Assembly: GCF_027563465.1 (NCBI RefSeq)
Contig: NZ_JAPFQA010000001.1
Span: 186,001 to 250,000, forward strand
Direction: 5' to 3'
From: Mesorhizobium qingshengii
Lineage (GTDB): Bacteria; Pseudomonadota; Alphaproteobacteria; Rhizobiales; Rhizobiaceae
Length of the DNA: 64,000 nucleotides
The notes beneath the pieces are model-generated. The model was not told where the DNA came from. It was given only the letters and a program-made list of their open reading frames with translations, and searched no databases. This document shows, in pieces, positions 1-64,000 of this stretch. How positions within the stretch are numbered: position 1 is the stretch's first letter; the number at the start of each line of letters is the position of its first letter. Both the position numbers and the translations under genes were made by a program.

Positions 1-1
1 C

Positions 2-382
2 GCCATCGGTATTGTCGGTACCGGAATGCTTGCCGTCCCCGTGCTTGCGGGCTCCGCCGCCTATGCTGTTGCGGAGATGTTTCGGTGGCCCGAAGGCCTG
101 GACCGGCGCCCGCAGGACGCCAAGGCCTTCTACGGCGTCATCGCGCTGGCAACGCTGGGTGGGGTGACCCTGACTTTCGTGGGCCTGGATCCCATCAGGG
201 CCCTCTATTGGAGCGCTGTCGTCAACGGAATACTAGCGGCGCCGCTGATGGCAATCATGATGATGATCGCTATGAACCCGCGGATTATGGGTCACCTTAC
301 ATTGCCGCGCTGGATGGTTTTCGGTGGCGTGCTTGCCACGGCGGTGATGGCTTTGGCCTCAATTGGCTTTTTCGTGCTGTGA
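2..382 (+). CDS. Nramp-family divalent metal ion transporter, C-terminal part
   Basis: The reading frame is open at the left window edge, so the gene begins upstream; the first visible residues run straight into GIVGTGMLAVPVLAGSAAY. The visible 126 or so residues hold about three hydrophobic segments, and the pattern of an NxxxAxPL-like stretch followed by MMMIAMNPRIMG is typical of the last membrane helices of Nramp/MntH transporters. These move Mn(II), Fe(II) or related ions into the cytoplasm with protons. The internal ATG at 26 is not the true start. A CarS-like membrane protein gene follows 60 bp downstream on the same strand. Family assignment is by recognition of the C-terminal pattern only; substrate cannot be judged. 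Confidence 0.72.
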   Translation, partial: AIGIVGTGMLAVPVLAGSAAYAVAEMFRWPEGLDRRPQDAKAFYGVIALATLGGVTLTFVGLDPIRALYWSAVVNGILAAPLMAIMMMIAMNPRIMGHLTLPRWMVFGGVLATAVMALASIGFFVL

Positions 383-442
383 CCGACAGCCCGGCGCGCG
401 GTTTTCCGCAAGGACGCAGGACCCATGCCTATCGAGGGCACA

Positions 443-940
443 ATGACTGAGCTTCATCTCTGGCCGATTGTTCAGTGCCTCATCTTGCTGACTCTCGCCA
501 ACGGCGTACCTGTCATCGCCAAGAAAATGCTTGGCGAGTGGCTCTCGTGGCCGATCGATGGTGGTCGGCTTTTCTGGGACGGACAGCCCCTCCTGGGTCG
601 GTCAAAGACCCTTCGCGGTCTCGTGCTCGCCATCGTGGCGGCTGGGATAGGCGGCCCCCTTGTGGGGCTCGACACTGCAATTGGAGTGCTCATCGGCTTC
701 ACCGCCATGGCCGGCGACATGCTGTCGAGCTTCATCAAACGTCGCATGCGCCTGGCTCCGAGCGCCGAGTCGCCAGGCTTCGATCAGGTGCCGGAATCTC
801 TGTTGCCTTTCCTGGCGGTCAGGAACCTCGTGGGATTTTCGGTTTGGGACATTCTGATCGGTGTCGGCGCGTTCTGGATTGGCGAACTCTTGGTCTCCCG
901 GCTTCTCTACATGCTGCGCATCAGGGACAGACCTTACTGA
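443..940 (+). CDS. CarS/DUF46-like integral membrane protein (CDP-archaeol synthase family)
   Basis: About 165 residues with four to five hydrophobic segments. The motif QPLLGRSKTLRG and, further on, GFTAMAGDMLSSFIKRR are the conserved cytoplasmic loops of the CarS-like family, whose archaeal members transfer CMP to unsaturated archaeal lipids; bacterial members are related to CDP-diglyceride synthases and their substrate is not established. I prefer the ATG at 443, preceded by a purine-rich stretch, because family members start close to the first helix; an in-frame ATG at 425 would add six residues. The 3' end overlaps by a few bases the end of the convergent metallophosphoesterase pseudogene. 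Confidence 0.68.
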   Translation: MTELHLWPIVQCLILLTLANGVPVIAKKMLGEWLSWPIDGGRLFWDGQPLLGRSKTLRGLVLAIVAAGIGGPLVGLDTAIGVLIGFTAMAGDMLSSFIKRRMRLAPSAESPGFDQVPESLLPFLAVRNLVGFSVWDILIGVGAFWIGELLVSRLLYMLRIRDRPY

Positions 941-1880
941 TCCCTGCGGGCCAGATGGTGCAGTGTGATCTCGGGAAGGCAGTTCAGCCGTACCGCGACG
1001 ACACTCGAGCCGGCGCCAACCGATGTGTAACCACTCATGCCATGATACATCCACGCGCCGGCGCCCATCGTCCGCGGGAGCTTCGAATCCAGGGTGATCG
1101 GAATTCCCCCCGGCAGGCAGATCTGGCCGCCATGGGTGTGACCTGCGAGCATCACGTCGAATCCTGCGTGAGCTGTCTGGCGATAGATCTCGGGAGTATG
1201 CGAGAGCAGGATCGAAAAGGCGTCGGCGGGCACATCGGCAGCCGCCTTTTCGATATTGTCGACCCGGAAGAAATGCGCATCGTCAATTCCAGCGAGATAG
1301 ATGCGCTCTCCGCCCCGCTCGATCACTTCCAGTTCGTTCATCAGCATGCGAATGCCATGTCCTCCAGGGCGGGAACCATTCGAACCGTGTCGTGGTTACC
1401 GAGCACCCCGTATAGCGGCCCCTTGAGAGAGGCGCGCACGCGGGCGACGCCATCCATGGCGGCCTCGAAGGGACCGAAGGTCTTTGCGCGGAAATCGCCG
1501 GTCAGCACGCAAATGTCATAATCGAGATTCGCAACGAGTTCGGTGACGCGATCCATCGCCGGGCCGCTCATGTCAGTATGCAGATCGCTGAGGTGCAGGA
1601 TCCGGAATCCGTCGAAGCCGCGTGGCAAGGTTGCCGATGTGATTGTGTTGACGCGGAGTTGGACGTTTTCGGCATTGCGGCACCCGCGTCCATAGAGCCC
1701 GGTGAAGCGCAGCCCGTTGCGGATCACCGCATGGATCGAATACCAATTCTCCAGGTGAAAGAAGTTCAGGCCCTGGCCGAAGATTTGTGCTTCGTGGTCG
1801 TCTTCTATGCCCAGACGCTGCCTTGCATGGATCCGGCCAAGGCGTGCGTCCAACCTGAGGCTGATGTCAGTCATCGGCAT
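934..1880 (-). pseudogene. Metallophosphoesterase, split by a single-base frameshift
   Basis: Two minus-strand open frames together make one calcineurin-like phosphoesterase. The first (start near 1880 or 1874) carries HLSDLHTD, LTGDF and GNHD, which are the metal-binding blocks I-III; the second (from about 1347) carries LLSHTPE and GHTHGGQICLPGG, the last two blocks. They join at about 1350-1356, where ALEDM is followed in one frame by AFAC and a stop and in the other by IRMLMNELEV. Restoring one G in the ATGGC stretch gives ALEDMGIRMLMNE and a single protein of about 315 residues. Every catalytic motif is present, so this is either a recent inactivation or a sequencing error. Membrane-associated family members often act on lipid or nucleotide pyrophosphates. 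Confidence 0.82.
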
Positions 1881-1966
1881 CCCGAACCAAGTTGATTGGC
1901 GCCTCCGAGGCGTACCAATCCATCGCACATGCAAGTCATTTTGGCGATCTTCGCGGCTGCCTAAAT

Positions 1967-2365
1967 CTAATGCTGCAGCGTTTCGATGTAACCTGTCAGG
2001 TTGTGGATGCGTTCTGTGGTTACCACTTCGCCGCCACTTGGGCCGTAGGTTTTTGCGTCATCCTCAAGGAATTGACGACCCCAGACCGGCATCTCGCGGT
2101 CGCCATGGCTTGGTATGGCGTACCGGCCGTCGATGGTCGCGAAGACCCTCGAATAGGGAAACGTCCCGCCATTGCGTTCGGAAAGGTGCGTCAGGTCGGC
2201 CGGACGCTTGATCAGTAGGTCGCGCAAGGGTCCGTCGCCCTTGCCATCGACGCCGTGACAGACGGCGCAGGAGTTCAGATATTCTGCCTGGCCGTAACTC
2301 ATTTCCTGCGCCCTGGACGCCTGGCAGGCCATAGTCGCGAGAGCTAGTGCGATCAGGAGTCTCAT
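1967..2365 (-). CDS. Exported c-type cytochrome, single haem
   Basis: The product (132 residues from the ATG at 2365) starts with a classical signal peptide, MRLLIALALATMACQASRAQ, then has one haem-attachment motif, SCAVCHG, near residue 33. A Met in DREMPVWGRQF about 50 residues later is a good candidate for the sixth haem ligand. The length and motif spacing fit a class I mono-haem cytochrome c acting in the periplasm as an electron carrier. A longer upstream start exists but would place the signal peptide internally. A perfect FNR/FixK-type box lies 54 bp upstream of this start, shared with the divergent universal stress protein gene, so induction at low oxygen is likely. Confidence 0.85.
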   Translation of the reverse strand: MRLLIALALATMACQASRAQEMSYGQAEYLNSCAVCHGVDGKGDGPLRDLLIKRPADLTHLSERNGGTFPYSRVFATIDGRYAIPSHGDREMPVWGRQFLEDDAKTYGPSGGEVVTTERIHNLTGYIETLQH

Positions 2366-2418
2366 CTGCTCATCCACCGGTTGATGGGTTGAGCGTACCG
2401 TGTCAACCCGCACGCATG

Positions 2419-2432
2419 TTGATCCGGATCAA
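2419..2432. promoter_or_regulatory. FNR/FixK-type box TTGATCCGGATCAA
   Basis: A perfect palindromic TTGAT-N4-ATCAA site between two divergent genes. Its centre is about 60 bp from the cytochrome c start and about 104 bp from the stress protein start. A class II activator centred at -41.5 would give a leader of about 20 nt for the cytochrome gene. Confidence 0.8.
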
Positions 2433-2529
2433 TTGGGCCACGGCGGGGCCTTTGATTCAGCGCAATGAGCATGCCGAACCGTCCGGTTATGGTTGCATGA
2501 AGTTTGACACAAGATCGGGAGCAGCCGCC

Positions 2530-3366
2530 ATGGCTTTCAGGACGATACTTACGGTTACGGGACCGTATATGGGTGACGGCGATCTCAAACTCGCTGCTGA
2601 CCTTTGCGACGAAATCGGCGCCCATCTTGCTGTTCTTGTCGTTGCCATCGCCGCGCCGCCGCCAGTCGGAGAGTATGCGGCAGTCGTCTCGGAAGACTGG
2701 CTGAAGGAGCGGCAGGCCGATGAGAAGCTCCTGGAGAAGCGAGTCGCCGCCGTGTCGGCTTTTCTCGCCAACCGCGCGCTTTCGGCCGATGTCTCCAGCG
2801 AATATCCGGAGGTCGGCTCGGCTGACGAACGAATTGGCCGTCGTGCACGCTACGCCGACATTACGGTGATCGGACCGGAGTTGCTCGCTGGCGAGACGCT
2901 GAAGAGCAAGGTGATCGAGGGCGCCTTGTTTTCATCCGGCAGGCCGCTGCTGATCGTTCCCCGAGGGACGCGGCCGACGCTGAAGCCGAAGCGGGTGCTG
3001 GTTGCGTGGGACGCTCGCCTCGAATCATCGCGCGCCCTCCGTGAATCGCTCGGCATGTTGACAGCCGCCGACGATGTGCGCCTCGTCATGGTCGATCCGG
3101 TGGAGGACGAACACCACCACGGCCAGGAACCCGGGGCCGATGCCGCCGCCTATCTCGCGCGGCATGGCGTGAAGGTCACGGTCGACCGGTTGCCGAGTTC
3201 AAACCATTCCGTCGCTGACGTTCTTCGCCAGCACGCGGTCGACGGCGGCGCCGAGTTGATGGTGATGGGCGCCTATGGTCATTCGCGGTTGCGCGAGCGG
3301 ATCTTCGGTGGCGTCACCAAATCGATGCTCGAGGATCAGTCGCTGCCGGTCTTGATGGCGCGATGA
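2530..3366 (+). CDS. Universal stress protein, tandem UspA domains
   Basis: The start at 2530 (MAFRTILTV) is chosen because UspA domains begin with this beta-strand; the open frame extends further upstream without similarity. The 278 residues hold two Usp domains, roughly 1-145 and 150-278. The C-terminal domain carries the ATP-binding type ending GAYGHSRLRERIFGGVT. Tandem Usp proteins of this length are cytosolic stress proteins whose biochemical role is poorly defined. Two paralogues of the same architecture lie at 16687-17511 and 18212-19033. The FNR/FixK box at 2419 is about 100 bp upstream. The gene is convergent with the phosphoribosyltransferase. Confidence 0.87.
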   Translation: MAFRTILTVTGPYMGDGDLKLAADLCDEIGAHLAVLVVAIAAPPPVGEYAAVVSEDWLKERQADEKLLEKRVAAVSAFLANRALSADVSSEYPEVGSADERIGRRARYADITVIGPELLAGETLKSKVIEGALFSSGRPLLIVPRGTRPTLKPKRVLVAWDARLESSRALRESLGMLTAADDVRLVMVDPVEDEHHHGQEPGADAAAYLARHGVKVTVDRLPSSNHSVADVLRQHAVDGGAELMVMGAYGHSRLRERIFGGVTKSMLEDQSLPVLMAR

Positions 3367-3438
3367 AGCACGGCCAGCAGTTTTAGCTCAGGGGCTCCAG
3401 TCAATCGACATGCTTGCTCAAGATCGACCCGGAGCAAT

Positions 3439-4131
3439 TCAGGCTGTGCCGGGCTCGGTCTTCCGCCGAATTGTTCGCTGACCCGCGCGGTGTTCTTGCC
3501 TGGCTTCGGCGAGTGCGTCCGTGACTTCGTCATCGGTAAGCTGTGGGAAGCTGCGGTAGTGGTAACCGAGGGCGTGGAAATGCGCCGGTTGGCTGAGGCA
3601 CACGATCAAGTCCGCCTCCTGGGCGAGCTCGGCCAATACGTCCGGCGGCGCTACGGGGATTGCCACAACGACCTCCCGGGGCGAGCGCCTTTTAAGGGCA
3701 CGGATCGCAACCTTCATCGTTGTCCCCGTTGCGACACCGTCATCCACGATGATTGCCGTCTTTCCGGTGATCGATAGAGGTGCGCGCTCGCCCCGATAGA
3801 CGAGCCGGCGCCGTTCCAGTTCCGGGCGCTCCTTCGCGATCAAGACGCGGAGTTCATCATCGTCGAGCGCATAGGCCTCGACGATCTCGCGGTTCAGAAC
3901 GATGTCCGGTGGGTTGCCATCGACGATCGCTGCGACCGCCAGTTCGGGATTTCCCGGCGCACCCACCTTGCGCACGATAATCAGATCGAGTGGAGCTTTC
4001 AGGGCCTTGGCCACTTCCGCGGCGACGGGGACACCCCCTCGCGGCAAGGCGAGGACGACCGGCTGAAGCAAACCGAGTTTCCCGACCTCGACACCAAGTC
4101 TTTTCCCAGCCTCTTGTCGATCGCGGAACAT
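3439..4131 (-). CDS. Phosphoribosyltransferase-domain protein
   Basis: The 230-residue protein has the PRPP-binding loop AIIVDDGVATGTT near residues 125-137 and the early LPRGGVPVAAEVAKAL motif that forms the pyrophosphate loop. This is the PRTase type I fold of the COG1926 kind, found in stress-related gene sets; the acceptor base is not known for most members. The start codon sits three bases after the stop of the DUF2267 gene, so the two form an operon expressed from the box at 4614. A PRPP synthase gene in the same island (10113-11093) could supply its substrate. The specific reaction is not predictable from sequence. Confidence 0.83.
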   Translation of the reverse strand: MFRDRQEAGKRLGVEVGKLGLLQPVVLALPRGGVPVAAEVAKALKAPLDLIIVRKVGAPGNPELAVAAIVDGNPPDIVLNREIVEAYALDDDELRVLIAKERPELERRRLVYRGERAPLSITGKTAIIVDDGVATGTTMKVAIRALKRRSPREVVVAIPVAPPDVLAELAQEADLIVCLSQPAHFHALGYHYRSFPQLTDDEVTDALAEARQEHRAGQRTIRRKTEPGTA

Positions 4132-4134
4132 CGG

Positions 4135-4560
4135 TCAATCCGTCGGCCAGAGCTGACGAAGCGACTTCTTCATCGAGTTCCGAACCTGGACGATCTCGCC
4201 ATGCGATATGTTGCGGTCGAGGATCTTGAAAACCGCTTTGATCGCCTGATCGATATCGACGTCGGGCTCATATCCGAAGCTGTTCCTGACACAAATCACG
4301 AAGTCGCTCTTCTTCCTTTCCCACGCCGGTGTGTCCGGCTTCCAGCCTTCGAAATATATGCCCCGGATGAGCGTCGGCAGTTGAGCTGAAAGGTCGGCCA
4401 TCTCCTCGGGCGACAGCCAGTCTCGCAACGTATGCAAGACGGATTTCAGGAAGCGGTAGGCGCTCTGCTCGCTCCAGCCCAGATCCTGGGCCAACTCGTT
4501 CACCCATTGCTGCGCCTGCTCGGCAGCGTGAGTGAATCCCGTAATTGAAGTGTGAGTCAT
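4135..4560 (-). CDS. DUF2267 domain protein
   Basis: A 141-residue soluble protein beginning MTHTSITGFTHAAEQAQQWV, followed by helices with the LGWSEQSAYRFLKSVLHTLRDWL and LSAQLPTLIRGIYFEGW patterns typical of DUF2267. The family is common in alphaproteobacteria, often beside stress proteins; its function is unknown. It is the first gene of a two-gene operon with the phosphoribosyltransferase. A near-perfect FNR/FixK box ends 54 bp upstream of the start codon, the same spacing as at several other genes in this island. Confidence 0.8.
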   Translation of the reverse strand: MTHTSITGFTHAAEQAQQWVNELAQDLGWSEQSAYRFLKSVLHTLRDWLSPEEMADLSAQLPTLIRGIYFEGWKPDTPAWERKKSDFVICVRNSFGYEPDVDIDQAIKAVFKILDRNISHGEIVQVRNSMKKSLRQLWPTD

Positions 4561-4613
4561 GCGATCGCTCCTTCAATCTGTTTGCCATTCTGGCCTCCGG
4601 AGCGATCTTCGCA

Positions 4614-4627
4614 TTGAGCAGGATCAA
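4614..4627. promoter_or_regulatory. Near-perfect FNR/FixK-type box TTGAGCAGGATCAA
   Basis: One mismatch (G in place of T/C at position 5) to TTGAY-N4-RTCAA. The distance to the DUF2267 start (54 bp) matches the spacing at perfect boxes elsewhere in the island, which is why I accept it. Confidence 0.6.
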
Positions 4628-4734
4628 ATCACCCTGGCGTGATCATGCCAGGCGAGCGGGCAGGGCGAGAGGTCGGAATGAACTGCGGCTCCTCGAAAAT
4701 CGAATCGCTTGTCTTGATTTGTGAGAAGATATTC

Positions 4735-5421
4735 CTACGTTTGGTTTGCCCATGTCCTCCCTTGACGTGGGTGAGCGATGGGCTGTCCTCCCTGACCCAT
4801 CGTGAGGCTGAGCCCGCTGCCACCTCCCTCCGGCAGCGGGCTTCCTTTTGTCGATGCGCATGATCGAAGCCGGTTGGACTCGATGGCAAGGTGATCCAGA
4901 CAGTGCGTGAAGTTGCCGACCACGGGTTCCCCTGGAGCGGACGCAATTTTGTAGGTTTGCATTTCGGTGTCCGAGTCCGAGCGAGCAAAACGCAACTCAT
5001 AAGTTCCGGAAAAAACTGCGTTGATGAAAGCCATGGCGAGGCGAGAATCTTGTGTCGTGGCCATGACTGTACCGTCGTCATAGACCTGGTAGTCCAGATG
5101 GCCCAGCGAGTTGAATGTCCGGGCGCTGAATGCAGCGTCTGAAATCCGCACTATTCGATATTTGCTGTTGGCCTCAAGGTCGGCCGCGGCCATGAGAAAG
5201 CCAGCCAGAACCGTCCCGTCGAATTTGTTGTAGCCAGCAAGCGCGATGAACTTGACGACTTCCCGCGATGGCGGATTGCTGACGTCGAGGATGATCTCGC
5301 AAACCTTGGCCTCTTCGCTCTCGTCGCTCCAATTGCTGTAGACCACCCCCGTCGGGAAGATCGCCGAGCCGGCTTGGGTGATGCCAAGCACAGCGGTCAG
5401 AAGGCGAAGTGCGACGAACAT
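4735..5421 (-). CDS. Hypothetical exported protein
   Basis: I do not recognise the family. The 228-residue frame begins with a hydrophobic segment (MFVALRLLTAVLGITQAGSA) that looks like a signal peptide. The middle (residues about 30-170) has well-mixed, protein-like composition, for example VCEIILDVSNP, TVLAGFLMAAADL and TYELRFARSD. The last 40 residues are low-complexity and read through a strong inverted repeat at 4812-4841, so the ancestral stop may have lain earlier. There is no obvious catalytic motif. It stands alone between the DUF2267 operon and the Spy-like gene on the same strand. Confidence 0.6.
   Translation of the reverse strand: MFVALRLLTAVLGITQAGSAIFPTGVVYSNWSDESEEAKVCEIILDVSNPPSREVVKFIALAGYNKFDGTVLAGFLMAAADLEANSKYRIVRISDAAFSARTFNSLGHLDYQVYDDGTVMATTQDSRLAMAFINAVFSGTYELRFARSDSDTEMQTYKIASAPGEPVVGNFTHCLDHLAIESNRLRSCASTKGSPLPEGGGSGLSLTMGQGGQPIAHPRQGRTWANQT
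4812..4841. repeat. Perfect 10-bp inverted repeat, terminator-like on the plus strand
   Basis: GCCCGCTGCC and GGCAGCGGGC flank a 10-base loop and are followed on the plus strand by TTCCTTTTG. It has the shape of an intrinsic terminator reading rightward, but no plus-strand gene precedes it, and it lies inside the 3' end of the hypothetical exported protein frame. Confidence 0.5.
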
Positions 5422-5484
5422 GCGCTCAGTTCCTCCGCGAATCCGGCTCAGTCAGCGTATTGCACGGCCAGGTTGCAGTAGAGG

Positions 5485-6042
5485 CTATCTAAACATCATA
5501 TCAGGACCGAAGCCGCCCGAGCGCCCCATGCCCATGCCCATCATCGGCAGCACAATGTCGTCAGCGGCCTGCTTCTGCTCATCGCTGAGCTTTGCGTATA
5601 GTTTTTCGACCGCTGCCCTGACGGCCTTTACCTGCTCCAGACGGGCTTCGAGATGGGTCTGTTGGTAGGCCAGTCTCTCGGGCAGGGGCTTCTTCAGGAA
5701 CTCACCGTCCTGGAATTGCTTGATCATGTCCTGCATCAACGCGTTGTGCGACTCGGCCGTGCTGCGGATAACGCCGGCAAGCTCGTCCCAGGAGGGCGTC
5801 TGCTCGTCGGTGATCTTCAACTCGGTTTTGAGGAATGCGAGGCGTCCGTCGATTCGATCGAGCATCTGGTCTGAATCATAACCGCCCATCGGGCCGGCCA
5901 TGCCCCACTGGCCCATCATCATTCGGCCGATCCCCCAGCGGGGCCACCAACCGGAATCTTTGTCTTCAGCCCCGGCCACAACAGGCATCGCGGCAACGGT
6001 CAGCATCAGGCCTGCCGCGAAAATATTGCGCAAATTGAACAT
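5485..6042 (-). CDS. Spy/CpxP-like periplasmic protein with LTxxQ-type motifs
   Basis: The start at 6042 gives 185 residues that open with a signal peptide (MFNLRNIFAAGLMLTVAAMP, cleavage probably after VVAGAE). A Gly/Met-rich stretch (MMMGQWGMAGPMGGY) precedes a helical region with LKITDEQTPSW and KLSDEQKQAADDIV, both variants of the LTxxQ motif of the Spy/CpxP family. Those proteins act in the periplasm as chaperones or metal-stress sensors. The tail (GMGMGRSGGFGPDMMF) is again Met/Gly-rich, which could bind copper. A perfect FNR/FixK box begins 64 bp upstream of the start. Confidence 0.8.
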   Translation of the reverse strand: MFNLRNIFAAGLMLTVAAMPVVAGAEDKDSGWWPRWGIGRMMMGQWGMAGPMGGYDSDQMLDRIDGRLAFLKTELKITDEQTPSWDELAGVIRSTAESHNALMQDMIKQFQDGEFLKKPLPERLAYQQTHLEARLEQVKAVRAAVEKLYAKLSDEQKQAADDIVLPMMGMGMGRSGGFGPDMMFR

Positions 6043-6105
6043 CGAGCATCTCCTTCCGGGCGAACTGCCAAATATCAAGGAGATCACACGGTGACGTTTG
6101 CGGCA

Positions 6106-6119
6106 TTGACCTGCATCAA
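6106..6119. promoter_or_regulatory. FNR/FixK-type box TTGACCTGCATCAA
   Basis: A perfect TTGAY-N4-RTCAA site whose near edge is 64 bp from the start of the Spy-like gene, giving a predicted leader of about 29 nt for a class II promoter. On the other side it could also drive the small plus-strand genes from about 6191 onward. Confidence 0.78.
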
Positions 6120-6332
6120 CGGGCGCCACCGCCAGGCGGCAACTGCCGGGGTTACGCCCATCTGGAGCATCCCTCGGGGGGAACTGACACATGCCGGCGG
6201 GATCAGACGCTGGCAGTTTGAAAGGTATCGAACCGCGGCAACCCCTGAATTTTTGTCGCGATACCTACAATCTGGCCGTGCTATGTTGGTCACAGACAAA
6301 CAGGGAAGCCGCTGCGGCTGCTTATGTGATGA

Positions 6333-6503
6333 GTGGATAAGCGGATCGCTCGCCTGAATATCGAGCATTTTCGACAGCTCCTGGCCGAGGAGCAGGGTGA
6401 GGTCAAGCGGAAGACCCTGCTTGATCTGCTCGCGAAGGAAGAGGAAAAGCTCAGAAAGATCGAGGCGGCTGAAAAGGGAAAAAGCGGGCATAACAACAAG
6501 TAG
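6333..6503 (+). CDS. Small conserved rhizobial-type helical protein (paralogue of 7415-7612)
   Basis: A 56-residue protein starting with GTG directly after two in-frame stops: VDKRIARLNIEHFRQLLAEE, then a charged helix containing KTLLDLLAKEEEKLRKIEAA and a Lys-rich tail. The pattern D-K/R-x-IAR-x-NI-x-HF-x-x-LLA-x-E recurs in the product of 7415-7612, so the two are paralogues. Composition predicts one long amphipathic helix, possibly a coiled coil. The function is unknown. A 49-codon open frame (6191-6340) overlaps its start and could couple its translation, since no strong ribosome-binding site is visible. The gene is too short for routine ORF length cut-offs. Confidence 0.62.
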   Translation: MDKRIARLNIEHFRQLLAEEQGEVKRKTLLDLLAKEEEKLRKIEAAEKGKSGHNNK

Positions 6504-6524
6504 ACGAACGCGCCGACATCGCCG

Positions 6525-6719
6525 CTAAACATCCTTGGTGGCAGGTTCCCATATCCGCCAATGAGTGGGTGAGACATCCACCCGTTCCTTTGTGGCTGAC
6601 TTGGTCCAGCCCGTCAGTACACGCCTGCAGGGAAAGACGAGCGCGTGGGGGCCGTCCCCATCTATGACGGCCAATTCCAAATCTCGATCGAAGGGGGCAT
6701 TCGATATCGGTTGCCACAT
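6525..6719 (-). CDS. Small conserved hypothetical protein
   Basis: From the ATG at 6719 the product is 64 residues: MWQPISNAPFDRDLELAVID, then DGPHALVFPCRRVLTGW and a C-terminal THWRIWEPA. I recognise this as a small protein type that recurs in rhizobial genomes, with the WxPISxAPFDRDLELAV opening; its function is unknown. The longer open frame upstream is Arg/Pro-rich and looks non-coding, so the internal start is chosen. It lies tail to tail with the small plus-strand gene ending at 6503. Confidence 0.65.
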   Translation of the reverse strand: MWQPISNAPFDRDLELAVIDGDGPHALVFPCRRVLTGWTKSATKERVDVSPTHWRIWEPATKDV

Positions 6720-7194
6720 GGATTCACCTTGGGGCGGAAAGGCAATGTCATCCTTGACGCAGGTCAAATCCGACGACCGGTCGTCTCGCGTGCCGGGCAC
6801 GGGAATGCCTTCCGGACGGCGATTGGCAATGCGACGATCGGCAATCGGGTTCACCGCTCTTGGGTCGCCACGTTCCGCAGGGTTTGCCATTTCGTGATCT
6901 CGCTGCTGCGCAGGCTCGGCACTTTGATTGTGCCTTCTGCTCGGGAGGTGGGGAGGCACGGAAAGACGGTCTCGATGGTGAAGGCGATGTCACCAGGATC
7001 GATACGACAATCTGCCTCTGCTTGTGAGATCAATGACGCAATATCCGGAATTGCGAAATCCGGTTTGGTCCTTATGGGATTCCACCTAGACGGCCGCGGC
7101 CCCGCGAAGACAGTTCGCATCGCTGTGATCCACAGGACGGGCGGTTGAAGGGACTCCGGAAGTCTCGTTGGGATGATCTCCTGCAATCGGCTCG
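6720..7194. other. Stretch with no recognised gene
   Basis: About 475 bp between the small gene at 6525-6719 and the response-regulator remnant. Open frames on both strands are Arg/Ser-rich and show no family pattern. The minus strand may contain further decayed sequence, since it continues the reading of the FixJ-like remnant without a clear boundary. Confidence 0.5.
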
Positions 7195-7336
7195 GGCTTC
7201 CGGATCTCCCTTGTCTGCGAACTCCAGAGCCATCGCTACCCGCACCAGTTCGGGCAAGTTGCTCGCTTGCTGACGTAGCGCGGTGAACTTCGACTGTCCG
7301 CGGACGGATGTTCAGGTCATGGGCAGTCGTAGGCAC
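7195..7336 (-). pseudogene. Remnant of a FixJ/NarL-type response regulator (HTH end only)
   Basis: One minus-strand frame encodes HDLNIRPRTVEVHRA, which matches the recognition helix of FixJ-family regulators (LNISPRTVEVHRARVMEK). After a gap of a few codons a different frame continues with SNLPELVRVAMALEF, the expected last helix. The intervening residues are lost and the frames disagree, so this is a decayed 3' fragment; no receiver domain is visible upstream. It is the only trace of an oxygen-type two-component regulator in the window and lies inside the island of FNR/FixK boxes. Confidence 0.66.
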
Positions 7337-7414
7337 CAGTGGACATCGATCTGATTCAAAAATAGCTTAGAACGGACTTGGACTCGGGTGTAGAGTGCCG
7401 TCTTGGGAGATGTC

Positions 7415-7612
7415 ATGGACCGGTTCATTGCGCGCGCCAACATCGCCCATTTCCAGGATTTGCTCGCACGCGAGACCGATCCGGGACAGCGGCGCGTCAT
7501 CGAAGGCTTGTTGGCGTTGGAGCGGAAGAAGCTCGAGGTCGCCGAAAGCCAGGCACGCGATCAGTCCCGCGGACCTGGCAACCTGGGAAATATTGCCAAA
7601 CCATCACGCTGA
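7415..7612 (+). CDS. Small conserved rhizobial-type helical protein (paralogue of 6333-6503)
   Basis: The start at 7415 follows a clear ribosome-binding site (GGGAG, 6 nt spacing). The 65 residues begin MDRFIARANIAHFQDLLARE and continue through an amphipathic helix with GLLALERKKLEVAESQ to a polar tail. The first 40 residues align with the product of 6333-6503. The function is unknown. A degenerate FNR/FixK-like site (TCGATCTGATTCAA, 7346-7359, two mismatches) sits exactly where a class II activator would be expected, but this is weak evidence on its own. Confidence 0.66.
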   Translation: MDRFIARANIAHFQDLLARETDPGQRRVIEGLLALERKKLEVAESQARDQSRGPGNLGNIAKPSR

Positions 7613-7718
7613 TATGGAGTGCGGCAATACGCCCCGAGGTGGAAACGTTGCCCATTTCGTGGCCCGGCTTGGGTCCCCGATAAACGCAGCTCGGCAAACT
7701 GCCTTCTCTTGAACAGTC

Positions 7719-7743
7719 TCAGCGCGCCGACCAGACGCGCTGA
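7719..7743 (-). terminator. Possible terminator hairpin after hsp20
   Basis: TCAGCGCG and CGCGCTGA form a perfect 8-bp stem with a 9-base loop, 23 bp past the hsp20 stop codon. No uridine run follows, so it may only stabilise the transcript end. Confidence 0.4.
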
Positions 7744-7765
7744 GGGCGATCAGCGGTCACGGCCA

Positions 7766-8305
7766 CTACGCAGGCTTGACCGCGATCTTCTTCTCGGCCT
7801 TCTGGGCTTCGGCGGTCTTGGGCAGCTTCACCGTCAGCACGCCCTTGGCAAAGGTCGCCTCGATCTTGTCGGCGTCCACGCCTTCAGGCAGCTGGAACGA
7901 GCGCTGGAAGGAGCCGTAGCGGCGCTCGGACAGATGGTAGTCCTTGTCCTTCTCTTCTTTTTCCTCCCGCTTCTCGCCCTTGATGGTCAGCATATGGTTG
8001 GCGAGTTTGATCTCGACATTCTTTTCGTCGATACCCGGCAGTTCGGCCGTGATCTCGTACCCCTTGTCCTTCTCGACAAGATCCATGGCCGGCGCGACAG
8101 GCCAGCCCGGATTACGCAGGGACGGCAGTTCACGACCGAACAGGGAGCGCGTCGAAGGCAGGCGAAAATCGAAAGGATGGAAGTCGTCGAACAGGCGGTC
8201 GATTTCGCGACGCAGGCTTTCGAACGGAGTGGTCCAGTTGCCGGCTGGCGCCGGCGCGGCGCTCTTCTCTGCCTTGACAGGCAGTTTGGTGGCAGTTTCG
8301 GCCAT
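7766..8305 (-). CDS. Small heat shock protein, Hsp20/alpha-crystallin family
   Basis: The 179-residue protein has an N-terminal Ala/Pro-rich arm, then FESLRREIDRLFDDF, typical of bacterial class A small heat shock proteins. The alpha-crystallin domain spans roughly residues 70-165, with ITAELPGIDEKNVEIKLANH, ERRYGSFQRSFQLPEGVD and the strand AKGVLTVKLPK. These proteins form oligomers that hold unfolding proteins in a refoldable state. Upstream is a perfect FNR/FixK box at 8538, and a possible small gene (8364-8489) lies between box and hsp20, which would make hsp20 the second gene of the transcript. No CIRCE-like or ROSE-like element was noticed. Confidence 0.92.
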   Translation of the reverse strand: MAETATKLPVKAEKSAAPAPAGNWTTPFESLRREIDRLFDDFHPFDFRLPSTRSLFGRELPSLRNPGWPVAPAMDLVEKDKGYEITAELPGIDEKNVEIKLANHMLTIKGEKREEKEEKDKDYHLSERRYGSFQRSFQLPEGVDADKIEATFAKGVLTVKLPKTAEAQKAEKKIAVKPA

Positions 8306-8363
8306 GGTTCTTCTCCTTTGGCGAGTTTGATCGACAAGGTACCGCCGCCTCCGCCCTTCCGCC

Positions 8364-8489
8364 TTAGGTCTCCCAGGAGGCGCTAGAGCTGGAGGTCAGC
8401 GGACCCGCTTGCCAAATGTCGTCGCCGAACTGGTCCATTGCTTCGCGAATCCGCGGTTTTGCCGCTGTCCATCGCGCCCGCGTCGCCAC
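8364..8489 (-). CDS. Possible 41-residue protein ahead of hsp20
   Basis: A GTG-started frame of 41 codons reads VATRARWTAAKPRIREAMDQ and then FGDDIWQAGPLTSSSSASWE before TAA. The composition is protein-like and the start lies 49 bp from the perfect FNR/FixK box at 8538, the spacing seen at other genes of the island, whereas hsp20 itself is 233 bp away. There is no convincing ribosome-binding site and I recognise no family, so this is a candidate only. Confidence 0.33.
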   Translation of the reverse strand: MATRARWTAAKPRIREAMDQFGDDIWQAGPLTSSSSASWET

Positions 8490-8537
8490 ATCAGGCTGGC
8501 AAGAACAGCATGAAATCAGCTGCAAAGGGGAGGCTCA

Positions 8538-8551
8538 TTGATCGGAATCAA
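8538..8551. promoter_or_regulatory. FNR/FixK-type box TTGATCGGAATCAA
   Basis: Perfect TTGAY-N4-RTCAA. No plus-strand gene starts nearby, so it most likely drives the minus-strand unit of the 41-codon frame and hsp20. Confidence 0.75.
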
Positions 8552-8642
8552 TGACAACAGAAAATGTCTTCCGCTGGAGCCCGATGGAGATGCGCGACCA
8601 CCGAAACGTCGTCCGTCAGCAAGCGCGGGGGCGCTGCGATGA

Positions 8643-9089
8643 CTAGAAGTGCTCGCGTTCAAATTCGACGCAGGAGTGGCCGAGTGTCGAAAGACCATCG
8701 GCGAGATGGTCCGCAAGCAGCGGCGTCCCACAGAGATAGTCGGCGGTATGCTCGTTGTGCGCGTCAGCTGCCTGCTGGCGGACACTTTGCCACTCGTCGG
8801 CGGACTGGTCGTCGCGCCCCAACCACATCAGGGCGACCAGGTCGATTTGTGCGTCGACGGAAAGATCGGAAATCAGCGACTGCAATTCTTCGAGAGCCGG
8901 GTCGTCGTCATGATCCTCGAGGATCGCGGCGGAATGATCGTCGGACGGATTGGAGGCGGGGCTGGGTTCGGTGACCGGATCCTTGGCATCGAACTCGCGC
9001 GCCTTCATGATGATGAAGCACACGGTTTCGAGCGGAACTTCAAGTTCCGTTTCGCCGTCGCCAACCCTGTTCTCTGCTTTTTCCATCAT
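8643..9089 (-). CDS. DUF3775 domain protein
   Basis: The 148-residue protein has an N-terminal block VPLETVCFIIMKAREFDAK and a later IDLVALMWLGRD, the two signatures of DUF3775, separated by a very acidic linker rich in Asp/Glu. The function of the family is unknown. The ATG at 9089 overlaps the stop codon of the upstream helix-hairpin-helix gene by four bases (ATGA), so translation is coupled and the two share the FNR/FixK-linked promoter at 10066. The longer frame upstream of 9089 overlaps the other gene and is rejected. Confidence 0.8.
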   Translation of the reverse strand: MMEKAENRVGDGETELEVPLETVCFIIMKAREFDAKDPVTEPSPASNPSDDHSAAILEDHDDDPALEELQSLISDLSVDAQIDLVALMWLGRDDQSADEWQSVRQQAADAHNEHTADYLCGTPLLADHLADGLSTLGHSCVEFEREHF

Positions 9090-9997
9090 ACCGGTTCCTC
9101 CAGTTGCTGTTCGTCTTCCCGTCCCCGGACGACGCGCCTGCCTGCCATCGGCCCCCTTGTTTCGGTGACGACGGTGCATCGTCCCTCCGGTTGGCCTTCG
9201 GCCTGGAAATAGATCGCAACCCAGTCGCTCGTCCTTGACAGTTCGTGCGCCAGCCTGGTGTTGGAGAAGAACGCGGTGAAATGCCAGTTGTCATGCCGCG
9301 CATGCAGGACCGGCAGCCAAGCCTCGCCCTTCGGATTGAAGCGCTTCGGCGCAATCTTGCGGAGCACTCCGGCTGCCGCCTTCTCGCGATACATGCGATC
9401 GACATCGAGCAGCATCGATACCGGCGGCAAGGGTTGAGGTTGATGGGTCGTTCTCAGCCGAGCCCTGCCGAGCCGCTCGGCCAGGGCTGCCCCCAGCATC
9501 TCCTTGCGCCTGTGGCCGATGCCCTTGATATGAAGCGCGCCGCTATGGAGCGCGTTCTCGAGGTCTTCGAGCGTCTCGAACTGCCCGTCCTCGGCGAGGC
9601 TGTGCGCGTATCGTGGTCCGATGCCGGGGATCGACCGAAACAGCGCCTCCGGTTCCATATCGCCGCGCAGCCGTTCCAGTTGCGACCAGCGCCCGGTCGC
9701 GACCATCTCGGCAATCGCGCCAGCCAGGCCTGTTCCGATGGCCGGGAGGGCGATGAGGCCGTCGCGTCCCTCCTTTGCCAGGATCTCGCCCAAGGGCCGT
9801 TCCAGCCTGGAAACGACATCCGCCGCCCTTCTGCAGGCCCTTGCGCGGAAACCGTCGGCGCCCTGGCTGTCGAGGAGATCGGCAAAATCGCGGAATTTTG
9901 CCGCCACGCCGATGTTCTCGAGGAGCGGCTTCGTCGCCAATGGCGTCATTGGCTTGACGCCTGGGTTTGGACTCGCGGTCTGAAGCGGCTCCGTCAT
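9086..9997 (-). CDS. Helix-hairpin-helix protein resembling the N-terminal part of DNA polymerase X
   Basis: The 303-residue protein starts at the ATG at 9997. An N-terminal helical domain (NIGVAAKFRDFADLLDSQGA, then FRARACRRAADVV) resembles the 8-kDa domain of PolX. It is followed by helix-hairpin-helix motifs LPAIGTGLAGAIAEM and IPGIGPRYAHSLAEDG and a third at LHIKGIGHRRKEML. The nucleotidyltransferase and PHP domains of full PolX are absent; the C-terminal 110 residues (from about VSMLLDVDRMYREKA) are a separate conserved domain that I cannot name. DNA binding is likely, while catalysis is not shown. The gene is translationally coupled to the DUF3775 gene. Confidence 0.75.
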   Translation of the reverse strand: MTEPLQTASPNPGVKPMTPLATKPLLENIGVAAKFRDFADLLDSQGADGFRARACRRAADVVSRLERPLGEILAKEGRDGLIALPAIGTGLAGAIAEMVATGRWSQLERLRGDMEPEALFRSIPGIGPRYAHSLAEDGQFETLEDLENALHSGALHIKGIGHRRKEMLGAALAERLGRARLRTTHQPQPLPPVSMLLDVDRMYREKAAAGVLRKIAPKRFNPKGEAWLPVLHARHDNWHFTAFFSNTRLAHELSRTSDWVAIYFQAEGQPEGRCTVVTETRGPMAGRRVVRGREDEQQLEEPV

Positions 9998-10065
9998 GGC
10001 TCTCCCCGGCACAGGGGTTGAAAATTGCCGATTGCTCCTCCTAGCCCATTCGACCGCTCGCATCC

Positions 10066-10079
10066 TTGACGCGCATCAA
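10066..10079. promoter_or_regulatory. FNR/FixK-type box TTGACGCGCATCAA
   Basis: Perfect TTGAY-N4-RTCAA between divergent genes. It is 69 bp from the helix-hairpin-helix gene start (predicted leader about 34 nt) and only 34 bp from the PRPP synthase ATG, which would make that transcript nearly leaderless if it uses the same site. Confidence 0.78.
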
Positions 10080-10112
10080 TCCAGCCGTGTTCGAAACCGG
10101 ATAGAAGAAAAC

Positions 10113-11093
10113 ATGCGTTTCTTCGCACTCAAAGGCTCGGAACAGCTCGGCGCGGCCGCGGCGCGGGCGCTTTCGATCGACCTTGATCCGCATGAAGAGC
10201 GAGATTTCGAGGACGGGGAGCACAAGGCGCGCCCGCTGGTCGGTGTGCGCGGCAGGGATGTCTATGTGCTGCACAGCCTGGCCGGAGGGGAGGGCGTGTC
10301 CGCCAACGACAAGCTATGCAAGCTTCTGTTTTTCCTGGCGACATGCAAGGAGAACGGCGCCGCGCGAGTAACAGCGGTCGTTCCCTATCTTGCCTATGCG
10401 CGCAAGGACCGGCAGACCAAGGCGCGTGATCCGGTCACCACGCGCTATGTCGCGCAACTCTTCGAGGCAATGGGTACCGACCGGATCATGACGCTCGACG
10501 TCCATAATTTCGCGGCTTTCCAGAACGCCTTTCGGTGTGAGAGCATCCATCTCGATACGCGAAAGCTGTTTGCCCCGCTGATAGGCAAATTGGCTGGCGA
10601 TCTGCCGATCGCCATTTTTTCCCCCGACAGCGGCGGCGTAAAGCGCGCGCAATTGCTCAAGGAGGCGCTGGAGGCGGAAACCGGGAAGGAAATCGGATTC
10701 GGCTTCATGGAAAAGCGCCGCAGCCGGAACGTGGTTTCCGGCGAACTGTTCGCGGGCGACGTCGCGGACAAAGCCGTTTTCATTGTCGATGATCTGATCA
10801 GCACGGGTGGCACGGTTCTGCGCGCCGCACTTGCCTGTCGTGAGCGCGGCGCTCGGGCCGTTCATGCGATCGCCACGCACGGATTGTTTGGCAAGGGTGC
10901 CGACGTGCTGTTCGGCAGCCAGGCGATAGACCGTATCATCGTCACTGACAGCGTGGACTCGGCGGCGGTCGCCAAGGCCCGTTATCCGCAAGCGCCCTTG
11001 GACATTCTGCCGATCGGCTGTCTGGTCGGCAAGGCGATCAGGCGTCTCCACGCACAGGGCTCGATTTCAGACCTGATCGGGATTGATGACTGA
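10113..11093 (+). CDS. Ribose-phosphate pyrophosphokinase (PRPP synthase) paralogue
   Basis: The 326-residue protein starts MRFFALKGSEQLGAAAARAL. It carries the ribose-phosphate/ATP region ARKDRQTKARDPVTTRYVAQ, the Mg site DVHNFAAFQNAF, the conserved PDSGGVKRAQLL and the PRPP loop FIVDDLISTGGTV. These define ribose-phosphate diphosphokinases, which make PRPP from ribose 5-phosphate and ATP. It is divergent from the short canonical housekeeping type in its N-terminus and lies in a stress island, so it is probably a second, conditionally expressed copy. Its 3' end overlaps the 3' end of the convergent kinase gene by 56 bp. A phosphoribosyltransferase that could use the product is at 3439-4131. 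Confidence 0.86.
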   Translation: MRFFALKGSEQLGAAAARALSIDLDPHEERDFEDGEHKARPLVGVRGRDVYVLHSLAGGEGVSANDKLCKLLFFLATCKENGAARVTAVVPYLAYARKDRQTKARDPVTTRYVAQLFEAMGTDRIMTLDVHNFAAFQNAFRCESIHLDTRKLFAPLIGKLAGDLPIAIFSPDSGGVKRAQLLKEALEAETGKEIGFGFMEKRRSRNVVSGELFAGDVADKAVFIVDDLISTGGTVLRAALACRERGARAVHAIATHGLFGKGADVLFGSQAIDRIIVTDSVDSAAVAKARYPQAPLDILPIGCLVGKAIRRLHAQGSISDLIGIDD

Positions 11094-12111
11094 AAGTCTC
11101 GCGCTCCGCCTGCCTGATGTAGCGGATCGCCTGCCGGCGCCATTTTTCCGGATGACGGATTGGCGTCTCGAGGAGATGCGCGACACCGAGACGGGCCCTC
11201 AGCAATGCCCGGAAACCGCCATAGAGAGCCAGCAGCTCGGCATCGGGGCTATCCGGCAGCCGGTTTTGCAGAGCCTTGACCAGCAGCGGCCGGATCCATG
11301 GCGCGCCCAGCATCTCGCATTCCATGCCGAGATAGTTGATCTCGTCATAGGGATCGACGATGCGCATCGACCGGTTGAACTCGAGGCAGTCGATGATCTG
11401 GAGCGGCTGGCAAAGGCAGACGTGTTCGGGGCGCAGGTCGCCATGCCCTTCAACGATCCTGCCGCGAAGGATGCGCGCTTCTATCCGCGGTCGCAATCGC
11501 TGCAGCAGGCCGTCCACCATGTCCAAGGAGCCGGACACGATATCCGCCAACGCGAATTCGGGCCGCAGCAGGATGGCGCGGTTGATGCTCTGCTCTCCTG
11601 TCAGGTGGCGCAGATAGGCTCCGCCGCCGTCGATTTCCGCCCGGCGTTGCGCATAAAAGTCCGCCAGCGTCTTGGCGACGTCATCGATCTCCGTCACCGT
11701 CAGGCGACCGCCACCGCCGATACGCTCGTCCAGCATGTCGCTTTGCGGCAGGCGCTTCATTTCGACCAGCCAGTCGACGACGCGGCCACCGCCGCCGAGG
11801 GTTAAACGGCCTGATGCGTCACGGCGAACAGGAAGGACCCGCCGATAGGTTTCGGCGGCGAGGCGGGCATTCAGCCGCAATTCCTCGCCGCAGTAGAAGT
11901 GCCGCTTCCTGATCGTGCTGAAGTCGAGGAACGCATGCCTGACCGGCTTCTTGAGCTTGTAGACCCGGTCGTCCGTGAGGAAGACCCAGGACATATGCGT
12001 CTCGCGGGCATCCACATGTGTCGTTCCGCTCCCGTATGCCGCGGGATCGCTGAGAAAGCGCACCTTCGCCGCCAGGTCCGCAATTTGCCGGTGCCCCATC
12101 ATCGCAGGCAC
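11038..12111 (-). CDS. Kinase-like protein of the aminoglycoside phosphotransferase superfamily
   Basis: The 357-residue protein has an N-terminal lobe with the strand pattern SWVFLTDDRVYKLKKPVRHA, where the KLKK lysine is the likely ATP-binding residue. The C-terminal lobe has GRIVEGHGDLRPEHVCL, the catalytic HGDLxxxH loop, and QIIDCLEFN, the metal-binding IDxxEF motif. This is the COG2187 type of APH-like protein; a true antibiotic substrate is unlikely and the natural one is unknown. In related genomes such proteins can carry an extra P-loop kinase domain, which is missing here. The start may be the ATG at 12111 or 12099-12102. The tail overlaps prs convergently. Confidence 0.74.
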   Translation of the reverse strand: MPAMMGHRQIADLAAKVRFLSDPAAYGSGTTHVDARETHMSWVFLTDDRVYKLKKPVRHAFLDFSTIRKRHFYCGEELRLNARLAAETYRRVLPVRRDASGRLTLGGGGRVVDWLVEMKRLPQSDMLDERIGGGGRLTVTEIDDVAKTLADFYAQRRAEIDGGGAYLRHLTGEQSINRAILLRPEFALADIVSGSLDMVDGLLQRLRPRIEARILRGRIVEGHGDLRPEHVCLCQPLQIIDCLEFNRSMRIVDPYDEINYLGMECEMLGAPWIRPLLVKALQNRLPDSPDAELLALYGGFRALLRARLGVAHLLETPIRHPEKWRRQAIRYIRQAERETFSHQSRSGLKSSPVRGDA

Positions 12112-12137
12112 AATGGTGGCCAGCAGCGATCCGCACT

Positions 12138-12151
12138 TTGATGCGTGTCAA
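12138..12151. promoter_or_regulatory. FNR/FixK-type box TTGATGCGTGTCAA
   Basis: Perfect TTGAY-N4-RTCAA in the divergent region between the kinase-like gene and ftsH. The distance to the ftsH start (58 bp) predicts a leader of about 23 nt, so ftsH is the likely target. Confidence 0.78.
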
Positions 12152-12208
12152 GGACGCGCCCGCTGGTCGTGACATTTTGTCGACGAATGCAATTTCCGGC
12201 TGGATGTC

Positions 12209-14029
12209 ATGGACCGCAAGCACACCTTCAACATAGGCTACGTCATCGCTGCCATCCTGATCATTGAGCTGTTTCAGGTCTGGTTCGCCTATCGCGACAC
12301 CGCCCAGATTTCCTACAGTGACGTGATCCGCCTCACCGAGGAGGGCAAGGTTGCGTCCGTCACGCTAACCGAGACCATGATCGAGGGCGCCTTCAAGGAG
12401 CCGCAGGATGGCAAGAAGACGTTTCTTGCCAATCGCGTCGACCCTGCGGCGGTTGCGGTTTTCGAGAAGGCCGGCGTCAAGATCACCGGCGCTTCCGACA
12501 GCAACTGGCTGACGACAGTTCTCTCCTGGATATTGCCCGCGCTGATTTTCGTCGGCATCTGGATGTTCTTCTTCCGCGGGTTCGCCGACAGGCAAGGCAT
12601 GGGCGGCCTGATCAATATCGGCAAATCGAAGGCGAAGGTCTATCTGGAGCGCAAGACAGGCGTGACTTTCGAAGACGTGGCGGGCGTCGACGAAGCCAAG
12701 GCCGAACTGCAGGAAATCGTTTCCTTCCTCAAGGACAAGGGCAAATACGGTCGCCTCGGCGCGCGTATCCCCAAGGGCATCCTGCTGGTCGGGCCGCCCG
12801 GAACCGGCAAGACATTGATGGCGCGCGCTGTCGCTGGCGAGGCGGGAGTGCCCTTCTTCTCCATCTCCGGCTCCGAATTCGTCGAGATGTTCGTCGGCGT
12901 GGGCGCGGCCAGGGTACGAGACCTGTTCGAGCAGGCCCGGCAGGCCGCGCCTTGCATCATCTTCATCGATGAACTCGACGCGCTGGGCCGTGCCCGCAGC
13001 CCGTTCGCGGGTTATGGCGGCGGTGACGAGAAAGAGCAGACACTGAACCAACTGCTCTCGGAACTCGACGGTTTCGATCCGCGTGTTGGCATCGTGCTGC
13101 TGGCCGCCACCAACCGGCCCGAAATCCTCGATCCGGCCCTGCTGCGCGCCGGACGCTTCGACCGGCAGGTCGTTCTGGACCGGCCCGACCGCAAGGGCAG
13201 GGAGGCGATCGTCAAGGTCCACATCAAGAACGTCTCGATCGCGCCTGGCGTCGCCACGGACGAGATTGCCGCCATAACGCCCGGTTTCACCGGTGCCGAT
13301 CTTGCCAATCTGGTCAACGAGGCGGCCATCATCGCCACGCGGCGTGGCGCCGACAAGGTGACGATGGACGACTTTACCAATGCGGTCGAGCGCATCGTCG
13401 CAGGGTCGGAACGCAAAAGCCGATTGCTGAAACCGCAGGAGCGTGAGCGTGTCGCCTTTCACGAAATGGGGCATGCCTTGGTGGCGGTCGCGACGCGAAG
13501 CGCCGATCCGGTGCACAAGATATCCATCATTCCGCGCTCGATCGGCGCCCTCGGTTTCACCATGCAGCGTCCGACGGAGGACCGGTTTCTGATCACGGTC
13601 AGTGAACTGAAGGACCGCATGGTCGTCCTCATGGGCGGCCGCGCGGCCGAGGAAGTCATATTCGGCGAAGTCTCGACCGGGGCGGCCGACGACCTCGCCA
13701 AGGTCACGGATATTGCCCGTCAATGTGTCACCCGCTTCGGCATGGACCCGACGGTGGGACAGGCAGTCCTCGAAGAGCAGCGCCTGCAATGGCTGGGTGA
13801 CAGTCCTGGCCTGCCGAACAAGAAGGACTATTCGGAGGCCACGGCGCGTGAGGTCGACTTAGCGGTCCGCGGCATGATCGACGAGGCTTTTGCCCTTGCC
13901 AGAGATGTGCTCCGCGAAAGGATCACCGATCTGCGCGCCGGCGCGAAGCTGCTGCTCGAGAAGGAAACGCTGACGCCTGACGACTTCGCGCCGTTGCGGC
14001 GAGCCGCGGTGCTGGTCCCGGCGGCGTGA
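12209..14029 (+). CDS. ftsH: ATP-dependent zinc metalloprotease FtsH, second copy type
   Basis: The 606-residue protein has two N-terminal membrane segments (about residues 6-27 and 103-125) around a periplasmic loop. The AAA+ domain carries Walker A GPPGTGKT near residues 195-202, Walker [15 protein letters not shown], and the arginine-finger region [11 protein letters not shown]. The zinc site is HEMGH at residues 418-422, with the third ligand region [14 protein letters not shown]. FtsH degrades unstable membrane and cytosolic proteins. It is somewhat shorter than the usual 640-650 residues and lacks a long C-terminal tail. Its location in a stress island with an FNR/FixK box suggests a dedicated paralogue and not the housekeeping gene. 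Confidence 0.93.
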
Positions 14030-14079
14030 AGGAGACGCCGGCCAAGATGCCGGCACCCCTAACAAACGAGGAGAGTGTC

Positions 14080-14598
14080 ATGAAACACAAGCTTCGGCAG
14101 AAGATGATCGCCATCCTGACGCGTTGCATGGACATGACGATTGCCACGACCCGCGCCGACGGCTCGCCACAGGCGACGGTGGTTTCGTTCGCCCATGACG
14201 GTCTGCTGCTCTATTTCGGCTGCGGAGCCGGCTCGCAGAAGGCTATGAATATCTCTCGCGACCCGCGCGTTTCGGTCGCCATGACCGCACCCTATGAGGA
14301 CTGGCTGGAGATCAAGGGGTTGTCGATGGCGGCGATCGCGACGGAGGTCGTCTTGCCTTCCGAACTCACGGAAATCGGCCGCATGATGGTGCAGCGCTTC
14401 CCGCAGATTTCGGCTATCCAGCCTGGCGAAGCGGCAGCCGTGAAGCTGTTCAGGGTACGGCCCACGATCATCTCTGTACTCGACTATTCCTTGGGTTTTG
14501 GTCACGCCGATCTCGTCAAGATCGAGGCCGATGACATCGCCGAGACCCTGGACAGCATGCGGCACCATTGGCTTGCGGGCACTCCCGCGACTTCGTGA
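14080..14598 (+). CDS. Pyridoxamine 5'-phosphate oxidase-like flavin-binding protein
   Basis: The start at 14080 is preceded by GGAGAG and gives 172 residues. The sequence MDMTIATTRADGSPQATVVS followed by LLLYFGCGAGSQKAMNISRDPRVSVAM is the split-barrel pattern of the PNPOx-like family that binds FMN or F420-like cofactors. The true PNPOx substrate residues cannot be verified, so a general flavin-dependent reductase/oxidase or haem-handling role is possible. It lies 50 bp after ftsH on the same strand and is probably co-transcribed with it. Confidence 0.78.
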   Translation: MKHKLRQKMIAILTRCMDMTIATTRADGSPQATVVSFAHDGLLLYFGCGAGSQKAMNISRDPRVSVAMTAPYEDWLEIKGLSMAAIATEVVLPSELTEIGRMMVQRFPQISAIQPGEAAAVKLFRVRPTIISVLDYSLGFGHADLVKIEADDIAETLDSMRHHWLAGTPATS

Positions 14599-14632
14599 CA
14601 GTCGTCCAGCCAGCCGACTATTTGACCGGGCA

Positions 14633-14646
14633 TTGAGCCGGATCAA
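14633..14646. promoter_or_regulatory. Near-perfect FNR/FixK-type box TTGAGCCGGATCAA
   Basis: One mismatch (G at position 5), the same deviation as at 4614. The near edge is 74 bp from the BON protein start, with a predicted leader of about 39 nt. Confidence 0.6.
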
Positions 14647-14719
14647 TGAGCAGGGATGCAAAGGATGCTTTTTTGTTCGCCGAGGGTGAAGAGCCCACTC
14701 AACAAACAGGAGACAGATC

Positions 14720-15367
14720 ATGACGGATATAGCGCTGCGTCAGAACATTCTCGATGAGTTGGAATTCGAGCCGAGCATTGACGCTGCCCACATCGGCGTC
14801 GCCGTGGAAGACGGCATCGTCACCCTGACCGGGCATGTTTCTTCCTATTGGGAAAAGACAACCGCCGAAAATGTAGTCAAGCGGGTCAAGGGCGTGAAGG
14901 GCCTCGCCGAGGAAATCGAAGTTCGGCTGGTTGGCTTGAAAGGAACCGCCGACGACGAGATCGCCAAGCGCGCGGTCGATGCGATCACCTGGAATGTCTC
15001 CATCCCGAGGGACAAGGTGCAGGTCAAGGTACAGGACGGATGGATCACGCTGACGGGGAAACTCGAATGGCAGTACCAGAAGAACGCCGCGGCCGAGGCC
15101 GTGCGCGGCCTGGCGGGCGTCGTCAGCGTCGCCAACCAGATCGAAATCGCTCCACGAGCCTCGGTATCCGACATCAAGAAGCGCATCGAGAACGCGCTGA
15201 AGCGCGATGCGGAAACCGAAGCACAGACGATCCATGTCAAAGTCCTGGATGGCAAGGTTACCCTTGAAGGCAAGGTCCGGGCGTGGTCCGAGCGCCAGGC
15301 AGCCGAGCGTGCCGCCTGGTCCTCGCCGGGCGTCCGGGCGGTGGAAGATCGGATTTCCATAATCTGA
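14720..15367 (+). CDS. Protein with three BON domains
   Basis: The 215-residue protein is three BON repeats in a row, roughly residues 3-72, 78-146 and 150-215. Each has the pattern VxVxDGxVTLTGxVxSWxxKxxAExxVxxVxGV, for example IGVAVEDGIVTLTGHV, VQVKVQDGWITLTGKL and IHVKVLDGKVTLEGKV. There is no signal peptide, so it is cytosolic, unlike OsmY, which is exported. BON domains bind phospholipid surfaces and are typical of osmotic and general stress proteins. The gene has its own FNR/FixK-like box and a good ribosome-binding site (AGGAGACAG). Confidence 0.9.
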   Translation: MTDIALRQNILDELEFEPSIDAAHIGVAVEDGIVTLTGHVSSYWEKTTAENVVKRVKGVKGLAEEIEVRLVGLKGTADDEIAKRAVDAITWNVSIPRDKVQVKVQDGWITLTGKLEWQYQKNAAAEAVRGLAGVVSVANQIEIAPRASVSDIKKRIENALKRDAETEAQTIHVKVLDGKVTLEGKVRAWSERQAAERAAWSSPGVRAVEDRISII

Positions 15368-15567
15368 CGGGGCCGACAGGCTCGGCAAGGCGGATTCCAT
15401 CAGTTGCCGCCGCGCCGATGCAGGGCGCCGTCTGTGTTCGGCCAAGAGAAATACACTCGGAGGAAGAGGGCGCTCTCTTCCAGGTCACGAGGCAACGAAG
15501 ACCGTTGCCAATGATGGCGAGGGAGCGCGTTGGACCTCGATCAAGACCATATCAAAGGAGAAACAAA

Positions 15568-15972
15568 ATGATTTTGGCTAATGGTGCTATCGTCGTGGTC
15601 ACCGACGGCGAGAACCTGCGCCTCTTCCGCAACAAGAGCCCCGAACCCCGGATCGACCTGGTAGAATTGCCCGATCCGGTTCTGCACTCGGCTAACACGG
15701 GCTCGGGCGGACGGCATCGCAGTTCCACGGCCAATCCCGACGACTCCCGCCTGCGGGAAGACGACTTTGCCGCGGCTGTGGCTGCCTATCTCAATCGCGA
15801 AGCGTTGGCGGAAGCGTTCCAGCACGTGGTGGTGATCGCCGATCCGCGCACGCTGGGCGAACTGCGCAAGCACTTCCAGGCTTCGCTGAAAGCAAAGCTG
15901 GTGGGCGAGCTGGCCAAGGATCTCGCGAAACATCCCGTCGAAGCCATCGAGAACACATTGGCGGCGGCTTGA
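15568..15972 (+). CDS. Host-attachment-like protein (PF10116/AtsE-type family)
   Basis: The start at 15568 follows AAAGGAG. The 134-residue protein begins MILANGAIVVVTDGENLRLF, the typical opening of the family in which the first strand reads as a nucleotide- or DNA-release-factor-like fold. Later blocks are EDDFAAAVAAYLNREAL, HVVVIADPRTLGELRKHF and LVGELAKDLAKHPVEAIE. The name derives from a plant-attachment phenotype in Agrobacterium-type bacteria, but the biochemical role is unknown. It follows the BON gene by 200 bp on the same strand. A weaker box-like sequence at 15531-15544 is too close to the start to be convincing. Confidence 0.78.
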   Translation: MILANGAIVVVTDGENLRLFRNKSPEPRIDLVELPDPVLHSANTGSGGRHRSSTANPDDSRLREDDFAAAVAAYLNREALAEAFQHVVVIADPRTLGELRKHFQASLKAKLVGELAKDLAKHPVEAIENTLAAA

Positions 15973-16021
15973 GTCCCGCCCAGGTCATGGACCAGGCTTG
16001 GCTGATCTTGACGTCACGACC

Positions 16022-16039
16022 TTGATCGGCATCGATCAA
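16022..16039. promoter_or_regulatory. Extended FNR-like palindrome TTGATCGGCATCGATCAA
   Basis: TTGATC and GATCAA are separated by six bases instead of the usual two; read as a 14-mer the first part matches TTGAY-N4-RTCAA with one mismatch. No gene start lies at the usual distance on either side, so it is an orphan site or a decayed one. Confidence 0.4.
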
Positions 16040-16089
16040 GGGACGTCCAGGGCGCCGGCTGGATCACCGACACGCGGAAGCCGGAGCGG

Positions 16090-16305
16090 CTAAAGGAGAA
16101 AGAAGTTTGAACCGAGAAAGACGAGAACCTGACCGGTGATGAGGGGAATTCTCAACATGGGACCATCCTCGCCGCTGTCCTGGATTGGCGATCCCGCCAC
16201 GTACGGGTGCCCCTTCAGGATGTCTTTCCAGATCGTCGGGAAGTCCGCCCCCTTGTTCCTCATGGCGTTGCACGCACTGAGGAGCCTCGCAACGATGTCG
16301 GTCAT
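16090..16305 (-). CDS. Small hypothetical protein under an FNR/FixK box
   Basis: From the ATG at 16305 the product is 71 residues: MTDIVARLLSACNAMRNKGA, then DFPTIWKDILKGHPYVAG and a C-terminal PLITGQVLVFLGSNFFLL. I do not recognise the family; the sequence looks like a compact globular domain. Support comes from its composition and from the perfect FNR/FixK box 63 bp upstream, the same spacing as at the stress protein and groEL genes. An upstream in-frame ATG at 16323 would leave almost no leader. Confidence 0.6.
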   Translation of the reverse strand: MTDIVARLLSACNAMRNKGADFPTIWKDILKGHPYVAGSPIQDSGEDGPMLRIPLITGQVLVFLGSNFFLL

Positions 16306-16367
16306 TGAACCTGCATTACCCAAGTGATTGATTCCAAATCGTATGGAATGAATACGGCGGGGATGGT

Positions 16368-16381
16368 TTGATCTGGGTCAA
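16368..16381. promoter_or_regulatory. FNR/FixK-type box TTGATCTGGGTCAA
   Basis: Perfect TTGAY-N4-RTCAA located just after the ChaB-like gene and 63 bp before the start of the 71-residue protein gene on the minus strand, with a predicted leader of about 28 nt. Confidence 0.75.
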
Positions 16382-16397
16382 AAATTGCCCGGGCGGC

Positions 16398-16607
16398 TCA
16401 GATAGGCACCCAATCCCTGCCTTCCTTGCAATAAAAGCGCTTTACGGCCGCCCAAGCGACGCGGTGAGCTATTTCTTCACGCTCTTGGCCTCGGTCGGCA
16501 TATTCGTCCCAGGCGCTGTTGAAAGCAGCGCGAAAAATCTCCCGGGCATGCAGGGGCAGATGCGTCCTGACGGGCGGTGGAAGATCTTCCTCGGTCGCAT
16601 AGGGCAT
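16398..16607 (-). CDS. ChaB family protein
   Basis: From the ATG at 16607 the 69-residue product starts MPYATEEDLPPPVRTHLPLH and continues AREIFRAAFNSAWDEYADR and AHRVAWAAVKRFYCKEG. The PxxVRxxLPxHAxxIFxxAFNxAW pattern is that of ChaB, first named as a putative regulator of the ChaA cation antiporter; the actual role is unclear. The long upstream extension of the frame is not ChaB-like and is rejected. It lies 80 bp downstream of the universal stress protein gene on the same strand and is probably in its transcript. Confidence 0.85.
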   Translation of the reverse strand: MPYATEEDLPPPVRTHLPLHAREIFRAAFNSAWDEYADRGQEREEIAHRVAWAAVKRFYCKEGRDWVPI

Positions 16608-16686
16608 TGCTATCCTCACCGCCAACCAAGCCGACGCCCATGGCTGGGATATGGCTGACGACGCCGTGGGCCTCAGGAGCGGACGA

Positions 16687-17511
16687 TCAGCTTGACATGA
16701 AGCGACAGAGCCGCGTGTCGTCGAGCAGCGAGCGGGTAACGCCGCCGAATACCCATTCCCTGATCCGACTGTGTCCATAGGCGCCTGACACGATCAGGTC
16801 GGCGTCGGCGGAGCTCAGGAAGTCGATCAGCTTGTCGCTCTCGTCGTCGGCCTTCAGCACTTCGGTGCGAGCCGTGATGCCATGCGAGGCCAGGAAGGTC
16901 GCGACATCCTTTATGCCGGCAGCCGTCCGGTCGCCGGGCTCGGAATCGACCGTGACCACGATCACGTCGTCTGCCATCGCCATTAGCGGCACGGCGTCGG
17001 CCACTGCGCGCCTCGCTTCGCGCGTGTCCTTCCAGGCGACCACGATCCTGCCTGTCGGCGCTTGCTCCGCGCCGCTGGACGTGATCAGCAGCGGCCTGCC
17101 GGCGCGCAGCGCGAGGGTGCCGGGATCGACGGTCCGATAGGAATCGCCGGAGGAAGCCCCTTGAGCCGCACCGGTGATGATGAGGTCCGCAATCCTCGCT
17201 GTCGCGACCAAAGCGTGGTTGGGATTGTCGAGCGCTTCGCGCCATTCCGTCGCCACCGAACCAGCAACCAGGCTGTCAAACTCGGCATGAAGGTCCTTGA
17301 ACCGTTTCTGGATGTCATCCCTCAACTGCTGCCAGACCTCGGCGGCTATCGCCGCACCCTCGGGCGCCATCGTGACCGGCAAGGGGGCGTCTGCTGCGCA
17401 GAAGCCGATCAGCCGAGCCTCGGTACGCCTGGCAAGATCGATGGCGATCTTGGTGATCGGCCCGATTGGACCATCTATGTCCACATTCAGCAGAATGGAT
17501 TTGTAGCTCAT
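16687..17511 (-). CDS. Universal stress protein, tandem UspA domains
   Basis: The 274 residues comprise two Usp domains (about 1-150 and 155-274). The first begins MSYKSILLNVDIDGPIGPI; the second ends with the nucleotide-binding-type sequence GAYGHSRIREWVFGGVTRSL. The overall architecture matches the genes at 2530 and 18212. A perfect FNR/FixK box lies 65 bp upstream (17576-17589). Cytosolic location is expected. The gene is followed by the ChaB-like gene. The partners and ligand are unknown; ATP binding is suggested by the GxxG-x9-G(S/T) motif. Confidence 0.9.
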   Translation of the reverse strand: MSYKSILLNVDIDGPIGPITKIAIDLARRTEARLIGFCAADAPLPVTMAPEGAAIAAEVWQQLRDDIQKRFKDLHAEFDSLVAGSVATEWREALDNPNHALVATARIADLIITGAAQGASSGDSYRTVDPGTLALRAGRPLLITSSGAEQAPTGRIVVAWKDTREARRAVADAVPLMAMADDVIVVTVDSEPGDRTAAGIKDVATFLASHGITARTEVLKADDESDKLIDFLSSADADLIVSGAYGHSRIREWVFGGVTRSLLDDTRLCRFMSS

Positions 17512-17575
17512 CGGTGGCGCTCTTTTCTGTATCGATTGGACGAACCGAAGCTAGACCGGGCAAGGCAGGTGTTCC

Positions 17576-17589
17576 TTGATGCCGATCAA
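17576..17589. promoter_or_regulatory. FNR/FixK-type box TTGATGCCGATCAA
   Basis: Perfect TTGAY-N4-RTCAA with its near edge 65 bp upstream of the start codon of the stress protein gene at 16687-17511 (predicted leader about 30 nt). Confidence 0.82.
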
Positions 17590-17599
17590 GCGGCCGACC

Positions 17600-18136
17600 T
17601 CAAGGCATGCTTGACTCGAAATGGATGATCTCTCCGTCCACCACGAAGCCTCCATTTCCAACATGGTGGATAGTCTTCGGCCTTGGTTGTCCCGGATCGA
17701 CCCATGCCTTCACAACCTCCAGAATGAAAAGATTGTATTTGTTGACCAGCCGGGTATCGATGACGCGGCATTCGAGATTGGCGAAGCATTCAGCGACGAG
17801 GGGCGCGGCGACATGCTCGGCAGGCAGTGGCGTCAGCCAAACCGTCGCGAATTTATCTCTGTCGCGGCCTGAGCAGTTGCCGACTGCCACCACTTTTTCC
17901 GCCAGCCCCACTGCCGGAATCGCGATCACACATTCCTTCGTGTCGCGCAACGCGGCAAAAGAGAAGTCGCCGCTCGATACGACACAGGCAATTGTCGGGG
18001 GCGTGAACTCCACCATCGTGTGCCATGACATTGTCATGACGTTGGCGCGGCCTCTGGCCCGCGTTGTCAGCAGGACAACGGGACCAGGCTCAATCAGCCG
18101 GTAGACCTCGGCAAGCGGCAGTTCCTTCATCTTCAT
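17600..18136 (-). CDS. Flavin reductase-like (FMN-binding split-barrel) protein
   Basis: The 178-residue protein begins MKMKELPLAEVYRLIEPGPV and has LLTTRARGRANVMTMSWHTM and VEFTPPTIACVVSSGDFSF, the FMN-binding pattern of the flavin reductase-like domain family, ending with EIIHFESSMP. Such enzymes reduce flavin with NAD(P)H or use bound flavin directly; the closest bacterial proteins include nitric-oxide- or oxygen-linked flavoproteins, but no specific role can be assigned. The gene has no box of its own and starts 76 bp after the stop codon of the upstream stress protein gene on the same strand, so it may be read from the 19090 site. Confidence 0.83.
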   Translation of the reverse strand: MKMKELPLAEVYRLIEPGPVVLLTTRARGRANVMTMSWHTMVEFTPPTIACVVSSGDFSFAALRDTKECVIAIPAVGLAEKVVAVGNCSGRDRDKFATVWLTPLPAEHVAAPLVAECFANLECRVIDTRLVNKYNLFILEVVKAWVDPGQPRPKTIHHVGNGGFVVDGEIIHFESSMP

Positions 18137-18211
18137 AGCTCCGTCGCATCCCCTGTTGGCAAGTGCAAGGCGGCCGCCGCTCAGGCGAATGGCCTCTACT
18201 CGGCGATATCG

Positions 18212-19033
18212 TCAGTTCGAAAACAACCGGTTGACTGAGCCTTGCTTGAGCAGGGATCGGGTCATGCCTCCAAAGGCCCATTCGCGGACCCGGCTATGAC
18301 CGTAGCCGCCAGCGACCACAAGTTCAGCACCCATGCCGCGGGCGAGTTCAGTGACGGTTTCACAAACGTCCGCATGACCGACGCCCAGCACCTCCGATCT
18401 CGCCTTGACGCCATGCCTCATCAGGAACCGGACGACGTCGCCGACACTTTCGCGCGCATCTCTCCGGTTCTGTTCCTCGACCGTCGCCACGAGCACATCT
18501 TGTGCGCCGGTGAGAAAGGGAAGTGCATCGATGACCGCGCGCCGAGCCTCGCGACTATCCTTCCATGCTACCACAACCTTCTTGGGATCGAGCGGGGCAA
18601 GTCCGTCGGCCGCGATCAGCACGGGCCGTCCAGCCGACAGCACCAAGGCTCCTGTATCGACCACCCGGTGGTGGTCCCCGGCAACTCCCGAGGCCGGCGC
18701 TCCGGTCACGATCAGGTCCGCTGCGCGGGCATGCATCGCGACCAGACGTGTCGGATCGCCGATCTCCTCGCGCCATGAGGCCTCGTCTCCGACGACGGCC
18801 AGGAATTCTTCCTTCAGGATCTTCAGGCGATCCTCGATCTCGGTGAGGCGTTGACGCATGATTTCCGCCGCTGCCATGCCGCCATCGTCGCCAGGAACAA
18901 ACACATATGCATCGGCCGCGGCAAAACCGATCAGCGTGGCTTCGAAGCGCCGCGCCAACTCCAGCGCATAGGCCGTTCGCGGCCCTGCCGGAGAATCGAC
19001 ATCGAGTTGAACCATGATGGTGTTGAAGATCAT
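18212..19033 (-). CDS. Universal stress protein, tandem UspA domains
   Basis: The start at 19033 (MIFNTIMVQLDVDSPAGPR) is preferred over the upstream ATG because it begins with the first beta-strand. The 273 residues hold two Usp domains; the second ends GGYGHSRVREWAFGGMTRSL. In the linker, VVVAWKDSREARRAVIDALP is shared with the paralogue at 16687, so these two are closest to each other. A perfect FNR/FixK box lies 57 bp upstream. It is cytosolic, and ATP or a related nucleotide is the probable ligand. Confidence 0.9.
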   Translation of the reverse strand: MIFNTIMVQLDVDSPAGPRTAYALELARRFEATLIGFAAADAYVFVPGDDGGMAAAEIMRQRLTEIEDRLKILKEEFLAVVGDEASWREEIGDPTRLVAMHARAADLIVTGAPASGVAGDHHRVVDTGALVLSAGRPVLIAADGLAPLDPKKVVVAWKDSREARRAVIDALPFLTGAQDVLVATVEEQNRRDARESVGDVVRFLMRHGVKARSEVLGVGHADVCETVTELARGMGAELVVAGGYGHSRVREWAFGGMTRSLLKQGSVNRLFSN

Positions 19034-19089
19034 TTTCGTGCCCTCCGATGGGATTTGTCGCAGGATCACCGCAGGTCCGATCTTGCGCC

Positions 19090-19103
19090 TTGATGCGCAT
19101 CAA
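19090..19103. promoter_or_regulatory. FNR/FixK-type box TTGATGCGCATCAA
   Basis: A perfectly palindromic TTGAY-N4-RTCAA site 57 bp upstream of the stress protein start at 19033 (predicted leader about 22 nt). The same 14-mer recurs at 20952. Confidence 0.84.
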
Positions 19104-19274
19104 AGCCTGCATCTCTTGCAAGTCCGTCAGGGCACATCGTCATTGCCGGCTGGCGAGGCGCCGGACGCCGTGGCCAAGTGAGAACGGTCGACTTGGACGA
19201 GAATGCGGGCAGCACGGCACGACCGCGCCGAAATCATCATCCAGTTGTCTACCTCATCAATGACGCTTCGCGCG

Positions 19275-20897
19275 TTACATCGTCATTTCCGGTTCGAGAG
19301 CGCGCTCTTTCGCCGGTTCCGGAATTTCGGTCATGGTTGCTTCGGTCAAGAGCAGAACGCTTGCGACCGAGACGGCGTTTTCAAGCGCGATGCGCACCAC
19401 CTTGGTCGGGTCGATGATGCCGGCCTCGACGAGGTCGACATACACTTTTTGCCCGGCATCGAAGCCGAAATTGCCCGTGCCTTCAATCATCTTGGCAATG
19501 ACAACGCCGCCGTCGACCGCGGAATTCTCGGCGATCTGCCGGACCGGTGCTTCAAGTGCGCGCTTGAGAATCTGGACGCCCGTCCGCTCGTCGCCTTCGC
19601 AATGCTGCTCCTCGTCAGCCACAGTCGCGATGCAGCGCAACAGGGCAAGCCCGCCGCCTGGCACTATGCCTTCGGCGACCGCTGCCTTGGTGGCGCTGAT
19701 GGCATCGTCGAGCGCCTCTTTTTTCGACTTCATTTCGGCCTCGGTCGGCGCGCCGACCTTTATGACGGCGACGCCGCCCGCAAGCTTGGCCAGCCGTTCC
19801 TGCAGCTTTTCGCGATCATAGTCACTGGTCGTGTCGTCGATCTCGCGCCGGATCTGTTCCACTCGACCCTTGATCGCCTTGGCGTCACCGCTGCCGCCGA
19901 TGACTGTCGTATTGTCCTTGTCGACGACCACGCGCTTTGCGCGCCCCAATTGCTCCATCGTGACATTTTCCAGTTTGAGCCCGAGGTCTTCGGAAATAAC
20001 CTGACCGCCGGTCAGGATGGCGATGTCCTGCAGCATGGCCTTGCGACGGTCGCCGAAGCCGGGCGCCTTGACGGCGCAGTTCTTGAACGTGCCCCGGATC
20101 TGATTGACGATCAGCGTCGCAAGCGCCTCGCCTTCGACTTCCTCGGCGACAACCAGCAAGGGCGAGCCCGACTTCGCCACGGCTTCCAGCAGCTTGATGA
20201 GATCGTTCAGCGAAGCGATCTTCTTTTCGACGATGAGCACAACCGCGTCTTCCAGGACCGCTTCCATCTTCTCGGGATCGGTCACGAAATAAGGTGACAG
20301 GAAACCCCGATCGAACTGCATGCCCTCGACAACCTCTAGAACCGTCTCCGTGGTCTTCGCTTCCTCGACCGTGATGACGCCTTCGCCGCCGACCTTCTCC
20401 ATTGCCTCGCCGACGAGTTCGCCGATGAGCGGGTCGTTGTGCGCGGAGATCGTCGCCACCTGCTCTTTCTCGCGGCGGGTCGAGACTGGTCGGGATATCT
20501 GCTTGAGCGTCTCTATGGCCCGTTTTGTTGCACGATCGAGACCGCGTTTGATATCGATGGCGCTGGCGCCAGCGACAACGTTGCGCACGCCGTCGGCGAA
20601 TATCGCATGGGCCAGAATGGTCGACGTGCTGGTGCCGTCCCCGACCATGTCCCCGGTTTTCTCGGCCGCCTGCCTGAGCATCCGCGCGCCAAGGTTCTCC
20701 TCGGGATCCTTCAGGTCGAATTCCTTGGCGATGGTCACCCCGTCGTTGCAGACGATGGGGGCGCCCCATTTCTTTTCGATTAGGACCGACTTCGAGCGCG
20801 GCCCGAGCGTCACGCGCACGGCGTCGGCGAGTTGGGTCGCGCCACGAAGGATCTTTTCGCGCGCCGCTGAACGAAACAACACTTGCTTGTGAGCCAT
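19275..20897 (-). CDS. groEL: 60-kDa chaperonin GroEL paralogue without a groES partner
   Basis: The 540-residue protein starts at the ATG at 20897 ([20 protein letters not shown]). It has the GroEL features [19 protein letters not shown], the ATP site [14 protein letters not shown] and the later [13 protein letters not shown]. It differs from housekeeping GroEL: the usual TTT of GDGTTTATVLA is STS, and the Gly-Met C-terminal tail is replaced by LEPEMTM. No groES precedes it, so it must borrow a co-chaperonin from elsewhere or act alone. A perfect FNR/FixK box lies 55 bp upstream, pointing to induction at low oxygen; no CIRCE element is visible. Confidence 0.92.
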
Positions 20898-20951
20898 GAC
20901 CGCCTCCGAACTGCTGTCTGCTTCAATTAACCAGCCTAAGTTCAGTCGGCT

Positions 20952-20965
20952 TTGATGCGCATCAA
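20952..20965. promoter_or_regulatory. FNR/FixK-type box TTGATGCGCATCAA
   Basis: A perfect palindromic site 55 bp upstream of groEL (predicted leader about 20 nt), identical to the site at 19090. The 330 bp from here to 21297 contain no recognised gene. Confidence 0.84.
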
Positions 20966-21296
20966 TCGGGATTTCGGGCGAAGTTGACGAGGATCGACGA
21001 CGGATGGGCATTCACAGGAGTGACACCCTGGCGACGGTCGAAGCCGAACCGCGGTAGCGATGGCCTTCGGGAAGAGCGCCATGGCCGGGTTTCCCAGCTC
21101 CGGAAACCATCCCGCCGACAGCAGCGGCGACGAACGCGTCGCATCCAGTTTGCGCGGGCGCAAAGAACCGACGCTTCAAGTCCGCTAGCTTCTCTTCCTC
21201 GGCGAAGGCTGACGGATAGAACATTGACATGTCGACGCGCGCTTGGGCGCGGCGAAAGGTTCTCCCTGCAACGCTAACAAAGCGAAGTGAGTGAAA

Positions 21297-21464
21297 ATGA
21301 AATTCCAGATCGAGAAGCAGGAAGTGCTCGAAGAGCGCCCAAGCCTTGTATTCAGCACTGAAGCGGCAAGCGGCGCAAAGGCAGGCAATGCGTTGCTGCC
21401 CATGCTTATCGCTGGACTGGCCCTGGTTGTCGTGGGTGGCGTGGTGGTGATGGCCTTCGTGTAG
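21297..21464 (+). CDS. Small single-pass membrane protein
   Basis: A 55-residue frame starts MKFQIEKQEVLEERPSLVFS, continues through a short Ala/Gly-rich part, and ends in one hydrophobic segment, LLPMLIAGLALVVVGGVVVM, with a two-residue tail. A GTG two codons upstream is an alternative start. Polar N-terminus then one membrane helix suggests a small inner-membrane protein with its N-terminus in the cytoplasm. I know no family for it. It stands between the groEL promoter and the GntR gene. Confidence 0.5.
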   Translation: MKFQIEKQEVLEERPSLVFSTEAASGAKAGNALLPMLIAGLALVVVGGVVVMAFV

Positions 21465-21603
21465 AAAGGAAGGCCTGCTGCTCCGTCCTGGCGGTGGATG
21501 CATGCATCCCGCCACGCCGCATTCCATAGTCGCCACGGGGCCGCCGCGGGGTGAAAGCTACAGACGCCCAATGGCGCCTTGAAGAGGCATCACGCGATTT
21601 CTG

Positions 21604-22284
21604 CTACTTCAGCAGGCCGACCAGCACGTCGAAAGCCGCGTCGATGTCGGCGCGGACCGCGGCCCGGACCGCCTCCGCATCCCGGTCGCGCAGTGCTGCG
21701 AACATCTCCTGATGGTGCTCGTTGGCGGTCGAGTAGTTTCCCGAATCGTGCAGCATGTTGAAGTAGGGGCTGATCTGCAGCCAAAGGTTCTCGATGATGT
21801 TGAGCATGTTCTCGGACCCGGCCGCCCGATAGATCGAGAAATGAAAGGCGTAGTTGGCTCTGAGATAGGATTTGACGTCTCCGGCCGCATTGGCCTGTTC
21901 GAGCGCATCCAGATGCTGGCGCAACTGCGCCACGCCCCGGTCGTCCATGCGCTCCGCCGCCCATGCGGCCGCGATCGCTTCGATCTCGAACCGGACATTC
22001 CTGAGGTCGATGAGGCGCGCGCGGCTTAGTGCCGGAATGCCGATCGAGCGGCCCGAGACCACCATCAGCGCATTGGCGGCCGTCAGGCGCCGCAGCGCTT
22101 CCCTGACCGGCATCGGGCTGACGCCAAAAGCGTCGGCAAGGCTTTGAACCGTGACCATCTCGCCAGGGACGATGCTGCCGTCGAGGATCAGTTCGGTGAC
22201 GTGGCGGTAGACCCTGTCCTGCAGGGTTTCCCTGGACAGGGGCGTGATCTCGACCCCCGGCTTCCTGAACGCCGATCCAGCCAT
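21604..22284 (-). CDS. GntR-family transcriptional regulator, FCD type
   Basis: The 226-residue protein has an N-terminal winged helix (LILDGSIVPGEMVTVQSLAD, then FGVSPMPVREALRRLTA) and a C-terminal FCD ligand-binding domain of six to seven helices, with the typical HFSIYRAAGSENMLNIIENL stretch bearing a metal-ligand histidine. Such regulators repress adjacent catabolic genes until a sugar acid or related ligand binds. It is divergent from the binding-protein gene at 22506, and the palindrome at 22401-22416 in the shared spacer is the likely operator. Confidence 0.9.
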   Translation of the reverse strand: MAGSAFRKPGVEITPLSRETLQDRVYRHVTELILDGSIVPGEMVTVQSLADAFGVSPMPVREALRRLTAANALMVVSGRSIGIPALSRARLIDLRNVRFEIEAIAAAWAAERMDDRGVAQLRQHLDALEQANAAGDVKSYLRANYAFHFSIYRAAGSENMLNIIENLWLQISPYFNMLHDSGNYSTANEHHQEMFAALRDRDAEAVRAAVRADIDAAFDVLVGLLK

Positions 22285-22400
22285 CTCCCGTCAACCTTCC
22301 CGCCCAAGGGCGACCCTATCGCCTGTGCCCGGAATGCAAGGTTCGGGATGCCGCGTCAAGCGCCCACGACCGCCGGTTTTGATATTAAGCGATTTCATCA

Positions 22401-22416
22401 TTGATCTTTGATCAAA
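22401..22416. promoter_or_regulatory. Candidate GntR operator, overlapping palindromes
   Basis: TTGATC-TTT-GATCAA (22401-22415) is a perfect inverted repeat, and the overlapping TTTGATCAAA (22407-22416) is a perfect palindrome. The spacing of three bases excludes an FNR/FixK box. It lies in the divergent spacer between the GntR gene and the sugar ABC operon. Confidence 0.55.
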
Positions 22417-22505
22417 TCATGTTACGGTCGCCGACATCGAATGACAAGGGTTACGTTTCGTGCCCTTGGGAGGCATTCGGTCGTTCGGATTGGGAGGAGT
22501 TTCAT

Positions 22506-23633
22506 ATGGGTATCGGATTGAAAGTCCGGCGGCTCGCGCTGCTGGCCGGCATGGCTGCTTGCGCCTTCGGCCTGTCCGCCGCGGAGGCGGCCGAAAAGCA
22601 CAAGATCTTTCTCAGCATGAGTTTCATCGGCAATGACTGGCAGGCCGAGGCCGCCAACATGGTCAAGGCGATGGCGTCGCACAAGAGCCTGGCCGACAAG
22701 GTCGACCTGCAGGTCCAGGTGGCCGGGCCGAACGCGCAGCGCCAGATCCAGCAGGTCAACGCGATGGTGCAGGCGGGCGCCGAAGCCATCGTGATCTTCC
22801 CGATCTCGCCGACCGCGCTCAACCAGGTGGTCAAGAATGCCTGCGACAAGGGCGTCAAGGTTTTTGCCTATGACGCGGAGATCACCGAGCCTTGCGCCTA
22901 CAACGTGCATATCGACCAGGAGGAAGCAGGCCGGGTGACAGCCGAATGGCTGGTCAAGAAGCTCAACGGCAAGGGCAACATCATCGCGGTGACCGGCGTT
23001 CCCGGCACGTCGGTCGACGATCTGCGCACCAAGGCCGCCAAGGAAGTCTTCGCCAAGTATCCCGATATCAAGATCGTCGGCGAGGCTGTCGGCATGTGGA
23101 GCCAGGCTGTCGCTCGCACCGAACTTTCGAAGATCCTGGCGACGCGCAGCTGGAGCGATATCAACGGGTTGTGGATGCAGGTCGGCTGCTTCACCGCCAA
23201 CTCAATGCAGCTCGAGGCTGGCAAGAAGACCAGCGAACTCCTGCCTTGCGCTGGTGAAGGCTCCAATGGTGGCCGCATCCAGATGCTGCCGGATGGGACG
23301 GAAGTTGAAGGCGCGGCGTCGCCTTACGCGCCGCTTGGCGCGCCACGCATCTCCTACGCTTCGCCGCCGTACTCCGGAGCGCTTGCACTCAAGCTCGCCG
23401 TCGAGGCGATCGAAGGCAAGGACGTGCCCAAGACCACCATCCTGCCGCTGCCGGTCGTCACCAACGAGACGATCAAGCTCTGCAATGAGGGCACCTGGGC
23501 GGAGATGAAGGCCGGCTGCAACGCCTTCAAGCCGTCGCTGGTCTCCAATCCCGGCTGGTTCGCTTCGATCTTTTCGGACCAGACGCCCGAGATCGGCCTT
23601 AGCGCTGCCCTCGTCGGCCAGCCGGAAAACTGA
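22506..23633 (+). CDS. Periplasmic sugar-binding protein of an ABC transporter (RbsB-like)
   Basis: From the ATG at 22506 the 375-residue product opens with a signal peptide (RRLALLAGMAACAFGLSAAE). The periplasmic-binding-protein type 1 fold is shown by FLSMSFIGNDWQAEAANMVK, VQAGAEAIVIFPISPTALNQ and KVFAYDAEITEP. It should capture a sugar or sugar acid for the ATPase and permease that follow. A 16-bp perfect hairpin immediately downstream probably protects this part of the mRNA and lowers read-through. Some Cys pairs (CDKG and PCAYN, then CNEGTW and GCNAF) could form disulfides. The ligand is not predictable. Confidence 0.88.
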   Translation: MGIGLKVRRLALLAGMAACAFGLSAAEAAEKHKIFLSMSFIGNDWQAEAANMVKAMASHKSLADKVDLQVQVAGPNAQRQIQQVNAMVQAGAEAIVIFPISPTALNQVVKNACDKGVKVFAYDAEITEPCAYNVHIDQEEAGRVTAEWLVKKLNGKGNIIAVTGVPGTSVDDLRTKAAKEVFAKYPDIKIVGEAVGMWSQAVARTELSKILATRSWSDINGLWMQVGCFTANSMQLEAGKKTSELLPCAGEGSNGGRIQMLPDGTEVEGAASPYAPLGAPRISYASPPYSGALALKLAVEAIEGKDVPKTTILPLPVVTNETIKLCNEGTWAEMKAGCNAFKPSLVSNPGWFASIFSDQTPEIGLSAALVGQPEN

Positions 23634-23651
23634 GCCTCCCAAGGCAAATCG

Positions 23652-23686
23652 CGACGATGCGCGGACAACCTGTCCGCGCATCGTCG
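23652..23686 (+). repeat. 16-bp perfect hairpin after the binding-protein gene
   Basis: CGACGATGCGCGGACA pairs perfectly with TGTCCGCGCATCGTCG across a three-base loop, 19 bp after the stop codon. There is no T-run, so it is better read as an mRNA-stabilising or attenuating structure than as a full terminator. Confidence 0.75.
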
Positions 23687-23738
23687 ATCCGCGCTAATGC
23701 ATGTCGCCCAGAAGTGCGCAGCCCGGCGATCGAGGACA

Positions 23739-25271
23739 ATGACAGACCACTCCGAGCTTCCCGCCATCGAGATCGACGGCATCAGCAAGGCGTTCGGGCC
23801 GACCGTCGCGCTGGACGGCGTGTCGTTCCGGATCGCGTCCGGCAGCGTCCATGCGTTGCTGGGTGAAAATGGGGCTGGCAAGTCGACCCTGGTGAAACTG
23901 CTGTCCGGGCTGGTCCGTCCGAGCGCGGGTCATGTCCATGTCTTCGGCAAGGAGATCGGCTACGGCGCACCGCGCGCCGCGCATGCGCTGGGCGTGCAGA
24001 CGGCATTCCAGGAGATGACCCTGGTGCGCGATCTCTCAGTCCTCGACAACATGCTGCTGCCCTACGCCCCCGTGGGCATCTCCGGCCTGATCCGGCGCAC
24101 TGCCGCCCGCAAGGCGGTTCGCCGCCACATCGACGATCTCGGCTTCTCCGTCGATCTCGATGCCGAAGTGAGCGAGCTCGAGCTTTCGGTGCGCCAGAAG
24201 ATCGAGATCGCGCGCGCCGTCTACCGCAAGCCGCGCATCCTGCTGCTCGATGAACCGAGCTCGACGCTCGCCGGCCGCGACGTCGACTGGCTGGGCGACA
24301 TCATCGCCAGGCTGAAGGCCGCGGGCACGACCATCGTTTTCATCACTCATCGCATGCGCGAGGTCCGCGCCTTTTGCGACACGCTGACGATCCTGAGAAA
24401 CGGCCGCCACATCGTCACCGCGCCGGTTGCCGACGTCTCGGACGCCGACGTGATCGAAAAGATCATCGGCCGCAGCATCGAGCAGACCTTCCCGCCCAAG
24501 CCCGACAGTGCCCAGGCCTTCGGCCCACCGGTTCTGGGCGTGCGCGACCTCAAGGTCGGGCGCAAGCTCGACGGTGCCGGCTTCGATCTGCGCAGGGGCG
24601 AGATCCTCGGCGTTGCCGGACTGCAGGGCATGGGCCAGCAGGATCTGTTCCTGGCCTGCTTTGGCATGGCTGAAATCACCCACGGCGACATCCTTGTCGA
24701 CGGCCGCAAGGTCTGGCTCGGCTCGCCCGCCGATGCCTTGCTGCCCAACATGGCGATCGGCCTGGTGCCGGAAGACCGCAAATCCGAGGGCCTGTTCCTG
24801 AAACTGTCGGGCAGCCAGAACGCCACGCTGCCCGTGGTGTCACGCTTTACGCGCTTCGGCCTTGTCGACATGGAAGCCGAGACCCGCTCCGTCGAGGAGG
24901 CATTCGCCACTGTCGAGGTCGACCGCCGCGCGCTATGGACTCGAGCCGGAGCGTTTTCCGGCGGCAATCAGCAGAAGATCGCCATCGCCAAATGGCTCGT
25001 GGCGCAGAGCCGCATCCTGCTTTTGTTCGATCCCACCCGTGGCATCGATGTCGGCACCAAGCACGAGCTCTATGTGATGATGCGCAACTACGTGGCCGCT
25101 GGCGGCTCGATCCTGCTGCACTCGACGGAGATTCCCGAACTCGTCCACCAATGCGACCGGGTCCTGGTTCTCTACGACGGGCGCATCGCGGCCGAGCTCG
25201 AAGGCGACGCCATTACCGAACCGGCCATCATGCGTCCGGCGCTCGGCCATGCCGGGGAAGCCGTGGCATGA
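23739..25271 (+). CDS. Sugar ABC transporter ATP-binding protein (RbsA-like, two ATPase domains)
   Basis: The 510-residue protein begins MTDHSELPAIEIDGISKAFG. The first domain has Walker A GENGAGKSTLVK and Walker B RILLLDEPSSTL; the ABC signature is degenerate (ELSVRQKIEI). The second domain lacks a good Walker A (LQGMGQQDLF), as is normal for RbsA/MglA proteins, but keeps FSGGNQQKIAIAKWL and a Walker B ILLLFDPTRGIDVG in which Asp-Glu is replaced by Asp-Pro. It powers the fused permease, whose start codon overlaps its stop (ATGA). Confidence 0.93.
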   Translation: MTDHSELPAIEIDGISKAFGPTVALDGVSFRIASGSVHALLGENGAGKSTLVKLLSGLVRPSAGHVHVFGKEIGYGAPRAAHALGVQTAFQEMTLVRDLSVLDNMLLPYAPVGISGLIRRTAARKAVRRHIDDLGFSVDLDAEVSELELSVRQKIEIARAVYRKPRILLLDEPSSTLAGRDVDWLGDIIARLKAAGTTIVFITHRMREVRAFCDTLTILRNGRHIVTAPVADVSDADVIEKIIGRSIEQTFPPKPDSAQAFGPPVLGVRDLKVGRKLDGAGFDLRRGEILGVAGLQGMGQQDLFLACFGMAEITHGDILVDGRKVWLGSPADALLPNMAIGLVPEDRKSEGLFLKLSGSQNATLPVVSRFTRFGLVDMEAETRSVEEAFATVEVDRRALWTRAGAFSGGNQQKIAIAKWLVAQSRILLLFDPTRGIDVGTKHELYVMMRNYVAAGGSILLHSTEIPELVHQCDRVLVLYDGRIAAELEGDAITEPAIMRPALGHAGEAVA

Positions 25272-27349
25272 GCAGCACGGCAGCTTCATCCCCTGTTTCC
25301 GGTGGCTTTGGGTTGCGCCGCGCGCTGATGCGCAATCGCGGCGCGCTGATCGCCGCCGCCGTCCTTGCGATCCTGCTCTTCATCGTCGACTGGATCAGCG
25401 CCGGACCGCTGACCTATTTCGATGTGTCGTTCCTGTCGAGTGGCGGCGCGACCTCGGCGCTCGCGGCGATTGGCCAGACGATCGTGATCCTGTCGGGTGG
25501 CTTCGACCTGTCCGCCGGTGCGGTGATATCGCTGGTCAATGTCGTGCTGGCATCGAGCATGGACCCGATGGTACCAGGCGCCAGCGTCCTGCTGTGGACG
25601 ACAGTCGGCATTGGCGTCGGCATGGCGGTCGGTGCCTTCAACGGCTTCTTCATCGCCGTGCTGCGCATGCAGCCCATCGTGGTGACATTGTCCACCATGT
25701 TCATCCTGCAAGGCGTGACGCTGCTGGTGATGGACAAGCCCGGCGGCTTCGTGTCGCCCGATCTCGGCACGTTCTACCTCGGCGACGCGATCACCAACTG
25801 GCTGCCGATGCCGCTGGTGGTGCTGGGCGTTGTCCTGCTCGCCTGGTTCTGGCTGAAAGGAACCCGCTTCGGCACGGCGCTTTATGCGGTTGGCAGCGAC
25901 GCGGATTCGGCCGCTTCCGTCGGCATCAATGTCGTGCTGGTGCGCTTTGCTGTCTATGTGATCGCCGGCGGCTGCTACGGTCTTGCCGGCGTGTTCATCA
26001 GCGCCCAGACCGGTAGCGGCGATCCGCTGGTCGGCAATCCGCTGCTGTTGTCGATGTTCGCGGCGGTCGTCGTCGGCGGCACGCGTCTCGGTGGCGGGCA
26101 GGGAGGCCCGGTCGGCACGGTCTTCGGCGCCTATATCCTGATGATGGTGGTGAACATCCTGCTGGTGCTCAATGTGTCGGCTTACTACTCGACCATAGCC
26201 GAAGGCACCATTCTCGTGCTGGCGGCTCTCGCCGGCTCGATCTCGCACGCATCGGTGCTTGCCGTGCAATTGCGCGCCGCGCGCGCCCGGCTTGCCGCCT
26301 GGCGCGCCGGCATATTGCCCTCGCAACTCGAGCGCGTGGACCGGCGCCTCAGGATCGCCGGGCCATCGCATCACCAGGGCAGCCCGGCATCGCCGCGCCC
26401 TGCTTTCCATCTGCGCAATGCGGAGACGCTGCGCTATGCACTGCCCGCCTATGTCTGCCTGCTCATCATCGTCGTCGTCACGCAGATATGGCTCGGCCGC
26501 GCCATCCTCAATCCGGGTTACTGGAATTCGCTGCTCGTGCTGTCGTCCTTCCTCGCCGTCCTGGCGCTCGGGCAAGGAACGGTCATCCTGACCGGCGGCC
26601 TTGATCTCTCCGTGCCGTGGACGATCGGCATTTCCGGCATCATCCTGGCCGGCATGGTCAACGGCTCCGATGCTGCGCTCGTCTATGCCTTGCCGGTCGT
26701 TTTGCTGATGGCCTGCGCCATCGGCTTCGCCAATGGCTTCGGCATCGTCTATCTCGGCATCTCACCGATCGTCATGACGCTCGCCACCAACGGCATTCTG
26801 CAGGGCTGTGCGCTGCTCTATTCGCAGGGAACGCCGGCTGGTTTCTCTTCGCCGATGCTGCGCTGGTTCATGACGGCCAAGCTCGGCTTCGTGACGCCGG
26901 TCGTTCTGCTGATGGTAGTGTTCGTGGTCGTGGCAGTGCTGCTGCTTGGACGCACGCCGTTCGGACGCCGGGTCTACGGCATCGGCAACGGGCTGCGCGC
27001 GGCGCGGCTGTCCGGCATCGGCGTCGAGCGTACGCTGATCCTGGTCTACATGCTGTCGGCCGTCTGCGCGGCGATCGTCGGCATCATGCTGACCGGCTTT
27101 TCGGGCCAGGCAAGCCTCGGCATGGGCGACGACTATCTCTTGCCGTCGATCGCCGTGGTGGTGGTGGGCGGTGCGCTGATCACCGGCGGGCGCGGCCACT
27201 ATCTCGGCATGCTCGGCGGGGTATTGTTGCTGACGGCGCTGCAGATGCTGCTGGCCGGCACCACGCTTCCCTACGCCACAAGGGCAATTCTTTACGGGCT
27301 GGTCGTTCTGGGTGCCGTCATGGCGCTGCGCGAACGGCGGCTGCAATGA
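25268..27349 (+). CDS. Sugar ABC transporter permease, double-length fusion of two RbsC-type domains
   Basis: From the ATG at 25268, which overlaps the upstream stop codon, the product is 693 residues, about twice the usual 320-350. The first half (about 15-325) and the second half (about 375-690) are each a complete RbsC/AraH-type permease. The glycine-rich signature appears in both, as GQTIVILSGGFDLSAGAVIS and GQGTVILTGGLDLSVPWTIG, and again near each end (VVVGGTRLGGGQGGPVGT and VVVGGALITGGRGHYLGM). A charged linker (SQLERVDRRLRIAGPSHHQ) joins them in the cytoplasm. This removes the need for a permease dimer and lets the two halves diverge. Confidence 0.9.
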   Translation: MSSTAASSPVSGGFGLRRALMRNRGALIAAAVLAILLFIVDWISAGPLTYFDVSFLSSGGATSALAAIGQTIVILSGGFDLSAGAVISLVNVVLASSMDPMVPGASVLLWTTVGIGVGMAVGAFNGFFIAVLRMQPIVVTLSTMFILQGVTLLVMDKPGGFVSPDLGTFYLGDAITNWLPMPLVVLGVVLLAWFWLKGTRFGTALYAVGSDADSAASVGINVVLVRFAVYVIAGGCYGLAGVFISAQTGSGDPLVGNPLLLSMFAAVVVGGTRLGGGQGGPVGTVFGAYILMMVVNILLVLNVSAYYSTIAEGTILVLAALAGSISHASVLAVQLRAARARLAAWRAGILPSQLERVDRRLRIAGPSHHQGSPASPRPAFHLRNAETLRYALPAYVCLLIIVVVTQIWLGRAILNPGYWNSLLVLSSFLAVLALGQGTVILTGGLDLSVPWTIGISGIILAGMVNGSDAALVYALPVVLLMACAIGFANGFGIVYLGISPIVMTLATNGILQGCALLYSQGTPAGFSSPMLRWFMTAKLGFVTPVVLLMVVFVVVAVLLLGRTPFGRRVYGIGNGLRAARLSGIGVERTLILVYMLSAVCAAIVGIMLTGFSGQASLGMGDDYLLPSIAVVVVGGALITGGRGHYLGMLGGVLLLTALQMLLAGTTLPYATRAILYGLVVLGAVMALRERRLQ

Positions 27350-27362
27350 GAAGGACAGGACC

Positions 27363-28169
27363 ATGAGCGCAAAGGCACCCGCATCGGCGGACGAATTTCT
27401 GGGCGGGCTGAAAGGCCAGCGCGTGCTGGTGACGGCGGGCGCCGGCGGCATCGGTTTTGCCATCGCCGACACGCTGTCGCGGCTCGGGGCGCGCATCGTC
27501 GTCTGCGACGTTTCCGACGAGGCGCTGGCCGCCGCTCCGGACAGGATCGACCTGGTCGCGGCAATCAAGGCGGATGTCTCGCGCGACGCGGACGTCGACC
27601 GGCTGTTCGAGGCCGTGAAGGAAAAGCTCGGCGGGCTCGACGCGCTGATCAACAATGCCGGCATTGCCGGGCCGACAGGCGGTGTCGACGAGATCGATCC
27701 GGCCGACTGGCGGCGCTGCATCGACATCTGCCTGACCGGCCAGTTCCTTTGCGCGCGGCGCGCCGTGCCGCTGATCAAGGCGGCGGGCGGCGGCTCGATC
27801 GTGTCGATGTCGTCGGCGGCCGGCCGCCACGGCTACGCGTTCCGCACGCCCTATTCGGCGGCCAAGTTCGGCGTCATCGGTTTCACGCAGAGCCTCGCCA
27901 AGGAGCTTGGGCCGCACAGCATCAGGGTCAATGCCATCCTGCCCGGCATCATCGAGGGGCCCCGCATCGAAGGCGTCATCTCGGCGCGCGCCAAGCAGGT
28001 CGGCATCAGCCACGAGGAGATGACCGGGCGCTATCTGCAGAACATCTCGCTGCGCCGCATGACCAGCCCCTATGATGTGGCTTCGATGGTCGCCTTCCTG
28101 CTGTCCGATTCTGGCATCAACATTTCCGGCCAGTCGCTCGGCGTCGACGGCAATGTCGAAACACTTTGA
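27363..28169 (+). CDS. SDR-family NAD(P)-dependent oxidoreductase
   Basis: The 268-residue protein has the cofactor motif VTAGAGGIGFAIAD near residues 22-35, NNAG near 97-100 and the catalytic Ser with YSAAK near 160-164. It belongs to the classical short-chain dehydrogenases, which oxidise alcohols or aldoses with NAD(P)+. In this operon the most natural task is oxidation of the imported sugar to a lactone or of a sugar-acid hydroxyl. The start lies 13 bp after the permease stop. Confidence 0.9.
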   Translation: MSAKAPASADEFLGGLKGQRVLVTAGAGGIGFAIADTLSRLGARIVVCDVSDEALAAAPDRIDLVAAIKADVSRDADVDRLFEAVKEKLGGLDALINNAGIAGPTGGVDEIDPADWRRCIDICLTGQFLCARRAVPLIKAAGGGSIVSMSSAAGRHGYAFRTPYSAAKFGVIGFTQSLAKELGPHSIRVNAILPGIIEGPRIEGVISARAKQVGISHEEMTGRYLQNISLRRMTSPYDVASMVAFLLSDSGINISGQSLGVDGNVETL

Positions 28170-28180
28170 GGAACCGATCC

Positions 28181-29128
28181 ATGGCCAATGTCGCGATTGT
28201 CGGAAGCGGGTTCATCGGGCGGGCCTGGGCGATCAGCTTCGCCCGCGCCGGCCATGATGTGCGGATGTGGGACCAGTCGCCCGCCGCGACAGGTGGTGCC
28301 CGCGACTACATTGCCGGCGTGCTCGGCGACCTCGCCGCGAACGACCTGCTGCGCGGGCAATCCGTCGACACCGTGCTCGGCCGCATCGCCATTGTCGCCG
28401 AGCTGGCGGAAGCGCTGGCCGATGCTGCCCATGTCCAGGAGAACACGCCCGAAAACATCGAGGTGAAGCGGGAGGTGTTCTCCCTGATCGATACCCTTGC
28501 CGGTCCGCAAACGGTCATCGCCAGTTCCACCTCGGCGCTGTTGCCGTCGAAGTTCACCGATCATCTGCGGGGACGGCACCGCTGCCTGGTCGTGCATCCG
28601 ATCAACCCGCCCTATCTCATCCCGGCGGCCGAAGTCGTGCCGGCGCCGTGGACGTCCGCCGAGACGCTGGAAAGGACCCGTGCCTTCCTTATCGACGCCG
28701 GCCATGCACCGCTGGTGATGAAGCGCGAGCTCGACGGCTTCATCATGAACCGCTTGCAAGGCGCATTGCTGGAGGAAGCTTTCAGGCTCGTCGCCGACGG
28801 CTACGCCAGCGTCGAGGATGTCGATATCGGCATCCGCGACGGGCTGGCGCTGCGCTGGTCGTTCATGGGGCCGTTCGAGACCATTGACCTCAATGCGCCT
28901 GGCGGCGTGCGCGATTATGCCGAGCGCTATCAGTCGATTTATTCGAACATCTTCCCGCAGATGCTGCGCCGCGTCGACTGGGCTGGCGAGGTCATGGCGG
29001 TCGTCGAGGCCGACCGTCGCAAGCGCCTGCCGCGCGACAGTCTCGGCGCCCGGCAGGTGTGGCGTGATCGCCGGCTGATGGCGCTTGCGGCGCACAAAAG
29101 AAAATCGGATCAGGAGTTCGGAGAATGA
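28181..29128 (+). CDS. 3-hydroxyacyl-CoA dehydrogenase family protein, L-gulonate 3-dehydrogenase-like
   Basis: The 315-residue protein starts MANVAIVGSGFIGRAWAISF, a Rossmann NAD site with GSGFIG, and has STSALLPSKFTDHLRGRHR and the substrate motif VHPINPPYLIPAAEVVPAP. The HPxNPPYxIPxxE pattern is typical of lambda-crystallin/L-gulonate 3-dehydrogenase and related carnitine dehydrogenases, which oxidise a 3-hydroxy group on a free acid and not on a CoA ester. It would give a 3-keto acid, the substrate class of the BKACE encoded next (ATGA overlap). Confidence 0.88.
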   Translation: MANVAIVGSGFIGRAWAISFARAGHDVRMWDQSPAATGGARDYIAGVLGDLAANDLLRGQSVDTVLGRIAIVAELAEALADAAHVQENTPENIEVKREVFSLIDTLAGPQTVIASSTSALLPSKFTDHLRGRHRCLVVHPINPPYLIPAAEVVPAPWTSAETLERTRAFLIDAGHAPLVMKRELDGFIMNRLQGALLEEAFRLVADGYASVEDVDIGIRDGLALRWSFMGPFETIDLNAPGGVRDYAERYQSIYSNIFPQMLRRVDWAGEVMAVVEADRRKRLPRDSLGARQVWRDRRLMALAAHKRKSDQEFGE

Positions 29129-30087
29129 CGCAAACAAACCGCAAGCCGGGTACCGCGCAGGTCAAGGGCAAGGTCATCATCACCTGCGCGGTGACCGGGG
29201 CGATCCATACGCCGACCATGTCGCCCTATCTGCCGATCACGCCGGACCAGATCGCCTCCGAGGCGATCGCCGCGGCGGAAGCCGGGGCCGCGATCCTGCA
29301 TCTGCATGCCCGCGACCCGGAGACCGGCAAGCCCGACCAGACGCCGGAGGCGTTTGCCCGCTTCCTGCCGCGCGTCAAGCAAGGCACCAATGCCGCCATC
29401 AACATCACCACCGGCGGCAGTCCCTACATGAAGGTCGAGGAGCGCGTGCGCCCTGCCGCCCAGTTCAAACCGGAAGTTGCCTCGCTCAACATGGGCTCGA
29501 TCAATTTCGGGCTCTATCACCTCGCCGACAAATACGAGACCTTCAAGTTCGACTGGGAAAAGCCGCATCTGGAAGCGACGCGCGACCTGGTCTTCCGCAA
29601 TTCGTTCAAGGACATCGAATACATTCTGGCCACCTGCTACGACAACGGCACGCGCTTCGAGTTCGAGTGCTATGACATCGCCCATCTCTACAACCTCGCC
29701 CATTTCGCCGATCGCGGGCTGGTGAAGCCGCCTTTCTTCGTGCAGTCGGTGTTCGGCCTGCTCGGCGGCATCGGCACCCATCCGGAAGACGTCGCCCATA
29801 TGAAGCGCACCGCCGACCGGCTGTTCGGTGATCAGTTCCGCTGGTCGGTGCTGGGCGCCGGCGCCAGCCAGCTTCGCATCGCCGCGCAATCGGCAGCGCT
29901 TGGCGGCAACATCCGCGTCGGGCTGGAGGACAGCCTGTGGGCGGGCAAGGGCAGACTGGCGAAGTCCAATGCCGAACAGGTGCTGCTTGCGCGCAAGATC
30001 ATCGAGGGGCTTGGCATGGAGGTGGCGACGCCCGACGAGGCGCGCGAGATCCTGTCATTGAAGGGCGGCGACAAGGTCGCTTTCTGA
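29125..30087 (+). CDS. Beta-keto acid cleavage enzyme (BKACE, DUF849)
   Basis: The 320-residue protein begins near GKVIITCAVTGAIHTPTMSP and has the zinc-site motif AAILHLHARDPETGKPDQTP, then NITTGG and GSINFGLYHLADKYETFKFD. BKACE proteins condense a beta-keto acid with acetyl-CoA and split it to acetoacetate plus a new acyl-CoA. The founding member cleaves 3-keto-5-aminohexanoate in lysine fermentation, but the family has many substrates. Its start overlaps the stop of the 3-hydroxyacid dehydrogenase gene, so the two steps are probably consecutive. The polar or charged group of the substrate cannot be read from sequence with confidence. Confidence 0.92.
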   Translation: MTQTNRKPGTAQVKGKVIITCAVTGAIHTPTMSPYLPITPDQIASEAIAAAEAGAAILHLHARDPETGKPDQTPEAFARFLPRVKQGTNAAINITTGGSPYMKVEERVRPAAQFKPEVASLNMGSINFGLYHLADKYETFKFDWEKPHLEATRDLVFRNSFKDIEYILATCYDNGTRFEFECYDIAHLYNLAHFADRGLVKPPFFVQSVFGLLGGIGTHPEDVAHMKRTADRLFGDQFRWSVLGAGASQLRIAAQSAALGGNIRVGLEDSLWAGKGRLAKSNAEQVLLARKIIEGLGMEVATPDEAREILSLKGGDKVAF

Positions 30088-30132
30088 CGCGCCTGACCAA
30101 TCGCCGCGCGGCGCCAAACAGAGGAGGACGGT

Positions 30133-31011
30133 ATGAAGATCGAAGTCGTGGTGGACGTGAAGACCACACTGGGCGAAGGCCCGCTGTGGGATGTCGAGCA
30201 GGAGCGTCTCTACTGGATCGACAGTTTCGACGGTCGTGTGTTCCGGGCGACCGCCGACGGGCGTGAGATCCGCTGCTGGGACGTGCCGATGAAGATCGGT
30301 TCGATGGCGCTGCGCAAGGATGGCAGCGGCGCGGTGGTGTCACTGCAGCGTGGCTTCCATCTGCTTGATTTCGCCTCCGGCGATGTGACGCTGATCCACG
30401 ATCCCGAGCCGGACAGGCCGATGAACCGTCTCAACGACGGCAAGGTCGACCGGCGCGGCCGCTTCTTCGCCGGCTCGATGGATACGATGGAGGAGGGGCC
30501 GTCCGGCGGTCTCTACAGGCTCGACGCGGACTTCTCCGTCACCAGGATCGATTCCGGCATCATCTGCTCGAACGGGCCGTGCTGGAGCCCCGACGATCGC
30601 ACCTTCTATTTCGCCGACACCTGGACCGGCGAGATCTGGGCCTATGACTACGACATCGCCACCGGCGCGGCCACCAACCGCCGCACCTTTACCCGCGTCG
30701 ACACCAGCCGGGGTGGCGCGGCCGATGGCTCGACCGTCGATGCCGAAGGCTATCTGTGGAATGCTCTGGTCTATGACGGTCGCCTGGTGCGCTACGCGCC
30801 GGACGGCAGCATCGACCGCATCATCGACATGCCGGTGAAGAAGATCACCAGCGTCATGTTCGGCGGGCCAAAGCTCGACACCCTGTACGTCACCTCGATG
30901 GCCAAGCCGCCGCTGCCGCGATTTCCCGGCGACGGTGTCTTGCGCGGCAGCCTGTTCGCCATCACCGGTCTCGGCGTGACCGGAATAGCCGAGCCCAGGT
31001 TTGCCGGGTAA
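30133..31011 (+). CDS. SMP-30/gluconolactonase (LRE) family lactonase
   Basis: The 292-residue protein follows an excellent ribosome-binding site (GAGGAGGAC). The six-bladed propeller pattern is clear: GEGPLWDVEQERLYWID, where the Glu is a metal ligand, then MNRLNDGKVDRRGRFFAGSM and SNGPCWSPDDRTFYFADT, where the Asn and Asp residues complete the site. Such enzymes hydrolyse aldonolactones with a divalent cation. In this operon it would open a lactone formed by the SDR dehydrogenase. It is the last gene before the convergent LysR gene. Confidence 0.9.
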   Translation: MKIEVVVDVKTTLGEGPLWDVEQERLYWIDSFDGRVFRATADGREIRCWDVPMKIGSMALRKDGSGAVVSLQRGFHLLDFASGDVTLIHDPEPDRPMNRLNDGKVDRRGRFFAGSMDTMEEGPSGGLYRLDADFSVTRIDSGIICSNGPCWSPDDRTFYFADTWTGEIWAYDYDIATGAATNRRTFTRVDTSRGGAADGSTVDAEGYLWNALVYDGRLVRYAPDGSIDRIIDMPVKKITSVMFGGPKLDTLYVTSMAKPPLPRFPGDGVLRGSLFAITGLGVTGIAEPRFAG

Positions 31012-31172
31012 AAAGGGGGCGGCACCTCCGTCGCCATATTCGCCTCGACACCTTCGCCGTCCGCGCTCTGTCCTGACTGATCGGATGATCGCAGACGTCA
31101 TTGCCTCCGAAGCAGATCGCGTTCAGCCTCGCGGAGGGCCAGGGCGTTCAAACCTGTGTCCGCGTGCGAGCG

Positions 31173-32078
31173 CTAACGACTGTTCGGAATGTAGAACGTC
31201 TGCCTGAAATAGGACCGAAACGCCTCCATGGCGGGGGTGAACTGGGCATTGCGGCGCCAAGCCAGGCCGACATCCATCGCCGGGATCGGGTCGCTCGGCA
31301 CCAGCGTTTCGATGCGCTTGCCTTCCAGCGACCATGGCCGCAAAACCATGTCCGAGAGAATTGCGACGCCTTGTCCGTTGGCGACCATCGAGCGCACCGC
31401 CTCGACGGAGGATGTGCGCAGCGTGACCGACGGCTGATAGGGTGTCTTGCTCCAGTATTTCAGTGAGGTGTGCGCCGCCTCGTCGACGGTCAGCATGATG
31501 TAGGGCTCTTGCGAAATTTCCTTCAGGCCGACGGATTCCCGCTGCAGCAGATGATGCTTCGAGGCGACCCAGAGCCGCCGCCGCGAACCCATCAATGTCT
31601 CGGTCGTCAGATCCGGATTGAGCACGTTCGAGGTGAGCAGCACGGCGATGTCGTACCGATTGGACAAAAGGCCCTCCTCGATTGCCTCGCGGTTGAGCTC
31701 GAAAAGCTGGATGTCGAGCTTCGGGAAATTTCGCTTCAGCTTCTCCAGGTGGTTGGGCAGGAAATAGCCGATCACCGTATAGGTCGCCGCGACGGTTAGG
31801 CTGCCCTCTAGGGTGTTCGCCGGCACATTCAGGCTGGTCGCTTCCTGGACCTTGTTGAGGATGTCATAGGCGTGGAACAGGAACTGTCGCCCGGCGGCGG
31901 TCAGTTCCATGCCCTGGGGAGAGCGGACGAACAGGTCGGCGCCGACCTCGCTCTCCAGTTCCTTGATCGCCGTGGTGATTGCCGACTGCGAAATGGCGAG
32001 GTCGACCGCTGCTTGCGAAATCTGGCCTTGCTCGGCGGTCGAGACGAAATAGCGGATCTGGCGCAGGCTGATTGGCAA
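31173..32078 (-). CDS. LysR-type transcriptional regulator
   Basis: The 301-residue protein appears to start with TTG at 32078 (reads LPISLRQIRYFVSTAEQGQI), since the winged helix of LysR proteins begins right here; no stronger start is visible. The helix-turn-helix covers about residues 18-37 (ISQAAVDLAISQSAITTAIK) and the effector domain about 90-295. It is divergent from the PxpA-biotin carboxylase operon, which it probably controls. Palindromic TCTGA-type repeats in the spacer at 32117-32271 are candidate binding sites. Confidence 0.9.
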   Translation of the reverse strand: MPISLRQIRYFVSTAEQGQISQAAVDLAISQSAITTAIKELESEVGADLFVRSPQGMELTAAGRQFLFHAYDILNKVQEATSLNVPANTLEGSLTVAATYTVIGYFLPNHLEKLKRNFPKLDIQLFELNREAIEEGLLSNRYDIAVLLTSNVLNPDLTTETLMGSRRRLWVASKHHLLQRESVGLKEISQEPYIMLTVDEAAHTSLKYWSKTPYQPSVTLRTSSVEAVRSMVANGQGVAILSDMVLRPWSLEGKRIETLVPSDPIPAMDVGLAWRRNAQFTPAMEAFRSYFRQTFYIPNSR

Positions 32079-32116
32079 AGGACGCAGCTTTCCGTTTATC
32101 TGATATCAGTGGGGAG

Positions 32117-32271
32117 TATTTTCTGAAAATACGATACACGCAATTTCGTTGAGCAGCCATTGCCTTTTTGAGTCGCAATGGATGTCGCCGTTTCTGGCTG
32201 TATCGCGCGCTTTCTCTTCCAGTCGCATCTCCCATGGGTATCTGAAAATCAGAAAGTGAAATTCTGAGAAT
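32117..32271. promoter_or_regulatory. Three TCTGA-type palindromic repeats, candidate LysR sites
   Basis: TATTTTCTGAAAATA (32117-32131), TCTGAAAATCAGA (32241-32253) and ATTCTGAGAAT (32261-32271) share a TCTGARAAT core and are each palindromic. They lie in the AT-rich 270-290-bp divergent spacer, with one near the regulator start and two near the operon start, a normal layout for LysR recognition and activation sites. Confidence 0.5.
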
Positions 32272-32368
32272 AGAATTTTCCAATGCCGCGCTCCCGCGTT
32301 AACGTTCAAAAAAACAAGAAGACGGGAACCGCGCTATCGATCGGCGCATGAAATGCAAAGGGAGCAAC

Positions 32369-33175
32369 GTGCCAGTCACGGTTGTCGACATCAATTGCGA
32401 TATGGGTGAAGCGTTCGGCCAATGGCGGCTGAGCGACACCGACGATGCCAGGCTGATGGAACTGATCAGCTCCGCCAACATCGCCGCCGGTTTCCACGCT
32501 GGCGATCCCAATCTGATGGACGCCACCGTGCGGCTTGCGACCCAGCACGGCGTCGGCATCGGCGTGCATCCGGGCTATCGGGATCTGCAAGGTTTTGGCC
32601 GCCGCAAGATCAACGGCACTGGCGACGAGATCGTCAACGACATCGTCTATCAGATCGGAGCGCTCAGGGAATTTGCTCGGCGTCATGGCGCCGTCCTGCA
32701 GCACGTCAAGCCGCACGGCGCCCTCTACATGGAACTCGCCGCCGACGAGGCGCTGTCGCGGTCCTTCATCAAGCTGATGCGCACCGTGGCGCCCAATGCC
32801 TTCGTCTTCTGCATGGGCATGTCGCAGACCTATCGCACCGCCCTCGAGGCCGGCCAACCGGTCATCAGGGAATTCTATGCCGATCGGGACTACGATCGCT
32901 CCGGCTCGATCGTTTTCACGCGGCATGTTGGCAAGCTCGATCCGGCCGGCATTGCCGACAAGGTCGTGCGCGCCTGTCTCGAGGGCAAGGTCCGCACCGT
33001 CGATGGCGCCGACATCGACATCGATTTCGAGTCGATCTGCTTTCATTCCGACACGCCGGGTTGCCTGGAGATCGCCGCCACCATGCGTTCCGCCTTGGTC
33101 GCGAACGGGATCCGGATCGCACCGGTGTCGGAAGTGTCCGCCCAACAGACCCATGCCGCAAGGGGATCAAAATGA
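32369..33175 (+). CDS. pxpA: PxpA-like LamB/YcsF family protein (5-oxoprolinase subunit A type)
   Basis: I chose the GTG at 32369, preceded by AAGGGAG, over the ATG at 32348; the product is then about 268 residues and begins close to [20 protein letters not shown], the family opening. Other blocks are [35 protein letters not shown] and [14 protein letters not shown]. LamB/YcsF proteins are the catalytic ring-opening subunit of ATP-dependent 5-oxoprolinase together with PxpB and PxpC. Here the operon also supplies a biotin carrier and biotin carboxylase, so the substrate may be another lactam or cyclic amide. The stop overlaps the next start (ATGA). Confidence 0.9.
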
Positions 33176-33414
33176 GCAAAGCCGAAATCAAGTCGCCGCT
33201 GCCAGGCATGTTCTACCGCAGGCCGTCGCCGGACAGCGCGCCGTTCAAGAACGATGGCGACGCCGTTTCCGCCGCCGATGTGATCGGCATTGTCGAGGTG
33301 ATGAAGTCTTTCCATGAAGTGACGGCCGGCATCGACGGCAAGGCGATCCGTTTTCTCGTCGACGATGCCGATGCGGTCATGGCCGGCCAGGCGCTTGCCG
33401 AGGTCGAGGCATGA
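33172..33414 (+). CDS. Small biotin carboxyl carrier protein
   Basis: The 80-residue protein reads [20 protein letters not shown] at its start and has the biotinylation motif EVMKSF, with Lys45 as the biotin acceptor, and [12 protein letters not shown] at its end. It is essentially a bare biotinyl domain with none of the long Ala/Pro linker of AccB. It sits between pxpA and the biotin carboxylase gene with ATGA overlaps on both sides, so its stoichiometry is coupled to both. Its carboxyl group acceptor is probably a PxpBC-type carboxyltransferase. The gene is hidden inside a longer spurious frame. Confidence 0.88.
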
Positions 33415-34796
33415 CCATCAGTTCCGTCCTGATTGCCAATCGAGGCGAGATCGCGGTGCGGATCATCCGCGCGGCGAAGGCCCTGGGGCTGAGGACAGTG
33501 CAGGTGTACAGCCACGCCGATGCGGGCTCGCTGGCGGTGCAACTGGCCGACGAGGCGATCGACATCGGACCGCCGGCGGCGAAGAAATCCTACCTGAACA
33601 TCGAGGCGGTGCTCGCGGCGGCCAGGGCGGCGAAGGTCGATGCCATCCATCCGGGCTACGGCTTCCTGTCGGAGAATGCCGACTTCGCCGAAGCCGTGGT
33701 TGCAGCGGGAATGAAATTCGTCGGACCGGATGCTTCGGCCATCCGGCTGCTTGGCGACAAGGTGGTGGCGCGCCAGGTCGCGGCCAGGGCCGGCGTGCCC
33801 ACCGTGCCCGGCAGCGACGGGCGCGTCTCCGACATCACCGAGGCGGCGGCGATCGTCGCGCGCATCGGCTTTCCAGTGATGATCAAGGCGGCCGCTGGCG
33901 GCGGTGGCAGGGGCATCCGCATCGCACACACCCTCGAGGACTTCGAGCGTCATTTCCCGCAAGCTTCGGCCGAGGCTGCGGCGGCCTTTGGTGACGGCGG
34001 CCTTTACATCGAGAAGGTTATCGAGAAGGCGCGTCATGTCGAGGTGCAGATCCTCGGCGACGGCAGGAATTTCGTTCATTGCTACGAGCGCGAGTGCTCG
34101 CTGCAGCGGCGCCGGCAGAAGGTCTGGGAGGAAGCCCCGGCCGCCGGACTGCCGGCCGATGTGCGCGAAAGCCTGTGCGACAGCGCCGTCGCCCTGGCGC
34201 GCTCGGTCGGCTACAGCGGTGCCGGAACGGTCGAATATCTCTACGACGACGCCAGCCGCGACTTCTATTTCATCGAGGTCAACACCCGCATCCAGGTCGA
34301 GCACCCGGCGACGGAGATGATCACCGGTCTCGATCTCGTGCAGGAGATGCTGCGCATCGCCGGTGGCCAGCCTCTGTCGGTCAGGCAGGAAGACATTTCC
34401 ATTGCCGGCCACGCCATCGAATGCCGGATCAACGCCGAGGATCCGCACAGGGGTTTCATGCCCGGTCCTGGCACCGTCGAAACGCTCGTCGTGCCGCGGG
34501 GCGAGGGCATCCGCTTCGACACCATGCTGTTTGCCGGCTACACGGTGCCGCCCTTCTACGATTCGCTTTTGGGAAAGCTCATCGTGCATGGCTCCGATCG
34601 CGCCGCCTGCCTGGCGAAGCTGCGCACGGCACTTGCCGGTCTCAGGATCACCGGCATTCCGACGACGGTGCCGCTGCATCAGGCGCTCGCCGCCGATGCC
34701 GACGTGGCGGCGGGGCGCTTCCATACGCGTTTTCTCGAGGACTGGCTGGAAACGAAATTCGCCGCTTCGGCAGGCGGCGCGAGGGAGGTGGCCTGA
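33411..34796 (+). CDS. Biotin carboxylase subunit (AccC-like)
   Basis: The 461-residue protein has VLIANRGEIAVRIIRAAKAL at its start, AAGGGGRGIRIAHTLEDFER as the glycine-rich ATP lid, IEVNTRIQVEHPATEMITG with the catalytic Glu and Arg, and the C-terminal biotin carboxylase domain with AIECRINAEDPHRGFMPGPG. It carboxylates the biotin on the small carrier protein with ATP and bicarbonate. It is not likely to be the housekeeping AccC, since it lies in a catabolic operon and overlaps its neighbours by ATGA at both ends. Confidence 0.93.
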   Translation: MTISSVLIANRGEIAVRIIRAAKALGLRTVQVYSHADAGSLAVQLADEAIDIGPPAAKKSYLNIEAVLAAARAAKVDAIHPGYGFLSENADFAEAVVAAGMKFVGPDASAIRLLGDKVVARQVAARAGVPTVPGSDGRVSDITEAAAIVARIGFPVMIKAAAGGGGRGIRIAHTLEDFERHFPQASAEAAAAFGDGGLYIEKVIEKARHVEVQILGDGRNFVHCYERECSLQRRRQKVWEEAPAAGLPADVRESLCDSAVALARSVGYSGAGTVEYLYDDASRDFYFIEVNTRIQVEHPATEMITGLDLVQEMLRIAGGQPLSVRQEDISIAGHAIECRINAEDPHRGFMPGPGTVETLVVPRGEGIRFDTMLFAGYTVPPFYDSLLGKLIVHGSDRAACLAKLRTALAGLRITGIPTTVPLHQALAADADVAAGRFHTRFLEDWLETKFAASAGGAREVA

Positions 34797-35671
34797 TGAA
34801 GAACCGCTATTCATTCGGTGGCGACGAGCATCTCTTCGTCGAATGCGACGAGAGCATGTCGCTGGAGGCGTTCTTCAAGAGCCTCTCTATGACCAATGCC
34901 GTGCGCGACAGCCAGATCAGAGGCGTGACCGAGATATGCCCGGCGAACGCCTCGTTCCAGATCAAGTTCAATCCCGACATCATCCGGCCCGATGACATGC
35001 TGCGCGAGGTGCAGGCCATCGAAAGTGCGGCCAGCAAGACCGATCCGGTGATCGCCACCAGGATCATCGAAATCCCTGTTTTCTACCAGGATCCCTGGAC
35101 GCACGAGACGCTGATGCGTTTCCGCGAGCGGCACCAGGACCCGCAGGCCACCGATCTCGAATACGCCGCCCGCATCAACAATTACTCGACCGTCGACGAC
35201 TTCATCGCCGCCCATGCCGGCTCGCCGTGGTTCGTGTCGATGGTCGGCTTCGTCGCCGGATTGCCGTTCATGTACCAGATGGTCGACCGGCCGCGGCAGA
35301 TCCAGGTGCCGAAATATCTCAGGCCGCGCACCGACACGCCAAAGCTCACCATCGGCTATGGCGGCTGCTTTTCCTGCATCTATTCCGTGCGTGGCGCCGG
35401 CGGCTACCAGATGTTCGGCATCACGCCGATGCCGATCTTCGATCCGGAGCAGAAGACCAGCTACCTCCGTGACTTCATGGTGTTCTTCCGCCCAGGCGAC
35501 ATCGTCAAGTTCAAGCCGATCGGCCGCGAGGAATACGACCATACCGTCGAGGAAGTCGCCGCCGGCCGGTTTGCCCCGGCAATCAGTGACGTCACCTTCG
35601 ACCTGCGTGAATTCCAGAAGGACATCGACGGCTACAACGCCAGGCTGGAGGGTATGATCAATGGCCGTTAA
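34796..35671 (+). CDS. pxpB: PxpB-like protein (KipI family), biotin-dependent carboxyltransferase subunit
   Basis: The 291-residue protein starts with an ATG overlapping the upstream stop codon. It has an extended N-terminal region of about 80 residues, then the KipI/allophanate-hydrolase subunit 1 pattern with IPVFYQDPWTHETLMRF, MVGFVAGLPFMYQM, KLTIGYGGCFSCIYSVRGAG and MFGITPMPIFDPEQ. Family members pair with the KipA/PxpC protein to form a carboxyltransferase-like heterodimer. The usual PxpB is about 220 residues, so this one is about 70 longer. It overlaps the pxpC start by 11 bases. Confidence 0.85.
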   Translation: MKNRYSFGGDEHLFVECDESMSLEAFFKSLSMTNAVRDSQIRGVTEICPANASFQIKFNPDIIRPDDMLREVQAIESAASKTDPVIATRIIEIPVFYQDPWTHETLMRFRERHQDPQATDLEYAARINNYSTVDDFIAAHAGSPWFVSMVGFVAGLPFMYQMVDRPRQIQVPKYLRPRTDTPKLTIGYGGCFSCIYSVRGAGGYQMFGITPMPIFDPEQKTSYLRDFMVFFRPGDIVKFKPIGREEYDHTVEEVAAGRFAPAISDVTFDLREFQKDIDGYNARLEGMINGR

Positions 35672-36632
35672 GGTGCTCAATCCGGGGCTTTCGACCACGG
35701 TTCAGGATCTCGGCCGTCCCGGCTATTTTCATCTCGGCATCCCGATCGGCGGTGCCATGGACCGGCTGGCGCTGCGCGCCGCCAATCTGATCGTCGGCAA
35801 TGACGAGGGTGCGGCAGGTCTCGAGGCGGTGTTCATCGGGCCGCAGCTCGAATTCACCCGCGACGCGCTGATCGCGGTGAGCGGTGCCGACATGCCGATC
35901 AAGCTCGACGGCGAGGAGAAGCCGTCCTGGACCGGGCTGAAGGTCAAGGCTGGCCAGGTGCTGAGCTTTGGCTTCCTGAAGACAGGCGCGCGCATCTACA
36001 TCGCAATCGCTGGCGGCATCGACGTGCCGATCGCGCTCGGCAGCCGCTCGACCTACCCGATCGGCGCGCTGGGCGGCTTCAAGGGACGCGCCATCGCCAA
36101 GGGCGACGAATTGCCCGTCGGCAACGCCGGTTCCGGCAAGGAAGGGCAAAGCGTCCCGGAAGCCTTGCGTCGGCGACCGGGAATGCCGGCCGAACTGCGG
36201 GTCCTGCCGGGCCTCTATTGGCATCGCGTCACCGAGCAGTCGCATCAGAACTTCTTCGACGACCAATGGAAGGTGGCGCCCGAGGCGGACCGCATGGGTT
36301 ATCGCTTCCGCGGCGGCCGGCCGTTGCAATTCGTCGAACGCGACCAGCCGTTCGGGGCCGGCTCGGATCCCTCCAACATCGTCGACAGCTGCTACCCCTA
36401 CGGTTCGATCCAGGTGCCGGGCGGCACCGAGCCGATCATCCTGCATCGCGACGCGGTCTCGGGTGGCGGCTACTTCATGGTCGGCACGGTGGTCTCGGCC
36501 GACATGGACCTGATCGGCCAGCTGCAGCCGAACACGCCAACGCGTTTCGTCAAGGTCGACATGGACGGCGCGCTGAAGGCCCGCGCCGACCGGGCGGCAT
36601 TGCTCGACAGGATCAGGAGCGTTTTCAACTGA
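35661..36632 (+). CDS. pxpC: PxpC-like protein (KipA family), biotin-dependent carboxyltransferase subunit
   Basis: The 323-residue protein starts MAVKVLNPGLSTTVQDLGRP, the family hallmark, and has GIPIGGAMDRLALRAANLIV with the conserved GAMD motif, then AGGIDVPIALGSRSTYPIGA and DSCYPYGSIQVPGGTEPIIL. This corresponds to the second half of urea-amidolyase-type carboxyltransferase domains. With PxpB it would move the carboxyl group from biotin, or phosphorylate and open a ring in the biotin-free version. It ends the first half of the operon; the binding-protein gene follows 64 bp later. Confidence 0.88.
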   Translation: MAVKVLNPGLSTTVQDLGRPGYFHLGIPIGGAMDRLALRAANLIVGNDEGAAGLEAVFIGPQLEFTRDALIAVSGADMPIKLDGEEKPSWTGLKVKAGQVLSFGFLKTGARIYIAIAGGIDVPIALGSRSTYPIGALGGFKGRAIAKGDELPVGNAGSGKEGQSVPEALRRRPGMPAELRVLPGLYWHRVTEQSHQNFFDDQWKVAPEADRMGYRFRGGRPLQFVERDQPFGAGSDPSNIVDSCYPYGSIQVPGGTEPIILHRDAVSGGGYFMVGTVVSADMDLIGQLQPNTPTRFVKVDMDGALKARADRAALLDRIRSVFN

Positions 36633-36696
36633 CATTTGGGTAAGTGCGGCCGAACCGTCCTCGAGGCGGCGGCCGATAACAAGAAAGGGGAATGAC

Positions 36697-37764
36697 ATGA
36701 AAAATCTCGGAAGAATGATGCTTGTGACGGCGGCGACTTTGATTACCGGCGCCGCCTATGCCGCCGACTGGTATCCATACGACGCGGCCAAGATCGAGCC
36801 GCCTTTTGCGGCCGACGGCAAGTCGGTCGATGTCACCTACGTGCCGCTCGACAAGGCGTCGAAACCCTGGAACATCTGCGTCTCCTTTCCGCATATGAAG
36901 GACGCCTACTGGCTTGGTGTCGATTACGGCGTGGCGGAGGAGGCCAAGCGGCTCGGCGTCAAGATGAACCTGTTCGAAGCTGGCGGCTACACCGAGCTCG
37001 ACAAGCAGATTTCGCAGATCGAGGATTGCGTCGCCGCCGGCGCGCAAGCGGTCGTCATCGGCGCGATCTCCGCCGACGGCCTCAACAATCTCGTTTCGGA
37101 AATCCACAAGAAGAACATCCCGGTGATCGACGTCATCAACGGCATCTCGTCGCCGGACATCTCGGCGAAGTCGCTGGTGTCCTTCTACACGATGGGTTCG
37201 GAAGCCGGCGCCTATCTGGCCAAGAAACATCCGGCGGGCAGCGAAGAGGTGGAGGTGGGCTGGTTCCCCGGACCGGCGGGCGCTGGCTGGGTGAGCGCGG
37301 CGAACCAAGGCTTCCTCGACGCCGTCAAGGGCTCCGCGGTCAAGGTGCTGGAACCCAAGTTCGGTGACACCGGCAAGGAAGTTCAGCTGAAGCTCGTCGA
37401 GGACGCGCTGCAGGCCAATCCGAACATCCGCTACATCGCAGGCACCGCGGTGACGGCGGAAGCCGCGCAGGGCGTCATTCGCGAGCGCGGCCTGCAAGGC
37501 AAGGTCGACCTGCTCTCCTTCTACATGACGCCTGGCGTCTATGAGGGCATCAAGCGCGGCTTCATCCTCGCTTCCCCGGCCGACTCGATGGTCATCCAGG
37601 GCCGTATTGCCGTGGACCAGGCCGTCCGCATCCTGGAAGGCAAGGACTACATCAAGCACGTCGGTCCGAAAATCTTTGTTGTCGATCCGTCCAATATCAA
37701 GGACGTTTCGCCGACGAACATCTTGCCGCCGGATGGCTACAAGCCGGTCTTCAACGTGAACTGA
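36697..37764 (+). CDS. TorT/RbsB-like periplasmic binding protein
   Basis: The 355-residue protein opens with a signal peptide (MKNLGRMMLVTAATLITGAA) ending at AYAA. The mature part begins DWYPYDAAKIEPPF and carries NICVSFPHMKDAYWLGVDYG, EDCVAAGAQAVVIGAISADG and WFPGPAGAGWVSAANQG, which match TorT, the periplasmic component of the TMAO-sensing system, more than classical ribose-binding proteins. Here it is followed by an RbsA/RbsC-type ATPase and permease, so it is a transport protein. TorT similarity hints at a small N-containing ligand. A 12-bp hairpin follows. Confidence 0.87.
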   Translation: MKNLGRMMLVTAATLITGAAYAADWYPYDAAKIEPPFAADGKSVDVTYVPLDKASKPWNICVSFPHMKDAYWLGVDYGVAEEAKRLGVKMNLFEAGGYTELDKQISQIEDCVAAGAQAVVIGAISADGLNNLVSEIHKKNIPVIDVINGISSPDISAKSLVSFYTMGSEAGAYLAKKHPAGSEEVEVGWFPGPAGAGWVSAANQGFLDAVKGSAVKVLEPKFGDTGKEVQLKLVEDALQANPNIRYIAGTAVTAEAAQGVIRERGLQGKVDLLSFYMTPGVYEGIKRGFILASPADSMVIQGRIAVDQAVRILEGKDYIKHVGPKIFVVDPSNIKDVSPTNILPPDGYKPVFNVN

Positions 37765-37779
37765 TCGCGACAAGCGCTG

Positions 37780-37809
37780 TCCGGTTCCGCCAGGCAAGGC
37801 GGGACCGGA
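37780..37809 (+). repeat. 12-bp hairpin after the TorT-like gene
   Basis: TCCGGTTCCGCC pairs with GGCGGGACCGGA (one G-T pair) over a six-base loop, 15 bp after the stop codon and before the ATPase gene. There is no T-run. It has the same position as the hairpins at 23652 and 48984. Confidence 0.65.
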
Positions 37810-37825
37810 TCGACCGGGTTGGCAA

Positions 37826-39343
37826 ATGGACAACGCAAACACCCCACTGGTGGAAATGACCCGGATCTCGAAGGAGTTCCCCGGCGTCAAGGCTCTTGAT
37901 GGCGTCGATTTCAGGCTCCAGCGTGGAGAGGTTCATGTGCTGTTCGGCGAGAATGGTGCTGGAAAGTCGACGCTCATCTCGATCCTCTCCGGCCTCTACA
38001 GGCCGACATCCGGTTCGCTGCGCATCGATGGAGAGGAAGTCGACCTGCGCTCGGTCCATGACGCCGCCAGACATGGCATCGGCACGGTGTTCCAGGAATT
38101 CTCGCTGATCCCGACATTGCGTGTCTTCGAGAACGTCTATCTCGGCCGCGAGCTCAAGCGCGGTCCTTTGACCGACCGGCGCGCCATGGCCGAGGGTGCA
38201 CGCGCTTTGTTCCATGACCTGGGCTTCGAGATCGACATCCGCCGGCGCGTTTCCACTCTGTCGCGCGCTGAGCAGCAGATGGTGGAGATCGCAAAGGTGT
38301 TTCTTGGCAAGGCGAGGGTCCTGATCCTCGACGAGCCGACCGCCTCGCTCACCGAGAAGGAAACGCGCAAGCTTTTCGCCTTCATCGCCAAGGCGAAGGC
38401 CGACGGCGTCGGCATCATCTACATTTCACATCGCATCCAGGAATTCCGCGAAATCGCCGACAACATCAGCGTGCTCCGTGACGGCCGTCTGATCGGGACG
38501 GTGTCGGCGCGCGACACCTCCGAGAAGACGCTTGTCGAGTTGATGACCGGTCGGGCGATCGATCAGATCTATCCCGAGATCGGCCGCCAGCCGGATGGCA
38601 GGACGCTGATGACGCTGCGCCGGATGCACGGCGCCGGCTTTCATGGCGTTGATATCGACGTGCGTGCCGGCGAGGTCCTGGGGGTTGCCGGCCTGGTCGG
38701 CAGCGGCAAGTCGCGGATCTGGCGCAGCGTTCTTGGGTTGCAGCCGATCCGGTCAGGCACGGTCACGCTGAAGGGGCGCGACGTGACCCATGCGGCGACG
38801 AGGCATATGCTGCGCGGCGGCGTCTACTATTTGCCGCCTGACCGCAAGGGCGAGGGCCTGCAACTGGCGGCAACGGCACGCGAGAACATCAAGCTCAACC
38901 TGCTCGGCCGGGCCGAGATCGTGGGGCGCCTCGGAATTGTTGCGCCGCGTCGCGCCAGGGCATTGGCCGACAAGATTGGCGAGCGCGTCGGCATTGCCTC
39001 GGCCCATATGGGCCGCATTGTCTCGAAACTTTCGGGCGGCAACCAGCAGAAGGTGCTGTTCGGCAAGGGATTTGGCGAGGAGCGGGACATCTACATCTTC
39101 GATGAGCCGACGGTCGGCGTCGACATGGGCACCCGCGCCGCGCTCTACCGGCTGATCAAGGAGATCGCCGAGGCCGGCAAGGCGGTGGTGGTGATCTCCT
39201 CCGACCTGCCGGAGGTGATGAACCTTACGCACCGCCTGTTGGTCTTCTCGAAGGGCAGAGTGTCGGCCGAGCTCACCGGCACCGAGATCGCGGAGGAAAA
39301 TGTCCTGAAATATTTCTTTGCGGAGACGGGTATCCAGCCATGA
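37826..39343 (+). CDS. ABC transporter ATP-binding protein (RbsA-like, two ATPase domains)
   Basis: The 505-residue protein has in the first domain Walker A GENGAGKSTLI, a degenerate signature LSRAEQQMVEIAKVF and Walker B RVLILDEPTASLT. The second domain has LVGSGKSRIWRSVL, signature LSGGNQQKVLFGKG and Walker B IYIFDEPTVGVD, so it looks catalytically more complete than usual for this class. It serves the TorT-like binding protein and the permease whose start overlaps its stop (ATGA). Confidence 0.93.
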   Translation: MDNANTPLVEMTRISKEFPGVKALDGVDFRLQRGEVHVLFGENGAGKSTLISILSGLYRPTSGSLRIDGEEVDLRSVHDAARHGIGTVFQEFSLIPTLRVFENVYLGRELKRGPLTDRRAMAEGARALFHDLGFEIDIRRRVSTLSRAEQQMVEIAKVFLGKARVLILDEPTASLTEKETRKLFAFIAKAKADGVGIIYISHRIQEFREIADNISVLRDGRLIGTVSARDTSEKTLVELMTGRAIDQIYPEIGRQPDGRTLMTLRRMHGAGFHGVDIDVRAGEVLGVAGLVGSGKSRIWRSVLGLQPIRSGTVTLKGRDVTHAATRHMLRGGVYYLPPDRKGEGLQLAATARENIKLNLLGRAEIVGRLGIVAPRRARALADKIGERVGIASAHMGRIVSKLSGGNQQKVLFGKGFGEERDIYIFDEPTVGVDMGTRAALYRLIKEIAEAGKAVVVISSDLPEVMNLTHRLLVFSKGRVSAELTGTEIAEENVLKYFFAETGIQP

Positions 39344-40383
39344 CCATTCAGAGCAGCCGAACCGAGGATGCAGGGGCGCCGCGAACCCGCGCCAACATTC
39401 TGCTGGCGGCCATAAGATACGTGTTCCTGCGTGTCGGGGTGCTGCCGTTCTTCCTGGTCTTTTCGCTGGTCGTCTTCTCCCTGATCTCGAACCAGTTCCT
39501 GTCGATCCAGAACCTGACCAACGTCGCCAGGCAGTCTGTCTATCTGGTTCTGGTTTCGCTGGGTCAGATGCTGGTCCTCATCACCGGAGGTTTTGATCTC
39601 TCGGTTGGCACGGCGATCGCAATGACTTCGGTTGTGTCGGCGATGGCGATGGTCGCGCTGGCGCCGGTCATGCCGGACATGATCTGGCTGGCGATCCTGC
39701 TCGGCGCCGGTGCGGGACTGGGTGCCGCTCTGCTGATCGGGTGCCTGAACGGCCTCGGCATCGCCCAGTTCGACGTCTCGCCCTTCATCATGACCCTTGG
39801 CGTGCAGTCGGTCGGCGCGGGCATCGCGCTGTTCCTGACCGGCGGCGTTCCGATATCCGGACTGCCCTACGATTTCGGTAATTTCTTCGGCTTCGGGCGG
39901 GTGCTCGGCATTCCCGTGCCGGTGATGATCGCCTTGCTGGCGATCGTTGGCATCTGGCTCTTGATGAACCGAACGAAACTGGGTTCTCACATCTACGCGG
40001 TCGGCGGCAATGTCAGGGCGGCCAACCTCTCGGGCGTCAACACCAAGCGGGTGCTGTTCCTGGCCTATGTCCTGTGCGCGCTGCTGGCCTCTCTCGCCGG
40101 TCTTCTGCTCACGGCCCGGGTCGAGTCCGGCGAAACCAATCTTGGCGGCACCATCGCGCTGGAATCGATTGCCGCCTGTGTCATTGGCGGGGTTTCCCTG
40201 CGGGGAGGGCTCGGCCGTGTGGAGAATGTCGTTCTTGGCGCCTTCTTCATCGTGCTGCTGCAGAATGGCATGAACATCGCCCAGATCGGCTCGTACATGC
40301 AGATGGTGCTGCTTGGCTCGCTGCTGGTGCTCGCCGTGATCCTCGACCAATTCCGCTACCGCATGCTGGTTGGCGACCGCTGA
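39340..40383 (+). CDS. ABC transporter permease (RbsC-like)
   Basis: The 347-residue protein has about nine to ten hydrophobic segments and the family signatures GQMLVLITGGFDLSVGTAIA and, near the end, SIAACVIGGVSLRGGLGRVE. It is of normal single-permease length, unlike the fused one at 25268. Substrate is the same as for the TorT-like protein and probably the compound processed by the PxpABC/biotin enzymes. The start overlaps the ATPase stop. Confidence 0.92.
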   Translation: MTIQSSRTEDAGAPRTRANILLAAIRYVFLRVGVLPFFLVFSLVVFSLISNQFLSIQNLTNVARQSVYLVLVSLGQMLVLITGGFDLSVGTAIAMTSVVSAMAMVALAPVMPDMIWLAILLGAGAGLGAALLIGCLNGLGIAQFDVSPFIMTLGVQSVGAGIALFLTGGVPISGLPYDFGNFFGFGRVLGIPVPVMIALLAIVGIWLLMNRTKLGSHIYAVGGNVRAANLSGVNTKRVLFLAYVLCALLASLAGLLLTARVESGETNLGGTIALESIAACVIGGVSLRGGLGRVENVVLGAFFIVLLQNGMNIAQIGSYMQMVLLGSLLVLAVILDQFRYRMLVGDR

Positions 40384-40416
40384 CGGCAATCACTCAAACA
40401 CCGAAAAGGAAAGACC

Positions 40417-41016
40417 ATGATTTCCTCAACCTATCCCACGCTTGCAGAACAGGCCTTCTCTGGCCGCACGACGGCGCTCAGGAACGGTGTTCTGGCCATC
40501 GCCGGATCGCTGGCGCTGTGGCTGTCGGCCAAACTGCAGGTTCCGTTCTACCCAGTACCGATGACCATGCAGACCTTTGTCGTCCTGGTGATCGGAACAA
40601 GTTTCGGATGGCGGCTGGGCGCTGCCACAGTCGCTCTCTATCTCATCGAAGGCGCGCTCGGGCTTCCGGTTTTCGCCGGAACGCCTGAGAAAGGCATCGG
40701 TCTCGCCTATATGGTCGGTCCGACCGGCGGCTACCTCCTCGGCTATCTGCCCGCCGCGGCACTTTGCGGCTTCCTCGCCAGCCACGGCTGGGATCGCAGG
40801 ATCGTCACGACGGCGCTTTCCATGCTTTTGGGAACGGTCGTCATCTATGCCTTCGGACTTTCCTGGCTGGGCACCGTCGTTGGGTGGGACAAGCCGATCC
40901 TGGCCTGGGGCCTCACGCCCTTCGTCCTTGGCGATCTGCTCAAGCTGGCGCTTGCCACCGCGGTCCTGCCGCTGGCCTGGAAATTTGTTGGCCGGACGCG
41001 CGACGGCGATCACTGA
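40417..41016 (+). CDS. bioY: Biotin transporter BioY
   Basis: The 199-residue protein has six hydrophobic segments and the BioY patterns LQVPFYPVPMTMQTFVVLVI, EGALGLPVFAGT and MVGPTGGYLLGYLPAAALCG. BioY is the substrate-binding component of the ECF biotin importer. No ecfA or ecfT gene is nearby, so it either works with shared ECF subunits or alone. Its place in an operon with a dedicated biotin carboxylase and carrier suggests biotin uptake is matched to demand for this pathway. No separate promoter is obvious; it starts 34 bp after the permease. Confidence 0.94.
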   Translation: MISSTYPTLAEQAFSGRTTALRNGVLAIAGSLALWLSAKLQVPFYPVPMTMQTFVVLVIGTSFGWRLGAATVALYLIEGALGLPVFAGTPEKGIGLAYMVGPTGGYLLGYLPAAALCGFLASHGWDRRIVTTALSMLLGTVVIYAFGLSWLGTVVGWDKPILAWGLTPFVLGDLLKLALATAVLPLAWKFVGRTRDGDH

Positions 41017-41079
41017 AATTGCAATTGCCAGGGTTGCGCAGCGATCCTCAGATCCATCCGGCAGGGGGGACCCGATAGC

Positions 41080-41940
41080 GTGCCCGGACAGAATGGAGAG
41101 CGCTTCCATGCAGCGACGTCGCTGGCCGATGCGATAGCCGCTCTTGCCGATCGCGGGTCGGCTGGAGCAGCTCTTGCCGGTGCGACCTGGATCATGCGGG
41201 CCCCGCTCAGGCACGAGCGGCGGGACCTGTCCTATGTGGCGATTTCCAGGATCGACGAGTTGCGGCGGCTGGATATTCTCGATCGCGAGATCAGCATAGG
41301 TGCCTGCGTGACCCATGCCGAAGTGGCACGCTCGCTTGGGGCCCTGCCCGAATGCCGGGCGCTGGCGCAGGCCGCCGCCAACTCCGCAAATCCTGCAGTC
41401 CGCAACGTTGCCACGATTGGCGGAAATCTCTGCGCTTCGGCCTTTGCCGCGGCTGATCTGGTGCCTGCCCTGCTATGCCTCGATGCCGAACTCGAAATCG
41501 AAGGTGCGAAAGGGTCCGAACGGATGACGGTCAAGCGTTTCCTGGAGGTGAGGACAGATATCGAACCCGACCGTCTCGTCCGCCGCGTGATCGTTCCACG
41601 CACGACGCGGCGCTCGGTCCATATAAGGCTCCCGCTGCGCAAGGCAGGGGACTACCCCGTGGCAATCGTGAGCCTGGCTGCGACCTTGAACCCGGCCGGT
41701 GTCGTCGAAAGCGCCAGGGTGGCGGTGGGCTCGGTCGAACCCGTTGCGCGCCGCTGGGAGCAGCTCGAAACAAACCTTGTCGGCCAAAGCCTCGATCCAC
41801 GCCGCGCGACCGAACAAGCCGAGCGGTTTTGCGCAGATTTTCTTGGCCGCGAAGGCGTCGAGGCGCCTGGCTGGTACCGGGTGAAGGTGCTTCCCAGCCT
41901 CGTGCGCCGCGCCGTGCTCGCCCTTCAAGAGCAGTCCTGA
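41080..41940 (+). CDS. Molybdenum hydroxylase FAD-binding subunit (CoxM/XdhB-like)
   Basis: A GTG start at 41080 gives 286 residues. The FAD-binding patterns of the CO dehydrogenase/xanthine dehydrogenase medium subunit are AGAALAGATWIMR (a variant of the first glycine-rich loop) and NPAVRNVATIGGNLCASAFAA (second loop, TIGGN). It passes electrons from the 2Fe-2S clusters to NAD or another acceptor. It follows bioY by 64 bp on the same strand and precedes the small and large subunits, giving the order medium-small-large. Confidence 0.9.
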   Translation: MPGQNGERFHAATSLADAIAALADRGSAGAALAGATWIMRAPLRHERRDLSYVAISRIDELRRLDILDREISIGACVTHAEVARSLGALPECRALAQAAANSANPAVRNVATIGGNLCASAFAAADLVPALLCLDAELEIEGAKGSERMTVKRFLEVRTDIEPDRLVRRVIVPRTTRRSVHIRLPLRKAGDYPVAIVSLAATLNPAGVVESARVAVGSVEPVARRWEQLETNLVGQSLDPRRATEQAERFCADFLGREGVEAPGWYRVKVLPSLVRRAVLALQEQS

Positions 41941-41967
41941 AGCTCGTACCCGGAAGAGATCAAGCCG

Positions 41968-42426
41968 ATGTCCTTGCGTCTCGTGATCAATGGTGAAGAT
42001 CGAGTTTCGCGCGCCGAACCGCTCACGCCGCTTGTCGACGTGTTGAGGGACGAATTCCATCTGACGGGAGCGAAAGTCGCATGCCGCGAGGGCTTCTGCG
42101 GCGCCTGCACCGTCCACCTCGACGGACAGCCGGTCGTGTCCTGCCTGGTGCCGCTCGGCACGGTCGAGGGACGAGAAGTGCGCACGGTCGAATTGCTTGC
42201 GACGGCGGGCGAGCTATCGCCGCTGCAGCGGATCATGGAAGAGCACGACGTCGTCCAGTGCGGCATGTGCTTTCCCGGTATCCTGATGGTCCTCACGAGC
42301 TTCTTCCAGGAGCACCCGCGGGCCGAAAGGGATGAAATCAAGGCGGCGCTCGTCGGCAACATCTGCCGGTGCACCGGCTATGAGCACCTGGTCGATGCGG
42401 CCGTGGCGTTGGCGAAGCGGAGCTGA
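41968..42426 (+). CDS. Molybdenum hydroxylase 2Fe-2S subunit (CoxS-like)
   Basis: The 152-residue protein has the ferredoxin-type cluster motif ACREGFCGACTVHLDG followed by the Cys of SCLVP (residues about 40-65) and the second cluster motifs QCGMCFPGILM and NICRCTGYEHLVDA. These are the two [2Fe-2S] clusters of the xanthine oxidase family. It carries electrons from the molybdenum centre in the large subunit to the FAD subunit. The large-subunit frame starts three bases after its stop. Confidence 0.94.
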   Translation: MSLRLVINGEDRVSRAEPLTPLVDVLRDEFHLTGAKVACREGFCGACTVHLDGQPVVSCLVPLGTVEGREVRTVELLATAGELSPLQRIMEEHDVVQCGMCFPGILMVLTSFFQEHPRAERDEIKAALVGNICRCTGYEHLVDAAVALAKRS

Positions 42427-42429
42427 GCA

Positions 42430-44795
42430 ATGGCAATCGCGGACCCGTCAAACGTCACGATGAACCTGCCGCGGCGCGACGCACGCGACAAGCTGCTCGG
42501 CCGTACGCGCTACACCGTCGACCGCATGCTGCCGCGCATGCTTCACGCTGCGATCCTGCGATCGGAGGTCGCGTCGGCCCGCATCCTGAAGATCGACATC
42601 ACGCGTGCCCGTCAAATGCCGGGCGTGCGCGCCGTAGCGCTTGCCGAAGACGCCCCGGGAATGCACGGTATCGGCATCGCCGACCATCCGCTCTTCGCCT
42701 CGGGCGTCATCCGCTTTCATGGCGAGCAGATCGCCGCGGTCGCCGCCGACACCTACGAGCAGGCCCAGGCGGCGGCACGCGCGATCGAAGTCGAACTTGA
42801 ACCCCTTCCCATCGTGCTCACCATGGCCGATGCGCTGGCGCCTGGCGCTGCCTTGGTTCACCCCGACTGGAAAAACTACGAAGTTCTGTTCGAAGGCGGC
42901 GCTCGTGGCGGCAACGTTGCCTGGGAAGCGACGGTGGTCCGGGGCGATACCGAAGCGGCGTTCGCCCGCGATGACGTCGTGGTCGTGGAGAGCTGCTTTC
43001 GGGTCGGCCGGCAGAACCATGTCTCGCTCGAACCGCGGGCCGTCGTCGCCTCCTACGAGGACGGTCGCTACCATATCGAGACGTCGACACAGGTTCCGTG
43101 GACGGTTCGCAACATGACGGCGAAGCTGCTGGGTATTCCTGCCTCTCAGGTGCATCTCACGGTGCCGCCCGTGGGCGGGGGGTTCGGTCAGAAATTCGAC
43201 TGTACGCTGGAGCCTTATGCGGCGATCCTGGCGCGCAAATCCGGGCAGCCAGTGCGCCTCGTCTATTCGAGGCAGGAGGAGATGCTGACCTGCCTCTGCC
43301 GCGAAAACGCCGAAATCAAGATCCGATCCGCGGTGACCAAAAGTGGCGACATCGCTGGACGCGAGGCCGTCGTGCTGATGGACTGCGGCGCCTATGGCGG
43401 CGAGCAGATTTTCCTCACGACGATGACGGCGCACACGCTCGGCGGCAACTACAGGCTTGGCTCGGTCAAGCTGGCGAGCCGTGCGGTCTACACCAACACT
43501 CCCCCCAACGGCGCCTTTCGCGCCTGCAACGGTGTCTACAACACATTCGCACTGGAGCGGCATACGGACGAGATCTGCCAGGCCATCGGGATGGATCCGC
43601 TCGAATTCAGGCGGCGGAACGTGCTGGGCGACGGAGACCTTGGCGCGACGGGCCAGGTCTTCGAAGGCGACGTGCTCGGCCCGATGCTTGATCGCATGGC
43701 AAAGCTGCGGGAAGCGTCTCCCAGCAAGAGGCCCGTGGCGGGCGGGCGCCTTTACGGCCGGGCCACCGTGGTGGGCACCTGGTTCATCTTCGTCGGCCCA
43801 CCATCAACCTGAATGCCGACGGCAGCGCGACGCTCATCACCGCCGGGGTCGAGCTTGGCCAGGGCACGATGGTGCAGGCGTTGCCGCAGATCGTCGCCCA
43901 TGAGCTCGGGATTCATCCGAATGACGTGATCGTTCGCAATGCCGATACGGATGCAGCCGGTTTCGATCTCGGCGTCGGCGGAGGCCGCACGACCGTCTCC
44001 GTCGGCGCGGCGAGCCTCGCCGCTGCCGCGGATGTACGCAACAAGATCCTGAATACGGCGAGCGAGTTGCTGCAGACCCAGCCGGAACGGCTGGTCTTGC
44101 GCAATGGACGGGTTGAGATCGCCGGGATCGAGGGATCGGGGATGACCATTGCCCAGGCCGTCCAGCACGCACACCGGTTGACGGGTCCAGTTGTCGGCAG
44201 CGGCTCGTTCACCAATCCTGGCGTGCCGGCGATGCCCGGCTGCGCGGCGGGCCATTTCATCGACGCGATCGATATTCCCGTCTTCAACGTCCATGATTGC
44301 GAGGTCGCGGTGGACCCCGACACCGGCCATGTCGAAATCCTGAGCTACAAGGTGGTGCAGGATGTCGGCCGGGCGCTCAACCCACGCGCCATCCACGGGC
44401 AGATCCAGGGCGGGGTCACGCAGGGACTGGGCTACGCGCTGCATGAAGAGCATACCATCGGCGAGGACGGGTGCATCCGGCAGGACAGCCTCGAGACCTA
44501 TCGCGTTCCACTCGCATTGGATACCGTGCCTGTCGAGATCGACCTCTACGAAGGCGCGCCTTCCATTGGCCCGCTCGGCGCCAAGGGCGCGGGCGAGGTG
44601 CCCATTCTCAATCCCCCGGCAGCCGTCGCCTGCGCCGTCGCCAACGCCACCGGGCGCCGTGTCCAGCAAATGCCGCTCACGCCGCCGCGCGTGCTGGGGC
44701 TTCTGCTGGGCAGGGAACCTGCCGTCGAACTGCCTCACATCGCCGGCAACTGGTGGGACAATGTGCTGATGAGGCCCCGGCCCACTGATCGATGA
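42430..44795 (+). pseudogene. Molybdenum hydroxylase large subunit, frameshifted near 43795-43803
   Basis: The first frame (42430-43812) carries QNHVSLEPRAVVASYEDG, VPPVGGGFGQKFDCTLEP and AFRACNGVYNTFALERHTDE, the molybdopterin-binding blocks. It stops after WFIFVGPPST. The other frame continues at once with INLNADGSATLITAGVELGQ and goes on to the catalytic glutamate region GAKGAGEVPILNPP, ending at 44795. Loss of one base in the GGCCCACCATC stretch explains the break. Joined, the protein would be about 788 residues, normal for the family. With all catalytic motifs intact this is a recent mutation or a sequence error; if real, the hydroxylase is inactive. Natural substrates are N-heterocycles, purines or aldehydes. 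Confidence 0.88.
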
Positions 44796-44883
44796 GGGAT
44801 CCTCCCATGGCCTCCCAGCGCGCAAATGGCCGTCTGTCGGGGCTGCGTCCAGCGAGCGGTTGTGGCCGAAGTACGGGCGGCAA

Positions 44884-46314
44884 CTACATTTCCGTCACGA
44901 ACTTCGTCCGCAGGTAGGCGTCGAGGCCTTCGATGCCGCTCTCCGAGCCATAGCCGGATTCGTTGACGCCGCCGAAGGGCGTTTCGGGTGTCGACACCAT
45001 CATATGGTTGACGCCGACCATGCCGGCTTCCAGCGCCGCCTCGGTCTTTTGGGCAAGGCTGAGGTTGCGGGTGAACACAAACGAGGCCAGTCCGTAAGGC
45101 AGTGAGTTTGCCCGCCCGATCATGTCGTCGAAGGTTGAGAACGGGGTCGTCGGGGCGATCGGCCCGAATGGTTCCTCGGCCATGATGCGCGCGGTGTCAG
45201 GCACGTCCCTCAGCAATGTCGGGGCATAGAAATAGCCCTTGTTGCCGATGCGCTTGCCGCCGGTGACGACGGTCGCGCCTTTCGCCATTGCATCGCTGAC
45301 GAAAGCGTCCATGGCATCCAGCCGCCGTGGCGCGATCATCGGGCCCATCTGCACGTTTGTGTCGAGGCCGTCGCCAATCCTGAGCTTTTCGGCGCGGGCG
45401 GCAAAGCCGTCGATGAAGCGGTCATAGACAGCCTCATGCACGTAGAAACGGGTCGGCGAGGTGCACACCTGGCCGGCATTGCGGAACTTGAATGCGACGA
45501 CCGTATCGAGTGTCTTTTCGAGATCGGCGTCCTCATAAACGATGACGGGAGCGTGGCCGCCGAGCTCCATGGTGCAGCGCTTCAACGTGTCGGCGGCCTG
45601 CTTCTGCAGCAGCTTTCCAACCGCGATCGAGCCGGTCAGCGAGACCTTCTTCGGGATCGGCGAGGCGATCAGATAGGACGAGACCCGGGCGGGTTCGCCG
45701 AACACGATGTTGAGCACGCCCGCCGGAAGTCCGGCGTCCTGGAAGCAGCGGGCGATGGCCACGGCGGTTCCGGGCGTTTCCTCCGCCGGCTTCAGGATGA
45801 TCGAGCATCCTGCGCCCAGCGCGCCCGAAATCTTGCGGATGACATTGCTGGCCGGAAAGTTCCAGGCGGCAAAGGCGACCACCGGTCCGACCGGCTCCTT
45901 GAACACCATCTGCCGCACGCCGGGCAGCCGGGCAGGGACGATGCGCCCGTAAGCGCGCTTGCCTTCTTCCGCGTACCAGCGGGTCGCATCGGCGGCGAAC
46001 TGCACCTCGCCGGTGGCCTCGGCCAGCGCCTTGCCATTCTCCATCGTCAGTATGCGGGCGATGGTGTCCTTGCGCTGTTCGATCAGGTCGGCGGCCTTGT
46101 CCATGATCGCCCAGCGCTGCATCGCGGTCATGGCCTTCCACAGCTTGAAGCCCTTGGCCGAGGCCAAAAGAGCGCGGTCGAGATCGGTCTCAGTGGCATG
46201 CGGCACGGTTGCCAGCACCTCTTCTGTGGCGGGATTGATCAATGGTTCGGACTTGCCGTCCGATCCCTGGCACCACGCGCCGTCAATCAGCAGCTCGATC
46301 GTCTCTGGATACAT
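44884..46314 (-). CDS. NAD(P)-dependent aldehyde dehydrogenase, succinate-semialdehyde dehydrogenase-like
   Basis: The 476-residue protein has VAFAAWNFPASNVIRKISGA, MELGGHAPVIVYEDADLEKT with the catalytic Glu, and AGQVCTSPTRFYVHE with the catalytic Cys. The pattern FGGVNESGYGSESGIEGLDA at the C-terminus is that of class I aldehyde dehydrogenases close to GabD or to 2-oxoglutarate-semialdehyde dehydrogenases. It is divergent from the GntR gene at 46426 and convergent with the hydroxylase operon. If the next operon degrades a hydroxyproline, this could oxidise the final semialdehyde, but that is inference. Confidence 0.9.
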   Translation of the reverse strand: MYPETIELLIDGAWCQGSDGKSEPLINPATEEVLATVPHATETDLDRALLASAKGFKLWKAMTAMQRWAIMDKAADLIEQRKDTIARILTMENGKALAEATGEVQFAADATRWYAEEGKRAYGRIVPARLPGVRQMVFKEPVGPVVAFAAWNFPASNVIRKISGALGAGCSIILKPAEETPGTAVAIARCFQDAGLPAGVLNIVFGEPARVSSYLIASPIPKKVSLTGSIAVGKLLQKQAADTLKRCTMELGGHAPVIVYEDADLEKTLDTVVAFKFRNAGQVCTSPTRFYVHEAVYDRFIDGFAARAEKLRIGDGLDTNVQMGPMIAPRRLDAMDAFVSDAMAKGATVVTGGKRIGNKGYFYAPTLLRDVPDTARIMAEEPFGPIAPTTPFSTFDDMIGRANSLPYGLASFVFTRNLSLAQKTEAALEAGMVGVNHMMVSTPETPFGGVNESGYGSESGIEGLDAYLRTKFVTEM

Positions 46315-46402
46315 GTCCTGGCCCTTTCCAGCCCGGTGGTCCGCGGAAGGCCGCCGGCAGATTGCACGTCAAAAGAAATTACCGCGATGGCTTGACCTGT
46401 AC

Positions 46403-46414
46403 ATTGTATACAGT
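46403..46414. promoter_or_regulatory. Candidate GntR operator around ATTGTATACAGT
   Basis: TGTATACA (46405-46412) is a perfect palindrome inside a longer imperfect repeat, in the 110-bp spacer between the aldehyde dehydrogenase and the GntR gene. FadR-type GntR regulators commonly bind TNGTATACNA-like sites. It lies 12 bp before the regulator start, so autorepression and control of the divergent gene are both possible. Confidence 0.6.
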
Positions 46415-46425
46415 ATGGTGTCGAC

Positions 46426-47106
46426 ATGATTTTAGCGCGCATTCAGAAATTGTCGGTCGCCATCCCCGAGAATCTCGCCGAGATGTTGGAGGAGGAGATC
46501 ATCTTCGGCCGCATCAAATCCCGGGAGCGATTGACCGAGGAAATGGTCGCCGAACGATACGGCGTCAGCCGGTCGCCGGTGCGTGAGGCTTTGAGGTTGC
46601 TCGAGCGCGATGGCCTGGTGATGCGCGAGGCCCGGCGCGGCATCTGGGTTTCACCGATGTCGCAGCGCGACTTCGATGAGGTCTATATGTGCCGCATCGA
46701 GCTGGAAGGACTGGTCGCCAAGCAGGCCGCCGAATCCACCGACATCGAGAAGAAAGCCGAGTTCAAGATTCTGCTGTCCGAGCTAAAGGAGGCGCAGTCC
46801 AGGAACGACGCCCGGCAGTTCTTCATCGTCGACGTGCGCGGATCTTTTCTGACCTACGATCTTGCCGGCAACAAGACCCTGACGCGCCTGCTGGGCGGGC
46901 TCGAAAAGCAGGCCTTGCGGTATCGCTATCACGCCTACGAGCAGGATCCGAAGATCATCCAGCTCTCCCTGGACGACACGGCTCGCATTTACGACGCGAT
47001 CACCGAGGGCGATGGCGAAAGCGCCAAGGCGATGACCGAAAACCTCATTCGGGAAATCTGGCAGAGCATGCGGGCCGGCATTCGCGACGCCTTCGGAGAG
47101 GGCTAG
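46426..47106 (+). CDS. GntR-family transcriptional regulator, FCD type
   Basis: The 226-residue protein has the winged helix EEEIIFGRIKSRERLTEEMV and YGVSRSPVREALRLLERDGL, then an FCD domain with helices rich in Glu/Lys. It starts the operon that continues with the proline-racemase-family gene three bases after its stop. The ligand is presumably the operon substrate, perhaps an amino or imino acid. It resembles the regulator at 21604 in length and layout only. Confidence 0.9.
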   Translation: MILARIQKLSVAIPENLAEMLEEEIIFGRIKSRERLTEEMVAERYGVSRSPVREALRLLERDGLVMREARRGIWVSPMSQRDFDEVYMCRIELEGLVAKQAAESTDIEKKAEFKILLSELKEAQSRNDARQFFIVDVRGSFLTYDLAGNKTLTRLLGGLEKQALRYRYHAYEQDPKIIQLSLDDTARIYDAITEGDGESAKAMTENLIREIWQSMRAGIRDAFGEG

Positions 47107-47109
47107 TTC

Positions 47110-48102
47110 GTGACCACCATTTCGTCAGCGTTCAGCGTCATTGATTCCCATACGGCCGGTCATCCCACGCGAGTCATCCTGAGCGGTGTCCCGAAGCTTG
47201 CCGGTTTGAGCGTGCGGGATCAGCGGGACCATTTCCGTCAGCACTTTGACCATCTCCGCCCGGCGTTGCTGCATGAGCCGCGAGGTCATGCGGCCATGGT
47301 CGGCCTGGTGCCGGTCGCCTCCGATGTCGCCGACTATGGCGCGTTCTTCATCTCGTCCTATGTCTATCTCGACATGTGCGGTCACGGCACGATCGGCTAT
47401 GCCAGGACGCTGGCCTTCACCGGGCAGATCAGCGCTGACACCGGTGACAGCTTCACGCTGGAAACGCCGGCCGGCATCGTCACGGTTCATCTGATCTGGG
47501 CTGGCGATGGTTCGCTCGACCGCGTGCGGATTGCCAATGTCCCAAGCTATGTCGGGCTCGAGCATCTGAGCGTTGCCGTTGAAGAGCTAGGCTCGGTCGA
47601 TGCCGCAATCGTCTACGCCGGCATGTGGTATGCGCTCGTCGACGCCGCGCCGCTCGGCCTCAAGCTTGTTCCGGACAGCGCATCGACACTGATGCGGGCG
47701 GGCGCCCGGATCAAGGACGCGATCAAGGCGGCAACGCAGGACATGCCGCTGTTTGCCGGCGCGGCCGCGCCGAGCGTGCTTTTCTACGATGACGACAGCG
47801 AGAACTCGGCGACGCATTTCCTTGTTCTGGAATCGAACAAGTTCGACCGCTCGCCTTGCGGCACCGGGACCTCGGCGCGGCTGACTTTTCTGCTGGAGAA
47901 GGGGCTCATCGGCCCCGACCAGACCTACCACGCCAGGAACATCCTCGGCATTCCGTTCGAGGCGCGCCTGCAAAAGCGCGTCCGGGCCGAAGGCCGGGAG
48001 GCGATGATTGTCGAGATCGAAGGCGCCGCCTTCATCACCTCGACCCAGACCATCTTCTTCGAGAAAGGCGATCCTCTCTCGCAGGGATTCTTATGCCGCT
48101 AA
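47110..48102 (+). CDS. Proline racemase family epimerase (4-hydroxyproline 2-epimerase type)
   Basis: A GTG start three bases after the GntR stop gives 330 residues. Both catalytic cysteines are present: Cys90 in MCGHGTIGYA and Cys250 in RSPCGTGTSAR, so it should be a racemase or epimerase and not the dehydratase form, in which one Cys is replaced. The opening VIDSHTAGHPTRVI is typical. 4-Hydroxyproline 2-epimerases convert trans-4-hydroxy-L-proline to the cis-D isomer. The D-amino-acid dehydrogenase-like enzyme in the same operon (54684) would be a natural next step. Proline or another imino acid is also possible. Confidence 0.88.
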   Translation: MTTISSAFSVIDSHTAGHPTRVILSGVPKLAGLSVRDQRDHFRQHFDHLRPALLHEPRGHAAMVGLVPVASDVADYGAFFISSYVYLDMCGHGTIGYARTLAFTGQISADTGDSFTLETPAGIVTVHLIWAGDGSLDRVRIANVPSYVGLEHLSVAVEELGSVDAAIVYAGMWYALVDAAPLGLKLVPDSASTLMRAGARIKDAIKAATQDMPLFAGAAAPSVLFYDDDSENSATHFLVLESNKFDRSPCGTGTSARLTFLLEKGLIGPDQTYHARNILGIPFEARLQKRVRAEGREAMIVEIEGAAFITSTQTIFFEKGDPLSQGFLCR

Positions 48103-48131
48103 CCAACCAATAATTCAGAAAGGGGAATGAA

Positions 48132-48974
48132 ATGAAATTCACAGTCATTCGTACGTTCATGGCCGCCTTGACCATCGGCCTCGGCCTGCTCTCGGCACCC
48201 ATCGCCGCATCGGCCGACGACAATCCATCCGCTGTCATCGAACAGATCCGCGCCAGCGGCGTGCTGAAGGTGCCGGTCATGACCGGCGAGGAACCGGGCT
48301 ACATCAAGGACCCGGCCACCGGCCAGTGGAGCGGCTTCTACTATGAATTCCTCGGCGAGATCGCGACCCAGCTCGGCGTCAAGCTCGAGCCTGTCGAGAC
48401 GACCTGGGGCAACCTGGCCGCCGACTTCCAGTCCAACAAGATCGACATCGCCATCGGCGTCAATCCGAACCCGAAGCGCGGCCTTGTCGTCGACTATCTG
48501 TGGGAGCCGCTGTTCACCGACGCCTGGGCCGTGCTGACGCCTCCCGGCAAGCCGGTCAAGACCTGGGCCGAACTCAACTCGCCCGACAAGACCGTTGTCG
48601 TCCAGAAGGGCAGCACCATGCAGGTCGTCGCCGAGGCCTTGCTGCCGAAGGCCAAGATCACGCCGGTGGAAGATCGCGGCCTGGCGCTGATGGAACTCCA
48701 GGCTGGCCGCGCCGATGGCGTCGTCTTCTCCATTTTCGACGCTTTGCAGATCACCAACCAGAAGATCGGAAATGTGTCGCTTCCCGAGCCGATCCTGCGC
48801 AATCCGGCAACGCTTGCCGTGGCGCGCAAGCCCGGCAATGCCGGCTTCATCAACTTCCTGACCAACTGGATACTGCAGGAACGTTCGCTCGGCCTCGCCC
48901 AGGGCAAGCTTGCCCGCTCATGGGAAGCCCGTGGCATCGATCTGTCGATCCTTCCGGCAGGCTTCAGCTTCTGA
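48132..48974 (+). CDS. Periplasmic binding protein of a polar amino-acid ABC transporter
   Basis: The 280-residue protein starts with a signal peptide (FMAALTIGLGLLSAPIAASA). The PBP type 2 fold is shown by IRASGVLKVPVMTGEEPGYI, SGFYYEFLGEIATQLGVKLE and NKIDIAIGVNPNPKRGLVVD. The usual amino-acid-binding Arg within the second domain is not clearly assigned here. It supplies the GlnP/GlnQ-like permease and ATPase that follow. A perfect 13-bp hairpin lies directly after the gene, as at two other binding-protein genes in this window. Confidence 0.88.
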   Translation: MKFTVIRTFMAALTIGLGLLSAPIAASADDNPSAVIEQIRASGVLKVPVMTGEEPGYIKDPATGQWSGFYYEFLGEIATQLGVKLEPVETTWGNLAADFQSNKIDIAIGVNPNPKRGLVVDYLWEPLFTDAWAVLTPPGKPVKTWAELNSPDKTVVVQKGSTMQVVAEALLPKAKITPVEDRGLALMELQAGRADGVVFSIFDALQITNQKIGNVSLPEPILRNPATLAVARKPGNAGFINFLTNWILQERSLGLAQGKLARSWEARGIDLSILPAGFSF

Positions 48975-48983
48975 TCGCAAACA

Positions 48984-49014
48984 GCCTGACCGCCGCACAG
49001 CGCGGCGGTCAGGC
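48984..49014 (+). repeat. 13-bp perfect hairpin after the amino-acid binding-protein gene
   Basis: GCCTGACCGCCGC pairs perfectly with GCGGCGGTCAGGC over a five-base loop, 10 bp after the stop codon and 36 bp before the permease start. It is GC-rich with no T-run, so it is a likely processing or attenuation structure. Confidence 0.75.
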
Positions 49015-49049
49015 CACCACTGGACGTGCATCGAACCAGTGAGGACGCC

Positions 49050-49706
49050 ATGTTCGACTATACAGTCATAACCAACAACATCGGGCTGCTCTGGCAGGGT
49101 CTCCTGATGACGCTCTACTTTACCGTGATCACGATCGGCGCGGGCATGCTGATTGGCCTTTTCATCGGGCTTATCCAGCTGAGCACCTTCCGTCCGCTGG
49201 TCATCCTCGGCCAGATCTATGTCGAGTTCTTCCGCAACATTCCGCTGCTCGTCACGCTGTTGTGGGTCTACTACGCCTTCCCGATCTTCGCCGGTATCAA
49301 TGTCACGAAATTCTGGGCCGGCTTCATTGGGCTCAGCTGCTACGTCGGCTCCTTCTACGCCGAAATCCTGCGCGCCGGCGTCCAGTCGGTCGATCCCGGC
49401 CAGACGGATGCGGCAACCGCCATCGGCATGTCCTATGGCCAGCGCATGCGCCGGATTATCCTGCCGCAGGCCTTTCGAAAGATGATCCCGCCGCTCGCCG
49501 GTCAGTCGATCATCCAGATGAAGAACACGACGCTGCTGTCGATGATAACGGTCCCGGACCTTCTTTATCAGGCCAGCTACATCAGCAGTTTCACCTATAG
49601 GCCGATGGAAGTTTACACCGCCGTTGGCGTCATCTTCCTGATTATCCTGGTTCCGCTGACGCTGCTGTCCCGGAAACTCGAAAAGAGCGGGGCCAGCGTA
49701 AAATGA
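49050..49706 (+). CDS. Polar amino-acid ABC transporter permease
   Basis: From the ATG at 49050 the 218-residue product has about five hydrophobic segments and the HisM/GlnP signatures [20 protein letters not shown] and [20 protein letters not shown], followed by [20 protein letters not shown], the coupling EAA-type loop. It is a single permease, so it probably works as a homodimer. Its end overlaps the ATPase start (ATGA). Confidence 0.93.
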
Positions 49707-50566
49707 GCATCACCCAATCGAATGCCCCCGCGCCGGAGAAGAGCGACAGGCCGGTGCTGCGGCTGGACCGCATCTGCCTGAAGTTCGGCGACAAGCGGGT
49801 GCTGAACGGCATCGACCTCTCGGTCGTCGAAGGCGAGGTGGTCGTGCTGATCGGCGCCAGCGGATCGGGCAAGACATCGCTGCTGCGCTGCATCAACCTG
49901 CTGAACACTCCGACCAGCGGCAGCATCGTCATCGGCGACGAGATTCTGTTTCACAACGAGGCCAGCGGCAAGGGCCGTTCCCAGATACCCAACCAGGAAG
50001 TCAACCGGATACGCTCGAAGACCGGCATGGTGTTCCAGCAGTTCAACCTCTTCCCGCACATGACGGCGCTCGAGAACGTCATGGAAGGCCCGGTTATCGT
50101 CAAGAAGGAGCCGAAGGAGCAGGCGCGTCAAACGGCGCTGAAGCTTCTCGATGTCATGGGGCTGGCACAGCATGTGGAGAAATATCCGCGCCAGCTTTCC
50201 GGCGGCCAGCAACAGCGGGTCGCGATCGCCAGGGCCATGGCCATGCAGCCCAAGGTGATGCTGTTCGACGAGCCGACCTCGGCGCTCGATCCCGAACTTG
50301 TCGGCGAAGTGATGAAGGCGATGGTCGAGCTGGCCAAGAGCGGCATGACCATGGTGATCGTGACCCACGAACTGGGCTTTGCCTTCGAGGTCGCCGATCG
50401 GGTGGTGTTTCTCGACCAGGGATTGGTCGCGGAACAGGGGCCACCGTCCAAGGTGCTGCTGCATCCCGAACATCCGCGTCTGAAGAGTTTTGTCGGACGC
50501 TTCCATGAATCGGCGGATCTGCTTCGCCCGTTCCTCGAGGCGCGTGAGGCCGAGAAGGCGTGCTGA
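49703..50566 (+). CDS. Polar amino-acid ABC transporter ATP-binding protein (GlnQ-like)
   Basis: The 287-residue protein has Walker [17 protein letters not shown]-loop [19 protein letters not shown], signature [15 protein letters not shown] and Walker [15 protein letters not shown]. It carries an N-terminal extension of about 15 residues and a C-terminal tail after [12 protein letters not shown]. It energises uptake through the permease whose gene it overlaps. The family takes up amino acids and opines; substrate follows the binding protein. Confidence 0.94.
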
Positions 50567-50669
50567 AGGCACGCCGCTTCACGCACAACAGTCAAGTGGC
50601 CATCGTCGGCAAGGGAACCGCACCAATCCATGCGGGCCCTTCGAGATGGCCGCGGAAGGAAAGATATCA

Positions 50670-52148
50670 ATGACGCTGAGTTTCGATCCAGCCACGGTCT
50701 CCATCCCCAAGGGCCATCACATTGGCGGGCAGTATGTTGAACTGCCTGGCACGGAGATCGAGGTTCTTCGGCCGTCTGACCTCCAGCACATGGGCATGGT
50801 CACCGACGGCGGCGAAGCCGCGGTGCAGCAGGCCGTCGATGCCGCAAAAGGAGCGCTGGCGCGGAGCCGCTGGGCTAAGATCGCGCCACGCGACCGCGCC
50901 GCCGTGCTGTTGCGCTTCGCGGCCTTGATCGAGGAGAATGCCACCTATCTCGGACAGCTGGAGGCGATGGGGTCGAGCCGGCTGATTTCGATGACCATTG
51001 TCAGGGACGCGGTACGCACCGCCGGCGTCGTGCGCTTCTACGCCGAGTTCTGCGACAAGATCGAAGGCACGGTCACCTCGACCGAGGCGAATGCGCTCAG
51101 CATCGTCAAGCACGAGCCCTACGGCATTGTCGGCGCGATCGTGCCCTGGAACTTCCCGATGATCACCGCTGCGTGGAAATTCGCCCCGGCGCTGGCCGCC
51201 GGCAACGCGGTGGTGATGAAGACTTCGGAACTGACGCCGCACAGCCTTCTTGCCTTGGCGGAGCTTGCCGCCAGGGCCGGCATTCCCGCCGGCCTGTTCA
51301 ATGTCGTCAACGGCTATGGCCACACGACCGGAGCGGCAATCGTGCGCCATCCCGACATCCTGAAGATCTCGTTCACCGGCTCGACGCAGACAGGGGCGGC
51401 GATCATGACGCTGGCGGCCCAGTCCGGCATCAAGCCCGTCACCCTCGAGCTTGGCGGCAAGAGCCCGCAACTGGTACTCGCGGATGCCGGCGATATCGAT
51501 GTGGTGGCCGGTCGGGTCGCGGCGGCGTTCATGGACAATGCCGGCCAGGTCTGCACGGCGGGCTCGCGGCTGATCGTCGAGGACAAGATTGCGGATGAAC
51601 TCGTAGAGCGTCTCATCGCCCGGACCAAGGCGATCAAGGCGGGACCGACCTGGGACGAGACTACGACCTTCGCACCGATCATCAGCCGCAAGCAGCTTGA
51701 GCGCATCGATACGATGGTCCGTGGCAGCATCGGTGAGGGCGCCTCGGTGGTCACAGGCGCAACAGTGCTCGAAGGCCGCAACGAAGGCAGCTTCTATGCG
51801 CCGACGATCCTGGAAAACGTCTCCGACGACAATATCGGTTTCAAGGAAGAGTTCTTTGGTCCGGTGCTGACCGTGCGCACCTTCGCCGATCTCGAGGAAG
51901 GCCTCGCCCAGGCGGCGCACCCGGTCTACGGGCTTGCCGCCAGTGTCCATACCACGGACCTGAAGAAAGCGCTCAAGGCAGCGGATTCGATCGAGGCCGG
52001 CATGGTCTGGATCAACCAGCACGGGCGCGGCCCGGAGTTCACCTATCCGGCCGGCGGCTACAAGGGGTCCGGCTTTGGCAAGGACATGGGCCGTGCCGGT
52101 ATCGAGGCGTTCCTGCGCCAAAAGGCCATCTGGGCCAACTACGCCTGA
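50670..52148 (+). CDS. NAD(P)-dependent aldehyde dehydrogenase
   Basis: The start at 50670 follows GAAGGAAAG; the 492-residue product has GIVGAIVPWNFPMITAAWKF, LELGGKSPQLVLADAGDIDV with the catalytic Glu, and NAGQVCTAGSRLIVEDKI with the catalytic Cys, ending VWINQHGRGPEFTYPAGGYK and SGFGKDMG. It is a class I aldehyde dehydrogenase with a substrate that I cannot name. It is 104 bp downstream of the transporter genes and 15 bp before the GMC oxidoreductase, which might make its aldehyde. Confidence 0.92.
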   Translation: MTLSFDPATVSIPKGHHIGGQYVELPGTEIEVLRPSDLQHMGMVTDGGEAAVQQAVDAAKGALARSRWAKIAPRDRAAVLLRFAALIEENATYLGQLEAMGSSRLISMTIVRDAVRTAGVVRFYAEFCDKIEGTVTSTEANALSIVKHEPYGIVGAIVPWNFPMITAAWKFAPALAAGNAVVMKTSELTPHSLLALAELAARAGIPAGLFNVVNGYGHTTGAAIVRHPDILKISFTGSTQTGAAIMTLAAQSGIKPVTLELGGKSPQLVLADAGDIDVVAGRVAAAFMDNAGQVCTAGSRLIVEDKIADELVERLIARTKAIKAGPTWDETTTFAPIISRKQLERIDTMVRGSIGEGASVVTGATVLEGRNEGSFYAPTILENVSDDNIGFKEEFFGPVLTVRTFADLEEGLAQAAHPVYGLAASVHTTDLKKALKAADSIEAGMVWINQHGRGPEFTYPAGGYKGSGFGKDMGRAGIEAFLRQKAIWANYA

Positions 52149-52163
52149 AGCGAGCGCACGCCT

Positions 52164-53855
52164 ATGCAATTCGACTACATCATCGTTGGTGGCGGCTCGG
52201 CCGGAGCCGTGCTTGCCAGCCGTCTTTCGGAAAGCGGCACCAGGCAGGTCGCGCTTTTCGAAGCCGGGCCCGATACGCCTCCGGACGATGTGCCGGAGGT
52301 GATCGCGGACAGCTACCCCGGCCTTTCCTATTTCGACCCGAAATACCACTGGACGGAGCTGCGGGTCTTCAACCGTTCGCCGAAGCAGAACGCGCAAGTG
52401 GTCAAGACCGCCAAGCTCGAACAGGCCAAGGTGATGGGCGGCGGCTCCAGCATCAACGGCCAGTTCGCGGTGCGCGGCCTGCCGCACGACTATGACGAAT
52501 GGGAGGGTCTCGGCCTTACCGGATGGGGATGGGAAGGCATGCTGCCCTACCTCAAGAAGCTCGAGCGCGACCTCGACTTCGACGGCGATCTCCACAACAA
52601 GACCGGCCGTATTCCCATCCGGCGGGTCTTTCCGCAGGACTGGGCCGGTTTCACCAGATCCGTCCTCAAGGCGACGGAAGGCGAGTACCCTTACCGGCCG
52701 GATTACAATGCCAGCTTCGAGGACGGCTCGTTCCCGCTTCCCTTGTCGAACGAGAACGACCGCCGCGTGTCGACGGCCATCGGCTATCTCGACAGCGAGG
52801 CGCGCGCCCGCAAGAACCTGCAGATCTTCGCCAACGCCTTCGTCGAGAAGCTGGTGACCAAGGGGACGCGCATCACCGGCGTCGAGGTCACGATCGATGG
52901 CCAGAGGAAGACCTACAGCGCCGGCGAGACAATCGTATCAGCCGGCGCCCTGCATTCGCCGGCGATCCTGCTGCGCGCCGGCATCGGTCCGGCCGCGCAG
53001 TTGAAGCGGCTGGGCATCGAGGTCATTGCCGATCGCCCCGGCGTCGGCGAGAACCTGACCGATCATCCACATCTGGCGGTCGGCGCGCATTTCAAGAAAT
53101 CGGCGCGGTTGAAGCCCGGCCAGCGGCGCCACATCTTTCTCGGCGTCAGATACTCCTCGAATTATGCCGACTGCCACTCCGGCGACATGCTGTTGATGCC
53201 CGTCAACCGCGCCGGCTGGCATCCGCTCGGCAAGGCGATGGGCGCCCTCAATGTCTGCGTCAACAAATCCTATTCGCGCGGAACCGTCACCCTGAAGACA
53301 GCGGCCCAGACCGACGAGCCGATCGTCGATCTGAATCTCGCTTCCGACGGCCGCGACCTCATGCGCCTGGTCGACGGCTTCAAGCGCATTTGCCGGATCA
53401 TGGAAACGCCCGACGTCCAGCAGCATGTGAACACCTGGTTCCTGGCCGGCTACAGCGACGAGGCCCGCGCGCTCAGCGTCCGCAAGCCGTGGAACTGGGT
53501 CAAGACGGCATCCGCCGCCTATCTCTTCGACTACGCGCCGTTGTTTCGCGAAACCTTGCTCAGGCGCAAGTTCGGCACCACCGACCGCATCCGCACGATG
53601 CTCGGCAACGAAGATCTGATCGTCGATTGGGTCAAGCAATCCGTCTGGTCCGGCTGGCATGTCTCCGGCACCTGCAAAATGGGCAGCGACAACGATCCGA
53701 TGGCGGTGCTCGACGCCGAGTGCCGCGTGCGTGGCGTGGAGGGGCTGCGGGTCGTCGACGCCTCGATCATGCCGACGATCATCGCCGCCAACACCAACAT
53801 CACGACGATCGCCATCGCTGAAAAAGCGGCGGACCTGATTTTGCATTCCCGATAA
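52164..53855 (+). CDS. GMC-family FAD-dependent oxidoreductase (choline dehydrogenase-like)
   Basis: The 563-residue protein begins MQFDYIIVGGGSAGAVLASR, the FAD site, and has VMGGGSSINGQFAVRGLPHD, the GMC signature 1, and AGALHSPAILLRAGIGPA, signature 2. Near the C-terminus SGWHVSGTCKMGS includes the catalytic His and ASIMPTIIAANTNITTIAIA closes the FAD domain. Such enzymes oxidise alcohols to aldehydes. The neighbouring aldehyde dehydrogenase would complete oxidation to the acid. Substrate is unknown. Confidence 0.92.
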   Translation: MQFDYIIVGGGSAGAVLASRLSESGTRQVALFEAGPDTPPDDVPEVIADSYPGLSYFDPKYHWTELRVFNRSPKQNAQVVKTAKLEQAKVMGGGSSINGQFAVRGLPHDYDEWEGLGLTGWGWEGMLPYLKKLERDLDFDGDLHNKTGRIPIRRVFPQDWAGFTRSVLKATEGEYPYRPDYNASFEDGSFPLPLSNENDRRVSTAIGYLDSEARARKNLQIFANAFVEKLVTKGTRITGVEVTIDGQRKTYSAGETIVSAGALHSPAILLRAGIGPAAQLKRLGIEVIADRPGVGENLTDHPHLAVGAHFKKSARLKPGQRRHIFLGVRYSSNYADCHSGDMLLMPVNRAGWHPLGKAMGALNVCVNKSYSRGTVTLKTAAQTDEPIVDLNLASDGRDLMRLVDGFKRICRIMETPDVQQHVNTWFLAGYSDEARALSVRKPWNWVKTASAAYLFDYAPLFRETLLRRKFGTTDRIRTMLGNEDLIVDWVKQSVWSGWHVSGTCKMGSDNDPMAVLDAECRVRGVEGLRVVDASIMPTIIAANTNITTIAIAEKAADLILHSR

Positions 53856-53875
53856 TCGAAAAGGACATCAAGGCT

Positions 53876-54658
53876 ATGCGCAAGAACAAGGTGAAGGACA
53901 TCTGGGCCGCCGGCGGCGAAGTGGTGACGGGCTGGCTCAGCATTCCCTCGTCGATCTCGGCGGAACTGATGGCCCAGCAGGGCTGGGACGCGCTCACCAT
54001 CGATCTCCAGCATGGCGCGACCGACTATGTCGACGCGGTGCCGATGCTGCAGGCGATCTCGACCACGGACACGACGCCGATGGTGCGCGTGCCGTGGAAC
54101 GATCCGGCGATCATCGGCAAGGTGCTCGATGCCGGCGCCTATGGCGTGATTTGCCCAATGGTCAACACCGCCGAGGAAGCGGACGCCTTCGTCAAGGCAT
54201 GCCGCTATTTCCCCAAGGGCGGCCGCAGCGTCGGTCCGCTGCGCGCTTCGCTCTATGCCGGCGCGGACTATTTCCAGCACGCCAACGACACCATCATCAC
54301 CATGGCGATGATCGAGAGCGAGCAGGCGGTCAAGAACCTGGAAGATATCCTGAAGACCCCCAATCTCGACGCCATCTTCGTCGGTCCGTCGGATCTTGCG
54401 GTGACCATGGGCGAGGCGCCGGGCTTCGATCCGCGCTATCCGGCCGTCTACGAGGCGATCGAATACATCGCCGCCAAATGCAAGGAAGCCGGCGTCATTC
54501 CGGGCATCCATTGCGGCTCGGTCGCCTATGGCGTGGATATGCGCAGGATAGGCTATCGCTTCATGGCCTATCTCTCCGACTTCCGCATGCTGCAGCAGAT
54601 GGTGTCGCGTTCACTGCCGGCCTTCCGCGCCGGCACGCCGAGCGCGATCGCACCCTGA
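53876..54658 (+). CDS. HpcH/HpaI aldolase family protein
   Basis: The 260-residue protein begins MRKNKVKDIWAAGGEVVTGW and has ALTIDLQHGATDYVDAVPML, where the family usually shows DxEH, then MVRVPWNDPAIIGKVLDAGA with the catalytic Arg, IITMAMIESEQAVKNL with the metal-binding Glu, and IFVGPSDLAVTMG with the metal-binding Asp. Class II aldolases of this family split 4-hydroxy-2-oxo acids into pyruvate and an aldehyde. In a hydroxyproline-like pathway, 4-hydroxy-2-oxoglutarate would be a possible substrate; this is inference. Confidence 0.88.
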   Translation: MRKNKVKDIWAAGGEVVTGWLSIPSSISAELMAQQGWDALTIDLQHGATDYVDAVPMLQAISTTDTTPMVRVPWNDPAIIGKVLDAGAYGVICPMVNTAEEADAFVKACRYFPKGGRSVGPLRASLYAGADYFQHANDTIITMAMIESEQAVKNLEDILKTPNLDAIFVGPSDLAVTMGEAPGFDPRYPAVYEAIEYIAAKCKEAGVIPGIHCGSVAYGVDMRRIGYRFMAYLSDFRMLQQMVSRSLPAFRAGTPSAIAP

Positions 54659-54683
54659 TCGACATAAATCCGGATCGATTGTC

Positions 54684-55949
54684 ATGTCATCGACAAGCAC
54701 GCCGCGCGGCAAGGTGACGGTCATCGGCGCCGGCATCATCGGCGTCTGCACCGCGAATTACCTGCTCGAACAGGGTTTTGCCGTCGAGGTGGTCGATCAC
54801 GCCCTACCGGGCTCGGAGGAGCAATGCTCCTTCGGCAATGCCGGCGGCATCTGTCCGGGATCCTGCATCCCGAACTCGATGCCGGGCGTGCTCGGCAACG
54901 TGCCGAAATGGCTGATGGATCCGGAAGGGCCGTTGATCGTGCGGCTGGCCTATCTCCCGCACGCACTGCCCTGGCTGCTGCGCTTCCTGGGTGCCAGCCG
55001 CAAATCCCGTGTCGAGGAGATATCGTCGGCGATGCGCTCGCTGCACCGCTATACATTCGAGTGCTACGAGCCGCTGATCAAGGCCGCCGGCTGCGAGGAT
55101 CTGCTGCAGAAACGCGGCCAGCTTTTCGTCCACGAGACGGCGGACGGGCCGTCCAGGGGCGCCTATGGCCTCGGGCTTCGGCGCGAGCATGGCGTCAAGG
55201 TGGACATCCTCGATGCCGACGAAATCCGGCAGCTCGAACCTGCCCTGGCGCCGATCTTCAAGAGCGCTGTCTATCTGCCCGAACAGGGGCAATGTCCCAA
55301 TCCCGGCCGTCTTGTTGCAAAGCTCGCCGAACATGCGGCGCGTCAGGGCGCCCGCTTTATCAGGGCAAAAGTGCTCGGCTTCGACATGGCCGCCAACGGT
55401 CCGTCGGCGCTGCGGCTTGAAGGCGGCGGCCACCTACCGGTCGAGACGGTGGTGCTTTGCGCCGGCGCCTGGTCGGGCGACCTTGCCCGCAAGCTCGGCG
55501 ACCGCATTCCGCTGGAGAGCGAGCGCGGCTACCACATCATGGTCAAGGGCGCCGATACGGGCCTGCGCATCCAGACCATCTCGGCAGACCGTAAGTTCGT
55601 CGCCTCGCCGATGGAGGACGGTTTGCGGATCGCCGGCAATGTCGAATTCGCCGGCCTGCGAGCGCCGGCAAACATGCACCGGGCGGATGTTCTTCTCAAA
55701 CAGGCGCGGCCGATGTTCAGGAAATTGGAGGTTGGCGAAGTCACGCGCTGGATGGGGCATCGTCCCGGTACGCCCGACAGCATTCCGGTCATCGACCGGG
55801 CGTCGCGGGCCAGGAACGTCATCTACGCCTTTGGCCACGGCCATCAGGGGCTGATCGGCGGCGCCGTCACCGGCAAGATCGTGTCGCAGCTTGCCGCCGG
55901 TTTGCCGCCAGCGATCGATCTCACGCCGTTCCGGGCTGATAGGTTCTGA
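54684..55949 (+). CDS. FAD-dependent D-amino-acid dehydrogenase-like oxidoreductase (DadA type)
   Basis: The 421-residue protein starts with VTVIGAGIIGVCTANYLLEQ, the FAD Rossmann motif, then CSFGNAGGICPGSCIPNSMP and WMGHRPGTPDSIPVIDR near the C-terminus with YAFGHGHQGLIGGAVTGKI. This is the DadA pattern, and similar enzymes include cis-4-hydroxy-D-proline dehydrogenase. With the epimerase at 47110 it could turn a D-imino acid into a pyrroline carboxylate. No dihydrodipicolinate-synthase-like deaminase for the usual next step is present in the window. Confidence 0.88.
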   Translation: MSSTSTPRGKVTVIGAGIIGVCTANYLLEQGFAVEVVDHALPGSEEQCSFGNAGGICPGSCIPNSMPGVLGNVPKWLMDPEGPLIVRLAYLPHALPWLLRFLGASRKSRVEEISSAMRSLHRYTFECYEPLIKAAGCEDLLQKRGQLFVHETADGPSRGAYGLGLRREHGVKVDILDADEIRQLEPALAPIFKSAVYLPEQGQCPNPGRLVAKLAEHAARQGARFIRAKVLGFDMAANGPSALRLEGGGHLPVETVVLCAGAWSGDLARKLGDRIPLESERGYHIMVKGADTGLRIQTISADRKFVASPMEDGLRIAGNVEFAGLRAPANMHRADVLLKQARPMFRKLEVGEVTRWMGHRPGTPDSIPVIDRASRARNVIYAFGHGHQGLIGGAVTGKIVSQLAAGLPPAIDLTPFRADRF

Positions 55950-56007
55950 TTGTTCAGAGCGCGCTGCTGTGCCAGCAGGCCTTTCCGTTCTTGCATGGGG
56001 AAACGAC

Positions 56008-57447
56008 GTGACCGCAAACACCAATACACAGGCCGTGGAGCCAATCGATTCGCAGCGCGCCTACACGGTGCTGATCTGCGATCTGGTCGGCCTGCGCTTC
56101 GGCCCCGACGGCAAGCCTGACCCGAGCGAAGTGCGCGCCCATATCGAAGCCAGGGGCGGCCGCTTTCACGCGACGGCGCTTGGCGACAAGGCAGGCCTCG
56201 AACAGGGCAGGGTGCATTTCTTCTACCAGCCGGACCTCAGCACCCGGGAAGAGCTCATCGATGCCGCCGGCGATGGACGCTATGACGCCGTCATCGCCGC
56301 CGCTACGTTCCTGCCCGCCGAAACCGTCTTTCCGCTGGCCGGCGTGCGGATCGGTGCCGGCACCGGCAATATGGGCTCGCGCTCCTGGGGTGGCGGCAGT
56401 GGCGAGGGCGGCACCGCGGTGCTGATGAACACGCCCGGCATCAACAGCCGCGCCACCGCGCAGATGGTGATGAAGGCCATCCTCAAAGTGCTGCCGGATC
56501 TCCCGGTCGACTTGCTTCACGACCGGGTGGCGCGCGGCGCCTTCGATACCGGCAGGGAACTGCGCGATTTTCCGACCGAGAAGCTGGAAGGCAAGACGAT
56601 CGCGATCATCGGCTACGGTAACATCGGCCGCGAGGTGGCCAAGCTTGCCCGCGCGTTTGGCATGCGCGTGGTGATCCACGCACGCCCGCGGCACCGGGAC
56701 TGGATAGAAGCCGAGGGCTTTGCCTATGCGGCAGACCTTGGCGACGCTGCTGAAAGCGCAGATGTGCTGAGTGTCCATGTCGGTCTGGGCAAGCAGGACG
56801 CGCAGACCGGGCGCTATGCCAATGCCGGGTTCATCGGCGCGGATATCCTGTCACGCATGAGCAAGGGCGCGGTGCTGATCAACTACGATCGCGGCGAGCT
56901 TGTCGATGTTGCGGCCCTTGGCGACGCCCTGGACAGAGGTCAGGTGCGCCATGCCGCGATCGATGCCGATCTGTTCAGGGATGCCTCGACCGGCAACCTT
57001 TCCGGTCCAATGCTGCCTTATCTGGATCTCGTCGAAAAGCATGGCGCCAGGCTTGAACTCCTGCCGCATGCTGCCGCCGATACGGACCATCCTTCGCGCG
57101 TCGCCGGCGCCAGGCAGGCCGTCGACCAGATATTCGACGTCATCTGCCGCAAATCGGTGACCAACGCCAAAGGCACCGTCCCGGAAGGGTATCTTTCGCT
57201 GGGGGCGACCACGCCTCCCGGCATCGGACCGGTGACGGCACGCGACCTCAGGAAATTGACCGCCGACGAGTGCGCCGAATTGGCTGATCTGTGTGAACGG
57301 CAAGCCCGGCTATGGAAGACCCTTTCAATCGCGCTGCCGGATGAGCGCGGCAAGGTCATCGCCGAACAAGGCGAGGAGCTTGTCCGGTTGGTAAATGGCT
57401 TTTGCATTTTGGCCGAGAGCCTAAATCTCAGAGGCCCCTACCAATAG
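56008..57447 (+). CDS. D-isomer-specific 2-hydroxyacid dehydrogenase family protein with long C-terminal extension
   Basis: A GTG start at 56008 gives 479 residues. The NAD site is IAIIGYGNIGREVAKLARAF, the catalytic Arg lies in VLINYDRGELVDVAALGDAL, an acidic residue in AIDADLF and the His in LELLPHAAADTDHPSRVA. The N-terminal part has GTGNMGSRSWGGGSGEGG, a glycine-rich stretch not usual for the family. About 95 residues follow the catalytic core (from VDQIFDVICRK), also atypical in length. It probably interconverts a 2-oxo and a 2-hydroxy acid and closes the operon. Confidence 0.82.
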   Translation: MTANTNTQAVEPIDSQRAYTVLICDLVGLRFGPDGKPDPSEVRAHIEARGGRFHATALGDKAGLEQGRVHFFYQPDLSTREELIDAAGDGRYDAVIAAATFLPAETVFPLAGVRIGAGTGNMGSRSWGGGSGEGGTAVLMNTPGINSRATAQMVMKAILKVLPDLPVDLLHDRVARGAFDTGRELRDFPTEKLEGKTIAIIGYGNIGREVAKLARAFGMRVVIHARPRHRDWIEAEGFAYAADLGDAAESADVLSVHVGLGKQDAQTGRYANAGFIGADILSRMSKGAVLINYDRGELVDVAALGDALDRGQVRHAAIDADLFRDASTGNLSGPMLPYLDLVEKHGARLELLPHAAADTDHPSRVAGARQAVDQIFDVICRKSVTNAKGTVPEGYLSLGATTPPGIGPVTARDLRKLTADECAELADLCERQARLWKTLSIALPDERGKVIAEQGEELVRLVNGFCILAESLNLRGPYQ

Positions 57448-57610
57448 GGTCGAGCTGCCCCGGTTCGGAGGTGGACAGGTGCCGGCAAGCCTCGCTTCCC
57501 GCCGATACCCAAGCCCTCGATCCTGCGCGCCTCGGGGTTGCCGCAGTCACAGCCGATGCCGTAGACACACCGCTCGTGAATGGCGTTTTGAAACGGCGGA
57601 GAAGAAGCAT

Positions 57611-58474
57611 ATGCCAGACCGGATGAAGATCATCTCTGCAGCCAAGTCGCACGGCGGCGTACAGGGCGTCTATTCCCACGCTTCGGATGCCTGCGCCTGC
57701 GACATGACGTTTGCCGTTTTCGTGCCGCCGCAGGCCGGTGAAACGCCTTGCCCGGTGGTGTGGTACCTCTCTGGCCTCACGTGCACCCATGCGAATGTGA
57801 TGGACAAGGGCGAGTACAGGCGGATGGCCGCGGAGCTTGGCCTGATCGTCGTCTGTCCCGACACCAGTCCGCGTGGCGCCGACATTCCTGACGAGAAGGA
57901 CAATTGGCAGTTCGGCAGCGGCGCCGGCTTCTACGTCGATGCGACGCAGGAGCCTTATGCGAAGAACTATCGCATGTATTCCTACATCACCGAGGAATTG
58001 CCGGCCCTGATCGCACAGGAATTTCCGGCCGATATGGCGAGTCAGGCAATCTTTGGCCACTCGATGGGTGGCCACGGCGCGCTGACGATTGCGCTGAAAA
58101 ATCCCGGCCGGTTCAAAAGCTGCTCGGCGTTTGCGCCGATCGTGCAGCCAGGCACCGCCGGTTGGTCGAGGCCGGCCTTCGAGAAGTATCTGGGCAATGA
58201 CGAGGCCTCATGGCGGAGCCACGACACCACCTCGCTTGTCGAGGACGGACATCGTTTCCCGGAGCTTCTTGTTGACCAGGGCACCTCGGACGGATTCCTC
58301 AACGATGGGCTGAGGCCCTGGCTTCTGGAAGCGGCCTGCGCCAAGGCCGGCATCCCGTTGAATCTGAGGATGCAAGAGGGCTACGATCACTCGTACTTCT
58401 TCATTTCGACCTTCATGGACGACCATCTGAAATGGCACGCCAAAAGATTGTCTGATCCAAAAGCCGGCGCATAA
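57611..58474 (+). CDS. fghA: S-formylglutathione hydrolase
   Basis: The 287-residue protein starts MPDRMKIISAAKSHGGVQGV and has PVVWYLSGLTCTHANVMDKG, the oxyanion-side motif SGLTC, then IFGHSMGGHGALTIALKNPG with catalytic Ser151, and GYDHSYFFISTFMDDHL with the catalytic His. It is an esterase-D-type enzyme that hydrolyses S-formylglutathione to formate in glutathione-dependent formaldehyde oxidation. It stands 163 bp after the preceding operon; no alcohol dehydrogenase class III gene is adjacent. A link to a demethylation reaction in the upstream pathway is possible but unproven. Confidence 0.94.
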   Translation: MPDRMKIISAAKSHGGVQGVYSHASDACACDMTFAVFVPPQAGETPCPVVWYLSGLTCTHANVMDKGEYRRMAAELGLIVVCPDTSPRGADIPDEKDNWQFGSGAGFYVDATQEPYAKNYRMYSYITEELPALIAQEFPADMASQAIFGHSMGGHGALTIALKNPGRFKSCSAFAPIVQPGTAGWSRPAFEKYLGNDEASWRSHDTTSLVEDGHRFPELLVDQGTSDGFLNDGLRPWLLEAACAKAGIPLNLRMQEGYDHSYFFISTFMDDHLKWHAKRLSDPKAGA

Positions 58475-58606
58475 GGCCTTTTGCCATCCCGGCGGGCTGA
58501 TTGCCTTCCGCGACGGACGCCGGCGAATGCAAGACTGAAATACGACTGCGGCATCGAGACCTTCTGGCCGCCTGCCGACGGCGCGACGGCGCAGGTGACG
58601 ATGGCT

Positions 58607-59059
58607 TCAGCTCTGCGCCGGCCTGCGCTCAACAATGTAGATGTGGTCGGCCGCCAGCACCACTTCGCCGCGCTGGTTGATCACCTCGCAGCGCTCGATC
58701 ACGCGTCCGGAATCTGGCCGCTTGGGATCGTCTTCCTTGGCCGCGATGGTGGTGCGCGTGCGGATCGTGTCGCCGATGAACACCGGCTTGATGAAGCGCA
58801 GCCGGTCGTAGCCATAGGAAAAGGCGACGGGATTGACGACGCTTGCCGTCAGGCCGACGCCGACCGAGAACACCAGCGTGCCGTGGGCGATGCGCTGGCC
58901 GAACGGTGTCGTCTTCATGAACTCGGCGTCCATGTGATGCGGGAAGAAATCGCCGGTGTGGCCGGCATGGACGATGAAGTCCGTCTCGGTGATGGTGCGG
59001 CCGCTGGTGAGGCGTGACGCGCCGATCTCGTAGTCCTCGAAATACTGGATCTGTTCCAT
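58607..59059 (-). CDS. MaoC-like hydratase/dehydratase
   Basis: From the ATG at 59059 the 150-residue product starts [20 protein letters not shown]. The hot-dog fold with [19 protein letters not shown], where Asp and His form the catalytic pair, and [18 protein letters not shown] are typical of MaoC/R-hydratases. In sugar catabolic operons such genes accompany enzymes that dehydrate or rehydrate acids or CoA esters. The ATG shares a base with the stop codon of the dehydrogenase gene upstream (TGATG), so it is translated as the last gene of the operon. Confidence 0.9.
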
Positions 59060-60135
59060 CAGGGTCTTTCCGCGATCGGTGTCGCCGGTGCCGCGCTCGA
59101 CTGATAGGCCGCCTCGACCAGCGCCATCGTGCTCCAGGCATCCTCGACCGGGCTGATCAACGTTGCGTCTTCTCCGGCCGCGAAGCGCTGGACATTGGCC
59201 ATGCGGCCGACGAAGGCGTCGGGGAACCACTCGCCGGCCAACGGCACCGCCACCCAGTCCGCCCCGCCCTTCGGGTAGATTTCCAGAACATCCGGTTCGC
59301 CGCGCGGATAGTCCAGATTGAGGCCGAGCTTGAGATAGGCTGCTCCCTCGGTGCCGCAGATGCGGAACTCGCAGGCCTGGTGCCGGCGGCCGAATTTGTG
59401 GTCGTGATTGATCGACAGAGCGCAGCGCACGGTGTCGCCATAGTCGAGAATGGCGCTGGTGCGCGTCTGCGCCACCGCATGGTTGGGATGGCCAAGCGTC
59501 TTGGCGTGGACACCTTGCGGGTCGCCGAGCAACTGCCGGATCAGGTCAAGATAGTGGATCGAATGCATGGCGATCTCGACGCGCGGCGCCTTGAGCAGGA
59601 ACTCCCACAGCTCCCAAGGTGTCGCCACCGCCAGCCAGGCGTCGAAGTCGACGACCTTGCCGAGCCAGCCCTTGGCGATCGCGTCCTTGAGCGCCAGCAT
59701 CATCGGCGCGAAACGCAACTGGAAGTTCACCGCCGCGTGGAGCTTCTTGGCGCGGCAGATCTCGAGGATCGTGGTTGCCTCGGCAAGGTTGCTGCCCATC
59801 GGCTTCTGGATCAGCGCCACGGCGCCGTCTGGCAAGGATTTCAGCACATCGGCATGGCGGGAGGGCGGCGTGGCGAGGTCGAAGATCGCGCCCCCGACGG
59901 CGGCGGCTTCCTCGGCCGAGCGAAAGGCGGTCACGCCCCATTGATCCGCCAGCCTTGCGGCCCTGGCATGATCGGGATCGTAAAGCCCGCCTACCGGAAA
60001 GCCGGCCTTCCGGTAGGCGGGGAAATGCGCGTCGCCGACGATCGATCCGGCACCGAAGGTGACGATCGGCCGGGGCTTCGAAGGCTTGGGCCAGGTCTGA
60101 ACGAGTGAGGCAGGGTCGAAACCGCCTTCAGTCAT
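59059..60135 (-). CDS. Gfo/Idh/MocA family oxidoreductase
   Basis: From the ATG at 60135 the 358-residue product begins [20 protein letters not shown] and has the nucleotide site [20 protein letters not shown]. The usual EKP catalytic motif reads QKP here ([15 protein letters not shown]), so the Glu is replaced by Gln; Lys is retained. Next comes [15 protein letters not shown], and [20 protein letters not shown] includes the conserved His region. It probably oxidises a sugar or inositol with NAD(P). The nucleotide sequence for [12 protein letters not shown] forms a strong hairpin. It overlaps the mutarotase gene by eight bases. Confidence 0.88.
59986..60021. repeat. 14-bp perfect inverted repeat inside the Gfo/Idh/MocA gene
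   Basis: CCCGCCTACCGGAA and TTCCGGTAGGCGGG flank an eight-base loop near codons 40-50. It could form a stable mRNA hairpin on either strand. It lies within coding sequence and encodes conserved-looking residues, so it may simply be a chance result of codon choice. Confidence 0.6.
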
Positions 60136-60457
60136 GATGGAAGACCTCGTCCATCGCTGCCCACCATTCGCCATCCTTGCGCGTCGCCAGCGGTTCCTGG
60201 CAAGGCATGCAGACCGCCCACCATTCCTGGGTCCTGGGATCGGCCGCCATCCTGGCCATGTCGGCCTCGTAGTCGGTGCCATGGTATTCGAAAGTGCTGA
60301 ACAGCAGGTTCTCCGGGCGCTTCAGGTAGATCGAGTAATTCCTGATGTTGCAGGCCGAAATCATGGCCAGCACGTCGGGCCAGACAGCGGCATGAAGGTG
60401 GACGTACTCCTCGACCTTTTCCGGCTTCAGCCCCAGAACCATCCCCATCCGCTGCAT
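60128..60457 (-). CDS. L-rhamnose/L-fucose mutarotase family protein (RhaM-like)
   Basis: The 109-residue protein begins MQRMGMVLGLKPEKVEEYVH and has LHAAVWPDVLAMISACNIRN with the catalytic His, NYSIYLKRPENLLFSTFEYH and TQEWWAVCMPCQEPLATRKD. These blocks are those of RhaM-type mutarotases, which speed interconversion of sugar anomers before oxidation or kinase steps. The presence here suggests that the operon substrate is a 6-deoxy or similar aldose. It lies between the enolase-type dehydratase gene (10 bp away) and the dehydrogenase gene (8-bp overlap). Confidence 0.92.
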   Translation of the reverse strand: MQRMGMVLGLKPEKVEEYVHLHAAVWPDVLAMISACNIRNYSIYLKRPENLLFSTFEYHGTDYEADMARMAADPRTQEWWAVCMPCQEPLATRKDGEWWAAMDEVFHHD

Positions 60458-60467
60458 GCCAGTCTCC

Positions 60468-61580
60468 CTATTTCGAGATCGTCGTGGTGAACTCGGCGAT
60501 GCTCATGGCCTTGACCGCGTCCCAGTCCCAGTCGATGCCGATGCCCGGTTCGTCGGGCGCCAGCGCCTGGCCATCCTCGATGCGCATGTGCTTGCCGGTC
60601 AACTGGTCGAGTTGCGGAATGTACTCGACATATCTGCCGTTCTGAACAGCACAGGTCAGGCTGACATGCAGTTCCATTAGGAAATGCGGGCAGACCGGAA
60701 TGTCGAACGCCTCCGCCGCATGGGCAATCTTGAGCCAGGGCGTGATGCCGCCGATGCGGCCGACATCGACCTGGACGATCGAGCAGGCGCCTTTCTGCAT
60801 GTATTCGCGGAAATGGCGGATGGAATAGAGCGACTCGCCGATGGCGATCGGCGTTGGCGTCGAATTCGACAATCGCACATGCCCATCGATATCGTCGGCC
60901 GGCAGCGGCTCCTCGATCCAGGCGAGGTCGAGTTCGCGCAGCCTTGCCGCGCGCCGGATCGCCTCGTCGACCGAGAATCCCTGATTGGCGTCGGTCATGA
61001 TCTCGTAGCCGTCGCCGACCGCCTTGCGCACCGCCGACAGGCGCGCGAGATCCTCCGCGCCATGCGGCTTGCCGATCTTCACTTTCGAGCCGCGAAAGCC
61101 CTTGGCCTTGGCGGCCAGCGCGTCGTCGACCAGGGCTTGTGTCTCGATGTGCAGCCAGCCGCCTTCGGTCGTATAGAGCGGGCAGCGGTCCCTGGCGCCG
61201 CCGGCCAGCTTCCACAGCGGCAGGCTCTGTTTCTTCGCCCGCAGGTCCCACAGCGCTGTGTCGATCGCAGCGATCGCGATTGCGGTGATCGCGCCGATCG
61301 TGGTGGCATGCGTGGCGAATTCGAGATCGTGCCAGATCGCCTCGATCATGTCGGGGTCGCGGCCGATCAGGCGCGGCGCAAGATGGTCGGACAAGAGCCG
61401 CATCACCGACGAGCCGCCGGTGCCGATCGTGTAGCTGTAGCCGGTGCCGACCGCGCCGTCGGAATCCGTGATCGTCACAACAGGCGTTTCCTGGCTGACG
61501 AAACTCTGGATCGCATCGGTGCGCTTGACCTTGGGCACAAGGTCCACCATCCGCAGTTCGACTTTCTCGATTCTAGCCAT
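60468..61580 (-). CDS. Enolase superfamily sugar-acid dehydratase (mandelate racemase/muconate lactonizing type)
   Basis: The 370-residue protein starts MARIEKVELRMVDLVPKVKR and has the KxK general base motif GSKVKIGKPHG, metal ligands in IMTDANQGFS (Asp), WIEEPLPADD (Glu) and IAIGESLYS (Glu), and a His in CPHFLMELHVSL. The set matches the MR subgroup of enolases that dehydrate aldonates or racemise hydroxyacids. It is of normal length for the family. Mechanistically it would act after the sugar has been oxidised to the acid; no lactonase is visible in the part of the operon within the window. Confidence 0.88.
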   Translation of the reverse strand: MARIEKVELRMVDLVPKVKRTDAIQSFVSQETPVVTITDSDGAVGTGYSYTIGTGGSSVMRLLSDHLAPRLIGRDPDMIEAIWHDLEFATHATTIGAITAIAIAAIDTALWDLRAKKQSLPLWKLAGGARDRCPLYTTEGGWLHIETQALVDDALAAKAKGFRGSKVKIGKPHGAEDLARLSAVRKAVGDGYEIMTDANQGFSVDEAIRRAARLRELDLAWIEEPLPADDIDGHVRLSNSTPTPIAIGESLYSIRHFREYMQKGACSIVQVDVGRIGGITPWLKIAHAAEAFDIPVCPHFLMELHVSLTCAVQNGRYVEYIPQLDQLTGKHMRIEDGQALAPDEPGIGIDWDWDAVKAMSIAEFTTTISK

Positions 61581-61585
61581 GTCGG

Positions 61586-62683
<1,098 letters not shown>

Positions 62684-62687
62684 TGGA

Positions 62688-63563
62688 TCAGCCTTTCACC
62701 GCGCCGGACGTCAGGCCGCCGACAAGGTGTTTCTGGACGATGTAGGTGAGGGTGAGCGCCGGAATGATCATCACCACGGCGAGCGCGCACATGCCGCGCC
62801 AGTCGATGGTGAACTCGGCGGTGTAATCGAGCAGGCCGACCGGCAGCGTCTTGGCGCTTACCGAGCGGGTCAGCTGCGAGGCCAGCGCGAACTCGTTCCA
62901 GCAGGTCAGGAAGGCGAAGATCGCGGCGGACGCGATGCCAGGCCCGGCGAGCGGGAACTCGACCTGCCAGAAGGCCTGCCAACGTGTGCAGCCGTCGATC
63001 TGCGCTGCTTCGGCGAGGTCTTTGGGCACCTGGCGGAAGAAGCCGTCGATCAGCCAGATCGTGAACGGCACGTTGAGCGCGACATAGGCAAGGATCAGCC
63101 CGAAATGCGTGTCGATGATGCCGAGCCGCACATAGAGGAAGAACAGCGGCAGCGAGAGCGCGATGCCGGGCACCGTGCGTGTCAGCATCAGGCCGAGGAA
63201 GACGCTGGACTTGCCGCGGAAACGGTAGCGCGCGAAGGCATAGCCGCCGGCCATGCCGATGGCGACCGCGATGATCGTCGATGTCACCGAGATGATCAGC
63301 GAGTTGCGGAAGTATTCGATCACCGGGATGCCGCCCTTGCCGATGCCTGAGAACATGGCGACATAGGCGTCGAGCGAGATCTCCTGCGGGATCCACACTG
63401 GCGGCTTGGCCATGATCTCGACGGTCGGCCGCAGCGACGACAGCACGATCCACAGGCCCGGCAGGCAGATCGTCAGCATCGCCAGGAACAGGCCGATGCG
63501 ATAGACGATGCCCAGCAACCGACGCTTGAGGCGGGCGGAAGAATTCTCGTCCATCCTCACCAC
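62688..63563 (-). CDS. CUT1 sugar ABC transporter permease (MalG-like)
   Basis: The 291-residue protein has six hydrophobic segments and the conserved loop DLAEAAQIDGCTRWQAFWQV, the EAA motif that contacts the ATPase. It pairs with the MalF-like permease whose gene overlaps its start by seven bases. The order binding protein, MalF, MalG, MalK is usual, so the binding-protein gene should lie beyond the right edge of the window. Confidence 0.94.
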   Translation of the reverse strand: MVRMDENSSARLKRRLLGIVYRIGLFLAMLTICLPGLWIVLSSLRPTVEIMAKPPVWIPQEISLDAYVAMFSGIGKGGIPVIEYFRNSLIISVTSTIIAVAIGMAGGYAFARYRFRGKSSVFLGLMLTRTVPGIALSLPLFFLYVRLGIIDTHFGLILAYVALNVPFTIWLIDGFFRQVPKDLAEAAQIDGCTRWQAFWQVEFPLAGPGIASAAIFAFLTCWNEFALASQLTRSVSAKTLPVGLLDYTAEFTIDWRGMCALAVVMIIPALTLTYIVQKHLVGGLTSGAVKG

Positions 63564-64000
63564 TCCGCGCCGATCTGCGTGCGCGCCGCGGCGAGCTTGT
63601 TGAAGAAGTAGACGGTGAAGGCGATCGACAGCAGGATCGAGAAATAGGCCATGGCGTTGGCCATGCCCATGCGCCCGTCGCTATAGGCGGTGCGCGCCAC
63701 CAGCGTCCACAACAGCTCGGTGCGGCCCGCCGGTCCGCCGTCGGTCATGATCTTGACGATGTCATAGGCGCGCGCGACGTCGAGCGAGCGGATGGTCATG
63801 GCGATGTAGGCGAAAGGCATGACGAAGGGCCACGTCACATAGCGAAATGTCTGCCACGGCGTGCAGCCGTCGACCCGCGCCGCCTCGATCGGCTCCTTGG
63901 GCATGGCCAGCAGACCGGCGAGGATCAGGATGGCGAAGATCGCCGTCGACGACCAGATCTCGGCGATCGAAATGGCGATGAAGGCGAGATGGCCTTCGAT
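63557..64000 (-). CDS. CUT1 sugar ABC transporter permease (MalF-like), 3' part
   Basis: The frame is open to the window edge, so only the last 147 residues are visible. They include the EAA loop MPKEPIEAARVDGCTPWQTF and the following hydrophobic segments, ending KLAAARTQIGAEW. The upstream part reads IAEIWSSTAIFAILILAGL, which continues the membrane domain. The apparent ATG at 63904 is internal. It works with the MalG-like permease and the UgpC-like ATPase. Confidence 0.9.
   Translation of the reverse strand: MEGHLAFIAISIAEIWSSTAIFAILILAGLLAMPKEPIEAARVDGCTPWQTFRYVTWPFVMPFAYIAMTIRSLDVARAYDIVKIMTDGGPAGRTELLWTLVARTAYSDGRMGMANAMAYFSILLSIAFTVYFFNKLAAARTQIGAEW

Follow-up and report, generated by a model that had tools for sequence, protein, structure and literature searches.

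A gene set resembling a split urea carboxylase joined to PxpA may open small cyclic amides with biotin

In Mesorhizobium qingshengii, a soil bacterium and kin of the nodule-forming rhizobia, five consecutive genes resemble a split urea carboxylase joined to a ring-opening enzyme, and therefore probably serve to open small cyclic amides by means of biotin and bicarbonate. On balance, the evidence leans towards their products forming one multi-subunit, biotin-dependent ring-opening enzyme with a lactam-like substrate. We regard the module as very likely a biotin-dependent carboxyltransferase, and a cyclic amide as a reasonably likely substrate.

Biotin-dependent carboxylases act on keto acids, among other acceptors. 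Acyl-CoAs, urea and guanidine are described as such in passages of PMC3199775 and PMC12186494; in the literature, we found no report of biotin being used to open small cyclic amides, and proof that biotin drives the opening of lactams would be a novelty. Lactams would then be an added substrate class for biotin-dependent carboxylases and biotin a lactam-opening cofactor, a second enzyme with a different chemistry would lie behind the PxpABC label in many genomes, and PxpBC-type carboxyltransferase domains would gain a chemical role outside urea carboxylase, with a route for the breakdown of lactams, perhaps nylon precursors too. The near precedents are the Acinetobacter baumannii mum operon (mumTLUHC) and the complex in PDB entry 9YX5.

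Organisation of the locus

The window, that is, the whole stretch of 64,000 nt analysed (NZ_JAPFQA010000001.1, positions 186,001-250,000), carries genes for PxpA, an 80-residue carrier, biotin carboxylase (BC), a long PxpB and PxpC at 32348-36632, with a TorT-type ABC importer and BioY next to them:

31173..32078, minus strand, LysR-type regulator, divergent from the module (Pfam HTH_1 and LysR_substrate)
32348..33175, plus strand, PxpA (LamB/YcsF) ring hydrolase, 275 aa (PF03746, 288.6 bits)
33172..33414, plus strand, stand-alone biotin carrier (BCCP), 80 aa, biotin site VMK (PF00364, Biotin_lipoyl, 49.5 bits)
33411..34796, plus strand, biotin carboxylase, 461 aa (Pfam; NF009471, 764.1 bits, cut-off 686)
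34796..35671, plus strand, PxpB-like carboxyltransferase half, 291 aa (PF02682, CT_C_D, 131.8 bits)
35661..36632, plus strand, PxpC-like carboxyltransferase half, 323 aa (PF02626, CT_A_B, 294.6 bits)
36697..37764, plus strand, TorT/RbsB-type periplasmic binding protein, a variable neighbour (NF008185, 431.4 bits, cut-off 200)
37826..39343, plus strand, sugar-type ABC ATPase (PF00005, two stretches; all NCBIfam sugar-importer models below cut-off)
39340..40383, plus strand, ABC permease (PF02653)
40417..41016, plus strand, BioY biotin transporter (PF02632, 138.7 bits)
41080..44795, plus strand, molybdenum-hydroxylase genes (FAD, iron-sulfur and, in two pieces, large subunit; found in 9 of 96 loci)

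By ORF listing, Pfam and NCBIfam, every gene from PxpA to BioY is an intact plus-strand ORF, and the five enzyme genes overlap at each junction (in order ATGA, ATGA, TGATG, sharing one base, and 11 bases). This bears out the preliminary description, in which the five coupled genes shared a strand with a TorT/RbsB-like importer and BioY. The PxpA ORF opens at the ATG at 32348, the start given earlier (32369) lying eight codons inside it.

PxpA matches PDB 1V6T, 2DFA, 2XU2 and 1XW8 and scores above the curated PxpA subfamily model NF003814 (288.5 bits, cut-off 226), although in the NCBIfam profile search it falls below three equivalog models; MumL of the mum operon is presumably a LamB/YcsF protein too. 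The carrier clears NF005457 (124.1 bits, cut-off 87) and aligns with E. coli BCCP 1BDO, and the BC aligns end to end with PDB biotin carboxylases. The binding protein falls just below the cut-off of a second TorT model (TIGR02955, 303.5 against 310 bits), and a PDB search with the permease returned no match.

Relationship of PxpB and PxpC to urea carboxylase

Judged from its sequence, the core is not a 5-oxoprolinase to which parts were added, but stands in a sister position to urea carboxylase. In a joint tree of 99 rows, the PxpB/PxpC pair groups with urea/guanidine carboxylase (support 1.0) and apart from 60 other PxpBC pairs, which come from comparison loci taken, with gaps and not at random, from the best-scoring places listed. 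The supported split (1.0) unites this class with two divergent loci and nine carboxylases, the latter being part of many more listed matches. Biotin proteins merely added to a classical 5-oxoprolinase were dropped as the main reading because PxpB and PxpC sit on the urea carboxylase branch. The earlier picture of a PxpABC with its own biotin parts is thus kept for the biotin parts, which gene order, BC clade and a catalytic Lys link to the enzyme, but revised for the core.

PxpB Lys173 aligns with K1605 of the K. lactis urea amidolyase, named as the probable general base of urea carboxylase in passages of PMC5770610. The site is Lys in 98/98 class rows (94 distinct), in both divergent loci and in all nine carboxylase rows, and Arg in 60/60 comparison PxpB rows. 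The window's PxpC bears the urea-carboxylase motif PSNxxD, whose Asp is common to the class and the carboxylases, Ser standing there in 60/60 comparison rows. The predicted fold of PxpB has its closest match in 3VA7, a urea carboxylase (Z 19.9, 264 residues aligned), PxpB/KipI structures reaching Z about 13-14 over 180-200 residues; against this counts that Lys173 falls in a block with a mean pLDDT of 53. Both proteins miss the 5-oxoprolinase equivalog cut-offs (PxpB, TIGR00370, 67.9/145.55 bits; PxpC, NF045499, 219.7/500 bits), PxpB scoring 116.6 bits with TIGR02712, and PxpC 263.2 bits with TIGR00724 and 242.3 with TIGR02712. That single-chain model is itself missed by the split chains, the best of which, BC, reaches 515.8 bits against a cut-off of 1303.85.

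The single-chain urea/guanidine carboxylase (TIGR02712; K. lactis 3VA7, 5I8I) has in common with the module a BC, a carrier, both carboxyltransferase halves, the general-base Lys, PSNxxD and the nearest fold for PxpB, whereas here the parts are four separate chains, the recognition residues are PxpBC-like and PxpA stands where allophanate hydrolase stands in the urea pathway. PxpABC 5-oxoprolinase shares the PxpA, PxpB and PxpC folds and families and the residues at both recognition sites, but PxpB and PxpC here lie outside its clade and below its cut-offs, have Lys for Arg, and are accompanied by a BC and a carrier; C. glutamicum PxpABC is described without biotin parts in passages of PMC13274462.

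A split urea or guanidine carboxylase for nitrogen supply, with PxpA or another enzyme handling the product as claimed for mum, would agree with the sister position in the tree. The mum operon likewise holds biotin-carboxylase-family and allophanate-hydrolase-like proteins in one operon, but it includes a manganese transporter and has urea as its named substrate, the likeness being one of description in passages of PMC5050338. According to these, loss of mumC, the biotin carboxylase gene, stops growth of A. baumannii on urea as nitrogen source, which favours this reading, but the allophanate-hydrolase-like mumH is dispensable for such growth. Nor are the two recognition residues of urea/guanidine enzymes, as named in passages of PMC11410670, kept in the class. 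Site 1584 is Phe in 98/98 class rows and Asp in 9/9 carboxylases; site 1330 is Gln in 96/98 class rows, with two gaps, and Asn or Asp in 9/9 carboxylases, so that both sites look PxpBC-like in the class. In alignments of the window's protein, site 1584 falls on Phe152 (profile) or Gly151 (pairwise), neither of them Asp, and site 1330 on Gln251; the urea pair (Asp1584 and Asn1330) and the guanidine pair (Asp1584 and Asp1330) are both absent. Also, the window contains neither a guanidine riboswitch nor any other Rfam match, and PxpA was found in every class locus not interrupted by a contig end. We consider a urea or guanidine carboxylase unlikely here, and prefer an enzyme that opens lactam-like rings.

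Conservation of the five-gene core

The kit is widespread: the genome scan gave 494 related stretches, and when 297 genomes of the order were sampled, 36 proved to have the family. Among 94 distinct relatives, 89 show the exact order PxpA-BCCP-BC-PxpB-PxpC on one strand and within 4.5 kb. Of the remainder, two show this order with an extra PxpA or BC match, one is interrupted by a contig end, and two (L157 and L159) have no BC or BCCP within the fetched 20 kb, their genomes containing other BC and biotin-domain genes; with these two exceptions, the rule that BC always accompanies the long PxpB does not quite hold. By tblastn, a LysR-type regulator adjoins the module in nearly every relative having enough sequence.

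Proposed reaction

From the gene set and order, the families, the tree position, the residues and the lactam-gene linkage of some relatives, all established at the sequence level, we infer biotinylation of the carrier, carboxyl transfer, the role of PxpA and the class of substrate. BC would load CO2 onto the biotin of the 80-residue carrier, spending ATP and bicarbonate. PxpB and PxpC would act as the carboxyltransferase, with Lys173 of PxpB as general base in the manner of K1605, and carboxylate the ring amide of a substrate resembling a lactam, in a pocket that is still PxpBC-like. The ring bond, once activated, would be hydrolysed by PxpA, after which the carbamate would decay to CO2 and an amino acid. 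The enzyme would thus be to lactams what urea carboxylase and allophanate hydrolase together are to urea. The simplest mechanism to assume is one with a carboxylated intermediate; for the order, carboxylation and then hydrolysis, the case is evenly balanced. The full proposal, in which carboxylation of the lactam ring by biotin activates its hydrolysis by a split urea-carboxylase-type enzyme with PxpA, is offered more tentatively still.

Neighbouring genes and the class of substrate

The importer and BioY lie outside the conserved core. Across 96 loci, a TorT-type importer occurs in 34, a polyamine-type importer in 41, an NCS1-type permease in 8 and BioY in 10. Since the importer differs between loci, the earlier notion of a complete import-and-attack system for a cyclic amide was too strong; its cyclic amide does fit the caprolactamase and NCS1-type permease linkage seen in the sequences of some relatives. 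In a survey of 297 genomes of the order, with at most three candidates scored per genome, 8 of 13 caprolactamase-alpha genes above cut-off are located no more than 5 kb from this PxpB. HyuA-type neighbours occur at 14 loci, eight of them scanned by family: five score above the caprolactamase cut-off (L010, L025, L046, L053, L150) and three below (L043, L147, L160). No caprolactamase above cut-off was found in 25 of the 36 family-bearing genomes of the order sample, the window's included. The marker neighbours are found in 0/60 comparison loci, a rough control because these loci are non-random and shorter (up to about 13 kb, most relatives having about 20 kb). Caprolactamase CapAB itself (HyuAB type), whose genes adjoin some relatives, drives lactam opening with ATP and needs bicarbonate (PMC8453981), but it belongs to other protein families, and passages of that paper describe no biotin part. 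The neighbours point to a class of substrate (lactams, NCS1-type permeases) and not to one compound.

So varied a neighbourhood would also agree with a carboxylase of some other acceptor, such as an amide that is not cyclic or a nitrogen in a ring produced by the molybdenum hydroxylase, a possible pathway partner of the module; PxpA would then come in at a later step. We hold this to be improbable: neighbours of the caprolactamase and NCS1 types are met repeatedly and in more than one arrangement, and PxpA is nearly always present, which favours direct partnership over a later step. Ring opening by the five products together is the reading that we retain.

In favour of the biotin-dependent reading, BioY adjoins the module on three independent backgrounds, namely in Mesorhizobium, in a MAG of the Rhodobacteraceae (L038) and in another alphaproteobacterium (L149). 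In the window's genome it is one of three BioY genes, and no bioB scores above cut-off, so BioY may simply serve a general need for biotin. The earlier claim that the module brings its own cofactor supply is weakened by the two further BioY genes.

Assignment of the biotin parts

Conserved order, a single BC clade and a urea-carboxylase-type catalytic Lys support, as sequence evidence, the assignment of the biotin parts to this PxpB/PxpC enzyme. The class BCs form one clade together with one divergent BC (support 0.999), separate from the other BCs of the window's genome and from those of four other genomes. A carrier with an MK site, a BC and a carboxyltransferase share one operon, the broad signature of biotin-dependent carboxylase genes. 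The preliminary description had named, as grounds for refutation, a BC serving an unrelated acyl-CoA carboxylase; the conserved linkage speaks against this. A biotin-free PxpABC, in which 5-oxoproline or a lactam like it is phosphorylated by PxpBC in the classical way while BC and carrier only share or regulate the operon, agrees with the subfamily score of PxpA, the PxpBC-like pocket sites and the lack of a nearby BC or carrier at L157 and L159, but is the least probable reading given the sub-cut-off PxpB and PxpC scores, their tree position and the translational coupling of a BC and a carrier that have been retained for long.

The Lys is no strict mark of biotin use, since BC is found nearby in 9/60 comparison loci despite an Arg-type PxpB, and in a tenth Arg-type cluster (L280 on G290). 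PDB 9YX5, as known from its entry title and chain names, shows a PxpB/PxpC-type pair (M. smegmatis MSMEG_0435-0436) bound to a long chain acyl-CoA carboxylase complex that contains the BC subunit AccA3; this pair differs from ours in being Arg-type by alignment and in its shorter PxpB. A strict rule of Lys for biotin and Arg for none is ruled out by these cases. Five further comparison loci have PxpA, PxpB and PxpC without BC. Six loci (L199, L211, L212, L214, L220, L221) encode the same five functions as a fused PxpBC, a BC-BCCP fusion and PxpA, but are Arg-type, and both their PxpBC and their BC fall into clades distinct from those of the class.

A five-gene module with its own biotin parts

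The preliminary description held that pxpA, a biotin carrier, a biotin carboxylase (BC), a long PxpB and PxpC are accompanied by an importer and BioY. We confirmed this arrangement: the five genes overlap, with the importer genes and BioY behind them.

32348-36632: five mutually overlapping genes, for PxpA, an 80-aa biotin carrier, BC, a PxpB-like protein (291 aa) and a PxpC-like protein (323 aa)
Upstream of the module, divergent: LysR-type gene
Downstream of PxpC: TorT-type binding protein, then ABC ATPase, permease and BioY

The genome carrying the window comprises 6.5 Mb; among the matches listed in a GTDB genome scan, the nearest named relative of its PxpB is from Mesorhizobium tianshanense (99% identity). 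A search of the genome for further PF02682 or PF03746 proteins was negative, hence no classical PxpABC besides the module. The module copies of BC and carrier are additional ones, since the genome also carries four other strong BC matches and more biotin/lipoyl domains at other places.

The 80-aa carrier aligns to the E. coli biotin carrier protein (BCCP) with the MK site retained, and BC matches biotin carboxylases of known structure over its whole length. Across loci with a long PxpB (the class), MK is present in all 96 biotin-domain rows (VMK in 94, AMK in two), a set that includes duplicate loci and at least one domain outside the module (class locus L158). In a tree of 64 BCs, the class BCs and one BC from a divergent locus form a single clade (support 0.999), separate from the four other BCs of the window genome and from 13 of four other genomes. 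The sole match to a bioB model over the window genome scores 42.5 bits, short of the cut-off of 225, and the genome has three BioY genes; the strain therefore probably imports biotin.

The PxpB/PxpC pair resembles urea carboxylase

PxpB scores higher with a urea carboxylase model (116.6 bits) than with the 5-oxoprolinase PxpB model (67.9 bits, cut-off 145.55). PxpC is likewise under the 5-oxoprolinase cut-off (219.7 vs 500 bits), and above that of the general 5-oxoprolinase/urea amidolyase domain model (263.2 vs 230.2). The predicted PxpB fold (mean pLDDT 78.5) best matches Kluyveromyces lactis urea carboxylase (Z 19.9, 264 residues, rmsd 3.2); PxpB/KipI-type structures reach a Z of about 13 to 14, with 180 to 200 residues aligned. 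A joint PxpB/PxpC tree of 99 rows (28 class rows, for which one in eight of the 80 GTDB class loci was kept; 2 divergent rows; 9 urea/guanidine carboxylases; and 60 others) places class, divergent loci and carboxylases together in one split with support 1.0.

One study names K1605 as the residue that probably serves as general base in the carboxyltransferase of urea carboxylase (PMC5770610). Its counterpart in our alignment is PxpB Lys173, and the site is Lys in 98/98 class rows (94 distinct), 2/2 divergent rows and 9/9 carboxylase rows, whereas it is Arg in 60/60 comparison rows (51 without BC nearby, 6 with fused PxpBC and 3 more that have a BC close by). Class and carboxylases also share an Asp in the PxpC motif PSNxxD, which occurs in 94 of 96 BC-linked class rows (the other two being gaps) and in both rows without BC; this position is Ser in all 60 comparison rows. 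Sites 1584 and 1330, which PMC11410670 names as the positions that select the substrate of urea and guanidine enzymes, are Phe and Gln in the class, the same as in nearly all PxpBC rows. Judged from the alignment, the pair is a hybrid in which putative urea-carboxylase carboxyl-transfer residues are combined with a PxpBC-like pocket.

Conservation across relatives

Scanning GTDB genomes with the long PxpB gave 494 related stretches, of which the best 80 loci were taken; sampling 397 genomes from across the phylum added 18 class members. With four duplicate pairs each counted as one locus, 94 distinct class loci remain. The order PxpA-BCCP-BC-PxpB-PxpC is kept in 89, two more show it plus an additional PxpA or BC match, and one is truncated by a contig end. 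The last two, L157 and L159, have LysR, PxpA, PxpB and PxpC and retain Lys and PSNxxD, but show neither BC nor carrier in the 20 kb fetched.

Surroundings differ between the 96 loci used for neighbour counts (80 and 14 of the class, 2 divergent): a TorT-type importer is found in 34, a polyamine-type ABC importer with two SDR genes in 41, an NCS1-type permease in 8, a molybdenum hydroxylase in 9 and BioY in 10.

The divergent loci L161 and L162 are split carboxylases with BC and carrier (PxpB identity 37% and 32%); no PxpA was detected within the fetched 20 kb of L162, and the two possibly act on another substrate again. A second biotin-linked PxpABC kind, with fused PxpBC, fused BC-carrier and PxpA, occurs in six comparison loci (L199, L211, L212, L214, L220, L221), where the catalytic site is Arg, not Lys.

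Proposed mechanism

PxpABC reportedly goes back to Niehaus and others in 2017. The hybrid character of the pair is our main reason for proposing a mechanism, which we infer from parts that were themselves demonstrated. BC would charge the carrier, PxpBC would transfer CO2 onto a ring amide with Lys173 as base, and PxpA would hydrolyse the activated ring. Carboxylation would take the role assumed in PxpABC for phosphorylation as the activating step (PMC13274462, in the portion available).

Several results count against this mechanism. Lys173 lies where the fold prediction is poor (mean pLDDT of the block 53), and L157 and L159 have no biotin genes nearby. BC also occurs near Arg-type pairs in 9/60 comparison loci, six of them pairing a PxpBC fusion with a BC-BCCP fusion, and PDB 9YX5 contains an Arg-type M. 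smegmatis pair with an AccA3-containing carboxylase complex. Biotin may therefore work with Arg-type pairs as well, by a route that our analysis does not explain.

Near precedents for the kit are the mum operon of A. baumannii, read as a urea carboxylase (PMC5050338), and proteins on annotated plasmids that databases label, for example, 'biotin-dependent carboxyltransferase family protein'. The unfused pair was noted in 2011 with no function given (PMC3199775, section 8). Features reported to distinguish the species Lactiplantibacillus pentosus include both pxpB/pxpC and an additional pair of BCCP and BC, with no connection drawn between them in the available sections (PMC12427679). Across the open-access literature, with most subscription papers outside this scope, we found no description of a biotin-dependent PxpABC or lactam carboxylase.

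Candidate substrate class

Among 297 genomes of the order, 13 carry a caprolactamase alpha gene that scores above the curated cut-off, 36 a long-class PxpB and 11 both (hypergeometric 1.2e-9 if genomes are independent). The two genes lie <5 kb apart in 8 of the 13, cases that are not independent because only three families are represented; they are on different contigs in two genomes and about 96 kb apart in one, and two caprolactamase genomes have no class PxpB. Caprolactamase over the cut-off is absent from 25/36 PxpB genomes, the window genome included. In 10/96 loci the module has HyuA and HyuB neighbours that share 70% identity or more with tested caprolactamase genes; they lie upstream or downstream, depending on the locus. 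Caprolactamase requires ATP and bicarbonate (PMC8453981, as excerpted).

In some loci an NCS1-type permease (cytosine, purine, allantoin) follows PxpC; of four tested, two are above the Pfam cut-off and two slightly below. Molybdenum hydroxylases can form lactams from ring imines, and their genes also lie downstream of the module in the window. The caprolactamase, NCS1 and molybdenum-hydroxylase neighbours point to a cyclic amide as substrate, with no compound named.

In class locus L053, whose module has caprolactamase genes too, an L-piperidine-6-carboxylate dehydrogenase (814.4 bits, cut-off 730) and an amidase (602.2, cut-off 559) lie nearby at 4180-5754 and 19291-20649 (-); our guess from these is a six-membered ring lactam, e.g. 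6-oxopipecolate.

Other genes in the window

28166-31011 (+): consecutive 3-hydroxyacyl-CoA-dehydrogenase-type, beta-keto acid cleavage enzyme and SMP-30 lactonase genes
42430-43812 and 43869-44795 (+): molybdenum hydroxylase large subunit, split into two pieces that are read in different frames
47110-58474 (+): proline racemase/hydroxyproline epimerase-family protein (under cut-offs), amino-acid-type ABC genes, aldehyde dehydrogenase, GMC oxidoreductase-type protein, HpcH/HpaI aldolase and DAO-type oxidase

The two large-subunit pieces match adjoining parts of the same models, and the homologous locus L003 has a single 817-aa ORF there; the split is a frameshift or assembly error. The genes at 47110-58474 look like a set for ring amino acid breakdown. 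The set at 28166-31011, which we take to resemble carnitine-type breakdown, has counterparts upstream of the module in two other loci, L005 and L006.
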